A program made the position numbers and the translations under genes. Below the pieces are notes generated by a model, which was given only the letters and a program-made list of their open reading frames with translations, was not told where the DNA came from and did no database searches. From the IMG/VR virus record IMGVR_UViG_3300044846_004119, positions 1-64,000 of that record: a stretch of 64,000 bases of DNA; one strand, given 5' to 3'. This DNA comes from a virus. Shown in pieces: positions 1-64,000 of the stretch. Each line of letters begins with the position of its first letter. The first letter of the stretch is position 1.

Positions 1-735
1 AACTTCAGGTTCATCAGGTTCAAGTGGAACAAGTGGTTCTTCAGGAACATCAGGTACAAGTGGTTCTTCAGGAACTAGCGGAACAAGAGGAACTTCAGGT
101 TCTTCAGGAACTAGTGGAACATCAGGTACAAGTGGTTCATCAGGTTCAAGTGGAACAAGTGGTTCTTCAGGTACTAGCGGAACTTCAGGTTTAAGTGGAA
201 CTTCAGGAACTAGCGGAACATCAGGTTCAAGTGGTACTTCAGGTACGAGTGGTTCTTCAGGAACTAGTGGAACTTCAGGTTCATCAGGTTCAAGTGGAAC
301 AAGTGGTTCTTCAGGAACATCAGGTACAAGTGGTTCTTCAGGAACTAGCGGAACAAGAGGAACTTCAGGTTCTTCAGGAACTAGTGGAACATCAGGTTCA
401 AGTGGTACTTCAGGTACGAGTGGTTCATCAGGAACATCAGGTACAAGTGGTTCATCAGGTTCAAGTGGAACAAGTGGTTCTTCAGGTACTAGCGGAACTT
501 CAGGTTCAAGTGGAACAAGTGGTTCTTCAGGAACTAGCGGAACTTCAGGTTTAAGTGGAACTTCAGGTACGAGTGGTTCTTCAGGAACTAGCGGAACAAG
601 AGGAACTTCAGGTTCTTCAGGAACTAGTGGAACTTCAGGTTCATCAGGAACTAGTGGAACTTCAGGTTCATCAGGTTCAAGTGGAACAAGTGGTTCTTCA
701 GGTACTAGCGGAACTTCAGGTTTAAGTGGTACTTC
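1..735 (+). repeat. Gly-X-Y coding tandem repeat with 270-bp higher-order copy
   Basis: Nine-base units encoding G-(T/S)-S are arranged in tandem. Bases 1 to about 127 are repeated identically from 271 to about 397, an exact 270-base (90-residue) offset, which indicates recent internal duplication or slippage. The open frame in the same region shifted by one base is a shadow of the repeat. Confidence 0.9.
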
Positions 736-1483
736 AGGAGTATCTTTATCTGTTTCAGATGAAGGAACATTAGTAACCGCAGGTGTAACATCAATGAACT
801 TTGTTGGTACAGGTGTTTCAGTTACAGGTACAGGTACTTCAGTTACAGTAACTGTAACAGGTGGAGGAGGTAGTGGAACTTCAGGAACAAGCGGTGGCGG
901 AGGCGGTGGTGGAGGTGGAACTTCAGGAACTAGTGGAACTGGATTTAACACCATTTCAACTCCAAGTGATAATAGAGTATTAACATCCGACGGTACTACA
1001 AATGCTGCCGTCGCTGAAACTTATTTAACTTTTAGTTCAGGTCCGCCTAGTGTTTTTACAATTACCGGTTCAATGGTTAATATTCATAACCCAATTGCTC
1101 AATTATCCGGAACCACTGGTGGTTATGGTGATATTGTGACATTTGGTACTGGAGCAAGTTTAACGGCAGGAAAAGTTTATTATTTAAATACTTCACTTGC
1201 GTGGACTTTAACCGATGCAAACGCGGCATCAGGTGCTACAGGAATGTTAGGGGTTGCTTTAGGTACAACAGTTTCGGATGGACTTGTAGTTAGGGGTTAT
1301 GTTAAAAACGCGGCATTTACCTCAACGGACGGAAAAATACTTTACCTTTCCACAACAACTGGTGATTTAACATCAACCGCCCCTTCAGGAGCTTTAGACA
1401 TTGTAAGGATTGTTGGTTACCAAATAAGTGCATTATATGATATAATTTACTTTAATCCTTCAAATGATTGGGTAGAAATTTAA
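1..1483 (+). CDS. Collagen-like tail fibre protein (5' end outside window)
   Basis: The reading frame is open from base 2 to the stop, so this is the 3' part of a gene that began upstream. The first ~245 codons encode uninterrupted Gly-X-Y triplets, almost all G-T-S, G-S-S or occasionally G-T-R, a collagen-type triple helix without proline. Then follows a short beta segment (VSDEGTLVTAGVTS, FVGTGVSVTGTG) of a kind common in marine phage fibres, a Gly-rich hinge, and a ~180-residue C-terminal domain (from FNTISTPSDNRVLTSDGT to FNPSNDWVEI) resembling fibre tip domains. The likely role is a trimeric tail fibre or adhesin. The ATG at 794 is internal and not the start. Fibre class is confident; the receptor is unknown. 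Confidence 0.85.
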   Translation, partial: TSGSSGSSGTSGSSGTSGTSGSSGTSGTRGTSGSSGTSGTSGTSGSSGSSGTSGSSGTSGTSGLSGTSGTSGTSGSSGTSGTSGSSGTSGTSGSSGSSGTSGSSGTSGTSGSSGTSGTRGTSGSSGTSGTSGSSGTSGTSGSSGTSGTSGSSGSSGTSGSSGTSGTSGSSGTSGSSGTSGTSGLSGTSGTSGSSGTSGTRGTSGSSGTSGTSGSSGTSGTSGSSGSSGTSGSSGTSGTSGLSGTSGVSLSVSDEGTLVTAGVTSMNFVGTGVSVTGTGTSVTVTVTGGGGSGTSGTSGGGGGGGGGTSGTSGTGFNTISTPSDNRVLTSDGTTNAAVAETYLTFSSGPPSVFTITGSMVNIHNPIAQLSGTTGGYGDIVTFGTGASLTAGKVYYLNTSLAWTLTDANAASGATGMLGVALGTTVSDGLVVRGYVKNAAFTSTDGKILYLSTTTGDLTSTAPSGALDIVRIVGYQISALYDIIYFNPSNDWVEI

Positions 1484-1493
1484 TAAATAAACT

Positions 1494-2009
1494 ATGATTA
1501 GAACAGTTGAAGGTCAAACTTATAATCCACCAAAAGAAGGGTTAATGAGTAGCTCAGGTCAAACAATAACTTTTACCGAAGCGGTTATTGATAGTGTTCT
1601 AATACCAGCTAACACATTTGCGCAATATGATATAGTTGATATACTTAATAGAGTGGTAAAAACTGGCACAAATCAAAATGTAATTGTTAAAATCCGTATT
1701 GGCCCATCTATTAATACTTCACAAACTTTAGTTGGTACAAGTTCACAAGCGGGCACAGTTAACGTATTAACACCAATATTTCGAAGATTGTTTATTCAAA
1801 ATGTTAGTAATTCAACATATGTATTAAATGAAGGAACGACTTACACCGGGGTGATAGACCTAAGTCCTTCCATTGCATACAGCAACATCACCACTATAGA
1901 TTGGACTGTAGATAATTATATTATTATTACAATAATTTCGAGTACAGCAGTAACTGTATTTCCTGCAGACGTTGAATGGTCAACATATATTGTAACAAAA
2001 TTAGTTTAA
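1494..2009 (+). CDS. Small virion protein, paralogue 1 of 3
   Basis: A 171-residue, beta-rich, Thr/Ser/Asn-rich protein with no signal peptide or membrane segment. It lies 10 bases after the fibre gene in what looks like one operon. It shares with the next two genes a central motif, an aromatic or Ile-rich strand followed by N-T-S-x-x-(L/V)-x-G (here INTSQTLVGT), and a similar order of strands, so the three look like diverged tandem duplicates. Likely a fibre-associated or decoration protein. No family recognised; structural role inferred from position and composition. Confidence 0.6.
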   Translation: MIRTVEGQTYNPPKEGLMSSSGQTITFTEAVIDSVLIPANTFAQYDIVDILNRVVKTGTNQNVIVKIRIGPSINTSQTLVGTSSQAGTVNVLTPIFRRLFIQNVSNSTYVLNEGTTYTGVIDLSPSIAYSNITTIDWTVDNYIIITIISSTAVTVFPADVEWSTYIVTKLV

Positions 2010-2010
2010 T

Positions 2011-2502
2011 ATGATAAGAAAACGAAATGGTAAATTATTAAGAATGGCTCAAAATGGGACAATTGGTACCTCTTTTGCTTGTGCAACTGAAACGATTATA
2101 GGTTCAGTTGATTTACCTCCTGATTTTTTAATTTCAGGGGCAATAATTTTAATCAGAGCTAACTTTATAAAAAGTGGGGCAAATAACCAAATAACACTAA
2201 AACTTTATTTTAATACATCGGAAAGTTTATCTGGTGCATTATTATTAGCAACTGGTGGGTCACCATCAACAACTGATTTATCCCCATATATATATAGAGT
2301 TTTTTGTTTTGATAGCTCATCAACCGCAAAGGGTATGTTTTCAACTGCTAACTTCTTTAATGATATAGGTGACTTTGCAACAACTGTGAGTTCATTTTCA
2401 TTTACAGATTGGTTACCAAGAGGTGGTAAGTTTTTTATTACAGGACTTAGAGCATCCGGTACGGATACCATAAAATCATTAGGAATAACAATAGAGGTAT
2501 GA
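2011..2502 (+). CDS. Small virion protein, paralogue 2 of 3
   Basis: A 163-residue beta-rich protein separated from the previous stop by one base. It carries the same core as its neighbours (LYFNTSESLSGA) followed by a Thr/Ser-rich turn, an aromatic strand (YIYRVFCF) and a C-terminal beta region. There is no transmembrane segment. The tight packing implies co-translation with the two paralogues. Probably a small fibre tip or decoration subunit; function not recognised. Confidence 0.6.
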   Translation: MIRKRNGKLLRMAQNGTIGTSFACATETIIGSVDLPPDFLISGAIILIRANFIKSGANNQITLKLYFNTSESLSGALLLATGGSPSTTDLSPYIYRVFCFDSSSTAKGMFSTANFFNDIGDFATTVSSFSFTDWLPRGGKFFITGLRASGTDTIKSLGITIEV

Positions 2503-3002
2503 ACACAAAAATAAACGGAAAGGGAATGAATAGTATTTACAACACAACTCCCGTAACTTCATCCGGTACGACGAGTCAAGTAATTATGCAATCTTTATTA
2601 GTTCCAGGAGGTACATATACATCAGGAGATTTAATTCAAATAACAAGTTTATTTTCTAAGACTGGTATTGGTGGAACAAACGGTTATACGTTTTTTGTTA
2701 ATACATCAGTATCTGTTTCTGGTGCTAGTCAAATAGCTGTGCGCGGTACCGCAACAGGAAATGGGTTTGCTTTTTTTAGTAGACATTTATTTATTTACGA
2801 ACAAACAGGAACAGGAACAGGTACTCTACAAGGAACAGAAACATTTTCTAGCACATTTCAAATTGCTAGTGAATATGTTAGGGGTCGAAAAACAAATACA
2901 AATATTAATTGGGTAAATGACGTTTATATCTTTGCAACTTGTCAATTAACTAGTGCATCAGATAGTGTTTCTCAAATATATATGAAAATATGGGAATATT
3001 AA
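2499..3002 (+). CDS. Small virion protein, paralogue 3 of 3
   Basis: A 167-residue beta-rich protein whose ATGA start overlaps the preceding stop by four bases, implying translational coupling. It carries the shared core (FFVNTSVSVSGA), then a Phe-rich strand (FAFFSRHLFIYEQ) and a TGTGTGT turn. It ends with a strand rich in aromatic residues (MKIWEY). The likely role is the same as the two upstream paralogues. No domain family recognised. Confidence 0.6.
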   Translation: MNTKINGKGMNSIYNTTPVTSSGTTSQVIMQSLLVPGGTYTSGDLIQITSLFSKTGIGGTNGYTFFVNTSVSVSGASQIAVRGTATGNGFAFFSRHLFIYEQTGTGTGTLQGTETFSSTFQIASEYVRGRKTNTNINWVNDVYIFATCQLTSASDSVSQIYMKIWEY

Positions 3003-3026
3003 AATAAAAAAATAAAAAAATAAAAA

Positions 3027-3242
3027 ATGTTAAATGTTATAAAAATAGAAAATGGTCTTAATTGGAATAATGAAGATAGGTTTTTTACAAATGAACATTA
3101 TGAATTTGGTTATCAAATTGCAGATGCAATAAATCTAACAATAGAATTAGATAATCAAATTTATGGTATGTGTGTTGAATCGGCAACAATAGATGGTATT
3201 ACTTATAATACTTCCAATGATTTTGTTAATGCGATTTTTTAA
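3027..3242 (+). CDS. Small hypothetical protein
   Basis: A 71-residue acidic protein after an A-rich leader of repeated AAAAAAT without Shine-Dalgarno. It has no recognisable domain. It is the last plus-strand gene before the convergent junction with the minus-strand sugar-transfer operon, with only two bases between the stops. It could be a small fibre-assembly factor, but nothing in the sequence proves this. Confidence 0.5.
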   Translation: MLNVIKIENGLNWNNEDRFFTNEHYEFGYQIADAINLTIELDNQIYGMCVESATIDGITYNTSNDFVNAIF

Positions 3243-3244
3243 TA

Positions 3245-3619
3245 TTAACAATAATTTGAATATGATTTTTCCTCAACAAATAAGGAGCCATATTTTAAAT
3301 TAATTTCTTTTTTAATTTCGGCTCTTTTATCATTTGTTGTGTATACCGACCTAGCAAGTTCAATAAATTCAATATCAAATACTTTATCTCGTTCTTTATC
3401 ACGGATATCATCTTCAATCTTCCAAAGACTTTCATTAACTAATAATAAATTATTAAAATCGTCTGATTCAATTTTTAATTGATTAAATACGACATCATAT
3501 AGATAATCGTATTCTGTAATAATATTAAATAGTTTGGACTCTTCGGTAATATTGTTTTTTTTAATGTTTAGAATTGATAATTTATCAACTATTTCTCCAA
3601 TTGAAACTTTAATATTCAT
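3245..3619 (-). CDS. DUF6165 family protein
   Basis: A 124-residue protein opening with the signature K-V-S-I-G-E-I-V-D-K-L-S-I-L-x-I-K, which I recognise as that of DUF6165, small helical proteins usually found beside glycosyltransferase genes. The rest is helical and charged (for example RDKERDKVFDIEF). It is the last gene of the minus-strand sugar operon and its start overlaps the stop of the large glycosyltransferase by one base. Its biochemical role is unknown; the association supports a part in glycan assembly. Confidence 0.7.
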   Translation of the reverse strand: MNIKVSIGEIVDKLSILNIKKNNITEESKLFNIITEYDYLYDVVFNQLKIESDDFNNLLLVNESLWKIEDDIRDKERDKVFDIEFIELARSVYTTNDKRAEIKKEINLKYGSLFVEEKSYSNYC

Positions 3620-6417
3620 TATAATAAATGTTGTATTCTATCAATAACCATTTGAGATGTTATTGATTTATGGCATTCAAACTGTCTTTCAGTTCCTTTA
3701 TGTTCAGGACACCAATTCCAATCACCTTTATCAAATTTAAACATTGGGTTATTCCAACATCCGTTACAAACTGAAGGATTCGTTATTCTTGTACAATTAG
3801 ATGTAAATTCATGGTCAGGTTCCGTAAAGTTAGAAATCATAACAACGTGTTTACCTAACGCCCATGATAACCATGATAAACCACTTGATAGTCCAATAAA
3901 GAATTCACTATGATGAATACAATTCATCGTACTCTCAATTGATGTGTCTTTTAATTTAGTAACACCATCCATACGGTTACTTTCTTTGGATACATTAATT
4001 ACTTTGTAACCTTTTGACGTTAGATAATCAATAAGTTCTCTCCACCCATTTGGGTTATTCCAATACTTAACACCCGCAGTTGATTCATTTGCGATAGTCA
4101 CATACTTCTCAATAAATGGTCGTTTAGATGGGATAAAATCAATTTTTGGTTTAATTTCGTTAAACTCTAAACCAATGATATTTGTTATTGCTTTTTGTAA
4201 TGGGATTGTATTTGGTAATTCGGGTTCTTTATTTGTATCATAGAACCACCCAATAGTATACATAGCAATTAAATCATGAGCTGTAGCACTTGGCTCGACA
4301 AATTCAAGTTCAGGATAAGAGTTTCTAAATAATTTATTCCAAAATGTTGAAACAATTACATGACAATTGTGTTTCTTTTTAAACTCTAAAACATATGGTA
4401 TCCAAGCAACACTATCACCGAGAGAACTAGAATCAAATGAAATGAATACTCTTTTGTTATCGAAATTAGGTTTATAACTATAAATTAACTCATCACCATC
4501 AAAAACTTTAATATCCCAATCAGTATAGTATTGTCTATTAAGTTTAGTCCACATGTTAGGTTTTAATTCGGTATTATAAATTAAATTACCGTTATCGTAA
4601 AACAGTACTTTATATTGTTTAACACCCGTTCCCTTTATTTCAAAAAATGGGTTATTAACAAAATGAACAGTACAATCAATCTTGTCTTCAATCTTAGGTA
4701 CTATCTTTTTGGTGTTGTTAATATTATCAACTAACAACATTTTTGTATCCGTTGAATTATACTCTTTTTTAATTAGTTTAGTTACCTCATACATTTTTAA
4801 CATGCGTTCACAAATAACCGACCAATCAAACTTCTCTCTATTTTTTAAAGTTTGGTCCACGTAGAAATTATAATTACTCATAATTTCTTGTATCCCATTT
4901 GCAACTGAATTAGAACTTAATTCTGAAACAATCATACCTTTAATTTTTTGGGTACCACTATAAGTACCAACAATTGGTATCCCGCAAGAAATCGCTTCAA
5001 GTAATGTTAAATTAGGATGACCCGCCTCTAAACAAGATGGGTGTAGAAAAATTGAATGCGATTTGTATAATTCTAATATCTCATCCTCATTTGGATTTGT
5101 TAATAATAGTGTTAATTTATCGTATTCTAATAAATCTAAATGGTGTTGGAAAAAGTTTTTATTGTTTTCGGGGCCAGCAATTGTAATTGGTAAATCTAAC
5201 ATTTTTGCCGCCTCAATCGCATATCTAAAACCTTTTCTATCATAAGATGCATCACCACCAATACCATTGTTTGCTAAACATAATAATTTATGTTCAGTTC
5301 GGTATGGTTGGTCAACTTTAAAAAAGTTAGTATCAACTCCGTGAGTTAAATAAAATAATTTATCTGTTTCATCAAAATAATCAATAAGAAATTCTGCATG
5401 ACAGAATGAAATTACTGACTTTTGAATGGCTTCTAAATTTTGTTTGTAATTAAATGAGTCTTTACCATTGTATACAACATGATGGTCATGTAATGAAAAG
5501 ATATAAGGTATACCTCTTTCGTAAGCTTCTAACGCTAAGTTAGCGATATGAATATGTATAATATCGGTATTATCAAGGTCAACTTCATTTAGATATTTAA
5601 TCTCAGAAGAATGTCCTAATAAATTTAAATTGTTGTGGTAATTGAAGATAATCTTCTCAACCGCCCCCCATCCATTTGGTGGAATAGGTATTACTCCTGG
5701 TGTTACTTGTGTTATTCTCATTTTAAATTTTTTTATCCCCCATTTTTTTTCGAATACTTTTTCCATTAATTTTGTTTTAAAGTATAGGTCTTCTTTTTTT
5801 ATTAGTCTATTGCTTTCTGAGGTTACATGATAAACCACAGAATTTTTTATTAATGCGTGTTTAATATTGTATTTATGTAATGTTAAACCATAATCATCAT
5901 CTTGACACCAAAAATTAAATCTTTCATCAAAATCACCTATAATGTCAAGAACACTTTTTTTAACTAAAATACACCATCCAAGAAGTTCAACCCCTGTGGT
6001 ATATCCTGTGTAAACATTACCTTCATTAAATAATCCATAATAGTATTTATTAAACCAATCAGGTTCAAATGGTGAGAATGATTTAATATTAGGGTCTGAA
6101 TGGTATTCAACCATTATGTTATCTAACCATTCAGGTGTAAAAACTAAATCATTATTAATTATTAAAACCCAATCATTAGTACAATATTTTAAACCAATAT
6201 TTAAAAATCGGTTATAGTGAAAATCTTGATTTAATTTGATGTAGTCAACATTTGGATAATCATAGATAAATGTTGAGTTGTAATTTGATTCAATTAGTTT
6301 AATGTTAAATTTATAATTACCATTTGTTAATGATAAGGTATCTATGGTTCTTTTAGTTAATTCATAGAATTCGGTATCATTAGTATTTGTTAAACAAATT
6401 ACATCAATATTAATCAT
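3619..6417 (-). CDS. Three-domain glycosyltransferase: GT2 + GT4 + BAHT-type O-heptosyltransferase-like
   Basis: A 932-residue fusion. Residues ~1-225 are a GT2-type GT-A domain (CLTNTND start, IINNDL as the DxD-like site, WCQDDDYG). Residues ~233-545 are a GT4 GT-B domain (TPGVIPIPPNGWGAVEK at the start, later ECxxxxPNLTLLEAISCGIPIVG-like nucleotide-sugar site). Residues ~565-932 match the strand-loop-strand autotransporter O-heptosyltransferase family (TibC/AAH group): an N-terminal beta-sandwich, FISFDSSSLGDSVAWIPY, STFWNKLFR, and a C-terminal cluster C884-x2-C887-x15-C903-x11-C915 like the iron-finger of that family. Members transfer heptose to Ser of beta-helix proteins. The acceptor here is unknown; nearby virion proteins are candidates. 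Sugar specificity is not readable from sequence. Confidence 0.85.
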   Translation of the reverse strand: MINIDVICLTNTNDTEFYELTKRTIDTLSLTNGNYKFNIKLIESNYNSTFIYDYPNVDYIKLNQDFHYNRFLNIGLKYCTNDWVLIINNDLVFTPEWLDNIMVEYHSDPNIKSFSPFEPDWFNKYYYGLFNEGNVYTGYTTGVELLGWCILVKKSVLDIIGDFDERFNFWCQDDDYGLTLHKYNIKHALIKNSVVYHVTSESNRLIKKEDLYFKTKLMEKVFEKKWGIKKFKMRITQVTPGVIPIPPNGWGAVEKIIFNYHNNLNLLGHSSEIKYLNEVDLDNTDIIHIHIANLALEAYERGIPYIFSLHDHHVVYNGKDSFNYKQNLEAIQKSVISFCHAEFLIDYFDETDKLFYLTHGVDTNFFKVDQPYRTEHKLLCLANNGIGGDASYDRKGFRYAIEAAKMLDLPITIAGPENNKNFFQHHLDLLEYDKLTLLLTNPNEDEILELYKSHSIFLHPSCLEAGHPNLTLLEAISCGIPIVGTYSGTQKIKGMIVSELSSNSVANGIQEIMSNYNFYVDQTLKNREKFDWSVICERMLKMYEVTKLIKKEYNSTDTKMLLVDNINNTKKIVPKIEDKIDCTVHFVNNPFFEIKGTGVKQYKVLFYDNGNLIYNTELKPNMWTKLNRQYYTDWDIKVFDGDELIYSYKPNFDNKRVFISFDSSSLGDSVAWIPYVLEFKKKHNCHVIVSTFWNKLFRNSYPELEFVEPSATAHDLIAMYTIGWFYDTNKEPELPNTIPLQKAITNIIGLEFNEIKPKIDFIPSKRPFIEKYVTIANESTAGVKYWNNPNGWRELIDYLTSKGYKVINVSKESNRMDGVTKLKDTSIESTMNCIHHSEFFIGLSSGLSWLSWALGKHVVMISNFTEPDHEFTSNCTRITNPSVCNGCWNNPMFKFDKGDWNWCPEHKGTERQFECHKSITSQMVIDRIQHLL

Positions 6418-6418
6418 A

Positions 6419-7108
6419 TTAATAAACTGTTGAGTGTATTTCTAAATCATCTCCATGTTCTGAAGAATAATAATAGGTCGCCAATGATTTTCTATATTCT
6501 CCATCAGGACAATTTAATGGTGTTGGGTGACCATGCCAAGAATCTTTAGAAGTTCCAAAAATAATCATTCTATTAAAAGTTGGGTAAACTTTTTTAACAC
6601 ATACCCCACCGTCACTTGGTTTTTTATCCCATAATTCTAAAGCTCCTTCCCAACTCTCTTCCCAACCCTCATTAAGGTAAAATAAAACATTTAATCTTCT
6701 GAATTTAGAATCATCAAATGGTGCTCTACTAAAATCAATATGTATGTTTAATTTACCACCTTTAGGTATTAAATGAATACCACCACCATTAAAATTTGAG
6801 TCAGAAAATAAATCAGATATCCCTGTTAGTTCACTTAAAAAATTTACAAACTCATCTGAGTTTAAAAATGATAAGACTTGATAAACTTCACCACCTGACT
6901 CATCAATGTGGGAGATACCTGTTTTAATTTCTTTATCGTTTAAAAATGTTGAGACATTACCTTTAATAGATTTTAAATGCTCGGCATTATTAAATTTTTT
7001 AAGTAATTCACTATCAAACAAATCGTCAATGACGTAATGTTCAAACGGTGAATTAAACTTAAAAATTTCCTTATGTTTTAAAACAGTATTTAAATTTTTT
7101 TGTAACAT
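6419..7108 (-). CDS. 2-oxoglutarate/Fe(II)-dependent oxygenase, prolyl-4-hydroxylase-like
   Basis: A 229-residue protein with the double-stranded beta-helix signature: H123-x-D125 (in LNIHIDFS), a distal iron His in the WHGHP motif (192 or 194) and an Arg for 2-oxoglutarate in YRKSLATYYY (206). The arrangement resembles the 2OG-FeII_Oxy_3 prolyl-4-hydroxylase-like group, which also includes sugar-modifying enzymes. It lies one base upstream (in transcription order) of the three-domain glycosyltransferase. Two readings are possible: hydroxylation of proline in the Thr/Pro-repeat protein or hydroxylation of a sugar. Catalytic class is confident, substrate is inference. Confidence 0.8.
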   Translation of the reverse strand: MLQKNLNTVLKHKEIFKFNSPFEHYVIDDLFDSELLKKFNNAEHLKSIKGNVSTFLNDKEIKTGISHIDESGGEVYQVLSFLNSDEFVNFLSELTGISDLFSDSNFNGGGIHLIPKGGKLNIHIDFSRAPFDDSKFRRLNVLFYLNEGWEESWEGALELWDKKPSDGGVCVKKVYPTFNRMIIFGTSKDSWHGHPTPLNCPDGEYRKSLATYYYSSEHGDDLEIHSTVY

Positions 7109-7120
7109 ATTATTTTTTTT

Positions 7121-7666
7121 TTATTTTTTTATCCCCCAAAAATATAAATCACAGGCACGAGATTCAAATTCAAAATTAAACTCAGTGAATGTGTTATTAA
7201 TATCCATTACCGCTCTAATATCATCTTCTGTTAAATTTTTATAATAATTAGCCCATTTTTCATCGACACCTTCCAAAAACGGTGCATCTGTTGGACTACT
7301 TCTTAAGGTGCCATGTTCAGCTCTACCTGTTGATGCACAAGTAAAAACCAATAACCCACCTGGTCTTAATAATTTAACCATATTTTGTAATGTTCTTGCG
7401 TAGAACATATCATGTTCAAAACATTCTGCAGATGTAACAACATCAAATAGAAATCCTGAATCATATAAGTGACCAGGACAAACAACATCAACGTTATTTC
7501 CCTTACCTAAATCTACACCCACATAATAAAATGGTTGCTCAAATGAATGTTTAATGTTCCCATTGATATCGAGAGACCCAATATCTAATACTTTAACGTC
7601 AGTAAAAAACTTTGGGAGGTGGTCTTTTACTCTTTTAAAAAAATCTTGTTGTAATTCGTGTGACAT
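7121..7666 (-). CDS. Class I SAM-dependent methyltransferase, copy 1
   Basis: A 181-residue Rossmann-fold methyltransferase of the Methyltransf_11 type. Motif I is VLDIGSLDINGN, the acidic second strand VGVDLGKG, then the substrate/SAM region AECFEHD and post-motif LLRPGGLLVFTC. A close paralogue lies at 22376 on the other strand, sharing the start MSHxxQQDF and most motifs, so the two operons probably exchanged or duplicated this gene. Probably O-methylates a sugar in the glycan, or a small precursor. Confidence 0.8.
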   Translation of the reverse strand: MSHELQQDFFKRVKDHLPKFFTDVKVLDIGSLDINGNIKHSFEQPFYYVGVDLGKGNNVDVVCPGHLYDSGFLFDVVTSAECFEHDMFYARTLQNMVKLLRPGGLLVFTCASTGRAEHGTLRSSPTDAPFLEGVDEKWANYYKNLTEDDIRAVMDINNTFTEFNFEFESRACDLYFWGIKK

Positions 7667-7667
7667 G

Positions 7668-8645
7668 TTAATTAAATTCTATTAATCCTTTTTCTTTTAT
7701 TTGTTCTAAATTAGACTCGTTTAGTGTCATTTGTTTAACATACTCTAATGTATTACCTTCGTACACCTCAACAACTAATTTATCGTCCCTTAATGATAAG
7801 GGTGTATAAAACCAATGTGTAGGATAAACAATCTTATCCTCAACCAATTTATCATTAACTTTAACAACAACTCGGTAATTATAAGAATTCCTCTCCCCAC
7901 TATGACAATATAATATAGGGGTTGACGGGTCTTTAATGTTATGTAATACCTCAATCATAAAATTTTCAACTCTAAATAAGTTGATATCGCTTTCACTAAA
8001 GTATTCACTTGAGTGTTCATTAATGATTAAAAACTCATGTTCGTAATTGTGTAACTTTTGGAAAAACGCCAATTCTAATGTTAATGGCATTAAATGTTCA
8101 TACCACTCATTTTCATTTACTGGTAATTTTAATATCTCATTAAAGTAGGACGGTGTAATCCCGAATAGTTGTGTCTCATAAACATAAGACCCATTATCTC
8201 TATACTCCTCAGGTTTAAAGAAAATACATTTCTTTTTTTCCTCAACCATAGTATCAACCAATTTATTTAATTTTCTAACATCATTTTCCGAGAATAAATT
8301 ATCATTCTCAATAAAATAAACAAAATCGTATTTTTTTATATCCGCAAATTTAAACGCGTTAAACATATTTTGACAAATCGGTAACGAATGTCTTGAGTTA
8401 TTAACCGTTATGGAAAAAGAGTTAGTTTTAAACCAATAACATAGTGATTTATCTAATGGAGTAAGGGTTTGATTTTTATCATAGATATAATAATCAACCA
8501 TTAACTGTAGTTCAATTGATACAGGATAATGACTAACCAACATAAAATCAAAACCACTATCTTTTAGTGAATTTATTTCATTAATTAACACCTCTTCTTT
8601 TTTTGGTGTGTTTGGGTAAGCCCCTATAACAATTAATTTTTTCAT
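7668..8645 (-). CDS. GT-A-like protein of the YPNT type
   Basis: A 325-residue protein starting KKLIVIGAYPNT and containing LVSHYPVSxELQxMVDYYIYD. These motifs recur in the middle domain of the adjacent 895-residue protein, so they are paralogues. The middle part has the look of a nucleotide-sugar-binding GT-A domain (YDFVYFIENDN). The C-terminal ~80 residues form a beta-sandwich module (YRVVVKVNDKLVEDKIV) similar to modules in other proteins of this operon. Its 3' neighbour in transcription order starts just after its stop and its own start overlaps the preceding stop. Likely glycosyltransferase; no named family assigned. Confidence 0.55.
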   Translation of the reverse strand: MKKLIVIGAYPNTPKKEEVLINEINSLKDSGFDFMLVSHYPVSIELQLMVDYYIYDKNQTLTPLDKSLCYWFKTNSFSITVNNSRHSLPICQNMFNAFKFADIKKYDFVYFIENDNLFSENDVRKLNKLVDTMVEEKKKCIFFKPEEYRDNGSYVYETQLFGITPSYFNEILKLPVNENEWYEHLMPLTLELAFFQKLHNYEHEFLIINEHSSEYFSESDINLFRVENFMIEVLHNIKDPSTPILYCHSGERNSYNYRVVVKVNDKLVEDKIVYPTHWFYTPLSLRDDKLVVEVYEGNTLEYVKQMTLNESNLEQIKEKGLIEFN

Positions 8646-11329
8646 TCTTTTATAAATGTTTTATGTCCTTTATCTATAAGTGATACACCATCAGCTTGAG
8701 TTGTAATACGTTTATTTAAGATTCCCATATTTAATGAATTTTCCCCAAAAATAATATTAAAGAATGTGTCGGCACAATCCCATTTATGATTTCTTAATTT
8801 ATCTTTTAAAAATTCTCTACTTTTTGCGGGAAATAAAATACATTGTAACCCAATAATTTTATCACAGATAAACAGTATGTCTTGGTTAGGTATTTCTCTA
8901 ACAACTAATGATTGGTGCCACCCAAAATCTAATGTTTTAATATCCCCAAATGAAAAATACCGAATATCTTCTTGGTTTATAATTTCACAAGATTGTTTCA
9001 CTTTCTCAATAAACTCATTAATCGGCACCTCAATTAAACAATCTCCCTCACAAACCATTAAGAAATCTAAATCATTGTCGAACTCAGATAAAATACCGTT
9101 TTTGAATGAATCAAAACACCCGTAATGTGCTGGTGTTAAAGCGTACCCATATTCAGTGTCCGTTTCGTCATATTGGTCCATTCTAACGTTATGAGGTCTA
9201 ACACAATTATGTGATGGTGGTAATGACGTATACAATTCATTGGTATGTAAAACATACTTGATTCCATAAGGAATTACTTGTTGTACCGACTCTCTGGAAA
9301 GAATTTCTCTTTCATCATTATTAGTTGTTTGTAAATGAACTAATTTGATTTTAGGTAGTTTTTTATATTTGAACCATCCGTTGTTTTTATAACTGATAAC
9401 GGTTTCATTATTTAATACATATGACTCTATTTTATACTGAATACCACCCTCAAAAAAAGTTAGTTTAATTTCAGTGGGATTTCCATCAAAATCAATCTCC
9501 TTTAAGAATTCACGATTATTAAGAATATTAAACGATTTTGAATAAATGGTTTCATTATTTTTATTAATCTCAACATTAACGGTTCTATCATCAATATTAT
9601 ATGTAAAGAAATAAAATACCCATTTATTTTGTGTGTTTAATATTGGTAGTATTGAATAGTATTCTGAGTTAGATGAAACACCTTTACCTGAATTAATTAA
9701 GAACGTGTTTTGTTCATTTGTTATGATATTAACGTTGGTATCATTTATTAATTTTTTATAAAAGAAATCCTCTAAAAAGTTTTGGCAATTATTTATTTCA
9801 CATTCTGATTTATAAATTTCTTTAGTTGTTATATGTGAAAATTTATTTAAAAAGAAATCGGTTTTAAATGTCATTGCGGTAGTTTCAATACCAACATTAG
9901 ATGCTGTAGGTAATGTACACAAGAACGCATCTTTTTCATCCAAAGATTCAAACGATTGATTTACATATTCAATGTCATCATGATGTAATATCACATCGTA
10001 GGTTATATAAAATACTTTATTAAAATTAAAATCTTTAGCGGATTTAAACCCATTAATTAAATTAGTTAAAACAGGTAACGATTGGTTAGTATCTTTTAAT
10101 CCATTAATATTAATCTCAACATCAAACTCTGGTTTATAATTATAAAACTTAGTATAGTAAGAATGTTCAGTTGTTGGGTTATTTGAATCAAAAATATAAT
10201 AGTCCACCATTTTTTGAATCTCATCCGATACTGGATAATGAGAAACCAACATTACTTTTCTACCTAATTTTTTAACTGACTCAATACACTCAACAGTTAA
10301 TTTTTCACGTGATTTAGTGTTTGGGTAAGTACCGACAATGACCAATTCATTGTTATCGTACTTTTCCTTACGCGGATTTAAAATAGATAATAAATTAGAA
10401 ATGTCAGTATCAACATTACCCGTTAAAAAAGTAATATTTTCGTAATTATCATACTTTCCACAATAAACATCAAGATTATACATCATCATAGGAATCCTAT
10501 ACTCTAACGCCTCTTTCAATGCGATTGGATTTAGTTCTTTATTATGTCTATCACCTTTTGATGGGAATAGGAATAAATCTGACGCCTCAATAAACGACGG
10601 TACATCTTTTCTTTCACTCCAGATAACACAGTTATCCGGTTTATTATTAATTAAAGGTTCCCAATAAGATTTAAAATTATCCGCCTGATTACCTAAGAAA
10701 TGAAATTTTATTTTATAATCTTTTAATTTATGAGCAATTTCAAAAATATAAGATTGATTTTTTCTTGATGTAAAAAGGCCAACATTTAATACGTGTTTAT
10801 ATGATGGGTCAAAACCGAGCAAATCTTGGTTTTGTTTTTTATTCTTATCTTTATAGTCGACAGGATATTCAACTATTTCATATGGGATATCATATATCGA
10901 ATACCTAAAGGCATTAAACGCACTAACAAAAATAAATTTATCAGGAAACCATCTTTTAGATGACACAGGAAAACTTGAGTCGTGTGTTGTCTCTAATATA
11001 GTATAGGCTCTACCCTCTCGATATAATTCTTTTGTGACAGAGTCATCCATGAAAAATTCAGGGAATTCTTCCATACTAACAACATCAGGTTTAAACTCAT
11101 TAACAATTCTAATTAACTCGTTTTTATCCTCCCCTAATGAATGAAAATTATTACCTAACAAATTTTGTATTTGATTTCTTTGGACAACGTAAGACCACGC
11201 AACAAATGCGTACTCAACGCACTTAATTTCATATTCATCGTTTATTAATTGTATTTTATTTAAAGTTACTTGAGGCGCACCACCAGTGCTTAAATGAGGG
11301 GAAATTACTAATATTTTTTTCTTTTCCAT
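8642..11329 (-). CDS. Multidomain glycosyltransferase: GT4 + YPNT GT-like + C-terminal GT-A-like
   Basis: An 895-residue fusion. Residues ~1-325 are a GT4-type GT-B domain (ISPHLSTGGAPQVTLNK, LNVGLFTSRKNQ, LFLFPSKGDRHNKELNPIALKEAL). Residues ~330-650 repeat the YPNT domain of the next gene (VIVGTYPNT, LVSHYPVSDEIQKMVDYYIFD) followed by a beta-sandwich. Residues ~665-895 form another GT-A-like domain with FLMVCEGDCLIEV as the probable DxD region, reminiscent of GT25-type enzymes. The stop overlaps the next start (ATGA), indicating coupled translation. One polypeptide could add several consecutive sugars. Exact linkages cannot be read. Confidence 0.7.
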   Translation of the reverse strand: MEKKKILVISPHLSTGGAPQVTLNKIQLINDEYEIKCVEYAFVAWSYVVQRNQIQNLLGNNFHSLGEDKNELIRIVNEFKPDVVSMEEFPEFFMDDSVTKELYREGRAYTILETTHDSSFPVSSKRWFPDKFIFVSAFNAFRYSIYDIPYEIVEYPVDYKDKNKKQNQDLLGFDPSYKHVLNVGLFTSRKNQSYIFEIAHKLKDYKIKFHFLGNQADNFKSYWEPLINNKPDNCVIWSERKDVPSFIEASDLFLFPSKGDRHNKELNPIALKEALEYRIPMMMYNLDVYCGKYDNYENITFLTGNVDTDISNLLSILNPRKEKYDNNELVIVGTYPNTKSREKLTVECIESVKKLGRKVMLVSHYPVSDEIQKMVDYYIFDSNNPTTEHSYYTKFYNYKPEFDVEININGLKDTNQSLPVLTNLINGFKSAKDFNFNKVFYITYDVILHHDDIEYVNQSFESLDEKDAFLCTLPTASNVGIETTAMTFKTDFFLNKFSHITTKEIYKSECEINNCQNFLEDFFYKKLINDTNVNIITNEQNTFLINSGKGVSSNSEYYSILPILNTQNKWVFYFFTYNIDDRTVNVEINKNNETIYSKSFNILNNREFLKEIDFDGNPTEIKLTFFEGGIQYKIESYVLNNETVISYKNNGWFKYKKLPKIKLVHLQTTNNDEREILSRESVQQVIPYGIKYVLHTNELYTSLPPSHNCVRPHNVRMDQYDETDTEYGYALTPAHYGCFDSFKNGILSEFDNDLDFLMVCEGDCLIEVPINEFIEKVKQSCEIINQEDIRYFSFGDIKTLDFGWHQSLVVREIPNQDILFICDKIIGLQCILFPAKSREFLKDKLRNHKWDCADTFFNIIFGENSLNMGILNKRITTQADGVSLIDKGHKTFIKE

Positions 11330-11331
11330 TG

Positions 11332-12282
11332 TTATATTAAATTGTTGTTATAAGCGTAGATTAATCCAATATCATTAGACCCAAAAGTGTCTTCAATTAT
11401 AAAGTGGTTTAATTTTAATATTTCAATAACCTCATCATAAATTTCTCTTGAGTGGTATTCCATGGCAATCTTACCAACATTGTTTTGTAAGTATTCTTTA
11501 TTGATAGTACGGAATAAATCTAATTCACCCCCTTCACAGTCGACTTTTAAGAAATCTATTCGAGGAATATCATAATCAGATATTAATTGATTAATGGTGG
11601 TTGTCTCAACAATTTCTTCACCAATAACACTTGATGGGCGAAACCCGTTTTTATTTTTTTGTGAAAAATTATTACCATTAACTTCGGTAATCATAAATTT
11701 TTCAAAACCGTTTTCACTACTAATTGATTTATTAATACAAGTTACATTATATTCTAAAAGATTTTGTTTCATACTCTTAAAGGTTGCTTTTAGAGGTTCA
11801 ACGGCATAAACTTTTTTTGGATTAAACATTTGTGAGTATAATGAGAAAACCCCATAATTAGCTCCAATGTCAACAACAACATCATTAATATTAAGTCTAA
11901 CAAAATCTCTTTCGTATACTTTATCATAAAAGATTTCTGTGACAATTGGGAATAAATCATCCCCCAAATGAGATAATTTAACTTGTTTTGAGTTAATTAC
12001 TAAAAATCTATTTTGACCAAATAGTTTTAATTCCTGAGAATATTGTAGGTCACCATACATAATTGATAAGGTTATGTTTCTAAGTCTTTTCGCGTTAGAT
12101 TCACCAGTTGATATCCACCAATTGGTTCCTTTTTGTAACCCCATGTTTGATTTGTGTACGGTTAACCCCGTATTGTCATCGATAATTGAGACCTCGTATG
12201 TTTCTTTTATGTCATCACCATTAAAGTCAAAATGGATTACGCCATTTTCTTCAATATTAGTTACTGTAAAAATATTATTCAT
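11332..12282 (-). CDS. FkbM family methyltransferase with N-terminal beta-sandwich
   Basis: A 316-residue protein. Residues ~100-300 are a FkbM-type SAM methyltransferase: VDIGANYGVFSLY (motif I), VYAVEPLK (acidic strand), IDFLKVDCEGGE (the family's D-x-E/G-G-E motif) and a terminal AMEYHSRE strand. The first ~95 residues form a beta-rich module (FDFNGDDIKETYEVSII) like the sandwich modules of the neighbouring glycosyltransferases. FkbM enzymes O-methylate sugars or secondary metabolites, so capping or modifying the glycan is likely. It starts one base after a clipped GT2 gene. Confidence 0.8.
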   Translation of the reverse strand: MNNIFTVTNIEENGVIHFDFNGDDIKETYEVSIIDDNTGLTVHKSNMGLQKGTNWWISTGESNAKRLRNITLSIMYGDLQYSQELKLFGQNRFLVINSKQVKLSHLGDDLFPIVTEIFYDKVYERDFVRLNINDVVVDIGANYGVFSLYSQMFNPKKVYAVEPLKATFKSMKQNLLEYNVTCINKSISSENGFEKFMITEVNGNNFSQKNKNGFRPSSVIGEEIVETTTINQLISDYDIPRIDFLKVDCEGGELDLFRTINKEYLQNNVGKIAMEYHSREIYDEVIEILKLNHFIIEDTFGSNDIGLIYAYNNNLI

Positions 12283-12283
12283 A

Positions 12284-12439
12284 TTATATGTGTATAAATT
12301 CGTTATGGATTATTTGTTTGTTTAATGTCACCTCAACTCTAAATTTTTTGAACTCATTTTTTAAGTTTATCCAAGGACGTAAACACTCATCAATATATTC
12401 TTCGGAGTTGTATACCGAAAGTAATATTCCTATTTTCAT
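12284..12439 (-). CDS. Clipped GT2 glycosyltransferase N-terminus (51 aa)
   Basis: A 51-residue frame starting MKIGILLSVYNSEEYIDECL, the typical first strand and helix of a GT2 glycosyltransferase, and ending after ~50 residues without the DxD half. Its ATG overlaps the stop of the GT9 gene by four bases (ATGA) and its stop lies one base before the FkbM start, so the reading frame is held tightly in the operon. It is either a decayed gene or a small peptide left after a deletion that fused the remainder to other genes. Confidence 0.6.
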   Translation of the reverse strand: MKIGILLSVYNSEEYIDECLRPWINLKNEFKKFRVEVTLNKQIIHNEFIHI

Positions 12440-13377
12440 ATAATTTCTAAAATTTTATTAAACACTTGGTCAACCGATGGATGACATTCAAATGTGGGTT
12501 TATTTTCCAAACAATTAATTAATGGAGGCACTCCTTGAATATCTCCCCATTCCTTCACCCCATATTTCATATCAGAACCGCAGAACAAACTACACCCACC
12601 ACCAACATAATGGTATTTATAATCTTGGGAACCGTTTCGATACGGAGCTCTAAATTCTTTGTTAATTGAGCTACCTAATTGTAAAATATTAGAATCGGTT
12701 GTTCCGGCTAAGTGTAATAAACCCGAATCCATTGTGATAAAACACATTGATTTATCAATCAAATGCCATGACTGACTTAATGTTGTTTTATTCATTAGGT
12801 TAATTCCGTTTTTGATTTCAAAATTAAAGATTGGTTTCTTAACATTAAAAAATCCTACTTCGCTAGATTCTTTTCCTATTGAAACAACACTAATGTTTTG
12901 TTCATTTAATCTTTTAGTTAACTCCATCCATTTAACCGCATCCCATGTTCTACTTGGCCAGTTTTGTACAGGATGAATTAGTACGTATTTATCAGGTAAC
13001 TTATTAATTGGTTCGAAAGTGTCGGGAATATAATCCAACCCCATCTCATCTTTAGTTAACATAAACCCAAGTTTAATTGCGTGATATTGTCTTATGTCTA
13101 TTCTATTATGTTTGAACTCAATACCCTTATTATTTTTTTGACCATTTTCATAAAATGAATTATGAGATATAAAATTTGAATTTATAAAGTCTCGATTAAT
13201 TGAACTTGATTGGTATACCTTTTCAACCAACGGATTATTCTTAAATAACTCAGGAAAATCTGTTACAACAATAATTTTTGAGTTATACGAGTCATATAAT
13301 TTTCTAAGGACAGGTGTGGAACATAAAGTATCCCCAATGGCCTTTGCTTCTGTTAAATCAAGACATATTTTTTTCAT
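12436..13377 (-). CDS. GT9 heptosyltransferase-like glycosyltransferase
   Basis: A 313-residue GT-B protein of the ADP-heptose:LPS heptosyltransferase (GT9) type. It has an N-terminal GD-rich loop (LTEAKAIGDTLCSTPVLRKL), VLIHPVQNWPSRTWD and a donor-site region FITMDSGLLHLAGTT. The C-terminus contains four cysteines, C262-x3-C266-x22-C289-x8-C298, recalling the metal-binding cysteines of BAHT-type protein heptosyltransferases, though with different spacing. It is the first gene of the minus-strand operon, divergent from the Thr/Pro-repeat gene. Sugar and acceptor unknown; protein glycosylation is plausible given the cysteine finger. Confidence 0.8.
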   Translation of the reverse strand: MKKICLDLTEAKAIGDTLCSTPVLRKLYDSYNSKIIVVTDFPELFKNNPLVEKVYQSSSINRDFINSNFISHNSFYENGQKNNKGIEFKHNRIDIRQYHAIKLGFMLTKDEMGLDYIPDTFEPINKLPDKYVLIHPVQNWPSRTWDAVKWMELTKRLNEQNISVVSIGKESSEVGFFNVKKPIFNFEIKNGINLMNKTTLSQSWHLIDKSMCFITMDSGLLHLAGTTDSNILQLGSSINKEFRAPYRNGSQDYKYHYVGGGCSLFCGSDMKYGVKEWGDIQGVPPLINCLENKPTFECHPSVDQVFNKILEII

Positions 13378-13457
13378 ATGTAAAATATAAAATAAAAAGG
13401 GATAAAATACAGATTAAAGTTTGTTTACTTCACTTTAAGGTAAATGAATTTTCATAG

Positions 13458-13464
13458 TATTTAT
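13458..13464 (+). promoter_or_regulatory. TATTTAT motif before the Thr/Pro-repeat gene
   Basis: Coding-strand TATTTAT (followed by TG) four bases before the ATG, in the 91-base divergent spacer 13378-13468. If it is a -10 element, the transcript would be nearly leaderless. The rest of the spacer is A/T-rich with no clear minus-strand promoter. Confidence 0.45.
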
Positions 13465-13468
13465 TGTA

Positions 13469-16400
13469 ATGACGAGTCTTGTAATAACTAGTTTGAGTGG
13501 GGTTGGCCCTTTTACCGTAACATTATGCGATATAACTAACACGTATTGTTATATTGTTGCGACTAATGTAACAACCACTCCATTACTAGTTAATATACCA
13601 ATACAGTTAACCAATGTTCAACAAATATTGGTTAATGTTACCGATTCCTATAATTGCGTTGATTTACAATTATATAGTTGCCCTGAACCAACACCAACAT
13701 CAACAATAACCCCAACACCAACACAAACCTTAGGGGGATGTAATTGTATTACATTTACAAACTCAACACTGTTTAACCTTAATTTTGGGTTAGCCGAATG
13801 TAACGGAATTATATTATCGTCAGTAATAAATCCTGGTGTAACTTTGTATTATTGTGGACAATCCCCATATGGGGATGTAGGTGTCGGTATTAATGTTGGT
13901 AATATTTGTATTAATACATGTTATCCACCGACAAATACTCCTACACCAACAAATACACCAACATCTGTAACACCAACACCTACACCAACTAACACACCTA
14001 CACAAACTGAAACTCCAACAAATACGCCAACTAACACCCAAACGCCAACTAACACGCCAACTTCAACTGAAACTCCAACTAATACCCCAACTAATACACC
14101 TACACCAACACCAACTGAAACTCCGACTGAAACTCCGACTGAAACTCCGACAAATACACCAACTGAAACACCAACACCAACTGAAACACCAACACCAACT
14201 GAAACACCATCCCAAACACCTACACAAACACCGACTAACACACCAACAAACACACCAACACCAGGATTATCACCAACCACAACCCCAACTAACACTCAAA
14301 CACCAACAAATACACCAACAAATACAGTAACACCAACTAACACTCCAACTCCAACCCAAACACCGACAAATACACCAACACCAGGATTATCACCAACCAC
14401 AACCCCAACTAACACTCAAACTCCAACCCAAACACCAACAAATACAGTAACACCAACTAACACTTCAAGTCCAACCCAAACACCGACAAATACACCAACA
14501 CCAGGATTATCACCAACCACAACCCCAACTAACACTCCAACACCAACTGAAACACCAACAAATACCCCAACGCCAACTGAAACGCCAACAAATACCCCAA
14601 CTGAAACGCCAACAAATACCCCAACTGAAACGCCAACTGAAACGCCAACTAACACTCCTACCCCAACAAACACACCAACGCCAGGATTATCACCAACCAC
14701 AACCCCAACTAACACTCCAACTCCAACCCAAACACCAACAAATACACCAACAAATACAGTAACACCAACTAACACTCCAACTCCAACCCAAACACCGACA
14801 AATACACCAACAAGTACACCGACGGTAACTCCGACAAATACTCCAACTAAAACTCCGACAAATACTCCTACCCCAACAAATACAGTAACACCAGGATTAT
14901 CACCAACCACAACCCCAACTAACACCCCAACACCTACATCAACCCAAACACCAACAAATACCCCAACCCAAACACCTACCAACACACCAACAAATACCCA
15001 AACTCCAACAAATACCACAACCCAAACACCTACCAACACGCCGACAAATACTCCAACTCAAACACCAACACCAGGATTATCACCAACCACAACCTCAACT
15101 AACACTCCAACACCAACTGAAACTCCAACTAAAACGCCGACAAATACTCCAACAAGTACTCCAACTGAAACTCCAACTAACACACCTACACAAACTCCAA
15201 CAAATACAGTAACACCAACAAATACAGTAACACCAACAAATACTCCTACGACAACAAATACAGTAACACCAACAAATACTGTAACCCCAACAAATACAGT
15301 AACACCAACTAAAACTCCGACAAATACACCAACTAAAACACCAACTAAAACCCCAACTAAAACTCCAACCCAAACTCCAACACCAACTAAAACTCCAACC
15401 CAAACCCAAACTCCAACCCAAACTCCAACTCCTACATCAACGTATATTCCGTCTTGGGACTGTAATGGTATTTATTGTTTTGACCCAGGTGATGGTACAG
15501 GATATTTCTCTACATTTGAAGAGTGTGACAGTATATGTAACACTTATGATTGTGTCGAGGGTAATTGTGAACAAAATTTCACTGGTGAGGGAGAATATGT
15601 TGGTATAATTGAGTGTTTAACTTTTTGTTTACCAACACCAACTCCAACCCAAACACCAACTAATACTCCAACAAATACTCCAACGCCAACTGAAACACCA
15701 ACTAATACTCCAACAAATACTCCAACGCCAACTCAAACACCAACGACAACTGAAACGCCAACCCAAACGCCAACCCAAACGCCAACTAACACTTCAACAC
15801 CAACTAACACTCCAACACCAACTGAAACGCCAACCCAAACGCCAACTAACACTTCAACACCAACTAACACTCCAACACCAACTGAAACACCAACTAATAC
15901 TCCAACAAATACTCCAACGCCAACCCAAACACCAACTAACACTCCAACGCCAACTAACACTCCAACACCAACTGAAACGCCAACCCAAACACCAACAAAC
16001 ACTCCAACACCAACTAATACTCCAACACCAACTGAAACTCCAACCCAAACACCAACAAATACCCCAACACCAACTGAAACGCCAACAAATACCCCAACAC
16101 CAACTGAAACGCCAACAAATACTCCAACTGAAACACCAACTGAAACGCCAACAAATACTCCAACTGAAACACCAACTAACACTCCAACCCAAACTAACAC
16201 ACCAAGTCCAACTGAAACTCCAACAAATACTCCAACTGAAACACCAACAAATACTCCTACCCCAACTGAAACTCCAACAAATACCCCAACTGAAACTCCA
16301 ACAAATACTCCAACTGAAACTCCAACAAATACGCCCACCCCAACTGAAACTCCAACAAATACCCCAACTGAAACTCCAACAAATACTCCAACTGAAACTC

Positions 16401-18733
16401 CGACCCAAACTCCGACCCAAACACCAACTGAAACTCCGACAAATACTCCAACTGAAACTCCAACAAATACGCCCACACCAACTAACACGCCAACACCAAC
16501 AGTTACGCCAACACCAACTAACACTCCAACACCAACTGAAACGCCAACAAATACCCCAACTGAAACACCAACAAATACTCCAACTGAAACACCAACAAAT
16601 ACTCCAACTGAAACGCCAACAAATACTCCAACTGAAACTCCAACAAATACTCCAACTGAAACCCCAACAAATACTCCAACAAATACTCCAACTGAAACTC
16701 CAACTAACACTCCAACCCCAACTGAAACTCCAACAAATACTCCAACTGAAACGCCAACTAACACTCCAACCCAAACTGAAACACCAACAAATACGCCAAC
16801 AAATACTCCAACGCCAACTAACACTCCAACCCCAACTGAAACACCAACAAATACCCCAACTAACACTCCAACACCAACTCAAACGCCTACACCAACTAAC
16901 ACTCCGACACCAACAGTCACACTTGGGTTAACTCCAACACCAACAAATACTTCAACCCCGACAAATACTATAACGCCAACAAATACCCCTACAACAACAA
17001 ATACTCCAACCCAAACACCGACTAACACCCCAACCCCAACAAATACACCAACCCAAACATCAACTAACACCCCAACCCAAACTAACACTCCGACAAATAC
17101 TCCAACTCAAACTCCAACAAATACTCCAACAAATACTCTAACACCAACACCAACAAATACACCAACAAATACAACAACAAATACACCAACAAATACTGTG
17201 ACTCCAACCCAAACACCAACTAACACTCCAACCCAAACACCAACTAACACTCCAACACCAACAAATACACCAACTCAAACACCGACAAATACTCCGACAA
17301 ATACTGTAACTAACACCCAAACACCAACAAATACACCAACAAATACACCAACTCAAACACCAACTGAAACTCCAACAAATACTCCGACAAATACTGTAAC
17401 TAACACCCAAACACCAACAAATACGCCAACAAATACTGTGACTAACACCCCAACTGAAACTCCAACAAATACGCCAACCCAAACTAACACTCCAACTAAT
17501 ACTGTAACACCAACAGTTACACCAACATCACCGCCAGAATTACCAATTTATACTGGTGAAACTGTTTGTGATATTCCATATAACATTAACACAGGGATTA
17601 CAGGTTCTTGGCAGATTACAGTTCAGTTAGGTTCGTATACGGGAACCGTTGCCTGTACTTTTAATGCATATCAGGTACCAGATAAGTTCCAAGTTTTTTG
17701 GGATGGGAATTTGGTTATTGATACAGGGTTTAGGGGTAACGCCATTTTTAATTCACAATTAAATGCCTTAGGATATCCAAGTGTTGTAGGTACAGGTTTT
17801 GTTACTGCTTCTTGGACTAAATTAACAGCGTTTCCTGATTTCGCAACAGTTGTGGTTACCGCTCCTATTGATTCAACTAGATTTTATTTTAAATTGGGTT
17901 GTCCGGCTGTAACACCAACACCAACGGTAACCCCAACCCACACACCAGCACCAACAAATACCCCAACTAATACTCCAACACCTACACCTTTACCGATAAT
18001 ACCACTATGTTCTGTATTAATTAATGGGGGTACTGACGTATCCGCCTATTTTCCATCATCAAATACTAACGTATTGTTAGGTAATTCTTTTACTTTTTCC
18101 CCAGATATTGCACATACAACAACTAAACTATGGTTGTATGATGGGACAATTCTAGAATATGACATAACATTAAGTCCTTGGTCGGCAACGTTCAACAGAA
18201 CTATCGAATACCCTTTAGGTGTTAATTTAGGGAATGGTTTAGGCTCCATTACCAACACTGAGTTAATCTCAACAGACGATACAGTAACACCTAATCAAAT
18301 AATTGTTTTAGATATTACCACAAGTACCGCAGTCTCAACTGTAATTGGAACACTAGGGGTTGGTAGGTATGTTTCGGGTGATATTTTATTAACAACTACA
18401 AATAAAATATTAGTTACTAATGAAGGTAATGATGGAGTATTCCTTAGTCAATATAGTTATCCGTCAGGTACTTTTGAAGTTGAGGTCGATATTACGTCAA
18501 CCACAAGCCAACCGTATGGTTTATTTATTGATAGTGGTAATATATATGTTTGTAACAGTGGTGGTGAAATATATAATGTTGATGTTAACTTCCCATACAC
18601 ACAAACATTATCTAATATCTCAGGATTATTTGTTGGAGGAGCATCTCAAGTACCAAGTTGTTGTGATACTAACCTAAACTTACCACCAACTCCTACACCA
18701 ACAAATACTCCAACACCTACACCAATCGCATAA
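13469..18733 (+). CDS. Giant mucin-like Thr/Pro-repeat virion protein
   Basis: A 1754-residue protein. An N-terminal beta domain with paired cysteines (~1-150) precedes two long arrays of T-P-T-(N/E/Q/P/K/V)-T units, residues ~153-657 and ~722-1354. They are separated by a cysteine-rich duplicate module (~661-720, [16 protein letters not shown] and DCVEGNCEQ). A third beta domain (~1357-1480), a short TPT spacer and a C-terminal beta-propeller-like domain (~1510-1735) follow. The arrays lack hydrophobic residues and N-x-S/T sequons, so they suit dense O-glycosylation, as in mucins. It lies between two glycosyltransferase operons. Likely an extended, glycosylated tail or head fibre. There is no signal peptide. 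Confidence 0.85.
13926..15440 (+). repeat. Thr/Pro-coding tandem array A with higher-order units
   Basis: Six-base coding units (ACN CCN and variants) encode T-P-T-x-T. A distinctive block encoding [13 protein letters not shown] (CCAGGATTATCACC) recurs at 14261, 14381, 14501, 14681, 14891 and 15071. The gaps are 120, 120, 180, 210 and 180 bases, all multiples of 30. Minus-strand open frames here (Val/Gly-rich) are repeat shadows. Confidence 0.9.
15635..17530 (+). repeat. Thr/Pro-coding tandem array B
   Basis: Continuation of the T-P-T-x-T coding array after the cysteine-rich module. It is richer in TPTET and NTPTET units, with one related GLTPTPTNT block near 16924. Synonymous third-base changes between units show that the peptide, not the DNA, is under constraint. 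Confidence 0.9.
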
Positions 18734-18821
18734 CCAACAACAGAATTATTCATAAAAAAACTAAAGGGTAATACTTTATTAACAACAAATATTTTTTATA
18801 TTTTATTTAAAAATAAAAACC

Positions 18822-20069
18822 ATGAAAATATTTGTTCAGATAGCCTCTTATCGTGACCCCCAACTTATCCCAACAATCAAATCAATGTTGGAGAATGCCA
18901 AAAACCCAAAAAATTTAGTAATCGGAATTTGTCGTCAATACCATCCTGAGGATGGGTTTGATGATTTATCAGAATATGCTAAAGATAAACGATTTAGAGT
19001 TATTGATGTTTTATATTCTGACGCTAAAGGAGTTTGTTGGGCAAGAAACCAAGTTCAACAATTATATAAAGGCGAAGAATATACCCTACAAATAGACTCC
19101 CATATGAGATTTGAAAAATATTGGGACGACACCTTAATCAAAATGGTTAAACAACTTCAAAAGAAAGGATTTGAGAAACCTTTATTAACAGGATACGTAT
19201 CTTCATTTGACCCGGACAATGACCCGGAAGGCAGAGTTACGGTACCTTGGAGAATGGCTTTTGATAGATTCATTCCTGAAGGGGCGGTATTCTTTTTACC
19301 TGAAACAATTCCTGGATGGGAAACCCTTAAAGAACCGGTTACTTCACGATTTTATTCTGCCCATATGGCATTCACTCTTGGTCAATTTAGTGTTGAAGTT
19401 CAACACGACCCTGAATTTTATTTTCACGGAGAAGAGATATCAATCGCCGTTAGAGCATTCACTCACGGATATGATTTATTCCACCCACATAAAGTTGTGA
19501 TTTGGCACGAATACACCCGTAAAGGTAGAACAAAACAATGGGACGACGATAAAGAGTGGGGAAAGAAAAATGAATTATCCCATAAAAAAAATCGTCAACT
19601 ATTTGGTATGGATGGTGAAGAGGTAACAATGGATTTTAGTTATTATGGATTTGGAACCGAAAGAACTTTAAAAGACTATGAGATTTATTCAGGTCTTAGA
19701 TTTTCAAATAGAGCCGCACAACAATATACTTTAGATAAACATTACGCACCTAATCCAACAATTTATGAAACTGAAGAAGAATGGTTAGCAAGTTACGCCA
19801 CTATTTTTAAACATTGTATTGATGTTGGTTTTACTCAAGTTCCAGAAAATGACTATGATTTTTGGGCGGTAATTTTTGAGGGTAGTAATGGTAATGAGTT
19901 ATATAGGAAAGATGCGGATAAGGAAGAAATTAATCGATTAAAATCTGACAAAGATGGATATTGTAAAATATGGAGAGATTTTCAAACAACTGAGAAACCA
20001 AATAAATGGATTGTATGGCCACATAGTGAGTCTAAAGGTTGGTGTGAGATAATAACAGGTAACTTATAA
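18822..20069 (+). CDS. GT60-type polypeptide N-acetylglucosaminyltransferase-like protein
   Basis: A 415-residue protein matching the GlcNAc (PF11397/GT60) family. It starts IFVQIASYRDPQLIPTIKSM, followed by ICRQYHPEDG, GVCWARNQVQ, LQIDSHMRF with the DxD-equivalent D92-S-H94, then PVTSRFYSAHMAFT and a PEFYFHGEEISIAVRAFTHG acceptor/metal region. Eukaryotic members attach GlcNAc to Thr of mucin-like proteins or to hydroxyproline of Skp1. Here it directly follows the Thr/Pro-repeat gene by 88 bases and heads the plus-strand sugar operon, so that protein is the obvious candidate acceptor. Family confident; acceptor and donor inferred. Confidence 0.85.
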   Translation: MKIFVQIASYRDPQLIPTIKSMLENAKNPKNLVIGICRQYHPEDGFDDLSEYAKDKRFRVIDVLYSDAKGVCWARNQVQQLYKGEEYTLQIDSHMRFEKYWDDTLIKMVKQLQKKGFEKPLLTGYVSSFDPDNDPEGRVTVPWRMAFDRFIPEGAVFFLPETIPGWETLKEPVTSRFYSAHMAFTLGQFSVEVQHDPEFYFHGEEISIAVRAFTHGYDLFHPHKVVIWHEYTRKGRTKQWDDDKEWGKKNELSHKKNRQLFGMDGEEVTMDFSYYGFGTERTLKDYEIYSGLRFSNRAAQQYTLDKHYAPNPTIYETEEEWLASYATIFKHCIDVGFTQVPENDYDFWAVIFEGSNGNELYRKDADKEEINRLKSDKDGYCKIWRDFQTTEKPNKWIVWPHSESKGWCEIITGNL

Positions 20070-20071
20070 AA

Positions 20072-20920
20072 ATGGTTAAAATTTACGATGAATATGATTC
20101 ATATTTAGAGGGAGGACATTTTTCATCACCAAGAAAAAATTTGGGGAATAAATTGTTTATATATTCCGCTTGTAGAATAATTAGTGAACTATTAGGGTAT
20201 GAGTTAATATCTCCCGAAAACGCGTTAGTAAGAAGAGAAGATACCGAAAATGGACAATATAAAGAAATCCTATTCCCATTTAAAGGTGTTAAAGGAAATA
20301 TTGTGGATGACCCAATTAAAGTTATTCAAGATGGCGACATCATACAATTAGGTAGTATTGAAAATTTAATACAATCCTACCCAAATCATGGATTTTTAAA
20401 TCAATCATATTTTTCAAAATATGATTACATTAAACCATATAAGACTAAGGTTAAAGAATATTTTAAAAGTATCGTTAAAGATAAAAGGGTTGGTAACGAT
20501 TTAGTAATTATGTTAAGAAGTAGTAATTACGACGGAAGTTTTGTTTTACCCGACAGTTATTACCTTAATATTATATCTCAAGAAACTTTTGATAATTTAT
20601 ATATTTCATTTGACCATATAAACAAACATCAATCATTAATTAATAAATTAGAGAAATATAACCCTAAATTAATTGATGGTGATATACTTGAAGTTTTTTC
20701 AGAAATCACATCATTTAATACAATAATCGCCGCTCAAGGAACATTTTCTTTTTGGGCTTGTTTTTTATCTAACGCCAATAAAATATATTGGCCGATTACC
20801 AATGATGGTCCAAATTCCGGTAAAAACTCAAATAACCCCGTGTTTAACTCATATGTTAATTTAACGGTCGATGATGAACCAAGATATGAATTAATAAACG
20901 TAACAGATATATACAAATGA
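20072..20920 (+). CDS. Fucosyltransferase-like (GT11-type) GT-B protein
   Basis: A 282-residue protein with an N-terminal GNKLFIYSACRIISELLGYEL helix (cf. GNQLFQYA of GT11) and a C-terminal IAAQGTFSFWACFLSNANKIYWP segment, like the donor-binding SSFSWWAAYL region of alpha-1,2-fucosyltransferases. It starts two bases after the GT60 gene. Likely adds a deoxyhexose or related sugar to the glycan begun by the upstream enzyme. Fold assignment moderate; donor sugar not proven. Confidence 0.6.
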   Translation: MVKIYDEYDSYLEGGHFSSPRKNLGNKLFIYSACRIISELLGYELISPENALVRREDTENGQYKEILFPFKGVKGNIVDDPIKVIQDGDIIQLGSIENLIQSYPNHGFLNQSYFSKYDYIKPYKTKVKEYFKSIVKDKRVGNDLVIMLRSSNYDGSFVLPDSYYLNIISQETFDNLYISFDHINKHQSLINKLEKYNPKLIDGDILEVFSEITSFNTIIAAQGTFSFWACFLSNANKIYWPITNDGPNSGKNSNNPVFNSYVNLTVDDEPRYELINVTDIYK

Positions 20921-21597
20921 TAAAAACAATCAATTTTAGTCTTTTTGGTACTGAAATGAAGTATTACATGGGAGCCGAAAAAAATGTTATAATTAATAAA
21001 GAATTATTACCAGATTGGACAACCGTAATATATTACCATCCTCAAAACATAATTCAAGGTTATGTCGAAAAACTGTCTTCATTAGGTGCGACAATGGTGG
21101 ATGTGTCAAATATAAAGTTAGGTGATAAAGAATCAATTCACTTCCCATATTTTTGGAGATTTCTTTCATTTTTACAAGACAGTCCCTCAATAGTTAGAGA
21201 TTTGGACAGTAGAATTTCTGAAAGAGAAGTAAAATATATTAGAAAATGGGAAGAAACAAATAAAGATTATTTTATTATCCGAGACCATCCGTGGCATGCA
21301 CCCGTACCAAGTGGGTTATTTGGTATTAAGAAAAAAATAGAAGAGTTTGAAAAACACTTTATTGAGTTTGTTAATATTGATGAGTTACGTTGGGGGTCCG
21401 ACCAAGAAATTTTAAGAATTTATATGGAAAATATTAGTGACGAAAATGTGTTTTATTGTGGTTACGATATTCAAACCAATTATATACATAGAGACGATAA
21501 AACTTTTTTTATTGGAATGCAAATGAATGAAAATGATGAACCAACAGTCCCAAGTGGCGTACAGTGTTTAAATTACCTAAACGAAATAAATTTATAA
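20917..21597 (+). CDS. GT-A glycosyltransferase with RDLDSR motif
   Basis: A 226-residue protein with SPSIVRDLDSRISEREV as the DxD nucleotide-sugar/metal site and IIRDHPWHAPVPSGLFGIKK downstream. These are features I associate with small GT-A transferases in polysaccharide and phage clusters. The start overlaps the preceding stop by four bases (ATGA). No membrane segment; cytosolic. Sugar specificity unknown. Confidence 0.65.
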   Translation: MIKTINFSLFGTEMKYYMGAEKNVIINKELLPDWTTVIYYHPQNIIQGYVEKLSSLGATMVDVSNIKLGDKESIHFPYFWRFLSFLQDSPSIVRDLDSRISEREVKYIRKWEETNKDYFIIRDHPWHAPVPSGLFGIKKKIEEFEKHFIEFVNIDELRWGSDQEILRIYMENISDENVFYCGYDIQTNYIHRDDKTFFIGMQMNENDEPTVPSGVQCLNYLNEINL

Positions 21598-21598
21598 A

Positions 21599-22360
21599 AT
21601 GAAGTATTGTTTTACAACTTTGGCTGTTGGTGAGCCATATGAAGAATTAACCGCAAAGTTATACACAAGTTTAAGAGATAAAACTCAAAACTGTGAATTT
21701 TTTATAACAACAAATAACCCTAACTTCCCTGATTTAGGTGAAAAAATTCACATTAATAGAGAGTCATTACAAAGTCTACACGATTCTAAAGGTGGGTTTA
21801 GTTTTCATTTAAATTATAAGTGTTTATCAATTAAACACGTTTTGTCTAATGAAAAACAAATGTTAGCGTTAGACACAGAATTTAAAAAATTTGATTACGT
21901 AATCTTTACTGACGGTGATTGGATTTTGGAAAGCGGGTTTTCTGAAGAGAAGATTTTAAATATGTTAAATTATATGGAAACCGAAGGATTTGATTTTGCA
22001 TTTGAAAGACCTGCAAGTATCGGTGATGGTAGACGAGACCCTGAAAATAGTTTCTATAGAGATAAAATTTATGATTATGATATATTAGAATATGATAAAT
22101 GGGATGAGGCTCACGTTGTTAATGAACAATGTTTGGTATTTAAAAATAATTATAAATTTAGATTTTTTGCCCAAAGATGGGAACAATTTTTATGGTATTC
22201 AATCCATAATGATATTAGAAACTACCCTGACGGTTTTGAGATTGGGGTATCGGCTTTAGAAGCAGGGATGAAATGGAACTACAATGGAGTGTTTAATCAC
22301 TTTTTACAAGGATGTTTCGGATTTTATACTAAACTTGGTGATTATCACATTAGATTTTAA
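21599..22360 (+). CDS. GT-A-like glycosyltransferase
   Basis: A 253-residue protein with FDYVIFTDGDWIL as the probable acidic DxD site, preceded by an N-terminal strand FTTLAVGEPYEEL like other small GT-A enzymes, and a WEQFLWYSIHND region later. It is one base downstream of the RDLDSR transferase and in the same operon. Probably one further sugar-adding step. No named family assigned. Confidence 0.55.
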   Translation: MKYCFTTLAVGEPYEELTAKLYTSLRDKTQNCEFFITTNNPNFPDLGEKIHINRESLQSLHDSKGGFSFHLNYKCLSIKHVLSNEKQMLALDTEFKKFDYVIFTDGDWILESGFSEEKILNMLNYMETEGFDFAFERPASIGDGRRDPENSFYRDKIYDYDILEYDKWDEAHVVNEQCLVFKNNYKFRFFAQRWEQFLWYSIHNDIRNYPDGFEIGVSALEAGMKWNYNGVFNHFLQGCFGFYTKLGDYHIRF

Positions 22361-22375
22361 TTATATATATATATT

Positions 22376-22912
22376 ATGTCACACAAAGAACAACAAGATT
22401 TCCTAACGTATGTTAGAGACAAATTCCCAAATAAATTTGAGAATTGTAGAGTTTTAGATATCGGCTCATTAGATATCAATGGTAATAACAGGTATTTGTT
22501 TACAAATTACGAATACATCGGACTAGATATTGGTGAAGGAAACAACGTAGATGTTGTATGTAGAGGTCACGAATATAATGATGAAAAATTATTTGACGTA
22601 ATTGTGTCTTCAGAATGTTTTGAACACGATGAATTTTGGGAATTAACAATAAAGAAAGGTATCGATTTACTTAAACCAGATGGCGTGTTTTTATTTACTT
22701 GCGCCACAACAGGTAGACCGGAACACGGAACAAAAAGAACATCACCAAGCGATAGTCCATTTACTTCAAGTTTAGAAAACAATTATTATCGAAATTTAGA
22801 AGAAGATGATATTCGACAATCAATTAATGTTGATGAAATATTTTCAGAATATGAATTTCAAAGTAGACTAAATTGGCCACAAGATTTGTATTTTTGGGGT
22901 ATTAAAAAATAA
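22376..22912 (+). CDS. Class I SAM-dependent methyltransferase, copy 2
   Basis: A 178-residue paralogue of the methyltransferase at 7121. They share MSHxxQQDF, VLDIGSLDINGN, NNVDVVCxGH, SSECFEHDEFW and FTCATTGRPEHGT, which is very high similarity over the whole length. It sits between two glycosyltransferases in the plus-strand operon. The paired copies in both operons imply that methylation of similar substrates is needed in both branches or that the operons duplicated partly. Confidence 0.8.
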   Translation: MSHKEQQDFLTYVRDKFPNKFENCRVLDIGSLDINGNNRYLFTNYEYIGLDIGEGNNVDVVCRGHEYNDEKLFDVIVSSECFEHDEFWELTIKKGIDLLKPDGVFLFTCATTGRPEHGTKRTSPSDSPFTSSLENNYYRNLEEDDIRQSINVDEIFSEYEFQSRLNWPQDLYFWGIKK

Positions 22913-22915
22913 AAT

Positions 22916-23839
22916 ATGAAATCAAAAATTGTAACGGCTTATTGGATGGATGTTGAGGGGTATCCATTTCAAGGAGTACTTCCAGTTAGAAAAATAAGAT
23001 ATCAAGGTTCTTTAATTTCTCATTGTACTGGTAGTGGACTACCGGTTATTTGCTATACTCATAGTAAAAATTATGACGAACTTAATGATATTAAAGTAAA
23101 GTATAATTTAACTAATTTAGAGTTGAAAATATTAGAATTATCTGATGTAAAATATCACGCTGAAATTGAAATGATTAGAAATAATAATTTTGATACCGAT
23201 TTGGATGGTAGAGGTCCTGAAATAATGTGGGGAAAATTTGATGTGTTAGAAAGAGAACTTGACGGATTTGATAGGGTTTATTGGGTGGATGTTGGTTTAC
23301 AACACCCGGGCATATTCCCTTGGATGTACTCTAAAGTTCACAATGAGAATTCTGAAAATTTAGGCGTACCAACAAATTGGTGGGCTCATTTAGATGTGTT
23401 TAATTTTTCAAAATTAATTGATAGTGAAGTGTATGATAAATTAAATAAAATCTGTGAAAATAAAATAATGTTTGTTTGTTCATATGGTCCTCAAATAAGT
23501 TATCCGTTTTTAAATTATGGAATATTAAACAAATCGTTTGAATCTCCATACCCGGTTGGTGGTATGTTTGGTGGAGATGTTCAAGTATTAAAGAAATATA
23601 TAAATTTATTTTGGGAATTCACTGAGAAAATTTTAGAAAAAAACTTACTTTGTACTGAAGAAGTAATTATGAAACCGTCCTACGATTTAATTGATAACGA
23701 TGAAAAGGTTACACTTATGTTTAACGCGTTTGCGTCTGGGGAACACGATGATTATCACTACACTATGTGGAATGAAGGAAAAAATACACCAAAACCTTTC
23801 TATATGATGTGGCACAATATAAAAAATTTTAAAATATGA
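22916..23839 (+). CDS. Glycosyltransferase-like protein, HtrL/YibB-related
   Basis: A 307-residue protein resembling the HtrL/YibB-WlaTC group: an opening strand IVTAYWMDVEG, a helix of MWGKFDVLERELD, the acidic site FDRVYWVDVGLQHPG and a C-terminal PVGGMFGGDVQVLKK region where this group has its conserved F-G-G. The next gene has the same plan and overlaps by four bases. Group members are linked with surface polysaccharide synthesis. Moderate confidence for the family, good for the GT-A-like fold. Confidence 0.55.
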   Translation: MKSKIVTAYWMDVEGYPFQGVLPVRKIRYQGSLISHCTGSGLPVICYTHSKNYDELNDIKVKYNLTNLELKILELSDVKYHAEIEMIRNNNFDTDLDGRGPEIMWGKFDVLERELDGFDRVYWVDVGLQHPGIFPWMYSKVHNENSENLGVPTNWWAHLDVFNFSKLIDSEVYDKLNKICENKIMFVCSYGPQISYPFLNYGILNKSFESPYPVGGMFGGDVQVLKKYINLFWEFTEKILEKNLLCTEEVIMKPSYDLIDNDEKVTLMFNAFASGEHDDYHYTMWNEGKNTPKPFYMMWHNIKNFKI

Positions 23840-25512
23840 ATAAAATAACATTAGTAACCGGTTTATGGGATTTAGGTAGAGATAAACTCACCGAAGGGTG
23901 GTCTCGGACATATCAACATTATTTAGATAAATTTCAACAACTTTTACAAGTTGATGTAAATATGATAATTTTTGGTGATGAGGAATTAGAAAAATTTGTT
24001 TCAGAGAATAGACGTAATGAAAATACACAATTTGTTCGCAGAGAGTTATCTTGGTTTAAAAATAATGATTTTTATGATAAAATACAAAAGATAAGAACCA
24101 ATCCTGATTGGTATAATCAAGTTGGTTGGTTAACAGAGTCAACTCAAGCTAAACTAGAGATGTATAACCCTTTAGTTATGTCTAAAATTTATCTTTTACA
24201 CGACGCAAAAATTTTAGATAAGTTTAATTCAGAATATATGTTTTGGATTGACGCGGGATTAACAAATACAATTCACCCTGGATATTTTACAAGTGATAAG
24301 GTTTTAGATAAACTACCTAAGTTAGTTAAGAATTTCCATTTTGTTTGTTTTCCTTATGAAACAACTAGTGAGATTCACGGATTTAAATATCAAGAGTTAT
24401 GTGAATTAGCAGGAAAACCTGTTAATATGGTTGCAAGAGCAGGATTCTTTGGTGGAAAAAAAGATTTTATTTCTGAAATAAATAGTTTATACTATGGATT
24501 AATGAACGATACATTATCCCAAGGATTGATGGGAACTGAAGAGTCGTTATTTACAATTATGACATACAAATACCCTAATTTAATTACTTATTCTGAAATT
24601 GAAGGTAATGGGTTAATGGGTAAATTTTTTGAGGATTTAAAAGATATGACAGTTGAGGTAAAATCGGAAGTATCAAAAGATGTTGTTGTTAATAATTTGG
24701 ACACATCAAAAGTTGGATTATACGTGATTACTTTTAACTCACCAAAACAATTGGAGGTTCTTATTCAGTCAATGTTAGATTACGATAAAGATTTTGTAGA
24801 GAAACCAAAGAAATTCTTATTAGATAATTCAACTGATTTATCAACAACACCAAGATATCTTGAACTATGTGAACAATATGGTTTTGAACATATTAAAAAA
24901 AATAATATAGGTATTGTTGGTGGTAGAGTATTTGTTGCCGAACATTTTGATGAAACTGATTTGGATTTTTATTATTGGTTTGAAGATGACATGTCATTTT
25001 ATCCTAAAAAGAATGAAGTTTGTAGAAATGGTTTTCCTCGTTTTGTGGGTAACTTATATCAAAAATCATTAGAGATTATTCAAAAAGAAAATTTTGATTT
25101 TTTAAAATTAAATTTTAGTGAATTTTACGGCTCAAACGATATTCAATTCTCATGGTATAATGTGCCCCAAGATTTCAGACAAAAACATTGGCCAAACAAT
25201 CCTAAATTACCTGTACAAGGATTAGACACCAATTCCCCCAAAACAAAATTTGATGAAATACATATTCACAAAGGATTACCATATGTATTGGGTGAGATTT
25301 TTTTATGTAATTGGCCAATTGTATTAACAAAAGAGGGTAATTATAAATGTTATTTAGAGACAAAATGGGCTCACCCTCACGAACAGGTACTAATGAGTTA
25401 TTCTTATCAAGAAACGGTTAAAGGTAATATTAAACCGGGATTACTGTTATTAACACCAACAGAACACAATCGATTTGACCATTATGACGGCTCATTAAGA
25501 AAAGAAAGTTAG
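23836..25512 (+). CDS. HtrL/YibB-type glycosyltransferase fused to GT2-like domain
   Basis: A 558-residue protein. Residues ~1-275 are HtrL/YibB-like (ITLVTGLWDLGRDKL, MFWIDAGLTNTIHPGYF, RAGFFGGKKDF, LMGTEESLFTIM). Residues ~292-540 are a GT2-like domain (LYVITFNSPKQLEVL, DNSTDLSTT, IKKNNIGIVGG, YYWFEDDMSFY with a DD acidic site). It is the last intact gene of the plus-strand sugar operon. The fusion fits stepwise addition of two sugars. Linkages not determined. Confidence 0.65.
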   Translation: MNKITLVTGLWDLGRDKLTEGWSRTYQHYLDKFQQLLQVDVNMIIFGDEELEKFVSENRRNENTQFVRRELSWFKNNDFYDKIQKIRTNPDWYNQVGWLTESTQAKLEMYNPLVMSKIYLLHDAKILDKFNSEYMFWIDAGLTNTIHPGYFTSDKVLDKLPKLVKNFHFVCFPYETTSEIHGFKYQELCELAGKPVNMVARAGFFGGKKDFISEINSLYYGLMNDTLSQGLMGTEESLFTIMTYKYPNLITYSEIEGNGLMGKFFEDLKDMTVEVKSEVSKDVVVNNLDTSKVGLYVITFNSPKQLEVLIQSMLDYDKDFVEKPKKFLLDNSTDLSTTPRYLELCEQYGFEHIKKNNIGIVGGRVFVAEHFDETDLDFYYWFEDDMSFYPKKNEVCRNGFPRFVGNLYQKSLEIIQKENFDFLKLNFSEFYGSNDIQFSWYNVPQDFRQKHWPNNPKLPVQGLDTNSPKTKFDEIHIHKGLPYVLGEIFLCNWPIVLTKEGNYKCYLETKWAHPHEQVLMSYSYQETVKGNIKPGLLLLTPTEHNRFDHYDGSLRKES

Positions 25513-25592
25513 TTTAATATTTTATCGTTTTTTTTTAAATTATCTTCAGCCCATAGTGGTTGAAGATTTGTGTAATGACAAAATTTACACAT
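25509..25592 (-). pseudogene. Remnant of HNH-type endonuclease C-terminus
   Basis: A 27-residue minus-strand frame, MCKFCHYTNLQPLW then AEDNLKKNDKI, has the C-x2-C-H-x-x-NLQPLW-x-x-x-N-x-x-K pattern typical of the C-terminal part of phage HNH homing-type endonucleases. The catalytic HNH core upstream is absent (in-frame stop within ~16 codons). Probably what is left of a mobile endonuclease between the sugar operon and the tail fibre genes. The match rests on a short motif. Confidence 0.5.
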
Positions 25593-25648
25593 CCCTTCTT
25601 TAGTTTTTGATGATGATGATAAATAAAAAATAATTTTGTTTTATCAAG

Positions 25649-25655
25649 TATTTAT
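25649..25655 (+). promoter_or_regulatory. TATTTAT motif before 25670 gene
   Basis: Coding-strand TATTTATAA, 14 bases before the start codon, in the 157-base spacer that otherwise contains the endonuclease remnant. Candidate late-promoter core, seen repeatedly before tail genes here. Confidence 0.5.
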
Positions 25656-25669
25656 AATAAAAACTTTAA

Positions 25670-26332
25670 ATGGATTTCTACATTAAGAAAAACGCAACCT
25701 TACCTGTGATTAAACTCCAAGTGGTGAAGGATGGTCGAAGTGACTATGATAGCTTCATGAAAACTATTGAGTTATCGGCAATATTCTTTTCAATGGTTGA
25801 TTCTGATACAGGTATTCCAAAAATTAGTTCAAGACCGGCAGGATTTGTTGAGAAAACATTCTTAGACCCCAACGCCGAACCAGAATATTACATTTATTAT
25901 CAATTTACCTCAAAAGACACTAATAGAGTTGGTTCATATGAAGGACAATTTATGTTAAGAAACGATGATGGTGTTTTAATATTGCCAATACGTGAAAAAT
26001 TAAACATCAACATCCAAGACTCATTTATTGCGGATGACTTAGTTTATGATAGTTGTTATGTTTCAGAATTCCCTTGTTGTGTTAACGGACCTTTTGTTTC
26101 GACAACAACAACTTCTCCATGTCCAAGTTGTCCAACATGTCCTGAACCAACACCGACACCTCAACCAACAACAACTACTACGACATATAACCCAACAACA
26201 ACAACCACACATTCGCCAACTCCAACACCAACATTAACACCAACGCCAGAACCCGAAATTTTAATCAATCCTATCTTAGTTGGTGAAGACCAATATTTGA
26301 GTGTTGGGGATAATGAATATTTAGAATATTAA
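25670..26332 (+). CDS. Structural protein with Thr/Pro-rich C-terminal linker
   Basis: A 220-residue protein. The N-terminal ~140 residues form a beta-rich domain (MDFYIKKNATLPVIKLQVVK, YYIYYQFTSKDT). Residues ~143-196 are a Cys-Pro turn (PCPSCPTCPEP) followed by Thr-runs and TPTPTLTPTP. A short tail LVGEDQYLSVGDNEYLEY closes it. It is the first gene of the fibre block and likely a connector or fibre-base protein. The Thr/Pro-rich segment is a possible substrate of the adjacent glycosyltransferases. No family recognised. Confidence 0.6.
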   Translation: MDFYIKKNATLPVIKLQVVKDGRSDYDSFMKTIELSAIFFSMVDSDTGIPKISSRPAGFVEKTFLDPNAEPEYYIYYQFTSKDTNRVGSYEGQFMLRNDDGVLILPIREKLNINIQDSFIADDLVYDSCYVSEFPCCVNGPFVSTTTTSPCPSCPTCPEPTPTPQPTTTTTTYNPTTTTTHSPTPTPTLTPTPEPEILINPILVGEDQYLSVGDNEYLEY

Positions 26333-26355
26333 TAATCCATCTTTAAAAATTAAAC

Positions 26356-26362
26356 TATTTAT
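26356..26362 (+). promoter_or_regulatory. TATTTAT motif before beta-helix gene
   Basis: Coding-strand CTATTTATAA, 17 bases before the start codon, followed by an A-rich leader without Shine-Dalgarno. Confidence 0.45.
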
Positions 26363-26379
26363 AAAATAAAAAACAAATT

Positions 26380-28653
26380 ATGGCATTAACAGGAAAAACA
26401 ATTGGACAACTAACATATCTTTCGGGAGTAACAACGGATACATTATTTCCCGTAGAATTGAGTGGTGATACATACCATATAGCATATTCTGCGTTCACTA
26501 ATTCAAACTATAACGAAGGAACTTACGATAATTTATATTCATTTGCCACAGGTGGCACACTAACCGCTGGAAGTTATTATTTAATGACCAACTTCCAAAC
26601 TTGTTATGACCAACCAAACTACGATAATACCAAAAACCCTATTACTACGGGTAACTATAAAACAGGAACAACAGAGCCAATTTTATTATTGGCAATATCT
26701 ACAACAGGATTTTCTCCTACCGTATATTCAACATTATACCCTAATGATAAAATAACATACGACATAACTTGGAATACCACCGAAATCACGAGTAGTCCTG
26801 CAAAAGGTAGAATCACTGAAAGAATTGATAACTTTAATAATAGAACTGATTATGATAACAGAAGTATTTTATTTAAAAGATATAACGGATATTCATATTA
26901 CGAAAATCTACCATTAAGTGGTCTTGTTGGGATAAGTGGTTTAACAGGAACAACTGCCGTGTTATATGGTAACACGGGTACAACATTTACCTCAAATTTC
27001 TCAACTGGTGACATTGTTTCAGTGCGAAATTTAGACCCTTCATTTTTTGAAGTTATATCTGTTGTAAGTAATTCTTTAGCAATTATATCAGGTGTAACAA
27101 TAAGTGTAACTACTGACTCACCATATTATTTTGGAATTGATGATGGTATAATGAGTTATTACCAACCTAATATAAGACAAGACCAAGTTTTTGAATATAC
27201 AACATTTGGTGATGCCATTGATGAAAGTGGAGCGGTTAATAATTATATTGGTAACTATTCTAACCTACATTTAGAATTTGGTACTGGAAATTTTTTACTC
27301 GCAAATAATGTATTCTTAATAGGTTCAATTAGAAACAACACCATTGGTAACGGTTCATATAATAACACATTTAATGATGATTGTGATAATAATCAAATAG
27401 GTGATGGATTTTATAATAACTCAACGAACAATGATTTTGACGGTAATATAATTGGTGAGAGTTTCAATAATAATTACATTACCTCTAATTTTGACAATAA
27501 TAGAATTGGTAGTGATTTTGACAATAACATTTTAATTGGTGGTTCTTTTTATAGAAACAATATTGGGAACGACTTTAACAATAATGTTTGGACTAATAGT
27601 GACTTTCAAAATAATGAAATAGGAAATCAGTTTAATGATAATAAAATTTATGGTGACTTCTATAATAATGATATTGGTAATGGGTATAATAATAATGAAA
27701 GTTACTCAACTTATAATCGTAATTTAATTGGGAACGGGTATAATGGTAATACGGTATATTCACAATTTTACGAAAATAATATTGAACACGTTTTTCAAAA
27801 TAATACTATTGGAACCAATTTAACTATTGGGACAGATAATTTTAGGGCTAATAGAGTTGGAAACAATTTTGAAGATAATATAATTAAAGTTAATTTTCAA
27901 TACAACAACATTTTAAATAATTTTAATAATAATACCATATATTGGGAGTTTAGAAAAAATTCAATATTAAATGATTTCAACCTAAACACAATTGGTGGAG
28001 TTGATAATTTAGGTCTTCTTTTTGAGAACAACCAAATTATGAATAATTTTAAAGGTAACGACATTCAAGGGGATTTTTGGAGTAACCAAATTAAAACAGA
28101 TTTTAAGGGTAATGATATATTTGAGGAGTTTGGATATAATAATATAGGATTTGGGTGTTCACCTAATTCTTTTAGTGGTGTAACAACACATAACAATATT
28201 GGTGATAATTTTTCATTTAATACTTGTTATGGTTCATTTTCGTACAACACAATAGGAACTGATTTTAACTCTAATGAGGTACAAGATGGATTTGGTTTTG
28301 GTGGGTCGTCTTCTCAAGGAAATAGAATTGGAAATGATTTTACAGATAATACCATCGGTGAATATTTCTACAATAATACTATTCCTGATAACTTTTACAA
28401 TAACACAATTGGTGATTCATTCCAATGGAATATTGTTAATACTGAAGTTAATAATGTTTGTTTAAGTACAGGTATGTTATATAACACAACAACAGTTAAT
28501 GTATTCAAAAATAAAAATGAAGATTATAGATTATCGTATTACGATGAAGTGGATGTTCTAACAATAGAAACATTAACTGAAGCTCCTTGTTTAGGTGGGT
28601 TAAACGTATTAGACATACCAGAAAATGATTTGAATTTCGGATTAATATTATAA
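26380..28653 (+). CDS. Beta-helix tail spike/fibre with NNxIG repeats
   Basis: A 757-residue protein. N-terminal ~310 residues are beta-rich (MALTGKTIGQLTYLSGV start, a pattern of tail fibre proteins). Residues ~318-685 are a long tandem array with a ~10-residue period, N-N-x-I-G-x-x-F-x-N, which looks like a pentapeptide-like or right-handed beta-helix solenoid. A short C-terminal domain ends it. No signal peptide. Likely a receptor-binding fibre or spike. Asn ladders would stack in the solenoid interior; this is inference. Confidence 0.75.
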   Translation: MALTGKTIGQLTYLSGVTTDTLFPVELSGDTYHIAYSAFTNSNYNEGTYDNLYSFATGGTLTAGSYYLMTNFQTCYDQPNYDNTKNPITTGNYKTGTTEPILLLAISTTGFSPTVYSTLYPNDKITYDITWNTTEITSSPAKGRITERIDNFNNRTDYDNRSILFKRYNGYSYYENLPLSGLVGISGLTGTTAVLYGNTGTTFTSNFSTGDIVSVRNLDPSFFEVISVVSNSLAIISGVTISVTTDSPYYFGIDDGIMSYYQPNIRQDQVFEYTTFGDAIDESGAVNNYIGNYSNLHLEFGTGNFLLANNVFLIGSIRNNTIGNGSYNNTFNDDCDNNQIGDGFYNNSTNNDFDGNIIGESFNNNYITSNFDNNRIGSDFDNNILIGGSFYRNNIGNDFNNNVWTNSDFQNNEIGNQFNDNKIYGDFYNNDIGNGYNNNESYSTYNRNLIGNGYNGNTVYSQFYENNIEHVFQNNTIGTNLTIGTDNFRANRVGNNFEDNIIKVNFQYNNILNNFNNNTIYWEFRKNSILNDFNLNTIGGVDNLGLLFENNQIMNNFKGNDIQGDFWSNQIKTDFKGNDIFEEFGYNNIGFGCSPNSFSGVTTHNNIGDNFSFNTCYGSFSYNTIGTDFNSNEVQDGFGFGGSSSQGNRIGNDFTDNTIGEYFYNNTIPDNFYNNTIGDSFQWNIVNTEVNNVCLSTGMLYNTTTVNVFKNKNEDYRLSYYDEVDVLTIETLTEAPCLGGLNVLDIPENDLNFGLIL
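27331..28436 (+). repeat. Asn/Ile/Gly solenoid coding repeats
   Basis: About thirty imperfect ~30-base units encoding N-N-x-I-G-x-x-F-x-N. DNA units are well diverged, so this is an old amplification compared with the exact copies in the collagen-like gene. Confidence 0.7.
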
Positions 28654-28680
28654 ATAAATAAAATAAAAAAAAACAAAAAA

Positions 28681-29757
28681 ATGATACAAGGAATTAGAAT
28701 AACAAGTACAAATTTATCAGGACTAACGGCAAACGTTACTTTTTTACCCACAACTGGTGGAACTATTAATTTAGGGCCTGAAGTAATACCATTTGATAAT
28801 ATTTCGGATTATCCTTACGGAACATACGAATTAGACGTTCCATTATATGATAGAATATATGAAATAGTTGTACCGGCACCATTAACAGGTCAGAGTGCAT
28901 ATACTGAAACAGTAAGAACTGTTACCGTTGACGGAGGAGTACAACCATTCTCAGGAGCGGTATTATCTGAAGTGTGGGGAACATATACAACAGAATATAT
29001 TACAAATGAAGGAATACCATCAACTGATATTGTTTTAGCTGAAGGTATTTGTTCTGATGACGTTGACGCAGCATACTTACCCGGAAATATCGGTGGATGG
29101 CCAACAAGTATTAATTCTTTCTTAGGACCATTTATGTCCGGTGGATTGGCAGGTTATCCGTTTGTTGGTAGTGTCGGATTTGGAGCGTTTTCAAGTCACG
29201 TAGCTACAACTCTTGACGGAACCTTGTTCGTTACAAGTATGCCACACATTGGTGTTACTGAAGATGGACGTTCAGGTAGAATGTTAAGAAGAGGTAAAGC
29301 AAATAGTTTAACTGATAATACCTGTGGTGCCGTTGCAGGGGCAATTGACCAAGTTGTAAATGTATTAACTAATGCTCCAAATATAGAAAATCCACCATTT
29401 GACAATGGTAATTATTCTTTTTGGAAATTAACTGATATTTTATGGCCGCACAAATATTCATTATCAAATTTTACAGGTACTAGTGAAGAAGTATATAATA
29501 AACAAATGATTTTAGCAACTGAAATAATTAGAGATTCTGCTTATGATTATATTATTGCAAATTTACCTGCAGCAACCGAAGCAAACACTGAGAATGACGT
29601 ATATTTTTTAAGTGGTATTTTTATTAATTCTGATGTTAGTTCCGGTACAACACAATTTGAATCATATGTTGTTGTTGATAAAGTTATGAAATATGTGTTT
29701 GATGACCAGTGGTATGATATAACTGTTGATTATATGGCTGGATTACCTATTGACTAA
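28681..29757 (+). CDS. Virion-operon protein with LCIB-type beta-carbonic-anhydrase-like domain
   Basis: A 358-residue protein. The first ~95 residues are beta-rich. The rest carries a signature like the LCIB/LCIC beta-carbonic anhydrases: C124-S-D126, GFGAFSSH173, then MPH189IG-V, G-x-x-G-x-x-x-R-R-G and TC215GAVAGAI. C124, H189 and C215 would be the three zinc ligands and D126 the CxD aspartate. It lies within the tail-fibre operon, 27 bases after the beta-helix gene, with an A-rich leader. An enzyme is possible, but the domain may be a structural scaffold. Assignment is by remembered motif pattern only. Confidence 0.55.
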   Translation: MIQGIRITSTNLSGLTANVTFLPTTGGTINLGPEVIPFDNISDYPYGTYELDVPLYDRIYEIVVPAPLTGQSAYTETVRTVTVDGGVQPFSGAVLSEVWGTYTTEYITNEGIPSTDIVLAEGICSDDVDAAYLPGNIGGWPTSINSFLGPFMSGGLAGYPFVGSVGFGAFSSHVATTLDGTLFVTSMPHIGVTEDGRSGRMLRRGKANSLTDNTCGAVAGAIDQVVNVLTNAPNIENPPFDNGNYSFWKLTDILWPHKYSLSNFTGTSEEVYNKQMILATEIIRDSAYDYIIANLPAATEANTENDVYFLSGIFINSDVSSGTTQFESYVVVDKVMKYVFDDQWYDITVDYMAGLPID

Positions 29758-29777
29758 ATAAATTAAAAAATAAAAAA

Positions 29778-30992
29778 ATGGCAACAAAATATATTGTTAA
29801 TGATTTAACAGGACAAACCATAACGGGTGACCTAACAATCAATGGAAATTTAAATGTTACAGGAACAACAAGTGGTTTATCGACTTACAAAGCACTATTA
29901 ACTCAATTAGGTTCCCAAACAGGTACCACCTTAGGTGGTTTTGGTGGTCTTAATGATGGTTTAATTATAGGTGAAACCTATACAATAACTGATTATGTTA
30001 GTGATGATGATTTTAGTAATATTGCCGATGTAACAAGTGGAGGAATTCTTAATATTGATTATGTTGGTACCGCAACAAATGGTTCTGGAGTCTTTAACGG
30101 TCTTACAGGAACAACAAGTGGTTTGGGTAGTGGGGCATCTTTTGATGTTTATATATGTGGAACGACATATAATTCAATTACCGTTGTAACAAGTGGAGTT
30201 GATTATGTTGTGGGAGACACAATAACAATATTAGGAACTGAACTTAGTGGTAGTACGCCTACAAATGATATAACAATTACAGTTACTGGTTTTAATCCTA
30301 ATCAAACGGGTTGTGTTTTTATTGCAACAGGAGAAATACCAACAAATTGGAGTAACGGTTCTACTTTAGTATCTAGCGGTAATTTAGTGGTAAAAGTATT
30401 AGAAAACAATTTGGGATTTGACATTGAGTGGGATTATGGTATTTTTGACGAAGGAATTTATTTTGGAGTTAATTCAACCACAGGACCATTGTATAATACT
30501 TTTAATAGAAACACAACATTTGTTTTAGGTGGTGGAAATCCAAATCCGTATATCGGTCCTAACCTATTAGAAACTTTTATAGGTCCTATAAGTATATCCG
30601 AGAAAGATGACGCGATTATTGTTGCGGTGTTTGATACGGAGATACTTGAATCAGTTCCTGATAGTTTGTATTATTTTCCTATTGAGATTCAAATTCAACA
30701 AGATACCGACACAACACCAATTGTAATAAGTGGAACTGTAGAAACATCTTTTCCTATTACTCTTACTAGTATTGATTTGCGTTGTAATGGAAATTACATC
30801 CAATCACTTTACGGAGATGGTACAGTAAATGATATGTCAGAACTTATAACTTACTTAAACTCTGAATCAGATATGAGTTATTTAGGTGTATATTCTGATG
30901 ACGGTGATGGAGTTCTTTTAGAAATGTCAACCAATTTAGTAAATCAATTCTGTTCTAGTGGAACATTAACGTTTGAGGTATTCAACGATTAA
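29778..30992 (+). CDS. Tail fibre protein
   Basis: A 404-residue beta-rich, Gly/Thr/Asn-rich protein. The N-terminus has TGDLTINGNLNVTGTTSG, a common short beta-prism repeat of phage fibres. Central and C-terminal parts are beta strands with few helices. No membrane segments. It is the last gene of the fibre block, with an A-rich leader. Probably a trimeric distal fibre or adhesin. Confidence 0.65.
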   Translation: MATKYIVNDLTGQTITGDLTINGNLNVTGTTSGLSTYKALLTQLGSQTGTTLGGFGGLNDGLIIGETYTITDYVSDDDFSNIADVTSGGILNIDYVGTATNGSGVFNGLTGTTSGLGSGASFDVYICGTTYNSITVVTSGVDYVVGDTITILGTELSGSTPTNDITITVTGFNPNQTGCVFIATGEIPTNWSNGSTLVSSGNLVVKVLENNLGFDIEWDYGIFDEGIYFGVNSTTGPLYNTFNRNTTFVLGGGNPNPYIGPNLLETFIGPISISEKDDAIIVAVFDTEILESVPDSLYYFPIEIQIQQDTDTTPIVISGTVETSFPITLTSIDLRCNGNYIQSLYGDGTVNDMSELITYLNSESDMSYLGVYSDDGDGVLLEMSTNLVNQFCSSGTLTFEVFND

Positions 30993-31011
30993 ATTTATAA
31001 AATTTAAAAAA

Positions 31012-31251
31012 ATGATAAAATATATTAAAAGAAAAAGTGATAATAAGTTTCTACAATCTTTAGAAAATGATGTTTGGGTTGATAACTCAAAGGAGGCTTA
31101 TGAAATGACATATAGAGAATGTGAGAATACAAAAACCACATTACTTAACACATATACTTCTGAAGAAATAACTGAAGTTTTTAATATGTTTAAGAGTAAA
31201 CCAATGTCAAGAGAAGAAAAAAAAGAACTACTTAATTTACTAAAAAAATAA
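31012..31251 (+). CDS. Small hypothetical protein
   Basis: A 79-residue basic, mostly helical protein beginning MIKYIKRKSDNKFLQ after an A-rich leader. An upstream in-frame alternative start at 30973 lies inside the fibre gene, so the ATG after the poly-A leader is preferred. No family recognised. Confidence 0.5.
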   Translation: MIKYIKRKSDNKFLQSLENDVWVDNSKEAYEMTYRECENTKTTLLNTYTSEEITEVFNMFKSKPMSREEKKELLNLLKK

Positions 31252-31255
31252 CCCT

Positions 31256-31504
31256 ATGAGAATAAATATTTTAACAGAAAACGATAAGGTAGAACAAGTA
31301 AGAGAAGCTTGGATAAATAAAAATGTTATGAAAATACCTTGTTCATCAACAGGAGAAGAACCTGCAACTCATTGGTTTTGTACAATGGCAGGTTCTGAGG
31401 AAAAAATGAACTCTATTTACGCTAAGAAAAACTTATCTATAATGGAATTAGAAATTGGTCCAAAAGAATTTCTTAATAAATGGAATCTGAAAATTATAAG
31501 ATAG
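31256..31504 (+). CDS. Small hypothetical protein with MKI-ITE-type start
   Basis: An 82-residue protein starting MRINILTENDK, resembling the N-terminal M-K-I-x-I-T-E motif of the proteins at 40415 and 40708. Otherwise no domain recognised; contains two cysteines and several aromatic residues. It overlaps the next gene by 25 bases. Confidence 0.45.
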   Translation: MRINILTENDKVEQVREAWINKNVMKIPCSSTGEEPATHWFCTMAGSEEKMNSIYAKKNLSIMELEIGPKEFLNKWNLKIIR

Positions 31505-32112
31505 TAAAAAATTTCATCAGTAATGATGAGGTCAAAATAATTGTAGATTGGGTAGATTCATTAAATCCTGAAGACGGTGACCCCAATTACCACTTAAGTG
31601 AAATCTCAAAAACACTAAAGGGAAAATCTTGTGTTATAGACATCTCAAATACCGAACTTACAAACTACATTACAAACTTTCAATCAGTTTCTAAAGTTTC
31701 AAATCAAGAGACACCCCCAATTATCAAAACTATTTTTAAAAGGATATCTGAAAAAAATAACCTACCCCTTGATAATATCTTTATTCAAGCGGTTGATATG
31801 AAAAAAGGTGGTAAAATACAACCCCACTATGATGCGTCGATTGATGGTTACATAAATTATAAGTGTAACATAAGTGTGTTATCAGAAGATTATAAAATTT
31901 TTATAGACGGTTCTTCACCTGTAATAGAACAAAAAGACCTATACTGTTTTGAGGCTTCGTTATACAAACATTGGACAGAAGAGTTTAACTCAAGAAGAGT
32001 TTTTTTAAGTTTTGGGTTTATAGTTCCATATCATGTTTTGGGTAGAACTCATGACGACCCAAGAGTTAGATTAAGTCAAAGAATTGAAAAATATTTTCAA
32101 AAACTTAGTTGA
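31480..32112 (+). CDS. 2-oxoglutarate/Fe(II)-dependent oxygenase-like protein
   Basis: A 210-residue protein with a prolyl-hydroxylase/AlkB-like core: KIQPH116YD118 as the H-x-D motif, a distal His in YKH164W and Arg172/173 before VFLSFGF as the 2-oxoglutarate anchor. It is the second such enzyme in the window and lies just before DNA polymerase. Candidate roles are DNA repair, nucleotide modification or protein hydroxylation. Catalytic residues are present, substrate unknown. The start at 31480 overlaps the previous gene by 25 bases. Confidence 0.65.
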   Translation: MESENYKIVKNFISNDEVKIIVDWVDSLNPEDGDPNYHLSEISKTLKGKSCVIDISNTELTNYITNFQSVSKVSNQETPPIIKTIFKRISEKNNLPLDNIFIQAVDMKKGGKIQPHYDASIDGYINYKCNISVLSEDYKIFIDGSSPVIEQKDLYCFEASLYKHWTEEFNSRRVFLSFGFIVPYHVLGRTHDDPRVRLSQRIEKYFQKLS

Positions 32113-32133
32113 TATAAAACAAAACAAAACCTA

Positions 32134-32140
32134 TATTTAT
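32134..32140 (+). promoter_or_regulatory. TATTTAT motif before DNA polymerase
   Basis: Coding-strand TATTTATTTA 59 bases before the GTG start, in an 87-base spacer. The spacer also holds a weak hairpin (CCGA/TCGG, near 32154-32166). Confidence 0.35.
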
Positions 32141-32199
32141 TTACGAAGGTAAATGCCGACCTTATTCGGTAGCTAATACACCAACTAAAATAATTTATA

Positions 32200-34986
32200 G
32201 TGATAAGTCAAGAAGAAATTAAGTCGTTTCTTGAAGGGAGCGACCCTGAAGAACATATTGTGGCCATAGAGTTTGATTATGTCACAGATTCTATATACAA
32301 AATTAAAGAAATACCTGGTCAAGGTAAAATAATCAAAAAAGATACTTTCACGGCATTTGCTTGGGTTGGTGACTTAAGAGGTTTGAATTTTTATTCATCT
32401 TCTAAGGACCAACAGAAAGCGGCAATGACCAAATATGGTATTGTTATAGATAAGTTAGAAACTGAAGGTAATGAAAGATTAGAACAAGGACTTAAGTTCA
32501 TGGTCAAATCTTTAAAAGGATACCGAACATTAATACAATTTTTTAGGGACGGTGGGTTAGACCCATGGTCAGAACGAGCTAAAAATTTAATCTTAGTTCT
32601 TCCTCCTGTAGAACAATATCTAATCTCAAGGGAGAAGAGGTTATTCAAAGGGTACGAGGAATATAATGACATCACGAGACTCGGATTCGACTTAGAGACG
32701 ACCTCTCTTGAACCTAAAGACGGTCGTATATTCATGATAGGAATCAAAACCAATAAAGGATTCCAAAGAGTTATTGAATGTGCTGACGAAGACCAAGAAA
32801 GAAGAGGTATTGTAGAATTTTTTAGAATTATAGATGAATTAAAACCATCAATTATTGGTGGATATAACTCTTTTAACTTTGACTGGTTTTGGATATTCGA
32901 AAGATGTAAGGCTCTAAATTTAGACATTAAAAAGATATCAAAATCACTAAACCCATCAAGGCCAATCTCTCAAAAGGATGGTATGTTAAAACTTGCTAAC
33001 GAGGTTGAGAGATTTGTTCAAACAGGGTTATGGGGGTATAACATCATCGACATCATTCACTCTGTCCGTAGAGCTCAAGCAATTAACTCAAGTATTAAAT
33101 CAGCGGGTTTGAAATATATAACTCAATACATTAACGCTGAAGCGCCTGACCGTGTATACATCCCCCATGAAGAAATTGGTTCTATGTATGCCAATAAAGA
33201 AGAGTTTTGGTTAAACGTAACTAATGGGAAATACAAGAGGGCGGATAAACCTGAGTTTAATAATTTAGACACTCGTTTTCCTGGCACCTACATTAAAGTT
33301 ACAGGTGATAATATAGTTGAGCGTTATCTTGACGATGACTTAGAGGAAACGTTAACTGTCGATGATGAGTTCAATCAGGGAACGTTTCTATTAGCATCAA
33401 TGGTACCTACAACATATGAAAGAGTATCAACAATGGGTACCGCAACATTATGGAAAATGTTGATGTTAGCTTGGTCTCATAAATACAAATTAGCAATCCC
33501 AAAAAAACAAGAAAAGACAGAATTTGTTGGTGGTTTATCAAGACTACTTAAAGTAGGGTATTCAAGAAACGTATTAAAACTTGACTACTCTTCTCTATAT
33601 CCATCAATTCAGTTAGTACATGACGTATTCCCTGAATGTGATGTTAGAGGGGCGATGAAAGGAATGTTATCTTATTTCCGTAATGCTCGTATTATGTATA
33701 AAAACTTGGCGTCAGAATTTTATGATGTGGATAAAAAGAAATCATTATCTTATGACCGTAAACAATTACCGATTAAGATTTTTATTAACTCAATGTTTGG
33801 CGCGTTATCCGCACCTCAAGTATTTGCGTGGGGTGATATGTATATGGGGGAACAAATTACCTGTACAGGTAGACAATATCTTCGTCAGATGATTAAGTTT
33901 TTTATTAAAAAAGGTTATACTCCACTTGTAATGGATACTGACGGTGTCAACTTTGCTAAACCTGAGGGGTGGGAAAATAGACGTTATATTGGTAAAGGTC
34001 TTAACTGGAAAGTTAAAGAAGGTAAGGAATACACTGGTGATGATTCGGACGTTGCAGAATTTAACGATTTATTCATGAGAGGTGAAATGGCTTTAGATAC
34101 TGATGGTACTTGGCCGTCATGTATTAACTTGGCTCGTAAGAACTATGCTGTTATGGAGTCAAGCGGTAAAGTTAAATTAACTGGTAATACAATTAAATCT
34201 AAAAAATTACCACTATACATTGAGGACTTTTTAGATAAAGGGGTTAAACAATTACTTGAGGGTAAAGGTCAAGAATTTGTTGAGTGGTACTACGAGTATG
34301 TTCAGAAAATATTTAATTTAGAAATTCCTTTAATGAAAATTGCCCAAAGAGCTAAAGTTAAATTATCTTTAGATGATTATAAAAAACGTTGTACTCAAAA
34401 AACCAAAGCCGGCTCATTAATGAGTAGAATGGCTCATATGGAGTTAGCCATCAAACATAATCTAAACATTCAGTTAGGTGATGTTATTTATTATGTAAAT
34501 AACGGATTAAGAGCTTCTCATGGTGATGTTCAAAAAATTACTAAAGCTAACTATACTAAAAAAGAATTAGATTTATTTTCCCAAGAAAATGGTAAAGAAC
34601 CTGAGAATAAAAGTACCTCAATAATACAACTTAATTGTTATATGTTAGAACCAACTGAGATTGAGAATAATCCAAACATGAAAGGTGAATATAACATACA
34701 AAGAGCCATAACAACCTTTAATAAAAGAATTGCTCCCCTATTAGTAGTATTCAAAGAAGAAGTTAGAAACGGATTAATTGTAAACAATCCTGAAGACCGT
34801 GGTTTTTTTACTAAGGGACAATGTGAATTAATTAATGGAGTACCATTTAAAGAGGGTGACCAAGATACCTTAGAGGAAGTGTTAACTTTATCTGATGGTG
34901 AAGTTAAATATTGGGATAAAAGAGGAATGAGCCCTGATTATATATATGAATTAGCTTCTGAAGGATGGGAAAAGTTTATAAATTAA
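32200..34986 (+). CDS. Family B DNA polymerase
   Basis: A 928-residue T4 gp43-like replicative polymerase, close to the usual ~900 residues. Exonuclease motif Exo I is FDLETT (~162-167) and Exo II is in GGYNSFNFDW. Polymerase motif A is DYSSLYPS (~462), motif B has INSMFGAL (~530), motif C is MDTDGV (~579). Start codon is GTG, as no upstream ATG is in frame. It acts in phage DNA replication with the gp32-like protein at the window end. Active-site residues all appear intact, so both synthesis and proofreading are likely functional. Confidence 0.95.
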   Translation: MISQEEIKSFLEGSDPEEHIVAIEFDYVTDSIYKIKEIPGQGKIIKKDTFTAFAWVGDLRGLNFYSSSKDQQKAAMTKYGIVIDKLETEGNERLEQGLKFMVKSLKGYRTLIQFFRDGGLDPWSERAKNLILVLPPVEQYLISREKRLFKGYEEYNDITRLGFDLETTSLEPKDGRIFMIGIKTNKGFQRVIECADEDQERRGIVEFFRIIDELKPSIIGGYNSFNFDWFWIFERCKALNLDIKKISKSLNPSRPISQKDGMLKLANEVERFVQTGLWGYNIIDIIHSVRRAQAINSSIKSAGLKYITQYINAEAPDRVYIPHEEIGSMYANKEEFWLNVTNGKYKRADKPEFNNLDTRFPGTYIKVTGDNIVERYLDDDLEETLTVDDEFNQGTFLLASMVPTTYERVSTMGTATLWKMLMLAWSHKYKLAIPKKQEKTEFVGGLSRLLKVGYSRNVLKLDYSSLYPSIQLVHDVFPECDVRGAMKGMLSYFRNARIMYKNLASEFYDVDKKKSLSYDRKQLPIKIFINSMFGALSAPQVFAWGDMYMGEQITCTGRQYLRQMIKFFIKKGYTPLVMDTDGVNFAKPEGWENRRYIGKGLNWKVKEGKEYTGDDSDVAEFNDLFMRGEMALDTDGTWPSCINLARKNYAVMESSGKVKLTGNTIKSKKLPLYIEDFLDKGVKQLLEGKGQEFVEWYYEYVQKIFNLEIPLMKIAQRAKVKLSLDDYKKRCTQKTKAGSLMSRMAHMELAIKHNLNIQLGDVIYYVNNGLRASHGDVQKITKANYTKKELDLFSQENGKEPENKSTSIIQLNCYMLEPTEIENNPNMKGEYNIQRAITTFNKRIAPLLVVFKEEVRNGLIVNNPEDRGFFTKGQCELINGVPFKEGDQDTLEEVLTLSDGEVKYWDKRGMSPDYIYELASEGWEKFIN

Positions 34987-35357
34987 CTTAACTTTAATCC
35001 ATCAGAGGATATAATGTACCAAACATCGTCCATCATAAGAAATTCAACACAAGCACCTTTATCGATTAAAATTTCGTCATAGTACTCGTCAATTTTATTT
35101 TTACTAGGAACAATTAATACTTTTGTTAATGTTTTAATAACAATATATTCTGTAGTGTCTGAGTTTAAAGTTATTTTTGATTGTTCAACATCTTTAACTA
35201 ATATAAACTCTTCACCATTAGTACTATAATTAGGTTCTCTGACAACTAATCTAAGTTCGGGGTTTTGAGACATACTAACGGGCGGTTGAGTTTCTCTACC
35301 CCCAACAAATATTTTATCCCCAATTTGTTTTCTACCAAAATTTTTTCTTATTGTCAT
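34983..35357 (-). CDS. Small beta-rich hypothetical protein
   Basis: A 124-residue protein with a disordered N-terminus and a beta-rich C-terminal half. The C-terminal part (KIDEYYDEILIDKGACVEF then MDDVWYIISSDGL) resembles short domains at the ends of phage fibre or decoration proteins. It overlaps the DNA polymerase stop by four bases tail to tail, and starts just after the neck-like gene in the minus-strand operon. Structural role is likely, function not recognised. Confidence 0.45.
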   Translation of the reverse strand: MTIRKNFGRKQIGDKIFVGGRETQPPVSMSQNPELRLVVREPNYSTNGEEFILVKDVEQSKITLNSDTTEYIVIKTLTKVLIVPSKNKIDEYYDEILIDKGACVEFLMMDDVWYIISSDGLKLS

Positions 35358-35358
35358 A

Positions 35359-36480
35359 TTAGATTACATATATTTGTCTTGGCATTGCTCTAAACTTAAG
35401 TGATTTGTTTAAATTCTCCGCCAAAAGAGCTTCACGCTCCATTACTTTATCAGGTTTTAATCTGGCTAAAGTACCCTCAACACCAATTAATTCCTCTACT
35501 AATTTAAGTTTTTCGTCTTTACCTTCAGTTAATAAACTAGTATAATCCATTGTTAATTCACTATCAGGTGTTTTAATGTTACCACTAAATTTACCTCTAA
35601 CTCTACCTAAAGTTTCTTTACAAGTTGCGATGAAATATCTTCTAACCCATTGTTTTGCGGGGTTATTTAATTCGGGCCAAGAGAACTTATCTAAAGGAAC
35701 ATCTGAAGGCATTTTAATAATGTCAGGATTATTTTTTAAACATTTGTCTCTATCTTCAGGACCAACATCATAATACCAATACCATACTTTACCCCTATTT
35801 AAATTTCTATTACCAAAATCAAATTTACCACCAGGTGTATTCATTAAATGAATTGCTTTTTTACCTTCAGGTAACGCGGTTATTGTATAGGTTAAATCTC
35901 CTGATATAATTCTTCTTTGAATATTAATTTCTTGCATTCTTAATAACATATCAAATGCTGGCATCATAAAATATGACCCCGTATTACCCATTTGTGAAAA
36001 ACCACCAGGTCCACCAATTCCACCACCGCCTAAACCTCCAAATGAAAAAGCATCAAAATATACACCATTTAAGTCTGATGGTGTAAACCATAATAACTCG
36101 TTAATCTCTCTATGTGCGGGTATTTCGTAAATTTGTTGATTAGGTTCTAATTGTATATAGTCTTTTTTAAGGACCCAATCACCACCAGCTTGTAATCCAA
36201 CAATTTTAGAATAGGCGTAAGTATATCTTGTTTCAAAGTCTAATGTCTTTGTAACAAAGGCTCTTGATAAAGATTGTGTGTCTAAGTTTAATCCCCATAG
36301 ATTTGACCACTGAGATTCAATTAACCAATTTTGTACGTATTGAGAATAGTCGTCAATTGCGAATTCCAATAACGTATCCATTTGTTCGTCCTCTAATTCA
36401 ACCGAACGTAGAGGTGCCCCAAGTAAATGTCTTACTTTAGTATATAATGGGCTTCTTTCATTTTCTGGTATTATTGCCAT
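35359..36480 (-). CDS. Putative neck / head-completion protein (gp13-like)
   Basis: A 373-residue protein with an N-terminal helical segment (VELEDEQMDTLLEFAIDDYSQYVQNWL), a Gly-rich central stretch (GGLGGGGIGGPGG) and a C-terminal helical region. The acidic D-D-Y-S-x-Y helix followed by beta sheet resembles neck/head-completion proteins of T4-like phages, but I could not verify the family. It heads a minus-strand pair with the small gene downstream. Preceded by a TATTTAT motif on its coding strand. Confidence 0.45.
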   Translation of the reverse strand: MAIIPENERSPLYTKVRHLLGAPLRSVELEDEQMDTLLEFAIDDYSQYVQNWLIESQWSNLWGLNLDTQSLSRAFVTKTLDFETRYTYAYSKIVGLQAGGDWVLKKDYIQLEPNQQIYEIPAHREINELLWFTPSDLNGVYFDAFSFGGLGGGGIGGPGGFSQMGNTGSYFMMPAFDMLLRMQEINIQRRIISGDLTYTITALPEGKKAIHLMNTPGGKFDFGNRNLNRGKVWYWYYDVGPEDRDKCLKNNPDIIKMPSDVPLDKFSWPELNNPAKQWVRRYFIATCKETLGRVRGKFSGNIKTPDSELTMDYTSLLTEGKDEKLKLVEELIGVEGTLARLKPDKVMEREALLAENLNKSLKFRAMPRQIYVI

Positions 36481-36495
36481 GTTTTTCGTTTCTAT

Positions 36496-36502
36496 ATAAA
36501 TA
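36496..36502 (-). promoter_or_regulatory. TATTTAT motif before neck-like gene
   Basis: On the minus strand reads GATATTTATATAG, 15 bases before the ATG of the neck-like gene, in the 22-base gap to the SOD-fusion stop. Confidence 0.45.
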
Positions 36503-38041
36503 TCAATTTAGTCGGTAAATTAAATTAGATTCCGGGAAAACATATTGACCCCCGATTATCTTAGTATTTTTATTACTAAAAACTAACACTTCTTTATTAT
36601 TTTTTGTAAATATTAACCAATCAGTTGAATATTTTTTAACATTTGCGGAACCTGAGACATGAATTTCACCATCAACATTTTTTATATAGGTGAACGGTTT
36701 AACCTGACTTGTTAATTTAACGCCATCAACTATGATTTCACAGTCAATACCATCAATCATATCTTCTTTACTTCCTAATTTACCAACAGAAATAACGTTA
36801 TCATCACCAAATTTTTTCTTAAGAATCTTAACTGTTTCATCCTCTCTTTTTTGTCCCCAACTATTAGTTTGAGTTAAAATTTTCATTAAGTTTTGAAATG
36901 TTGAGGAATTTTGAGAAAAAATTCTGAACTTATAATCATCTAGTACTTTAACAAGTTTTTTAACTTCACTAATTTGTTCAGATGGTGTTAGGCCAATCAT
37001 TTTAATTTCAGGTTTATCTTGTTTTTTAAGTACTTGGTTAATATCGTTTAGTAGAACACAGAAACAACTATAATTTGTGTTTAATTTGTTAATTACTGAA
37101 CGTCCGTCACTTTCTAAATTATAAACTCCTGACATCTCACCAGGGGCAAATTCGTTATTTTCATAAAAGTTTTCAGGAAAGACTTCTTTCATCATTTTAT
37201 TAACACTCATTTTAAAGATTTCTTTAACTTTTGGGTTGATATTAAATATAAATCTAATCGCCTCGTTAGTATCTCTACCACATCTTTCAGATTTACCTTC
37301 AGAGATAACTGTTTTTAACATAAGACTTTCATTTAATTTAGATTCAACCTTTAATTGGTAAAGTTTGTTTACAAATTCCCAATTAACACATTTCCAAAAG
37401 TTTTTAATATAGTCATCTTTTTTGTTTCTATATTTCAAATAGTAAGCATGTTCCCATAAATCTAATCCAAGTATTGGATAACCACCATCTTCAACAACGT
37501 TCATTAAAGGATTGTCTTGATTTGCTGTGGACACAATTTTTAATTTATTAGTCTTTGTTAAAACTAACCAAACCCATCCCGAACCAAATCGTTCTTTTGC
37601 AACTTCCTCAAATTTAATTCTAAATGAATTATAACTTTTGAAGTCTTTATTAATTTGAGTTAAAACTTCACCGTGAGGTTTTTGAGTTTCAGGAGTTAAC
37701 ATTTTCCAAAATAACGCGTGGTTAAAAGCACCACCTGCGTTATTTCTAATGTTTTTATCAAATCTACTTATTGATTTTATAATTTCTTCTAACTCTAAAT
37801 CCCCATATTTTTTTTTACTAAGAGCAGAATTTAATTTATCAACATAACCTTTATAATGTTTATTATAATGGTAGTTCATAGTTTCTGAGTCAATAAATTG
37901 TTTCAGGGCTGAGTAGGCGTATGGTAATCGTTCGATTCCAATTCTTTTCATTTCGTTTAAGAAAAGTTTTTGATTCTCATTTTTTTCAACCGTTTTAATT
38001 TTTTCGGTTATGAGGTCAATTTTTTTTTCAATATTTTTCAT
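36503..38041 (-). CDS. Mn-type superoxide dismutase fused to PD-(D/E)xK nuclease-like domain
   Basis: A 512-residue fusion. Residues ~38-235 are a Fe/Mn superoxide dismutase with all four metal ligands: H58 (TMNYH), H108 (AFNHALFW), D194 and H198 (LGLDLWEHAYY). GSGWVW and STANQDNPLM with Q175 point to the Mn type. Residues ~235-400 are unrecognised, helical. Residues ~405-512 contain WGQKREDETVKIL, then DGIDCEIIVDG and SQVKPF, a restriction-nuclease-like pattern. The true start is the ATG at 38041; a TTG further out lies across a TATTTAT promoter motif. Cellular role unclear: oxidative-stress relief plus DNA processing is speculation. Confidence 0.8.
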   Translation of the reverse strand: MKNIEKKIDLITEKIKTVEKNENQKLFLNEMKRIGIERLPYAYSALKQFIDSETMNYHYNKHYKGYVDKLNSALSKKKYGDLELEEIIKSISRFDKNIRNNAGGAFNHALFWKMLTPETQKPHGEVLTQINKDFKSYNSFRIKFEEVAKERFGSGWVWLVLTKTNKLKIVSTANQDNPLMNVVEDGGYPILGLDLWEHAYYLKYRNKKDDYIKNFWKCVNWEFVNKLYQLKVESKLNESLMLKTVISEGKSERCGRDTNEAIRFIFNINPKVKEIFKMSVNKMMKEVFPENFYENNEFAPGEMSGVYNLESDGRSVINKLNTNYSCFCVLLNDINQVLKKQDKPEIKMIGLTPSEQISEVKKLVKVLDDYKFRIFSQNSSTFQNLMKILTQTNSWGQKREDETVKILKKKFGDDNVISVGKLGSKEDMIDGIDCEIIVDGVKLTSQVKPFTYIKNVDGEIHVSGSANVKKYSTDWLIFTKNNKEVLVFSNKNTKIIGGQYVFPESNLIYRLN

Positions 38042-38059
38042 AAGGCTTATTTTATTATT

Positions 38060-38066
38060 ATAAATA
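38060..38066 (-). promoter_or_regulatory. TATTTAT motif before SOD fusion
   Basis: On the minus strand reads CTTATTTATAATA, 18 bases upstream of the preferred ATG at 38041 and 16 bases after the SNF2 helicase stop. It supports the shorter start. Confidence 0.5.
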
Positions 38067-38081
38067 AGCGGAAGTTTCAAA

Positions 38082-39851
38082 TTATCTGCGATTGTTTATT
38101 CTATTCATCACTTCTTCAATAAAGTCGGCTTTATCTAAATTGTCACCCATAACGGTTTCAAATATATTTTTCTTCTTTATTAAAATGTCATAAATTGCTC
38201 CCTCAATAGTATTTTCAAATATTGGGTAATAAACTGATACATTAGATTTTTGACCGTATCTGTACGCTCTATCTTCCGCTTGTGTGTGGTCTGATGGAAC
38301 AAAAGATAAATCATTCATGATTACGGCCTCAGCGGCGGTTAAGGTTAACCCAACACCTGCGGCTTTTAAGTTACCAACAAAAACTGTAATCTTTTCATTA
38401 TCCTGAAATTGGTCAACTGCGTGTTGTCTCATAGATTTAGAGGTTGACCCATCTAATCTAACCGCCTGTTTACCAAAATGGTCGGCAATTTTATTTAATG
38501 TATTTGTGAAATTAGTAAAAATAATAACCTTTTTTCCTTGGTCAATTATATTCTGAACTAATTCAATCGTATCGTTAATTTTTTCTTCCGCAATGACTTG
38601 TCTAACTTTCATTAACTTACTAAATTGTACCGTTAACGATGAAGATTCGTCTGTTTTATTTTCATACCAATCATAGTACTCTCCCATTAAGCCTTCATAT
38701 AATTTAGATTTAAGTCTTAGGTAGACTGGCGATATTATTTTGTCAGGTAAATCAAGTACCTCAGTTTTTAAACGTCGTAATACTTGTCTTGAGGTTCGGT
38801 CTCTTAATTCCTCTAAGTTAGATGCCCCCGTAACATTCCAAACTTTTCTATTTCCCGCTTTAAATTGGTAACCTTGACAATACCTAATGGCATATGCCAT
38901 CCAATTCTGAGCTACGGGACTCTCAATGAGTGATAACAAGTTAAAATAATTCATTGGTCTTGATGTCATTGGTGTTCCCGTTAACAACCAAAGTTTATCA
39001 ACACTTTTAACAAAACTATTAACTAATTTAGTTCTTTGTGCTTGACCGTTTTGTAAATAATGGGCCTCATCAATAATGATTATACCAAAATTACTTTTAT
39101 ATATTTCAGATTTTTCTTTATCTTTTAAATCGTAAAAATTTTTAAGAATATCGTAATTAACAATTACAAAATCGTGTTCTTGGGAGAAGTTTTTACCTTC
39201 GGCAATATAAACACTCCTATCTGTGTAGTTTTCAATCTCTCTTAGCCAATTTATTTTTAAAGAAGCGGGACAAATAATTAATATTTTCTTAACACCTGTT
39301 TCTAAAGCGGCAATAATGGTGGAAGTTGTTTTACCTAAACCCATATCATCTGCGAGAATAAATCTTTTAGCCCCGGCAAGTTTCTCAATGGCAATTTTTT
39401 GATGTTCTAATGGAGGTCTGTGAGAGTACTTTGAATAATCCACCTCAACATTTTTAATTGTGTGTGTCTTAATTAAAGCTCCTTTAGGTAACCAAAACTC
39501 GTGTATAGTTTCCCCCGATAACACTTTTCCCCAAACATGATAGGCTTTCTCTTTCTCAACCAATAACTTCTCAACCCAAACTTGTTCAGGTATTGTAGTT
39601 AATAATTTTTCGTCAGCAATTTTTTTGGCAAAGTAAGGGTCAAGGTCAACCCATTTTTTTCCAACTTTAGGTGTTACATCGTAATAATTAATAATATAAT
39701 CAGATTGGGCTCTTGTGGGATAAAATTTCTTATTAGATTCTTTTTGAGTTTTTAATTTTAGGATATAGTTATTTGCACCTGAATAAGTTTCAAGTAACTC
39801 TAATGCTCTTCTCTCTAATAGAGGTTTGTTATTTTCTATATTATTTTCCAA
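38082..39851 (-). CDS. SNF2/DEAH-type helicase
   Basis: A 589-residue superfamily 2 SNF2-family protein. Walker A is DDMGLGKTT (168-176), Walker B is DEAHYLQNG (261-264 for DEAH), motif III LLTGTPM, and C-terminal motifs include IIFTNFTNTLNKIADHF, VRLDGSTS and DRAYRYGQ (arginine-finger region). Start codon is TTG: an in-frame stop lies ten codons upstream and no ATG precedes the motifs. N-terminal ~135 residues are an accessory region. Probably remodels DNA during replication, repair or recombination of the phage genome. Confidence 0.85.
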   Translation of the reverse strand: MENNIENNKPLLERRALELLETYSGANNYILKLKTQKESNKKFYPTRAQSDYIINYYDVTPKVGKKWVDLDPYFAKKIADEKLLTTIPEQVWVEKLLVEKEKAYHVWGKVLSGETIHEFWLPKGALIKTHTIKNVEVDYSKYSHRPPLEHQKIAIEKLAGAKRFILADDMGLGKTTSTIIAALETGVKKILIICPASLKINWLREIENYTDRSVYIAEGKNFSQEHDFVIVNYDILKNFYDLKDKEKSEIYKSNFGIIIIDEAHYLQNGQAQRTKLVNSFVKSVDKLWLLTGTPMTSRPMNYFNLLSLIESPVAQNWMAYAIRYCQGYQFKAGNRKVWNVTGASNLEELRDRTSRQVLRRLKTEVLDLPDKIISPVYLRLKSKLYEGLMGEYYDWYENKTDESSSLTVQFSKLMKVRQVIAEEKINDTIELVQNIIDQGKKVIIFTNFTNTLNKIADHFGKQAVRLDGSTSKSMRQHAVDQFQDNEKITVFVGNLKAAGVGLTLTAAEAVIMNDLSFVPSDHTQAEDRAYRYGQKSNVSVYYPIFENTIEGAIYDILIKKKNIFETVMGDNLDKADFIEEVMNRINNRR

Positions 39852-39888
39852 AAGATTTGGTTTGAGTTAAAAATAAGTAATCTTTTAA

Positions 39889-39895
39889 TATTTAT
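39889..39895 (+). promoter_or_regulatory. TATTTAT motif before neck gene at 39900
   Basis: Coding-strand TATTTATCA four bases before the ATG, in the divergent gap between the helicase and the tail block. Confidence 0.45.
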
Positions 39896-39899
39896 CAAT

Positions 39900-40415
39900 A
39901 TGTCAACTAATAAAGTACCAATTACTCGAATAGGGAAATTCTTTGGAGATGAAGATTTCAATTTAGACCTTTCAATAGGGGAGGAATGGTTATATGGTGA
40001 TATGAACTTCACATTAGTTCTTTATCGTATTGATAGACTGAAAACAAAAACCGATGATGTTTATGGTGAAACTGTTAGTGATGGTATTAAATTTTTACCA
40101 CCAATAGAGTTTAAAGGGTATGTTCAAATTATGGCACCTGAAAATAAATATTTAGGTAATTCAAAAATAGAACAATTTGAGCCGGGTAATATTAAAGTGT
40201 CAGTTTACCAAAGACAATTGGATGAGTTAGGTGTTGATATTAGTTATGGTGACTATATTGGTTACTATGAAACAGAAGATAGAGTTAGATATTATACCGT
40301 AAATAATGACGGAAGAGTCATCTCAGATAATAAACACACGTATGCAGGGTTTAAACCGTTTTATAGAACTATTATGGCGTCAGCGGTTACTAATAACGAA
40401 TTTAGAGGTTTATAA
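39900..40415 (+). CDS. Putative neck / head-tail connector protein (gp14-like)
   Basis: A 171-residue protein. It contains the central motif D-D-V-Y-G-E-T-V and a later VSVYQRQLDELGVDISYGDYIGYYET strand-helix pattern. These resemble the small neck proteins (gp14-like) of T4-like phages found in other hosts, but the resemblance is not strong. It opens the assembly line that runs through sheath and tube. Function by position and motif only. Confidence 0.4.
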   Translation: MSTNKVPITRIGKFFGDEDFNLDLSIGEEWLYGDMNFTLVLYRIDRLKTKTDDVYGETVSDGIKFLPPIEFKGYVQIMAPENKYLGNSKIEQFEPGNIKVSVYQRQLDELGVDISYGDYIGYYETEDRVRYYTVNNDGRVISDNKHTYAGFKPFYRTIMASAVTNNEFRGL

Positions 40416-40711
40416 TGAAAATAATAATAACAGAATCTCAAGTGGCATTAATAAGAAGGTTAACTGAGTTAGAACACTATCTTGATATGGCTATTAAAGA
40501 ATTAAATGAGGATATAAAAAGTGGAAGTCCAGGTAATAGACCTGATAATTTTGGTGTTTACGAAGGGTGGGTAATGAATAGAACTAAACGGTATTTTGAA
40601 AATAATAATCCAAATCTTGAATGGCTAAGTCACGATTTTAAGATGTTAGTATCAGGACAATTTAATAATAAAATTAGAAAAGGTTTTAATCAAGTTAAAA
40701 ATAGAAGATGA
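40415..40711 (+). CDS. Small protein with MKI-ITE N-terminal motif
   Basis: A 98-residue helical, charged protein beginning MKIIITESQVALIRRLTE, overlapping the preceding stop by one base (TAATG). The start motif M-K-(I)-x-I-T-E-(S/T)-Q recurs in the next gene and at 31256. No domain recognised. Confidence 0.5.
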   Translation: MKIIITESQVALIRRLTELEHYLDMAIKELNEDIKSGSPGNRPDNFGVYEGWVMNRTKRYFENNNPNLEWLSHDFKMLVSGQFNNKIRKGFNQVKNRR

Positions 40712-41145
40712 AAATACTAATTACAGAAACACAGGACCATGATAATTCTGAGGATAAGTTTAAAGGTGAAAGAGTTATGGTTTATTATAATTTACACAAA
40801 CATACTTTTTCTGTGTCGTATAAATCAAAAGTTATTTTACATGCCGATTACGTTAAATTAAAAGATGTTGAGTTTAGAGTTAGAAAGGCTGGTAAAGAAC
40901 GAGTTAGACGTGAAATGGTAAAAAATGTTCACGCATTTGTTATTGGTGATTTAGTTGATTATTGTCAGTCGCCATGTAAAAATATTCCTAAAGAACCAAC
41001 GGATAATGTAATAACGTATAACCCTTACAAGTATGATAGTTTTGTATATAAATCGAATAAAAACCCAATATACAAAACAAAAGAAATTGATATGATTAAT
41101 TTAAAAAACAAATTATTCGTAATAAAAAAAATAAAAAAACATTAA
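40708..41145 (+). CDS. Conserved phage-type protein with MKI-ITE start
   Basis: A 145-residue protein, MKILITETQDHD start, containing YNLHKHTFSVSYKSK and FRVRKAGKERVRREMVKNVHAF, a pattern I recognise from unannotated proteins of many large phages. It overlaps the previous gene by four bases (ATGA). Function unknown; the basic helix could bind nucleic acid. Confidence 0.5.
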   Translation: MKILITETQDHDNSEDKFKGERVMVYYNLHKHTFSVSYKSKVILHADYVKLKDVEFRVRKAGKERVRREMVKNVHAFVIGDLVDYCQSPCKNIPKEPTDNVITYNPYKYDSFVYKSNKNPIYKTKEIDMINLKNKLFVIKKIKKH

Positions 41146-41146
41146 A

Positions 41147-42181
41147 ATGCCATTACCTAAAATTAAAAAAAACATTCCTTTGACACAGTCAAAAACTCTT
41201 TTACCTAGAAGACAGGAATTGGTTGATAAGATTAATAGGGATGGTACCTATCTCCCTAAATCAATATTACATGCCGACTTGGACGGTGGGTTTTTAAATT
41301 TTGTTAAAACAGATTTAAAAACTGTTGTTGACGGAAAGGTAATACCTATGGTTGATATTTTAGTTACAACTCAGAATTGGTCTCAATTCACGGAAACTTG
41401 GAACATTCAAAATATTGATAAAAATGTCGAGCCCCCATTCATAACAGTTGTTCGTATTCCTGAAGTTAAGTTTGGAACTAATCCCGCAACACTATACAAT
41501 ATTCCTAATAGAAAACAATATTTCTACGCACAAGTACCTACTTGGGACGGACAAAGACACGGAGCGGACATTTATAAAATACCACAACCTGTACCTGTTG
41601 ATATAACATATAATGTTAAGATAGTATGTAATAGAATGAGAGAACTAAACAGTTTCAATAAAAATGTAATTGAGATGTTTGCGTCAAAACAAGCCTATAC
41701 TGTGATTAAAGGACATTATATTCCAATAGTAATGGGTAATATTAGTGATGAATCGGTATTTGATTTGGAAAAAAGAAAATATTATGTACAAAGTTATGAA
41801 TTTATATTACTTGGTTTTTTAATTGATGAAGATGAGTTTGAAGTTTCTCCAGCAATTTCAAGAGTATTACAAGTTGTTGAGTTTGAAACACAGACAACAA
41901 GAAAACAACCAAAAAAACTTTCAAACCCCGCAAGTACAACTTTAGATGTTTTATTTGTCGTTGGAAATAATATTATTACACAAATTTTTGATTATACTGT
42001 TGACCTAAATTTAGGTGAAACCGATAATGTTGAATCGTTTGAGGTGTACATTAATAACGACTATTATGGCTCTGATATTGAACAAATTCAAATAAACACT
42101 AACGACACTCTTAAATTAATTATTGTTAAAAATGATGACACAAAAGACAGTATAATTAAGCTCAATAATCTATTGGTTTAA
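41147..42181 (+). CDS. Putative tail completion / sheath stabiliser (gp15-like)
   Basis: A 344-residue protein between neck-type genes and the tail sheath. The central part (GADIYKIPQPVPVDITYNVKI and RMRELNSFNKNVIEMFASK) resembles gp3/gp15-type tail-completion proteins of T4-like phages, which cap the tail and stabilise the sheath. The N-terminal region is disordered and basic. Position immediately before the sheath supports this; no direct family check was possible. Confidence 0.45.
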   Translation: MPLPKIKKNIPLTQSKTLLPRRQELVDKINRDGTYLPKSILHADLDGGFLNFVKTDLKTVVDGKVIPMVDILVTTQNWSQFTETWNIQNIDKNVEPPFITVVRIPEVKFGTNPATLYNIPNRKQYFYAQVPTWDGQRHGADIYKIPQPVPVDITYNVKIVCNRMRELNSFNKNVIEMFASKQAYTVIKGHYIPIVMGNISDESVFDLEKRKYYVQSYEFILLGFLIDEDEFEVSPAISRVLQVVEFETQTTRKQPKKLSNPASTTLDVLFVVGNNIITQIFDYTVDLNLGETDNVESFEVYINNDYYGSDIEQIQINTNDTLKLIIVKNDDTKDSIIKLNNLLV

Positions 42182-42342
42182 TTCTCTCCGTATATATCGG
42201 GTTTTCCTTTACATTTCTCAACAATAAGTCTTTCTAAGAAACGATACATCTTTATCCCTCTTTTTTCACAATAGGTCTTTAAGATATCATGAGCTTCAAT
42301 CGATATCTTTAAATTCTTTATTTTTTTTTCGTTGTTATCCAT
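42178..42342 (-). CDS. Small ribbon-helix-helix-like protein
   Basis: A 54-residue minus-strand frame with strong coding features: MDNNEKKIKNLKISIEAHD then ILKTYCEKRGIKMYRFLERLIVEK, a strand followed by two helices typical of Arc/MetJ-type ribbon-helix-helix DNA-binding proteins. It ends within the stop of the upstream gene and sits opposite to the tail genes, in a 281-base gap before the sheath. Its minus-strand start is preceded by TATTTATTA. Likely a transcription regulator of the adjacent late genes. Confidence 0.6.
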   Translation of the reverse strand: MDNNEKKIKNLKISIEAHDILKTYCEKRGIKMYRFLERLIVEKCKGKPDIYGEN

Positions 42343-42376
42343 GGTAGAAAAAAGGCAGAATTTATTCTCCCTAATA

Positions 42377-42383
42377 ATAAATA
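42377..42383 (-). promoter_or_regulatory. TATTTAT motif before RHH-like gene
   Basis: On the minus strand reads AGTATTTATTA, 34 bases before the RHH-like start. It faces the plus-strand motif at 42421, 37 bases away, so the two promoters would be divergent. Confidence 0.4.
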
Positions 42384-42420
42384 CTTATAGGAAAGTAAAG
42401 TGTTTTGGTTTTTTTTATAA

Positions 42421-42427
42421 TATTTAT
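42421..42427 (+). promoter_or_regulatory. TATTTAT motif before tail sheath
   Basis: Coding-strand AATATTTATCA, 35 bases before the sheath start, followed by an A-rich leader. Confidence 0.5.
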
Positions 42428-42462
42428 CAATAAAATAAATTAATTAAGAAAACACAAGACTA

Positions 42463-45400
42463 ATGGCAACAAACAGTAAAGTATTTGTATCACCTGGAGT
42501 GTATACTTCTGAAGTCGATTTAAGTTTCGTAGCACAGAGTGTAGGGGTTACTACACTAGGTATTGTAGGGGAGACATTAAAAGGTCCAGCCTTCGAACCT
42601 ATTTTTATTACAAACTTCGACGAATTCTCAACTTACTTTGGGGGAAGTTCTCCCGAAAAATTCATAAATACTCAAATACCAAAATATGAAGCGGCGTATA
42701 TCGCTAAATCTTATTTACAACAATCTAACCAATTGTTTGTTACAAGAATATTAGGTTTATCAGGGTATGATGCGGGTCCATCATGGACAATAACAACTAA
42801 AGCAAACGTAGACCCAGCAACAGTAGATTTCTATTGTGAAAGTGCTACTACGGTTAACTGTATTGACACATGTGTTGATTATAAAGTAGTTGACTTTGCA
42901 ATTGATTTCTCAGGTTGTAATAACAGTTTTGGTTCAATATCATTTATTAACCCAACACAAATTCCGGCAGAAATTGCTGAAAAATTAGACATTCCTTACG
43001 AATTGTTTGATGGAAGTTTATCAACTGTTCGTACAAACATGACTAACCAAATTTTTGATATTCTAAACGAACCGTCTTCAGAAAACACCTCTATTTATTA
43101 TTACGGACCAATTTCAGGAGAAACTTACGAAGCGTTTAGTCCTATCTTTACTGCAGAAACAAATGTATATGGTGTTAATAATGTTGACGCTAACCTTATT
43201 GATTACGCGGCACCAGAAAATGACCCTTGGTATTATAGTTTATTTGATAATCTTGGTAGTGCGGCATATAGTGGATATTCATTTTGGTCTATTGTCACAG
43301 GTTTGACTTTAACACCACCTGTTATAACAACGACAACAACATTACCAGGAACAACAACAACAACAACAACAAATCCTTGTATTACACCAACCCCAATATC
43401 AACAACAACTACAACAACTGCTGCACCTGTTAATTGTTATACAGGAACTTTAATTGGTAGAATTTATGTGTTTTCAGGAACTGCGTTTACTGATTATGAT
43501 GATTTAGTAATTGCAACACTTCGTTCAAGAGGTTTGGCGACATACTCAACAGATGATGGACCTGTTTATGAGGTTAGCGGATTAACAGATGTTACTATGG
43601 ATTGTTTAGGTGCATATTCAGGTGTAACTAAAAATCCATACGCAACATTTGGTATTAATATTACAAATAAAGATGGTAACACGTATTTCTTTGAAACATC
43701 ATTCCAAAATTCTGACCCTAAGTATTTACCAAAAGTATTTGGTTCATCTAACTTTGCAAAACCAAGAACAGTAGTTCCTTTATTTGTTGAAGAAAGATTC
43801 CAAGCTTTATTAAACTACGGATGGAGAAAAGGGTTTATTAGAGGTTTAAGTTGTAACTTAACAGCTTTACCTAACGCAAGACAAGGTTCTGACCCTACAT
43901 CAATCGCTTGGTATTTAGAACAATATCAATCACCAACATCACCGTGGGTAGTATCGGAATTAAGAGGTAACAAAGTTTACAACTTATTTAAATTTACAAC
44001 AATTGCTGATGGTGAGGCGGCTAACACGGAGGTTAAAATTTCAATAGCAAATATTTCATTTAACAATGGAACATTTGACGTATTAGTTAGAGATTTCTTT
44101 GATTCGGACTCAAGTCCAGTTGTTATTGAAAAATTCACTAACTGTAATATGGACCCTAATGATAATGCGTTCATTGCGAAGAAAATTGGCACTATTGACG
44201 GTGAGTATGAATTGAATTCTAAATACGTTATGATTGAACTTAATGAAGACGCACCAATTGACGCATTACCTTGTGGATTCTTAGGATTTAATTTTAGAGA
44301 ATATGCGGGTGTTAGACCTCCATTCCCAATTATTAAACAAAAATATGATTTTCCAGGTGAGGTAGTATATAATCCACCATTTGGTTTATCTTCAGGAGCT
44401 GACGATATTACAAGAAGTAATGGTGATAATGTACGTAGAACTTATTTAGGTATTTCTGATACTATAGGTATTGACGTTGATTACTACTATTACAAAGGTA
44501 AACAACTTCCTTTAGATATTTGTAGTGATTCTACGGGTGAAGATTGGAACTTTAGAAGTAGAGGATTCCATATGGATATTGATGCAAGTGGTATTACTAT
44601 AGCTAATGCATTTGTAACAAGTGGAACCCCAGCATTCTATTGTGGTAGTGCACCGTTTACTAAAGACCCTGATACAGAAGCTAACCCTTACTACAGAATT
44701 TTTGCTCGTAAGTTCTCATTCTTAGTACAAGGAGGATTTGACGGATGGGATATCTATAGAGAACATAGAACAAACAGTGATAGATTCGTATTAGGTAGAA
44801 ATGGATACTTAAAAGGTTCATGTCCATCAATCAAATATCCTACGGCGACAGGTTGGGGAGCATTTAAACAAATTACGGTTGGAGATAACACACAAGGTTA
44901 CGCTAACACCGATTACTACGCTTACTTATTAGGACAAAAAACTTTTGTTAATCCTGAAGCGGTTAATATTAATTTATTTGTTACACCTGGTGTCGATTAT
45001 GTAAATCATTCTGACTTAGTTGGAAGTGCGGTTGATATGATTGAAAATGATAGAGCTGACTCACTTTATGTTTGTACAACTCCTGACTTCAACATGTTTG
45101 TTCCAACAACAACTAATACGCAGGATTTAATTTATCCACAAGAAGCTGTTGATAATTTAGACACTGCAGGAATAGACTCTAACTATACCGCAACTTACTA
45201 CCCATGGGTATTAACAAGAGATACTGTAAACAACACACAAATCTATCTACCTGCAACTGCTGAGGTTACAAGAAACTTAGCTTTAACAGATAACATAGCA
45301 TTCCCTTGGTTTGCCGCGGCGGGTTACACAAGAGGTATTGTAAATGCTATTAAAGCACGTAAGAAGTTAACACAAGAAGATAGAGATACTTTATATCAAG

Positions 45401-45798
45401 GTCGTCTTAACCCAATTGCAACCTTCTCTGATGTTGGAACTGTAATTTGGGGTAATAAAACACTACAAGTTAGACAATCAGCTCTTGATAGAATTAACGT
45501 AAGAAGATTATTACTTCAAGCTCGTAAATTAATTTCTGCGGTGTCTGTAAGATTACTGTTTGAACAAAACGACCAAAAAGTAAGACAAGATTTCTTAGAT
45601 GCGGTTAACCCTATATTAGACGCAATCAGAAGAGACAGAGGTTTATACGATTTCCGTGTAACAGTTTCTTCAGATGCTGCTGACTTAGATAGAAACCAAA
45701 TGACGGGTAAAATCTACGTTAAACCTACAAAGTCGTTAGAATTTATAGACATTACGTTCTATATTACTCCAACAGGTGCATCTTTTGAGAACATCTAA
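42463..45798 (+). CDS. Tail sheath protein (gp18-like) with Thr-rich insertion
   Basis: A 1111-residue protein, much longer than the ~660 residues of T4 gp18. N-terminus FVSPGVYTSEVDLSF is the typical sheath start; the C-terminal domain contains WFAAAGYTRG, LTQEDRDTLYQGRLNPI, LQVRQSALDRINVRRLL and the end SLEFIDITFYITPTGA. Residues ~285-330 contain an insertion with Thr runs (ITTTTTLPGTTTTTTTNP then TPTPISTTTTTTAAP) followed by an extra domain. The insertion may be exposed on the tail surface and glycosylated. It forms the contractile sheath around the tube. Confidence 0.9.
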   Translation: MATNSKVFVSPGVYTSEVDLSFVAQSVGVTTLGIVGETLKGPAFEPIFITNFDEFSTYFGGSSPEKFINTQIPKYEAAYIAKSYLQQSNQLFVTRILGLSGYDAGPSWTITTKANVDPATVDFYCESATTVNCIDTCVDYKVVDFAIDFSGCNNSFGSISFINPTQIPAEIAEKLDIPYELFDGSLSTVRTNMTNQIFDILNEPSSENTSIYYYGPISGETYEAFSPIFTAETNVYGVNNVDANLIDYAAPENDPWYYSLFDNLGSAAYSGYSFWSIVTGLTLTPPVITTTTTLPGTTTTTTTNPCITPTPISTTTTTTAAPVNCYTGTLIGRIYVFSGTAFTDYDDLVIATLRSRGLATYSTDDGPVYEVSGLTDVTMDCLGAYSGVTKNPYATFGINITNKDGNTYFFETSFQNSDPKYLPKVFGSSNFAKPRTVVPLFVEERFQALLNYGWRKGFIRGLSCNLTALPNARQGSDPTSIAWYLEQYQSPTSPWVVSELRGNKVYNLFKFTTIADGEAANTEVKISIANISFNNGTFDVLVRDFFDSDSSPVVIEKFTNCNMDPNDNAFIAKKIGTIDGEYELNSKYVMIELNEDAPIDALPCGFLGFNFREYAGVRPPFPIIKQKYDFPGEVVYNPPFGLSSGADDITRSNGDNVRRTYLGISDTIGIDVDYYYYKGKQLPLDICSDSTGEDWNFRSRGFHMDIDASGITIANAFVTSGTPAFYCGSAPFTKDPDTEANPYYRIFARKFSFLVQGGFDGWDIYREHRTNSDRFVLGRNGYLKGSCPSIKYPTATGWGAFKQITVGDNTQGYANTDYYAYLLGQKTFVNPEAVNINLFVTPGVDYVNHSDLVGSAVDMIENDRADSLYVCTTPDFNMFVPTTTNTQDLIYPQEAVDNLDTAGIDSNYTATYYPWVLTRDTVNNTQIYLPATAEVTRNLALTDNIAFPWFAAAGYTRGIVNAIKARKKLTQEDRDTLYQGRLNPIATFSDVGTVIWGNKTLQVRQSALDRINVRRLLLQARKLISAVSVRLLFEQNDQKVRQDFLDAVNPILDAIRRDRGLYDFRVTVSSDAADLDRNQMTGKIYVKPTKSLEFIDITFYITPTGASFENI

Positions 45799-45809
45799 AA
45801 TAAAATAAC

Positions 45810-45840
45810 AAACAAGTCGACATAAAACCTCGGCTTGTTT
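45810..45840 (+). terminator. Hairpin after tail sheath gene
   Basis: An 11-base stem AAACAAGTCGA (45810-45820) pairs with TCGGCTTGTTT (45830-45840) with one G-U pair and a nine-base loop. It is not followed by a U-run, so it may be an attenuating or mRNA-stabilising hairpin rather than a strong terminator. Confidence 0.5.
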
Positions 45841-45855
45841 AGCCAAATAGTGAAA

Positions 45856-46677
45856 ATGATAAATAGAAAAAGAATAGTAGAAGGTATTGATGAAGAGGGA
45901 ACACCTGACATGAAATACTATTCATTTGATTGGGATGACAACATACTGATAATGCCAACTAAGATTATCTTAAAAGATGAGGACGGTAATAATTTTGGTA
46001 TGTCAACTGAGGATTTTGCGGAATATAGAACAGACATAGGTGAGGAACCGTTTGAATATGAAGGACATACTATTGTAGGGTTTAGTGATGAACCATTTAA
46101 ATATTTTGGGGTTGATGGAGATAAACAATTTATTGTTGACTCAATGTTAGCTAAACAAGGTCCTGCTTGGCCTGATTTTGTGGAGGCGTTAAATAACGGG
46201 TCTATTTTTTCTATCGTTACCGCTAGAGGTCACACCCCTTCGGTAATTAAAGAGGCGGTATACAACCTAATTGTTTCAAATAAAAATGGAATTAACTCAG
46301 ACGAGTTAGTTAAGAACTTAGAAAAATTTCGACACATTGCCGATGAGGGTGATTTAAATAAACGTGAAATAATTCGTGAATATTTAGACCTTTGTAGATT
46401 TTATCCTGTGAGTTATGGAGAAGGCTCGGCAACAAATCCCGAAGAAGGAAAAATTAAAGCTTTAAAAGAATTTGTTCAGTATATTAAAGAAGTTTCTGAA
46501 CAAATTAAGAAGAAAGCGTATTTAAAGAATAAAATAACTAATAACTTTTTACCTATAATTGGTTTTTCAGATGATGATTTAAGAAATGTGGAAAAAGTTA
46601 AAAGTCATTTTGAAAATGAGCCAGATAATATAATTAAGACTTATTCTACTGCAGGAGGAATTAAAAAAGAATATTAA
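45856..46677 (+). CDS. HAD-like phosphatase domain protein
   Basis: A 273-residue protein with HAD signatures: motif I FDWDDN (D25, D27), motif II IVTARG, and motif IV GFSDDDLRNVEKV. It lies between the sheath and tube genes with an ATG at 45856; the upstream alternative start falls inside the hairpin. Such HAD-like proteins include nucleotide phosphatases and polynucleotide 3'-phosphatases. Substrate unknown; function in phage nucleic-acid or sugar metabolism is inference. Confidence 0.65.
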   Translation: MINRKRIVEGIDEEGTPDMKYYSFDWDDNILIMPTKIILKDEDGNNFGMSTEDFAEYRTDIGEEPFEYEGHTIVGFSDEPFKYFGVDGDKQFIVDSMLAKQGPAWPDFVEALNNGSIFSIVTARGHTPSVIKEAVYNLIVSNKNGINSDELVKNLEKFRHIADEGDLNKREIIREYLDLCRFYPVSYGEGSATNPEEGKIKALKEFVQYIKEVSEQIKKKAYLKNKITNNFLPIIGFSDDDLRNVEKVKSHFENEPDNIIKTYSTAGGIKKEY

Positions 46678-46754
46678 TAAATAAAACTAGATACTTATAT
46701 GCTAAGAATAATTTTTTAAATCTTGAAAGTAAAGATAAAAAATTTATTTGGAGA

Positions 46755-46761
46755 TATTTAT
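46755..46761 (+). promoter_or_regulatory. TATTTAT motif before tail tube
   Basis: Coding-strand GATATTTATAG, 41 bases before the tail tube start. An A-rich leader without Shine-Dalgarno follows. Confidence 0.5.
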
Positions 46762-46802
46762 AGAAAACAAAATAAACACAAAATAACAAAAAAAGAAAGA
46801 AA

Positions 46803-47291
46803 ATGGCTGATTTATTGATGAAAATGCCGATACCGTATGAACCAAAAAGACAAAACAGGTTCATTCTTCGGTTCCCAACAACATTGGGTATTAACGAATG
46901 GTTCGTTGAATCTACGTCAAGACCACATATAACTATAAACCCTGTTGAGATTCCCTTCTTAAACACTTCAACCTATGTTGCAGGTCGTTTTACTTGGGGA
47001 ACTCTTAACGTTAAATTCCGTGACCCTATTGGTCCGTCTGCGTCTCAAGCTCTTATGGAGTGGGTACGTCTATGTGCTGAATCAGTGACAGGTCGTATGG
47101 GTTATGCCGCAGGATACAAAAAGAACGTCGATTTAGAAATGTTAGACCCAACTGGTGTTGTTGTTGAGAAATGGATTTTAGAGGGAACATTCTTATCGGA
47201 TGTTAACTTTGACTCATTGGCTTATAATACAGACGCTTTAGCAAGTATCACAGCTACAATGCGAATGGACCGTTGTATATTAGTTTATTGA
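46803..47291 (+). CDS. Tail tube protein (gp19-like)
   Basis: A 162-residue protein typical of T4-like gp19: NRFILRFPTTLGINEWFVES at the N-terminus, VEIPFLNTSTYVAGRFTWGT and VKFRDPIGPSASQALMEW in the middle, and ITATMRMDRCILVY at the end, as in other tube proteins (T4 gp19 is 163 residues). It forms the inner hexameric tube inside the sheath. Followed by a strong terminator. Confidence 0.9.
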   Translation: MADLLMKMPIPYEPKRQNRFILRFPTTLGINEWFVESTSRPHITINPVEIPFLNTSTYVAGRFTWGTLNVKFRDPIGPSASQALMEWVRLCAESVTGRMGYAAGYKKNVDLEMLDPTGVVVEKWILEGTFLSDVNFDSLAYNTDALASITATMRMDRCILVY

Positions 47292-47328
47292 TTTTTAACT
47301 ATTAAAATATTTCAGTCAAAATATATTT

Positions 47329-47360
47329 AAATCCACATGCTTAGGTATGTGGATTTTTTT
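47329..47360 (+). terminator. Rho-independent terminator after tail tube
   Basis: A perfect 10-base stem AAATCCACAT / ATGTGGATTT (47329-47338 and 47347-47356) with an eight-base loop, followed by a T-run. Confidence 0.9.
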
Positions 47361-47416
47361 GTTTCTATTTAAAAAAAAAGAAATTACTGTATATTTTATT
47401 ATAAAAGACAAACAAT

Positions 47417-48175
47417 ATGGACCAAAGTATCATTGACGCAGGAACGGAGAGTTTTAACTTACCTCACGATATAGTACAACTACCTTCAGGTGGTGTATTT
47501 TATAAATCAAAAAAGAAATCAATTAAAGTCGGTTACTTGACCGCAAATGACGAAAACGCTTTGATGGGGGCAACACAAATGAGTAATGATAATATCATTA
47601 TGACTTTATTACGTAGTAAAATTTATGAACACGATTTAAGACCTGAAGAATTATTGGACGGTGATATTGAGGCTATTCTTATTTTCTTACGTAACACTTC
47701 ATTTGGCCCTGAATATAAAATATCTGTAACTGACCCCAAAACAAGTAAACCTTTTTCACATACAGTAGTATTGGATGAGTTAAACATTAAAAAAACACAA
47801 CACCAACCTGACGAAAATGGTGTTTTTACAACAACATTACCGAAATCAGGAGTTTCGGTTAAATTAAAACCATTAAGTTTTGCTGAAACAACTGAAATCA
47901 GTAAAATGGCTGACCAATATCCTGTAGGACGAACGGCGCCAGTCATTACTTGGAGACTAGCAAAACAAATTATTGAAATTAACGGGAATGATTCCAAGGA
48001 ACAAATTTCAAATTTCGTTAACTCAATGCCAATTATGGATTCTAAGTATATCCGTAATTTTATTAGAGAAAATCAACCTTCATTAGATTTAGTAAAATCA
48101 GTAAAAGCCCCTTCAGGAGACTTGGTATCTTTCGAGATTACCTTTGGGGTGGAGTTTTTTCGGCCTTTCTTCTAA
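47417..48175 (+). CDS. T4 gp26-like baseplate assembly protein
   Basis: A 252-residue protein of the T4 baseplate family (PF12322, gp26/gp51-type): LPSGGVFYKSKKKSIKVGYLT, DENALMGATQM, DLRPEELLDGDIEAILIFLR, YSxLDLVKSV-type and the family-like end GVEFFRPFF. It precedes the tape measure gene as expected. The end of the gene carries a probable +1 frameshift site TTT-TTT-CGG that would extend the product (see 48162-48320). The spacer before it, 47361-47416, has a looser TATTTTAT element. Confidence 0.75.
   Translation: MDQSIIDAGTESFNLPHDIVQLPSGGVFYKSKKKSIKVGYLTANDENALMGATQMSNDNIIMTLLRSKIYEHDLRPEELLDGDIEAILIFLRNTSFGPEYKISVTDPKTSKPFSHTVVLDELNIKKTQHQPDENGVFTTTLPKSGVSVKLKPLSFAETTEISKMADQYPVGRTAPVITWRLAKQIIEINGNDSKEQISNFVNSMPIMDSKYIRNFIRENQPSLDLVKSVKAPSGDLVSFEITFGVEFFRPFF
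48155..48163 (+). other. Candidate +1 frameshift site
   Basis: Reading TTT TTT CGG in the gp26-like frame. A Phe-tRNA at the second TTT can slip +1 onto TTC while the next codon CGG, an infrequent Arg codon in this AT-rich sequence, is slow to decode. The shifted frame then continues GGC CTT TCT, open for 52 codons to the stop at 48318. Confidence 0.55.
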
Positions 48176-48320
48176 TCACAAACAATTTTTAATTGAGGAG
48201 TATTATTTTTTGGCGAGATTTATAAGATTATCTTATACTGAATTTCACATTATGCCAACTTATATGCGAAAGTACCTAATCGATAGAATTATTGAGGACA
48301 ATACACCTAAAAACGGTTAG
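48162..48320 (+). CDS. Frameshift extension of gp26-like protein (or separate small gene)
   Basis: Fifty-two codons in the +1 frame, reading GLSSNHKQFLIEEYYFLARF then LSYTEFHIMPTYMRKYLIDRII. This sequence resembles the short C-terminal extension or small overlapping protein that follows gp26-like/tail-assembly chaperone genes in many phages (aromatic-Tyr-Thr/Asp, then MP, R-x-x-x-I-x-R). The frame is open from the gp26 gene through its stop. An alternative is separate initiation at TTG 48210, ten bases after GAGGAG (48195-48200), but this host type rarely uses such sites. It would produce about 36 residues. Confidence 0.6.
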   Translation, partial: GLSSNHKQFLIEEYYFLARFIRLSYTEFHIMPTYMRKYLIDRIIEDNTPKNG

Positions 48321-48337
48321 TAAAATTGTTTTTGGTG

Positions 48338-48344
48338 TATTTAT
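48338..48344 (+). promoter_or_regulatory. TATTTAT motif before tape measure
   Basis: Coding-strand TGTATTTATAC, 20 bases before the tape measure start. Confidence 0.45.
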
Positions 48345-48364
48345 ACATATATAATATTTAAACT

Positions 48365-50302
48365 ATGGCAGGACCTGAAGATAACGAACTTGGCGGTGAC
48401 TTTTTAAGTAAAGTCCAAGGAGCCCTCGAACAGAGTGTTGGTAGAATTACCGACGCTTTGGCAACTAATTTACGTGCTGGTGATATTGCGAAACAAATTC
48501 AAGAAATTGATGATAAAGCGACAACCATTGTTAAATCTTTTGGTCAAGGTCGTGAAAACATTGTTAATTTAAAGGCCGCTATGGCCGATGCGGCCTCTGA
48601 AGTTGAACGAATGGGGGGTAGTTTTGATAATATTGTCACTATCCAAAAAGACGTTGCCGAAGCATTAGGCAGAAATTTAATACTAACATCAAGTTCTTAT
48701 AAAGATTTATATGCAACTGCCGAAGTTACAGGTGAATCCGCAAAAACCCTTGTCACTAATTTTAAAGCTGCGGGTATGTCCGTATACCAAGTGGCGGGTG
48801 AAATGAATAAAGTTGTTAATGTTGCTAGAGAGTCAGGTGTTAACGCTCAGGCGGTTAGTAAAGAGGTTCTTTCAAACATGACCGCATTAAATCAATTTAA
48901 TTTTGCGGGTGGTGTTACAGGTTTGGCTAAGATGGCGGCCCAAGCGTCGTTATTAAGAGTTGATATGAATAGGACTCTTACATTGGCGGATGACTTATTT
49001 AGTCCTGATAAGGCAATTGAATTAGCGGCATCTATGCAAAGATTAGGTGTTGCAAATTCTGAATTATTAGACCCTTTACGTTTAATGGATATGGCTCAGA
49101 ATGACCCCGCTGAACTTCAAAACCAAATCTCAAAAATGAGTGAACAGTTTGTTCAATTGGGTGAGGACGGTAAGTTTGAAATTATGCCAGGTGCTAAAAG
49201 ACAATTAATGGAGGTTGAAAAGTCTTTGGGTATGAATAAAGGTGAATTAGCTAAAATGGCGTTAGCAAGTGCTGAGGTTGCGGATAAAATGCAAAAAATT
49301 AAATTCCCGTCAAGTTTTACTGAAGAAGAAAAAGGGTTAATTGCGGGTATGGCCGAAATGGGTGCTGGTGGAGAGTATAAAATTCAATTAGGTGACGAAG
49401 AATTAGGTATTAATGAAGCAATTGAAAAACTACAAAAAGACCCTGACCAAATGAAGGCTCTTAAAGAAATGGCTCAACCAAAAACTATGGAGGATTTAGC
49501 CAAAGACCAACTAACAATTTCAAAATCTATGGATAAGTCGTTAGAGTCTATTGCCAATAGAACAGGACGAGCATTGGCTGGTAGTAAAATTGCTAATCAA
49601 GCCTTAGAAGCTCCAAAACTATTATACGATGCGGGAGCTGAAGCCTTATCTGGGGATAAATTAAGTAGTAGAAATATTAGAAGTGGTTTAGGTTCAGGGG
49701 CAGAAGAAGTTTTAGGTTCAATTAACAAGATATTTAAAGGTGAAGGTTCTTTAAGTGATACTTTTAATGTGGTTAAAGATAGTATGTCAACTAGTGCCAA
49801 ATTTGTAGACGGAGCTTGGTCTCAGGCATTAGATAAGGGGGCCGCAGCGGCATCAAATTTGGCAAAAGAACAAAACATTTTTCTTGAAATGTTACAAAAT
49901 GGTAGTAAAAAATTAGGTAATGCTTTTATGACTTCCGAAAATATACCCACAACAACTGCGAAAGATATGTTAAAGTTACCTGGTCAAAATGTTGAATTTT
50001 TACCTGAAGATACCTTAGCGTCGTTCACTAAAGGTAAGGATGTTTTATCTGCGTTAATGGGTTCTAATAATAGAAACGAACCCCCAACACAAAGAATGAC
50101 CGATTCAGGGCCTGTTAATATTAATTTAAACATAACCGCACCTTCAAATATTGATACTTCTCAACTTATGTTAGCCTTTGAAAATTCAGGAGTTAAAGAA
50201 GCCATGGTTACTGCGGTTACTAAAGGTCGATATAATAATGGATTAACCGCCCCAACATCTAATCAAACACAATTGATGGAAATGGCAAGTATGAGAGTCT
50301 AA
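48365..50302 (+). CDS. Tail tape measure-like protein
   Basis: A 645-residue, largely helical and Ala/Met/Lys-rich protein following the baseplate assembly gene, as T4 gp29-type tape measures do (T4 gp29 is 590 residues). Its N-terminal ~340 residues are predicted helical with heptad character; the middle contains helical repeats ending in linker-rich segments; C-terminus NINLNITAPSNIDTSQLM. A length of ~645 residues would suit a tail of roughly 100 nm by the usual 1.5 angstrom per residue rule. No membrane segment obvious. Confidence 0.7.
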   Translation: MAGPEDNELGGDFLSKVQGALEQSVGRITDALATNLRAGDIAKQIQEIDDKATTIVKSFGQGRENIVNLKAAMADAASEVERMGGSFDNIVTIQKDVAEALGRNLILTSSSYKDLYATAEVTGESAKTLVTNFKAAGMSVYQVAGEMNKVVNVARESGVNAQAVSKEVLSNMTALNQFNFAGGVTGLAKMAAQASLLRVDMNRTLTLADDLFSPDKAIELAASMQRLGVANSELLDPLRLMDMAQNDPAELQNQISKMSEQFVQLGEDGKFEIMPGAKRQLMEVEKSLGMNKGELAKMALASAEVADKMQKIKFPSSFTEEEKGLIAGMAEMGAGGEYKIQLGDEELGINEAIEKLQKDPDQMKALKEMAQPKTMEDLAKDQLTISKSMDKSLESIANRTGRALAGSKIANQALEAPKLLYDAGAEALSGDKLSSRNIRSGLGSGAEEVLGSINKIFKGEGSLSDTFNVVKDSMSTSAKFVDGAWSQALDKGAAAASNLAKEQNIFLEMLQNGSKKLGNAFMTSENIPTTTAKDMLKLPGQNVEFLPEDTLASFTKGKDVLSALMGSNNRNEPPTQRMTDSGPVNINLNITAPSNIDTSQLMLAFENSGVKEAMVTAVTKGRYNNGLTAPTSNQTQLMEMASMRV

Positions 50303-50318
50303 AAATAAACATAATGTC

Positions 50319-50325
50319 TATTTAT
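50319..50325 (+). promoter_or_regulatory. TATTTAT motif before baseplate protein
   Basis: Coding-strand TCTATTTATAATAA, 16 bases before the start codon. Confidence 0.5.
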
Positions 50326-50341
50326 AATAAAATTATAGAAA

Positions 50342-53300
50342 ATGCCTGATAGTACATTATCGTTTGTTAACAGTTCTTCATTTAGAAATGCGTTATTAGC
50401 CACAAATTTGGAGCCATATGATGTACCTGGTGTTTACACACCACCCTCAGGACCTATTGCCTATGAAATACAACAAACAGTAAGTAATGTTATTGATTCA
50501 CCCGATGGTTTAATTGCTAATGACCCATTTGCAGCGATATTATATCCATTAAATGAATACGGACCTAATGGTGGTTTTAATACAACTATCACATACAATG
50601 GACCTCCATTACCCGTTAACCCTAATCAAGGGGAGTACAGTCCAACAGATACGGTATTAGACTTAGTTAATGAGTTTTATATCGACGCCGCATATATTGA
50701 AAACATATATGGACCTTCTGGTGGGTTTAATGATATGGTAGTTATTACGGATATCCAAAACAATAATAAAATTTATCAACCTTATTGGAATCCACCAACA
50801 TTTGTACCGTCTTCTTATACACCATATAGTATATTATTTTCAGATAACCCAAATGGAACTGACGGTTCATTATCTCAGGATTCTTATATTGCTAAAATTG
50901 GGGCGGAACAACTTAATTACTTATTCCAACAAAGAATTGCCGCTGAGATATTTCAAAATACTGTTGGTCAAGTTAACTTAGATTCTTTAAGTGACCCTTT
51001 TGAGGCTGCCTTAATTGCAACAGGACAAGAACCATTAATTTATAAAAACTATAGAATTACTGTCCCTGAAAATCCTATTGTTGCGGCGTTTGATTTGGCA
51101 ACTAGATTAGCAAGTGCTTATTGGCCTGTTTCTATGATTCCTGGTGATTACTTCACACAACAACACAAGCCAGGGTTTTTATCACAACAAACATCAAACG
51201 CTTTAAATGTTATCAATCAACTAACGGGAGGGTTTTTAGGTCCAATTCTAAACACATCTAGAAGTGCATCTGAATTATTTTTGGCCAATACGGGTAACGG
51301 TCAAAGGTCAGTTTTATTTCGTAATATTGATTATAACAGATATCAACCTGATTATAAAAATCAATATGGTGGATTATTAGGCGTTGCTCAAGGTTTGGTT
51401 AATTTAGCTGTTAATTTAATTAATCCTAATAATGGAACTTTAGTTGGTGGTTATTATGTTGGCAGTAGAAATGCGGAACCATCAACAATAACATCACCAG
51501 CAAATCAAATACCAGTTAATGTCTTTGGACAACAGGACCCTGCGCCTGTTTATGGACCTTCAGAACTTGCAATATTATATGAAGGTAATAATGAAGTGTT
51601 AAAATTTGGTCTTGCGGCAAAACCATTAAGTGATGGTGGTGGTATTGACGGACAATTTGTTTGGACTTCACCTAAATATAAAGGTAATGCTGGTTTTAAT
51701 GCAACACCTGGTGGAGGTACAGGTAGTTTAGACCCTGAGTTTAACCAAGTTAGTAGTTACTATACAAGAGATGAGTCAACTAATATAACATTCAAAGAGA
51801 CTTCAATTTTAGACCAAACTCAAAGATTAATTGAGTCTGCGGATAATGTTACGGGTATTTCTCGTTTAAAACATGTTGGTAATGCAATTAACCAAGTTAG
51901 TAAGGTATTCCATGATGGATATAAAGAAATAACTAAAGGTTCTCAAGTATTATCGTACACTGATTTTACTACGGGGGCAGAAAAAGGAATTGAGTATTGT
52001 CGTGTATTCACTAAGGACACACCTTACTACACTTACGCCGATTTACAAAAAACTGATGGTATTACTACTTCGGGTAGACGTTTTAGTAATTCTGTATTTG
52101 ATAACACATACAACTTAAACATAGCCCCACTTAAAAACCCTGGTTCAACAAATATTCAAATGAATAACCAAGGTAAATTAGTCGCTAAAAAATATATGTT
52201 TTCCATTGAGAATTTAGCTTGGAGAACTTCAAGTAGACCAGGATTTACATATGATGAATTACCTACATGTGAGAAAGGGCCTAATGGGGGTAGAGTTATG
52301 TGGTTCCCACCTTATGATTTAAAATTCTCAGACCAAAGTTCTGCGAATTGGAATTCACAATCATTTTTAGGTAGACCTGAACCAATTTACACTTATAAAG
52401 ATACAAGTAGAACAGGAACACTTTCTTGGAAAATTATTGTTGACCACCCTTCTGTTATGAATGTTATTGTTGAAAAACAATTAAAGGGTCAAAGTAAAGA
52501 AAAATTAAATTCAATCATTGATTCGTTCTTTGCGGGTTGTGTGAAGTATGATATCTATCAATTAGGACTTAAATTTAATACGATACCGACTAAGGATTTG
52601 TATACCTACCAAGAGATATTAAATAACCCTAGAATAACTAAAGAAGAGTTACAAGGTATTAATCAATCTATTCCTAAAGATAATTCGGGTGGGTTGGTGA
52701 CTAACACTGTTGCAACTCCCGCAAATAATACTAATAAGGCGGACACACCTGACAATTCAGGCGTTGAATTTGAAAACGAATTTAACGAATTATCGTTCTA
52801 TTTTTACAACGATATTCCCGACCCTAACACAAATAAAATAGTTTCGTCAGTACCTTATCAAGTAACCTATGGAAGTTATACCGCGTCATCATTCATTAGT
52901 AATTATGTAGATAAAGCCAATGCAGTATTTGCACCAAATTTAAGTTATTGTACAACAAACTCATCATATTGTGATACTAATAAAAAAGTTAAAGAGTTTT
53001 ATGATACGGTAATTATCGACAACTTTAATACAATTGACAATGCGGATAACGGTTTTATTAAAAAGGCGTTTAATTTATTAAAAGAAAAAAACGCAACAAT
53101 TAATTTAACTTTAGTTGGTTCGGCTTCAGCACCTGCCTCAGTACCATATAACATAAATCTTTCTAAAAGAAGAAATGATTCTGTTTTACAATATCTTAAA
53201 ATTAGAGGTAAAGAAATTGGGTGTGATATAACACCGTTTATTGATAGTAAAAAATTTATTTTAAATGAATCCGCTTCAGGTGAAACAGAAACTGTGGTGA

Positions 53301-55423
53301 TACCAAAATCGATATCTGGAGGTGCGGGGGCGTCGGTTAATTGTACGACTGATATTAAAAATGGTTCGGGCGTTGTTACATCTAATTCACAAATTTATTC
53401 GGTTGATGCTATGGCTTGTAGACGTGTTAAAATTGTGTCTAAAGTAGTTTTACCGCCAGGGGAAAGTAAAAAAGATACACCGGCCAGCACTACAGAAACC
53501 TCAACACAACCTAAAACTATTGACATAACAGTTAAACCTATTACCCCAAAACCAACGGTTAGCATTGAGACAAAACTTAAAGAAGGTATTGGTAAACGAA
53601 TATTAAGACAGTTACTTTCTGAATGTGATTATTTCCAAGTAATTGAGGAAAATGTTCCGATGTTATATGACTCAATAAAAGAAAAAATTAAGTATTTTAA
53701 TCCTGCGTTTCACTCTATGACACCTGAAGGATTGAATGCTCGTTTAACCTTCTTAAATCAATGTGTTAGACCTGGTGAAACAATCCCAACAATTGGTCCT
53801 GATGGTAAACCAAAATATAATGACGCTGTTAATACGTCATTTGGAGCACCACCAGTATTAATATTACGTATTGGTGACTTTTATAATACAAAAATTATTC
53901 CTAAGAGTGTTTCATTCACATATGAACCATTGTTATTTGATATGAACCCTGAGGGTATTGGTATCCAACCAATGATTGCCAATGTTACGATGAATTTTGA
54001 TTTTATTGGGGGTATGGGTCTTGCTAAACCTGTAGAACAATTACAAAACGCATTATCGTTTAACTATTATGCAAATACTGAGATTTATGATGAGAGGTCG
54101 GTATGGACTGAAGATACCTCAGCATTAGATAAAACTTTAATGGAATCCATATTACAAAGTCAACCTGTTGAAACTGTTGACAATGTTGATAACCAAATTC
54201 AAAATGATTTCGGTAATACAATAGGTGACATCGTTAATTTCAACAGAGTTGTTGGAGGTGAAACTGGTGAAATTAGTTATGGTGTTATTATGGATAAGAT
54301 GTTGTCTGAGACAACTTCATATTTTAATTCTTTATATAATCAATTGGAAAGTATTGTGTTACAAACTAATTATGGTGTGTTACAATTAGTTAATCAATAC
54401 AGAGATTATCAAGATGGTCCTTTAACGGTAGGAACTGTTAGTTACCCAACTAAGATTTATGGTAAACCGTTAATTTCAAAAACATCGGGTAATGACAAAG
54501 TTAATTTATTCCAAGAATTGTTGGATAAATGCATTGTTGACATTGAGAATGGACTTAATCCAATAATTGCTGAATTAGATACTAACAACTATCCGGATAT
54601 ACTCCCTAATGAATTTAGTGTCATAAAAACTAATATGATATCTTATTTAAAACAGGTTTATTTAACTTTACCTAATAGTACACAAAAAATTGTTACTGAT
54701 TTAACAGTTAAAGAACAAAACTATGTACAAGTAATTAGAAAATTAATTGTTGTCAATGATAAGACTGATGGTAAAAAATTAGAAAACGGAACACCATTAG
54801 TATATAGTATTAGTGGTACTTCAAAAGTTAGTGAAAGTACTAAACAATCGGACCCTTTAATTGGGGATACCTATGATGAGTTTACAACTGACTGTGGTAA
54901 AATATACAAAGCACTTAATGATTTTTTAGATGTGTTAAATGCTAAAGAAATTATCACAAACACATATGAAAATACGGGGGATTTTAAAACTGCGGACAAT
55001 TCTTTCTTTACCGATGTTTATAAGAAAGAGTTCTTCATGATGGTTGGTAGAAACTTTAGTGATAAAAATAAATTACAGGAGTTTAAAACATTTATATTAA
55101 CCGCAAACATTTCATCAAATAAAAAGTTAACGAAGAAGTTTGATGATGTTACTGATGATTTAGCTAAAGAATATAGTAAAGAAATTAAAAAAGAAGAAAA
55201 AATATTTTCAGATTTTAGAAAAAGTTCTGAATATAAAACATATATTGAAAGTCCTGATGATATTTTATATCCCGCAGGAAAAACAAGGGTTTTTGATTAT
55301 ACAACAGTACCTGACCCAGCAACAGAGGCGGCTCAAAAGAAATTATTAACTGATTTATTTACGACAGTAAACTTAGAACCTGCTAATACTACAATCTTTA
55401 CAGGTAAAATTAAATTTGATTAA
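50342..55423 (+). CDS. Large baseplate structural protein with OmpA-like domain
   Basis: A 1693-residue protein. Residues ~1-600 are Asn/Pro/Gly-rich virion sequence. Residues ~915-1030 resemble an OmpA/MotB peptidoglycan-binding domain: INLTLVGSASAPASVPYN, NLSKRRNDSVLQYLKIRG and a final RRVKIVSKVV. Residues ~1145-1235 contain VLILRIGDFYNTKIIPKSVSF and NPEGIGIQPMIANVTMNFDF, like tube-initiation/hub proteins of contractile tails. The remainder is helical. Probably part of the baseplate hub that contacts the cell wall. Domain-level assignments moderate. Confidence 0.65.
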   Translation: MPDSTLSFVNSSSFRNALLATNLEPYDVPGVYTPPSGPIAYEIQQTVSNVIDSPDGLIANDPFAAILYPLNEYGPNGGFNTTITYNGPPLPVNPNQGEYSPTDTVLDLVNEFYIDAAYIENIYGPSGGFNDMVVITDIQNNNKIYQPYWNPPTFVPSSYTPYSILFSDNPNGTDGSLSQDSYIAKIGAEQLNYLFQQRIAAEIFQNTVGQVNLDSLSDPFEAALIATGQEPLIYKNYRITVPENPIVAAFDLATRLASAYWPVSMIPGDYFTQQHKPGFLSQQTSNALNVINQLTGGFLGPILNTSRSASELFLANTGNGQRSVLFRNIDYNRYQPDYKNQYGGLLGVAQGLVNLAVNLINPNNGTLVGGYYVGSRNAEPSTITSPANQIPVNVFGQQDPAPVYGPSELAILYEGNNEVLKFGLAAKPLSDGGGIDGQFVWTSPKYKGNAGFNATPGGGTGSLDPEFNQVSSYYTRDESTNITFKETSILDQTQRLIESADNVTGISRLKHVGNAINQVSKVFHDGYKEITKGSQVLSYTDFTTGAEKGIEYCRVFTKDTPYYTYADLQKTDGITTSGRRFSNSVFDNTYNLNIAPLKNPGSTNIQMNNQGKLVAKKYMFSIENLAWRTSSRPGFTYDELPTCEKGPNGGRVMWFPPYDLKFSDQSSANWNSQSFLGRPEPIYTYKDTSRTGTLSWKIIVDHPSVMNVIVEKQLKGQSKEKLNSIIDSFFAGCVKYDIYQLGLKFNTIPTKDLYTYQEILNNPRITKEELQGINQSIPKDNSGGLVTNTVATPANNTNKADTPDNSGVEFENEFNELSFYFYNDIPDPNTNKIVSSVPYQVTYGSYTASSFISNYVDKANAVFAPNLSYCTTNSSYCDTNKKVKEFYDTVIIDNFNTIDNADNGFIKKAFNLLKEKNATINLTLVGSASAPASVPYNINLSKRRNDSVLQYLKIRGKEIGCDITPFIDSKKFILNESASGETETVVIPKSISGGAGASVNCTTDIKNGSGVVTSNSQIYSVDAMACRRVKIVSKVVLPPGESKKDTPASTTETSTQPKTIDITVKPITPKPTVSIETKLKEGIGKRILRQLLSECDYFQVIEENVPMLYDSIKEKIKYFNPAFHSMTPEGLNARLTFLNQCVRPGETIPTIGPDGKPKYNDAVNTSFGAPPVLILRIGDFYNTKIIPKSVSFTYEPLLFDMNPEGIGIQPMIANVTMNFDFIGGMGLAKPVEQLQNALSFNYYANTEIYDERSVWTEDTSALDKTLMESILQSQPVETVDNVDNQIQNDFGNTIGDIVNFNRVVGGETGEISYGVIMDKMLSETTSYFNSLYNQLESIVLQTNYGVLQLVNQYRDYQDGPLTVGTVSYPTKIYGKPLISKTSGNDKVNLFQELLDKCIVDIENGLNPIIAELDTNNYPDILPNEFSVIKTNMISYLKQVYLTLPNSTQKIVTDLTVKEQNYVQVIRKLIVVNDKTDGKKLENGTPLVYSISGTSKVSESTKQSDPLIGDTYDEFTTDCGKIYKALNDFLDVLNAKEIITNTYENTGDFKTADNSFFTDVYKKEFFMMVGRNFSDKNKLQEFKTFILTANISSNKKLTKKFDDVTDDLAKEYSKEIKKEEKIFSDFRKSSEYKTYIESPDDILYPAGKTRVFDYTTVPDPATEAAQKKLLTDLFTTVNLEPANTTIFTGKIKFD

Positions 55424-55425
55424 TT

Positions 55426-55752
55426 ATGGCGTCAAAACAATATTATAATAGATATAATGACTTTATTTTAAATGGACAACAGACTGTTGTTCCTTATATT
55501 ACGTTGCCAAGTAAAAGTACCGATAAACGATACATTTATAAGGCAGGACAGTCTAGATTAGATAAAATGTCGCAACAGTATTATGGTTCACCATTCTTTG
55601 GTTGGGTAATAATGCAGGCAAATCCAATTTATGGAGGACAAGAGTGGAACATTAGTGACGGTTCTATCTTGACAATTCCATTTCCTTTAGTAGCTTCTTT
55701 ACAGGATTATAAAAATCAATTGGATAATCATTTCTTTTATTATGGTAGGTGA
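55426..55752 (+). CDS. Baseplate wedge/LysM-like protein (gp53-like)
   Basis: A 108-residue protein. The core AGQSRLDKMSQQYYGSPFFGWVIMQANPIYGG and GSILTIPFP follows the LysM-like pattern of tail protein X and of the T4 gp53 C-terminal domain. Starts two bases after the large baseplate gene and overlaps the next gene by 11 bases. Likely a small hub/wedge subunit; family assigned by motif. Confidence 0.7.
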   Translation: MASKQYYNRYNDFILNGQQTVVPYITLPSKSTDKRYIYKAGQSRLDKMSQQYYGSPFFGWVIMQANPIYGGQEWNISDGSILTIPFPLVASLQDYKNQLDNHFFYYGR

Positions 55753-58700
55753 CACAGAAAATATTTTAGTCGAATTTGACTATAACAACATAACAATCGT
55801 AGACCCAAACAAAGTTATCGATATAAATGGTAACGCGAAAGAACGATTTATTAAACAAGAAGATTTAGTTTTTTATGCTAACTTGGAGTGTAAAGTTTTA
55901 CCAAGAACTAAACTAGCCGTTGGTGTTGCAAATAACGACCAAATTCAAACAGTTTCTATTGCAACAATCAATTTCTTAAAACCTGGTGATAAGACATTTT
56001 TAGATAATAGTTATACTGACGAAATTACAGGTAAAAATAGTGTTACGGGTGAAGGGGTTAATCAACCTAAAAAAAATTCAATTAGTAATCCTAACAAACC
56101 TGCGGATTTTTTCTTAAGACAAAGTATTAATTCTGGTGGAAAACCAGGGGCGACCGATAACGGACTACTTGGTATAACATCAATTAATATTCGACAAGGA
56201 TTGGATTTTTTACCAACAATCAATGTGCAACTTGAAGACGTAAAAGGTAAAGCGTTATTTGAATCAGGAGATAATTCACCTTATGCTGCGTTCTTTAATT
56301 TACCTTACCCACTTTTCCATTTAACGATTAAAGGTTATTATGGCAAGGCAATTAAATTAGGACTTATGTTACAATCTTTTAGTTCAAGATATGACACATA
56401 TAGTGGAAATTTTAAAATTGATTTAAAGTTTTATACTTACAAATATACAATCTTAAGTGAGATTACTATGGCCGCATTGACAGCGACCCCTCACATGTAT
56501 AAATCAAGAATTAAGGTTCAAACAACACAAGGAAGTACTGATAGTAAATTTGTTAAAGTTGAGGATGGTGTTGTTGAAGGTGGGTATCAAAAAGTTAAAG
56601 AAATGTATAGTGAATATAAATCAAAAGGTATGATACCTGATGATTTTCCCGAAATCACTTTGGTTCAAATGCAAGAAAGAATTGAGAATTTTATTAAAAA
56701 TGTGTTGGATAGTTTTACTAAACAAAATTTGGACCCATTAACTAATTTAGATGTTTATCAAAAAACTCTTAATGATTATTCCGGTAATGTTTATTATTTT
56801 AATGGTTCATCATGGTTTGAAAAGTATATGGATAAGAACACTGCTTTTGTATTAACCAATGGTAATAAAGTTTACACTTTTAAACCTGAAATTAGTTTAC
56901 AAAATAGAGTTACCGCAAAGGCAGAATTAGATGGATATGTAAAAAAATATAATGAGTTATTAGATGGTAATGAAACTGTGGGAGCAAATGGTTCATATAA
57001 GATTAATAATAAAACAACTAAAATAACAATACCTAATGGTATTAAATCACCAGACACTTTTATCCCAAAACCTGAGATTACAGAAAAAGATATTGATTTA
57101 GTTCAAAGTTATCGATTAGTTAAAGGTGTAAAAACTACACCAACCGACACACAACTTGCGGCATACCAAGCCGAATTGATTAAAAATAAAGTGTTTAATA
57201 CCCCTGTTATTAAAAACGCGGACGGTAATATTGAACTAATAAAAGATTATTACATTTTTGAAGGTACAAACACATTTATTGATAATATTGATAAAATGGG
57301 TAAAAAATTAAAAGTTTTTAGAGAACAAATACAAGAAGAACTTACAAAGGCTCTTTCAGAATTGTTACAAAGTAAGGATAATGGTATTGGGTTTGTACCT
57401 AACATTAGAAATGTTCTTGCCGTTGTTTTTGCCAATGGAGAGGCGTTCTTAAGATTAATGGACGATGTTCACACGAAAGCTTGGGATAAGAGAGATTCTA
57501 CAATTAGAAAAAACTCTATCTTTAATAGTCAAACCGCTGGTGCGTCACAAGACAATTTAAGTAGTGGTAATAACAAGGAACAACCTATATATCCTTGGCC
57601 ACAAATGATTAAAGAAACCTCAGGAACAGACGGGCACGAAAAGTTTGAGATTGTTTATCCTGGTGATTCTTCAGTGATTACTCAGACAAAAGGATTTTTA
57701 GCGGATGAATGGCCTGAAGTTGAATTTGTTGAAGAATTTATTCGAGGTTATGTGGAGAGAACTTCACCTCCGTCAGATAGTACCGCATCTCCAAATGAGT
57801 TAACGGAACCTCAAAGAATTTCGGTGGACGCTATTGAATTTCCAATTAAAAATGACGTTTATGGTAATAAAGAAGAAGTTAAGTTTTTTTATGAAATATA
57901 TGAGAGAGTTTTATTAACAACCTTTTATTCAAGACTTGGTAGATGTAACGACTTTATATCTGATTCGGATAAAGTTACAACTATTATTGCTGATGCTGAG
58001 AATATTAACATACTTAAAAGTTTATCAAATGATAATCCATTTATAATTCAAAAACTTAAAGAATATGCCTATACTGGTGAAAATTTTGAGACTGTCCTTA
58101 GACATATTTCAAATGAAGGTTTGGGGGAAAGTTGGCAAAATTTTATTAGAGGTATTTTTAATACAAAATATATTAAAAACTTAGTTAATAATTCTAGTTT
58201 TGAATTTATTAATGAACAAATCCTTAAGAATAGTTTATCACAACCAATGGTTTCATTACCAAGTGAAACTCAATTTGCAGAATATATTAATGACTCAACA
58301 ACATCCAACGAATATGATTTTGCCGATACATACCCTTTTACAAATAAAAATTGGGTTAAAAAATATTTGGCAAATAGTAACACAGTGTTAGATGAAAAAT
58401 CGGCTTTTGATACAACACAAATATTAACGTACACTTCGGATAATAAAATTATTACGAATATTGCATCTTATGATTCAGGCAAAAAACCATTTACTAACTT
58501 TATTTCAGAAATAACAGTGACTCCCACAGAGTATAGTACAACTGTTGGTATGAAAGCGTTTTATGAGACAAGAAAAAACGATTATAAAAATCAATTATTT
58601 ACTGAAGGTAATTTAAAGTACAATAATTATAATGGTCTTGTAACTAGTGAACAAACAGTGTCTATGTTTAATACACCGTATTTTATTAATGCAATTCAAC

Positions 58701-61700
58701 AAGGTGTAAGTAATTTTAGAAATTTTAGTGAGACACCATATACTGAAGCCGCGTACCTTTTCTTAAATAGTTTACCATTGTCTACTCTACGAGAAAAGTA
58801 TAAAACAAAAAATGAGTCTGATGATTTAAATTATATTTTTGCAACACTGAATAAATTTGGTGGAGTACATAAAATACCATATTCTTGGGTTTTAAAATAC
58901 GGTTCAATATGGCACCGTTATAAAAAGTATGTTGAAACTGGCGTTGATATTATAGGGGTTTCTTGGGCTAATTTTGATTATCTTAATAACTATGACCCTG
59001 TTAATAGTTTACCATCAACAATGTATACATTTAGTGCTAGTACTCAAATTGGTATTGTTGATATTGTTTTAGAGAATAATGTAACAATTGGTGGGGAAGT
59101 ATCTACAACAATTAACACAGGATTTTATCCTAAATTAATTAATGATTTTAATGTCTTTTACCAAGGATTTGAAATTTTCTCGGCGTACACTAGTACCGCA
59201 ATTCAAGAAGGAATTAAATCAGGGTTTACGTTAAATTATGTTGATAAAGCCATTATTAGCAAATCAGAAGGTTTTGACACTTCAATACCTAATAGAGATT
59301 TAAGAATATTTCCTTGGACAGTATCTGTAAATACTTTAGATAATATATCTTCATTTATATTCCCATCCCAAGGTTCATTAGTTAATCAAACAAACAATGA
59401 ATGTTTTGACGCAAATACAGGAGAAATAAAATTTGAAGTTATGGGTAATAAGTCAATGTATGATGGTTCAGTTAGAACTTTTTGGACAGCACCCAATTAC
59501 GGATATTTTGATGATAGTAAAATAGTTAAGGTTAATCCGGACCAATACCTAAAAGAAATTTTTTCAGGAAAAAGTTTTCAAGAAAATTATTCATTAAATG
59601 GCGTAATTACTCAATATTCAAATATTAGTGAAATGTTTTCTGTTTTCGAAAAGGATGTTTTAGATTTATTTGAAGTTGAGTTTTTAAATTTTTCAAAATC
59701 AAAATATGATTATAGTTCGGAAGGTGTCGGTGCAAATGATTCCAATACCGCTAAATTGTTTAAGAACTTTCAAGTTTTAATGATTGAGTTGATGAAGCAA
59801 CCTAAAATAACAGGGTCAACAGGTGAAGATTATGTAAGAAATGCTCAATCTGCACAACTTACAAATATTACTAATCTATTAACTAGATTTATTAATAATG
59901 ATGTTGTATTTAAAAACGGAAATCCGTCTAACTACGATAAAAAATTATTTTATACGTTCTCAAACTATGATATTACCGACCCATATATTTTGGACAAATA
60001 CACACTATTAACGCCAAACGCAGTTCCTGTAAATGGTGGAACAACTACATTATCTTCATCAAAAAGTTTATACCCTAATGAGTGGACTACATTAGAAACT
60101 TATGTTGGTTTTTCAGAAATCCCGCAATTAGTTTATGGAAATAACGGTTCATACATTACTGACTTTTTTGTTGACTTAAACATTTCTTTTACGGTTAATA
60201 ATATAATTAATTTTTCACCAATAATTAAAATTTATGCGACTCAGAAATTAAAAGAGTCCACGATGAATAAAAAAAAATTCATTGGTTTAATGGATGAGTA
60301 TTTGAAAAAGTCTTTAGATTTTAAAAATAAAATATTTAATAATTTAATTATTAAACTACAAAAAGCTTTACCCGATGTTAATAACACAGTACAAACGACA
60401 ATTGATTCTGTTTTAGAGGGACCACAAACAAAGGTTGAATTATGGGAATCATTTAAGGCAATAAATGATAAATGGATTTCAGGTAATGATTTTAAAACTA
60501 AAACATTATTTGAGGATGTTTTATTGTTAGATAGAGCGAGTAGAAATATTGGTGATAAGATATTGGTTGATGTTTTTAAATTAAAAAACAGATTAATTAA
60601 TATAAACCCTAAAGCGACAATGCTTAGTTTTGTACAATCAATATTAGTTGAAAATAACTTTGTTGTAATGAATTTACCGTCATATGTTAATTTCTATAAT
60701 GTACAAGATGCGGTTAAAAACCCAAAACCAAAGGTTGAAGGAACATTAGAGTTTGCTAATACACTATTTGGAACTTTCATGAACGTTGATTATAGAGAAT
60801 CAAGTGCTAAAATGGTTTGTTTCTTTGGTGGTAAACCAAGTGAACAATTAGATTTAAAAAACAATGTTGATTTTAGATATAGAAATGACGCGTTTGATTT
60901 AAGAAGAGCTAGTGATAATCCGTTAGTTGAAGATTTAACTAATAAGAATGATTGGGATAAATCAAATAAAGTTGTAGGGTTTAATGTTGATATTGGACCT
61001 CAAAATCAGTCTATGTTTTATGGGTTTACTGTTTCCCAAGATGCTGGTCAAGCCACTGCAGAATCTCTTGAAGTGTTAAATCAAATGGCCAATCAAGGTG
61101 GTAATAGGGGAGGTGCAACACAAAGTAACTCATTATATAACCTATACAAAAATAGAAGTTATTCTTGTAATGTATCCATGATGGGTAATGCTATGATACA
61201 ACCAACAATGTACTTTAATTTAAGATACGTCCCAATGTTTAGTGGGCCTTATATGATTACAAGTGTTAATCATAGTATATCACCAGGTAGTTTTGAAACA
61301 ATTATTGAAGGTATTAGACAACCAACCGCATCATTACCTAAAATTGATAATTATTTACAAACATTAAAAACTAATTTATTACAATCTATTATTGAAAAGA
61401 ATAAACTTGATACTCAGAAAAAAAATGCGGAAACAAAAGTTAATAGTACTAATGTAATTGGTCAGTCAACTGAGGTTAATAACCAAGCAACACAACAAGA
61501 TAGCACCACAGCAAATGATACTATTCAGGAAACTTGTCAACCAAACTCTAAATATGCTCAATGGACACCATTAACAGGGCCGTCAATAACAACATTAAAT
61601 TATAAAAGTGTTATTGGTACTATTGTTAGTCTAACGAATGATGTTAAATTACAAAAAGTTATTTTTTCCTCAATTTATATATCGTCAAATAATAATAACA

Positions 61701-62482
61701 CCTTAACAACTTATGAGAATAACTTTGCGGGTATAACTATAGACCAAGATTGGGGTCAATCATCTACTTATTTTGTTGATAAATATTTTTATTGTTCAAG
61801 CCAAAATGTACCTAACGCCACATTCTCAGACTCAACTCAATCAGTCAAATTTTTAGTTGAAAGATGGTCACAAAGAATGAGTTTATTATCCAATGACAGT
61901 GCATCGGAAATTGCTAAATTTTGGATATTAAATGCTAACACATCTGTTACTGATAAAAAATTAAATCCTGTTAATGTTTACGACCAAATGTCGTCAATAG
62001 ATAAAGGAAATATTGAAACTAAAGTACAATCGGCGATTAATGAGTTTAATACTCAAACGGGACAACTTAATGTGGGGTCAACACCACCAGTAACACCACC
62101 ATTAATTGATACATACACTTACGCAGTAACAACACCACCATTATTTGAAAATTTAAAGGTTATTGTGGACCCATCGGTCGATGGACTAAGAAATATATTT
62201 CAAATAGAGTATGGTTATAATATTACTGCGGAGTGTCATGAGGGTAGTGGTTCAGGACAACAATTTGGGACTAATTATGTTTCAACAAATAAACAAAAAT
62301 TTGAAATTGATTTACAAGGGTTATTAACAGAATCTGGTTGTAATAATGTGTCGAAAAGTGAGTATACAGGAACTTATAAATACCAAATAACGGTATTTAC
62401 TAAACCTGTTAAACCTGATGGGTCACTTGATACGTCAAGAAACGATTTTTACAAAAGTTATCCTGTAACTTTCACTTTGTAA
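55742..62482 (+). CDS. Giant baseplate / tail hub protein
   Basis: A 2246-residue virion protein, the largest in the window. N-terminal ~260 residues include LLGITSINIRQGLDFLPTINVQLEDVKG and FHLTIKGYYGKAIKLGLMLQSF, a beta-rich hub-like domain. Long middle regions are helical and Asn-rich. Near residues ~1810-1880 MIQPTMYFNLRYVPMFSGPYMI and SPGSFETIIEGIRQP resemble hub/spike proteins that carry a 'G-x-F-x-T-x-I-x-G-x-R' signature. C-terminal ~130 residues are beta-rich. Probably a baseplate hub/wedge scaffold. No enzyme domain recognised. Confidence 0.6.
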   Translation: MVGDTENILVEFDYNNITIVDPNKVIDINGNAKERFIKQEDLVFYANLECKVLPRTKLAVGVANNDQIQTVSIATINFLKPGDKTFLDNSYTDEITGKNSVTGEGVNQPKKNSISNPNKPADFFLRQSINSGGKPGATDNGLLGITSINIRQGLDFLPTINVQLEDVKGKALFESGDNSPYAAFFNLPYPLFHLTIKGYYGKAIKLGLMLQSFSSRYDTYSGNFKIDLKFYTYKYTILSEITMAALTATPHMYKSRIKVQTTQGSTDSKFVKVEDGVVEGGYQKVKEMYSEYKSKGMIPDDFPEITLVQMQERIENFIKNVLDSFTKQNLDPLTNLDVYQKTLNDYSGNVYYFNGSSWFEKYMDKNTAFVLTNGNKVYTFKPEISLQNRVTAKAELDGYVKKYNELLDGNETVGANGSYKINNKTTKITIPNGIKSPDTFIPKPEITEKDIDLVQSYRLVKGVKTTPTDTQLAAYQAELIKNKVFNTPVIKNADGNIELIKDYYIFEGTNTFIDNIDKMGKKLKVFREQIQEELTKALSELLQSKDNGIGFVPNIRNVLAVVFANGEAFLRLMDDVHTKAWDKRDSTIRKNSIFNSQTAGASQDNLSSGNNKEQPIYPWPQMIKETSGTDGHEKFEIVYPGDSSVITQTKGFLADEWPEVEFVEEFIRGYVERTSPPSDSTASPNELTEPQRISVDAIEFPIKNDVYGNKEEVKFFYEIYERVLLTTFYSRLGRCNDFISDSDKVTTIIADAENINILKSLSNDNPFIIQKLKEYAYTGENFETVLRHISNEGLGESWQNFIRGIFNTKYIKNLVNNSSFEFINEQILKNSLSQPMVSLPSETQFAEYINDSTTSNEYDFADTYPFTNKNWVKKYLANSNTVLDEKSAFDTTQILTYTSDNKIITNIASYDSGKKPFTNFISEITVTPTEYSTTVGMKAFYETRKNDYKNQLFTEGNLKYNNYNGLVTSEQTVSMFNTPYFINAIQQGVSNFRNFSETPYTEAAYLFLNSLPLSTLREKYKTKNESDDLNYIFATLNKFGGVHKIPYSWVLKYGSIWHRYKKYVETGVDIIGVSWANFDYLNNYDPVNSLPSTMYTFSASTQIGIVDIVLENNVTIGGEVSTTINTGFYPKLINDFNVFYQGFEIFSAYTSTAIQEGIKSGFTLNYVDKAIISKSEGFDTSIPNRDLRIFPWTVSVNTLDNISSFIFPSQGSLVNQTNNECFDANTGEIKFEVMGNKSMYDGSVRTFWTAPNYGYFDDSKIVKVNPDQYLKEIFSGKSFQENYSLNGVITQYSNISEMFSVFEKDVLDLFEVEFLNFSKSKYDYSSEGVGANDSNTAKLFKNFQVLMIELMKQPKITGSTGEDYVRNAQSAQLTNITNLLTRFINNDVVFKNGNPSNYDKKLFYTFSNYDITDPYILDKYTLLTPNAVPVNGGTTTLSSSKSLYPNEWTTLETYVGFSEIPQLVYGNNGSYITDFFVDLNISFTVNNIINFSPIIKIYATQKLKESTMNKKKFIGLMDEYLKKSLDFKNKIFNNLIIKLQKALPDVNNTVQTTIDSVLEGPQTKVELWESFKAINDKWISGNDFKTKTLFEDVLLLDRASRNIGDKILVDVFKLKNRLININPKATMLSFVQSILVENNFVVMNLPSYVNFYNVQDAVKNPKPKVEGTLEFANTLFGTFMNVDYRESSAKMVCFFGGKPSEQLDLKNNVDFRYRNDAFDLRRASDNPLVEDLTNKNDWDKSNKVVGFNVDIGPQNQSMFYGFTVSQDAGQATAESLEVLNQMANQGGNRGGATQSNSLYNLYKNRSYSCNVSMMGNAMIQPTMYFNLRYVPMFSGPYMITSVNHSISPGSFETIIEGIRQPTASLPKIDNYLQTLKTNLLQSIIEKNKLDTQKKNAETKVNSTNVIGQSTEVNNQATQQDSTTANDTIQETCQPNSKYAQWTPLTGPSITTLNYKSVIGTIVSLTNDVKLQKVIFSSIYISSNNNNTLTTYENNFAGITIDQDWGQSSTYFVDKYFYCSSQNVPNATFSDSTQSVKFLVERWSQRMSLLSNDSASEIAKFWILNANTSVTDKKLNPVNVYDQMSSIDKGNIETKVQSAINEFNTQTGQLNVGSTPPVTPPLIDTYTYAVTTPPLFENLKVIVDPSVDGLRNIFQIEYGYNITAECHEGSGSGQQFGTNYVSTNKQKFEIDLQGLLTESGCNNVSKSEYTGTYKYQITVFTKPVKPDGSLDTSRNDFYKSYPVTFTL

Positions 62483-62500
62483 TTTTCTAATAATAAACGA

Positions 62501-62507
62501 TATTTAT
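62501..62507 (+). promoter_or_regulatory. TATTTAT motif before 62522 gene
   Basis: Coding-strand GATATTTATATAT, 14 bases before the start codon. Confidence 0.5.
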
Positions 62508-62521
62508 ATATAAACACTATT

Positions 62522-62746
62522 ATGGACACAAAATTAATATTAGACAACTATTTAGGTAAAAACACCAGAAGCACTGAGAAAGACTTGGGTAATGGTTCTA
62601 AACAAGTTTGCGATTTAGACACAGGAGATTGTTATACTATCAGAATGAAGGATGGTTTAATTGAAAGAGTTGACAATACAATGACAAAAAATAAAAAAAT
62701 TCAGGTTGAAACTCTAACAGGAGTGAAACAACTTTTAAACGGGTAA
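62522..62746 (+). CDS. Small conserved-type phage protein
   Basis: A 74-residue protein, DLDTGDCYTIRMKDGLIERVD in the middle, a pattern that I associate with small unannotated proteins of large phages near gp32. Two cysteines. It lies four bases before the next gene. Function unknown. Confidence 0.5.
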   Translation: MDTKLILDNYLGKNTRSTEKDLGNGSKQVCDLDTGDCYTIRMKDGLIERVDNTMTKNKKIQVETLTGVKQLLNG

Positions 62747-62750
62747 TCAA

Positions 62751-63437
62751 ATGAAAAGAGTAGACAACAGAATTATTGAGGAAATCTCAAGATATAAATC
62801 AATTAACGATTATATTTTTGAACAAGAGGCAACATTACCTCCACCACCTGAAGAAGGTATTTTACCTCCTGCAGACCCAAGTGCGTTACCACCACCTCCT
62901 GCTGATGCGGGGGCATTACCACCACCTCCTGGCATTGAACCACCTGCGGCACCTGGTGCAGTACCAACCCCTGTTGATGTTGCAACTGACCCTGATGTTG
63001 AAAAAGTTGGTGAAGAAAAAGGTAAGACTGAGGAACTTGATATTAGTGACTTAGTTAATTCCCAAAAACAAGTAGAAAAAAAACAAGAAGAATATTTTGA
63101 TAATTTATTCAAACATCTTACAGACTTAGAAGGTAAATTAGGTGAAATGGATAATATCATGAATAAGTTGAATGACTTAGAAATGAAAGTTGAGAAATAT
63201 AGAGAAAAAACACCTCAAGAGAAATTAGAACTTAGAAGTTTAGATTCTGGTCCATTTAATCAAAAATTATCAGATTTCTTTGAAGATAAAGAAGAAGATA
63301 TGGAAAAGTCGGGAAAAAATGAATATATTTTAACCCAAGATGAGGTTGAGGATTACTCACCAGTAGATATCAAAAAAACTTTTAGAAATTTTGAAGATTT
63401 GGATAATCAAATCGATTCTTTCAAACAAGTCAAGTAA
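62751..63437 (+). CDS. Pro-rich and coiled-coil protein next to gp32
   Basis: A 228-residue protein: short helical N-terminus (RIIEEISRYKSINDYIFEQ), a Pro/Ala-rich disordered stretch (~28-80), a coiled-coil region (~100-160, DLVNSQKQVEKKQEEYF then LTDLEGKLGEMDNIMNKL) and an acidic C-terminal part. No family recognised. Could be a scaffold, assembly or replication-associated protein; a strong terminator follows it, and the gp32-like gene starts its own promoter downstream. Confidence 0.5.
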   Translation: MKRVDNRIIEEISRYKSINDYIFEQEATLPPPPEEGILPPADPSALPPPPADAGALPPPPGIEPPAAPGAVPTPVDVATDPDVEKVGEEKGKTEELDISDLVNSQKQVEKKQEEYFDNLFKHLTDLEGKLGEMDNIMNKLNDLEMKVEKYREKTPQEKLELRSLDSGPFNQKLSDFFEDKEEDMEKSGKNEYILTQDEVEDYSPVDIKKTFRNFEDLDNQIDSFKQVK

Positions 63438-63442
63438 AATAT

Positions 63443-63465
63443 AAAACGGTCTTCGGACCGTTTTT
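63443..63465 (+). terminator. Rho-independent terminator with TTCG tetraloop
   Basis: A perfect nine-base stem AAAACGGTC / GACCGTTTT (63443-63451 and 63456-63464) closed by TTCG and followed by T-rich sequence. Confidence 0.9.
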
Positions 63466-63479
63466 AGTTTAAAATTTAT

Positions 63480-63508
63480 TTGACAAATACTCAGATTGTA
63501 CTTATACT
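63480..63508 (+). promoter_or_regulatory. Sigma70-type promoter before gp32-like gene
   Basis: TTGACA (63480-63485), a 17-base spacer and TATACT (63503-63508), near the bacterial consensus. This gene lacks the TATTTAT motif of the tail genes, which suggests a different (early or middle) expression class. Confidence 0.6.
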
Positions 63509-63543
63509 TATGATAATATAAATCATTAAATACTTTAACAACT

Positions 63544-64000
63544 ATGGCGACAAATTCATTAGACGCAGTTTTGGCTCAATACGAGCAGGCAAAACAAGGT
63601 GGTTCTTCTAACACCTCAAAATTTACACAAGAAGAAAGAATGAAAAAATACTTTGCAGCTATCCTTAAAGATACTGAAAAACAAGGGCAACGAAGACTAC
63701 GTATTTTACCAACACCCGATGGTTCTTCACCATTTAAAGAAGTTTGGTATCACGAAATTCAAGTTGACGGTAAATTTCAAAAATTTTATGACCCGGGTAA
63801 GAATGACAACGAGCGTTCACCATTGAATGAAGTTTATGAAGAACTACGCTCAACAGGAAAAGAGTCTGACAAAGAATTGGCAAAACAATATTTATCTCGT
63901 AAATTTTACATTGTTAAAGTTATGGACCGTGATAACGAGTCTGATGGGGTTAAGTTTTGGAGATTCAAACACAACTACAAAAATGAGGGGATTTTAGATA
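63544..64000 (+). CDS. gp32-like single-stranded DNA-binding protein (3' end outside window)
   Basis: At least 152 codons, running off the window. The sequence MATNSLDAVLAQYEQAKQGG with FTQEERMKKYFAAILKDTEKQG, LRILPTPDGSSPFKEVWYH and FYDPGKNDNERSPLNEVYEEL is typical of the gp32-type replication protein of T4-like phages, including the LRILP strand. It coats single-stranded DNA during replication and recombination, working with the polymerase at 32200 and helicase at 38082. It follows its own TTGACA/TATACT promoter. Confidence 0.85.
   Translation, partial: MATNSLDAVLAQYEQAKQGGSSNTSKFTQEERMKKYFAAILKDTEKQGQRRLRILPTPDGSSPFKEVWYHEIQVDGKFQKFYDPGKNDNERSPLNEVYEELRSTGKESDKELAKQYLSRKFYIVKVMDRDNESDGVKFWRFKHNYKNEGILD

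What the first reader, a model, noticed from the sequence alone, without database searches (positions are those of the whole stretch)
18822..20069. GT60-type polypeptide GlcNAc-transferase in a phage
Seen: SYRDPQL, ICRQYHPEDG, QIDSHMRF (D92-S-H94) and SRFYSAHMAF match the GlcNAc (PF11397) family best known from eukaryotes, where members modify Thr of mucins or hydroxyproline of Skp1. It lies 88 bases after the Thr/Pro-repeat gene.
Basis: partly seen in the sequence, partly recalled or inferred. Interest (0 to 1): 0.8.

Follow-up and report, generated by a model that had tools for sequence, protein, structure and literature searches.

The report
Phage mucin-type sugar transferase gene cluster
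A large freshwater phage carries an enzyme of the family that attaches the first sugar to threonine-rich, mucin-like proteins, placed right behind a gene for such a protein; the same pairing recurs in related phages and on bacterial injection-needle spikes, which suggests (but does not yet prove) that viruses and bacteria also make mucin-like sugar coats.

Summary
ORF 18822-20069+ (415 aa) is a full-length PF11397/GT60 glycosyltransferase (E 2e-70). Its DxH motif (D92, H94), E205 and H229 are invariant in 73 homologues. Its AlphaFold model (pLDDT 94.7) matches polypeptide GalNAc-transferases (GT27) best. It starts 88 bases after a 1754-aa Thr/Pro-repeat gene.

What looks new is the context. 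In 49 non-redundant phage loci, the gene directly upstream carries TPT linkers in 42 and is strongly T/P-rich in 27 (permutation mean 11.6). Half of the T/P-repeat viral contigs encode GT60, against 1/19 controls. GT60 and a YibB-type transferase bracket an exchangeable sugar-gene cassette (45 families in 41 loci). In eight Burkholderiales genomes, all eight GT60-linked VgrG spikes have Pro-Ser/Thr repeat tails; 0/22 other VgrGs do (six of these reads are cut off).

Most likely GT60 puts the first HexNAc (probably GlcNAc) on Ser/Thr of P-S/T repeats in tail/spike proteins. A Skp1-like hydroxyproline route is unlikely: the oxygenase occurs in 1 of 28 GT60 phage records. The reaction is untested.

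The parts
18822..20069 (+). GT60/PF11397 glycosyltransferase, 415 aa; catalytic GT-A domain about residues 1-295 (DxH D92/H94, E205, H229) plus C-terminal beta-rich domain about 305-415
13469..18733 (+). 1754-aa Thr/Pro-repeat protein, proposed acceptor; short N-terminal domain shared with 53 of 80 loci, long [11 protein letters not shown] repeats, non-repeat C-terminal part
   Evidence: no Pfam family over cut-off in N-terminal or C-terminal part
20072..23839 (+). variable cassette: 20072-20920 (weak GT11 and phage glycosyltransferase matches), 20917-21597, 21599-22360, 22376-22912 (methyltransferase), 22916-23839; proposed glycan extension and modification
   Evidence: variability across loci
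23836..25512 (+). HtrL_YibB-type protein, the conserved far end of the cassette (73 of 80 loci)
25670..26332 (+). small gene with T/P-rich C-terminus, conserved after YibB in 74 of 80 loci; possible second acceptor
3619..13377 (-). second, opposite-strand glycan-gene block: GT2/GT1/GT9 fusion 3619-6417, 2OG-Fe(II) oxygenase 6419-7108, methyltransferase 7121-7666, unknown 7668-8645, GT1 8642-11329, FkbM methyltransferase 11332-12282, GT9 12436-13377

Best explanation
The gene encodes an active GT60-family polypeptide glycosyltransferase. It most likely transfers a HexNAc, probably GlcNAc from UDP-GlcNAc, with retention onto the hydroxyl of Thr (or Ser) in Pro-Thr repeats of the adjacent tail/fibre-type protein. 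This starts a glycan that the exchangeable glycosyltransferase/methyltransferase cassette between GT60 and YibB extends. The result would be a mucin-like, variable sugar coat on the virion surface. Shown here: family membership, conserved catalytic residues, GT27-like fold in a confident model, non-random linkage to P-S/T repeat proteins in phages and bacteria, constant-variable-constant cassette. Inferred: activity, donor, linkage, acceptor, virion location, and the order GT60 first, cassette later.
For: PF11397 E 2.3e-70; D92, H94, G203, E205 and H229 invariant in 73 phage and bacterial homologues. Model pLDDT 94.7; the 45 best PDB fold matches are all polypeptide GalNAc-transferases, best E 4.6e-11, TM 0.52. 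GT60 and GT27 group together and share DxH in place of DxD (PMC7185993). Upstream gene carries TPT linkers in 42/49 non-redundant phage loci and is T/P-rich in 27/49 (permutation mean 11.6, max 21 of 2000). All 26 GT60-bearing IMG/VR records tested hold TPTxTPTxTPT, none the reversed control. 12/24 viral contigs picked only for T/P repeats encode GT60, 1/19 reversed-pattern controls do (p 0.0015). Bacteria independently: 7/78 loci with an adjacent T/P-rich gene (permutation mean 2.7); in Jiulongibacter the only pattern match in the genome lies between two GT60 genes; GT60-linked VgrGs 8/8 with P-S/T repeat tails against 0/22 unlinked VgrGs of the same genomes, six of those reads being cut off. 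Variable cassette: 133 genes, 45 families in 41 loci, none in more than 14 loci, with GT2, GT10, GT11, GT25, GT34, GT7, methyl-, carbamoyl- and aminotransferase matches.
Against: No biochemistry. Seven of 49 phage loci lack TPT linkers directly upstream; in L019, L062, L064 and L068 the upstream gene has collagen-like repeats instead. XacN1 and RAS14 have no T/P gene beside their GT60. T/P arrays in many bacterial genomes lie far from GT60. The 24 T/P-first contigs include 12 without GT60. The phage loci share ancestry, so they are not independent. No solved structure matches at sequence level. T/P or P-S linkers are also common as plain spacers (own knowledge).
Confidence: 0.6

Rival explanations
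1. The enzyme is a polypeptide glycosyltransferase, but its main acceptor is another protein (capsid, tail tube, collagen-like fibre), and the T/P gene is only a neighbour in a surface-gene island.
For: In L019, L062, L064 and L068 the upstream gene has collagen-like GTS/GSS repeats rather than T/P (PF01391 in L019); XacN1 has GT60 without a T/P neighbour yet two virion glycoproteins were reported (PMC5852040).
Against: Upstream TPT linkers in 42/49 loci, and the VgrG tail pairing, 8/8 against 0/22 with six control reads cut off, in unrelated systems, both point to P-S/T repeats.
Confidence: 0.15
2. The enzyme modifies a host surface polysaccharide or lipid-linked glycan (superinfection exclusion or receptor change) together with the cassette, and does not act on protein.
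For: Cassette neighbours include GT2, GT10, GT11, GT25 and aminotransferase types, which also build host polysaccharides; phage glycosyltransferases that change host serotype are known (PMC12619734).
Against: Closest fold matches are polypeptide transferases; the gene follows a fibre-type gene directly; bacterial relatives sit with T6SS spike genes.
Confidence: 0.12
3. Skp1-like route: the 2OG-Fe(II) oxygenase at 6419-7108 hydroxylates Pro in T/P repeats and GT60 puts GlcNAc on hydroxyproline.
For: A PF13640 oxygenase lies in the same island (E 4.2e-16); Skp1 GlcNAc-transferase acts on hydroxyproline (PMC11570480, abstract).
Against: PF13640 is found in only 1 of 28 GT60 phage records, the window's own; its nearest NCBIfam models, far below their cut-offs, are YhhC and FlmC.
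Confidence: 0.06
4. The enzyme glycosylates phage DNA.
For: Phage glycosyltransferases often do (PMC12619734).
Against: GT60/GT27-type fold, and the neighbours are surface genes and sugar-modifying enzymes.
Confidence: 0.02

Closest known systems
GT60 / PF11397, e.g. Trypanosoma cruzi TcOGNT1 (GlcNAc-alpha-Thr on mucins)
   Same: Profile match E 2e-70, DxH motif, Thr/Pro-rich mucin-like candidate acceptor (PMC9472816)
   Different: Prokaryotic virus, no Golgi; extra C-terminal beta-rich domain; donor and acceptor untested
GT27 polypeptide GalNAc-transferases
   Same: Closest solved fold, DxH motif, Ser/Thr acceptor logic (PMC7185993)
   Different: 12-19% identity, no GT27 sequence match in Pfam or PDB sequence searches; the C-terminal beta domain has no confident PDB match
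XacN1 ORF334 and PHROG 24687
   Same: 48% identity over 99% of the protein; same phage family of glycosyltransferases
   Different: Different clade in the tree; no T/P gene beside it
Mycobacteriophage virion glycosylation (Freeman 2023, cited in PMC12619734 and PMC10568470)
   Same: Virus-encoded sugar coat on virion proteins is the proposed outcome
   Different: Targets there are capsid and tail tube C-termini; here the proposed target is a T/P-repeat fibre-type protein. Enzyme families were not compared.
Skp1 prolyl hydroxylase / Gnt1 pathway
   Same: GT60 enzyme, and an oxygenase gene lies in the same island
   Different: Oxygenase not shared by the other GT60 phages

Membership tests
GT60 / PF11397 | Profile score over curated cut-off across the catalytic domain | tested here: met
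   238 bits against 21; all 73 homologues match PF11397
GT60 / PF11397 | DxH in place of DxD, plus conserved acidic and C-terminal His positions | tested here: met
   D92, H94, E205, H229 invariant in 73; DxH as a GT60/GT27 mark from PMC7185993
GT60 / PF11397 | GT-A fold close to GT27 | tested here: met
   Predicted model only: 45 best PDB matches are ppGalNAc-Ts
GT60 / PF11397 | UDP-GlcNAc donor, retaining transfer to Ser/Thr or hydroxyproline | not testable with these tools
   needs enzyme assay
GT27 ppGalNAc-transferases | Sequence membership | tested here: not met
   No GT27 match by Pfam or PDB sequence search
Skp1-type hydroxyproline GlcNAc-transferase system | Partner prolyl hydroxylase conserved with the enzyme | tested here: not met
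   PF13640 in 1 of 28 GT60 phage records
Moraphage lineage | Marker phylogeny within the lineage | not tested
   Only a shared glutamine synthetase was seen; moraphage sequences not at hand

The most novel reading that the evidence does not exclude
Prokaryotic GT60s form a general mucin-type O-glycosylation system for Pro-Ser/Thr repeat tracts on contractile-tail tip proteins: phage fibres, T6SS VgrG spikes and other injection-system proteins, with a constant initiator and an exchangeable extension cassette in phages.
Probability: 0.4. Interest if true: 0.85.

Novelty: new variant of a known kind. Interest (0 to 1): 0.62.

Why it matters
Mucin-type initiation of Ser/Thr glycans is usually discussed for animals and protists. 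If phages and T6SS clusters use a GT27-like enzyme on Pro-Ser/Thr repeats, then mucin-like coats on tail tips exist in prokaryotes and their viruses. The pairing gives concrete enzyme and peptide substrates to test, offers a target for the unexplained core glycosyltransferases of large aquatic phages (PMC12619734), and the swapped cassette suggests antigen-like variation of the phage surface.

Tried and rejected
Skp1-like hydroxyproline route: rejected as the general mechanism because the oxygenase is not shared. Comparing PolB relatives with and without GT60 gave no usable contrast: three of the four GT60-negative contigs have PolB near a contig end and lack T/P too, and in the fourth (G076) the T/P array lies at the contig end. 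Sequence search for solved structures found only chance matches. The C-terminal domain modelled alone (pLDDT 87) had no PDB match better than E 0.056, so no lectin role is claimed. An alignment (A4) held one wrong row by my mistake and was replaced. Two earlier scripts for VgrG tails chose frames or motifs poorly; one search supersedes them, though six of its 22 unlinked reads do not reach the end of the gene. Published work on GT60 or glycosylation in T6SS was looked for in one search, and no title or abstract in its list dealt with it; no paper of that list was read in full.

Full report
Observation. ORF 18822-20069+ has 415 codons and contains every quoted motif, including D92-S93-H94. It begins 88 bases after the stop of the 1754-aa T/P-repeat gene 13469-18733+, with no terminator-like site found between them. 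Pfam gives PF11397 at E 2.3e-70, 238 bits against a cut-off of 21; PHROGs gives phrog_24687 'glycosyltransferase' at 7.6e-168. The window is the start of a 177,135-base virus record with tail sheath and helicase, tail tube and baseplate hub and PolB.

Family breadth. GT60 is described as present in prokaryotes and protists, next to GT27, with DxH replacing DxD in both (PMC7185993). The INPHARED search gives three phages, with XacN1 at 48% identity over 99%. The plasmid search gives eight records, several already named 'GlcNAc-transferase family protein'. IMG/VR gives 349 matching stretches and GTDB genomes 272; both counts depend on the search patterns, and only the best 80 of each were kept. 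Predicted viral structures include 'Glycosyltransferase, GlcNAc' of uncultured Caudovirales. So a GT60 in a phage is not new in itself. XacN1's authors had already suggested that its two virion glycoproteins could be made by its own glycosyltransferases (PMC5852040).

Catalytic parts and fold. In 73 phage and bacterial sequences D92, H94, G203, E205 and H229 are invariant. The AlphaFold model has mean pLDDT 94.7 and pTM 0.86. Its 45 best PDB matches are all polypeptide GalNAc-transferases, best E 4.6e-11, TM 0.52 by query length. That these residues act as in GT27 is by analogy; distances in the model were not measured. The C-terminal part, modelled alone, is beta-rich without a confident relative.

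Origin. In a tree of 104 sequences the window's clade sits among sequences from Bacteroidota, while XacN1 and RAS14 fall on a separate branch with Neisseriaceae and Burkholderiales. This suggests at least two phage acquisitions and a Bacteroidota host; supports are mixed and several branches are long. The record also has a glutamine synthetase, a trait of the 'moraphages', large freshwater phages with predicted Bacteroidota hosts and four core glycosyltransferase orthogroups of open function (PMC12619734). Membership was not tested. That the window's own phage comes from fresh water is inferred from this resemblance; the tools do not give its source.

Link to T/P repeats in phages. Across 80 loci the GT60 gene mostly follows a surface- or fibre-type gene by 22-313 bases. 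Among 49 non-redundant loci the immediate upstream gene carries a TPT linker in 42 and is strongly T/P-rich in 27; shuffling gene positions gives a mean of 11.6 loci with an adjacent T/P-rich gene and a maximum of 21 in 2000 trials. These loci share ancestry. All 26 IMG/VR GT60 records tested (the window's own included) contain TPTxTPTxTPT, with zero hits for the reversed pattern. In the other direction, of 24 contigs of about 60 kb or more picked only for T/P repeats, 12 encode GT60, against 1 of 19 picked by the reversed pattern; Fisher p 0.0015. Some of the 12 belong to the same phage group, so the p value is optimistic, and three of them (L523, L527, L529) show no T/P gene near their GT60.

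Constant ends, variable middle. In 41 non-redundant loci GT60 and a YibB-type gene bracket 0.7-7 kb with 133 genes of 45 families, none in more than 14 loci. Matches among representatives include GT2, GT10, GT11, GT25, GT34, GT7, methyltransferases, a carbamoyltransferase, an aminotransferase and an epimerase. A fixed first enzyme with swapped extenders is what an initiating transferase would look like; the order of action is inference.

Bacterial relatives. Seven of 78 non-redundant bacterial loci have a T/P-rich direct neighbour, permutation mean 2.7, maximum 8. In Jiulongibacter the only TPTxTPTxTPT match in 4.5 Mb lies between two GT60 genes. Other genomes have T/P arrays far from GT60, so the link is partial. 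In Burkholderiales the gene sits in T6SS clusters after a fimbrial-type gene (PF00419), and all 15 VgrGs that a motif search found in these stretches end in low-complexity repeats, mostly Pro plus Ser/Thr, with varied units (one, L118, is richer in Ala, Ser, Asp and Glu). As a control, VgrGs were pulled from eight of these genomes: 8 of 8 GT60-linked VgrGs have P-S/T repeat windows, 0 of 22 others do. Limits: six of the 22 control reads are cut off (five run to the end of the fetched stretch, one is a 404-aa partial match), so the clean contrast is 8/8 against 0/16; the linked VgrGs are orthologues, not independent events; the test was designed after I had seen the tails, and its window thresholds were set with them in view. 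Repeat units differ among orthologues while Pro and Ser/Thr persist, which would fit selection for composition.

Hydroxyproline alternative. A PF13640 oxygenase lies in the window at 6419-7108-, which made a Skp1-like route worth testing. It is found in only 1 of 28 GT60 phage records, the window's own, so it is not part of the shared system.

Verdict. The gene is a GT60 glycosyltransferase with high confidence. Ser/Thr of P-S/T repeats in the neighbouring fibre-type protein is the best-supported acceptor, GlcNAc the likeliest sugar by family. No activity, glycan or virion location has been shown. New here, as far as the searches made show, is the recurrent pairing with P-S/T repeat tail and spike proteins and the cassette layout.

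Noticed in passing
L086, L089, L109, L116, L118-L122, L124, L127, L131, L133, L141, L150 (VgrG near 13-16.5 kb, minus strand): VgrG spikes in GT60-bearing T6SS clusters carry long C-terminal repeats (TPTP, PPPSEE, PPQTEE, TPDE, PSDEQPE) that were not found in other VgrGs of eight of these genomes.
   Followed up: partly
L086, L089, L107, L159, L165 upstream of GT60: A fimbrial-type (PF00419) secreted protein gene directly precedes GT60, in T6SS clusters of Burkholderiales and Enterobacterales; role unknown.
   Followed up: partly
window 28681-29757+: LCIB_C-type beta carbonic anhydrase (PF18599, E 3e-29) in a phage.
   Followed up: no
window 36503-38080-: Fe/Mn superoxide dismutase domain (E 6e-39) within a 525-aa phage protein with a large extra C-terminal part.
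   Followed up: no
window 1-740: Collagen-like Gly-X-Y (GTS/GSS) repeats, from the tandem-repeat units.
   Followed up: no
L139 6234-9994: Actinobacterial MAG: two GT60 genes in tandem with long C-terminal extensions (a PqqD match occurs in one member of alignment A2, which does not include this locus), followed by a small protein with a twin-arginine-like start and TPTP repeats.
   Followed up: no
L125 4387-8004, L130 4388-7996: Large protein upstream of GT60 with T/P linkers; in L125 a Rv2525c-like glycoside-hydrolase domain lies at the C-terminus (L130 not scanned).
   Followed up: partly
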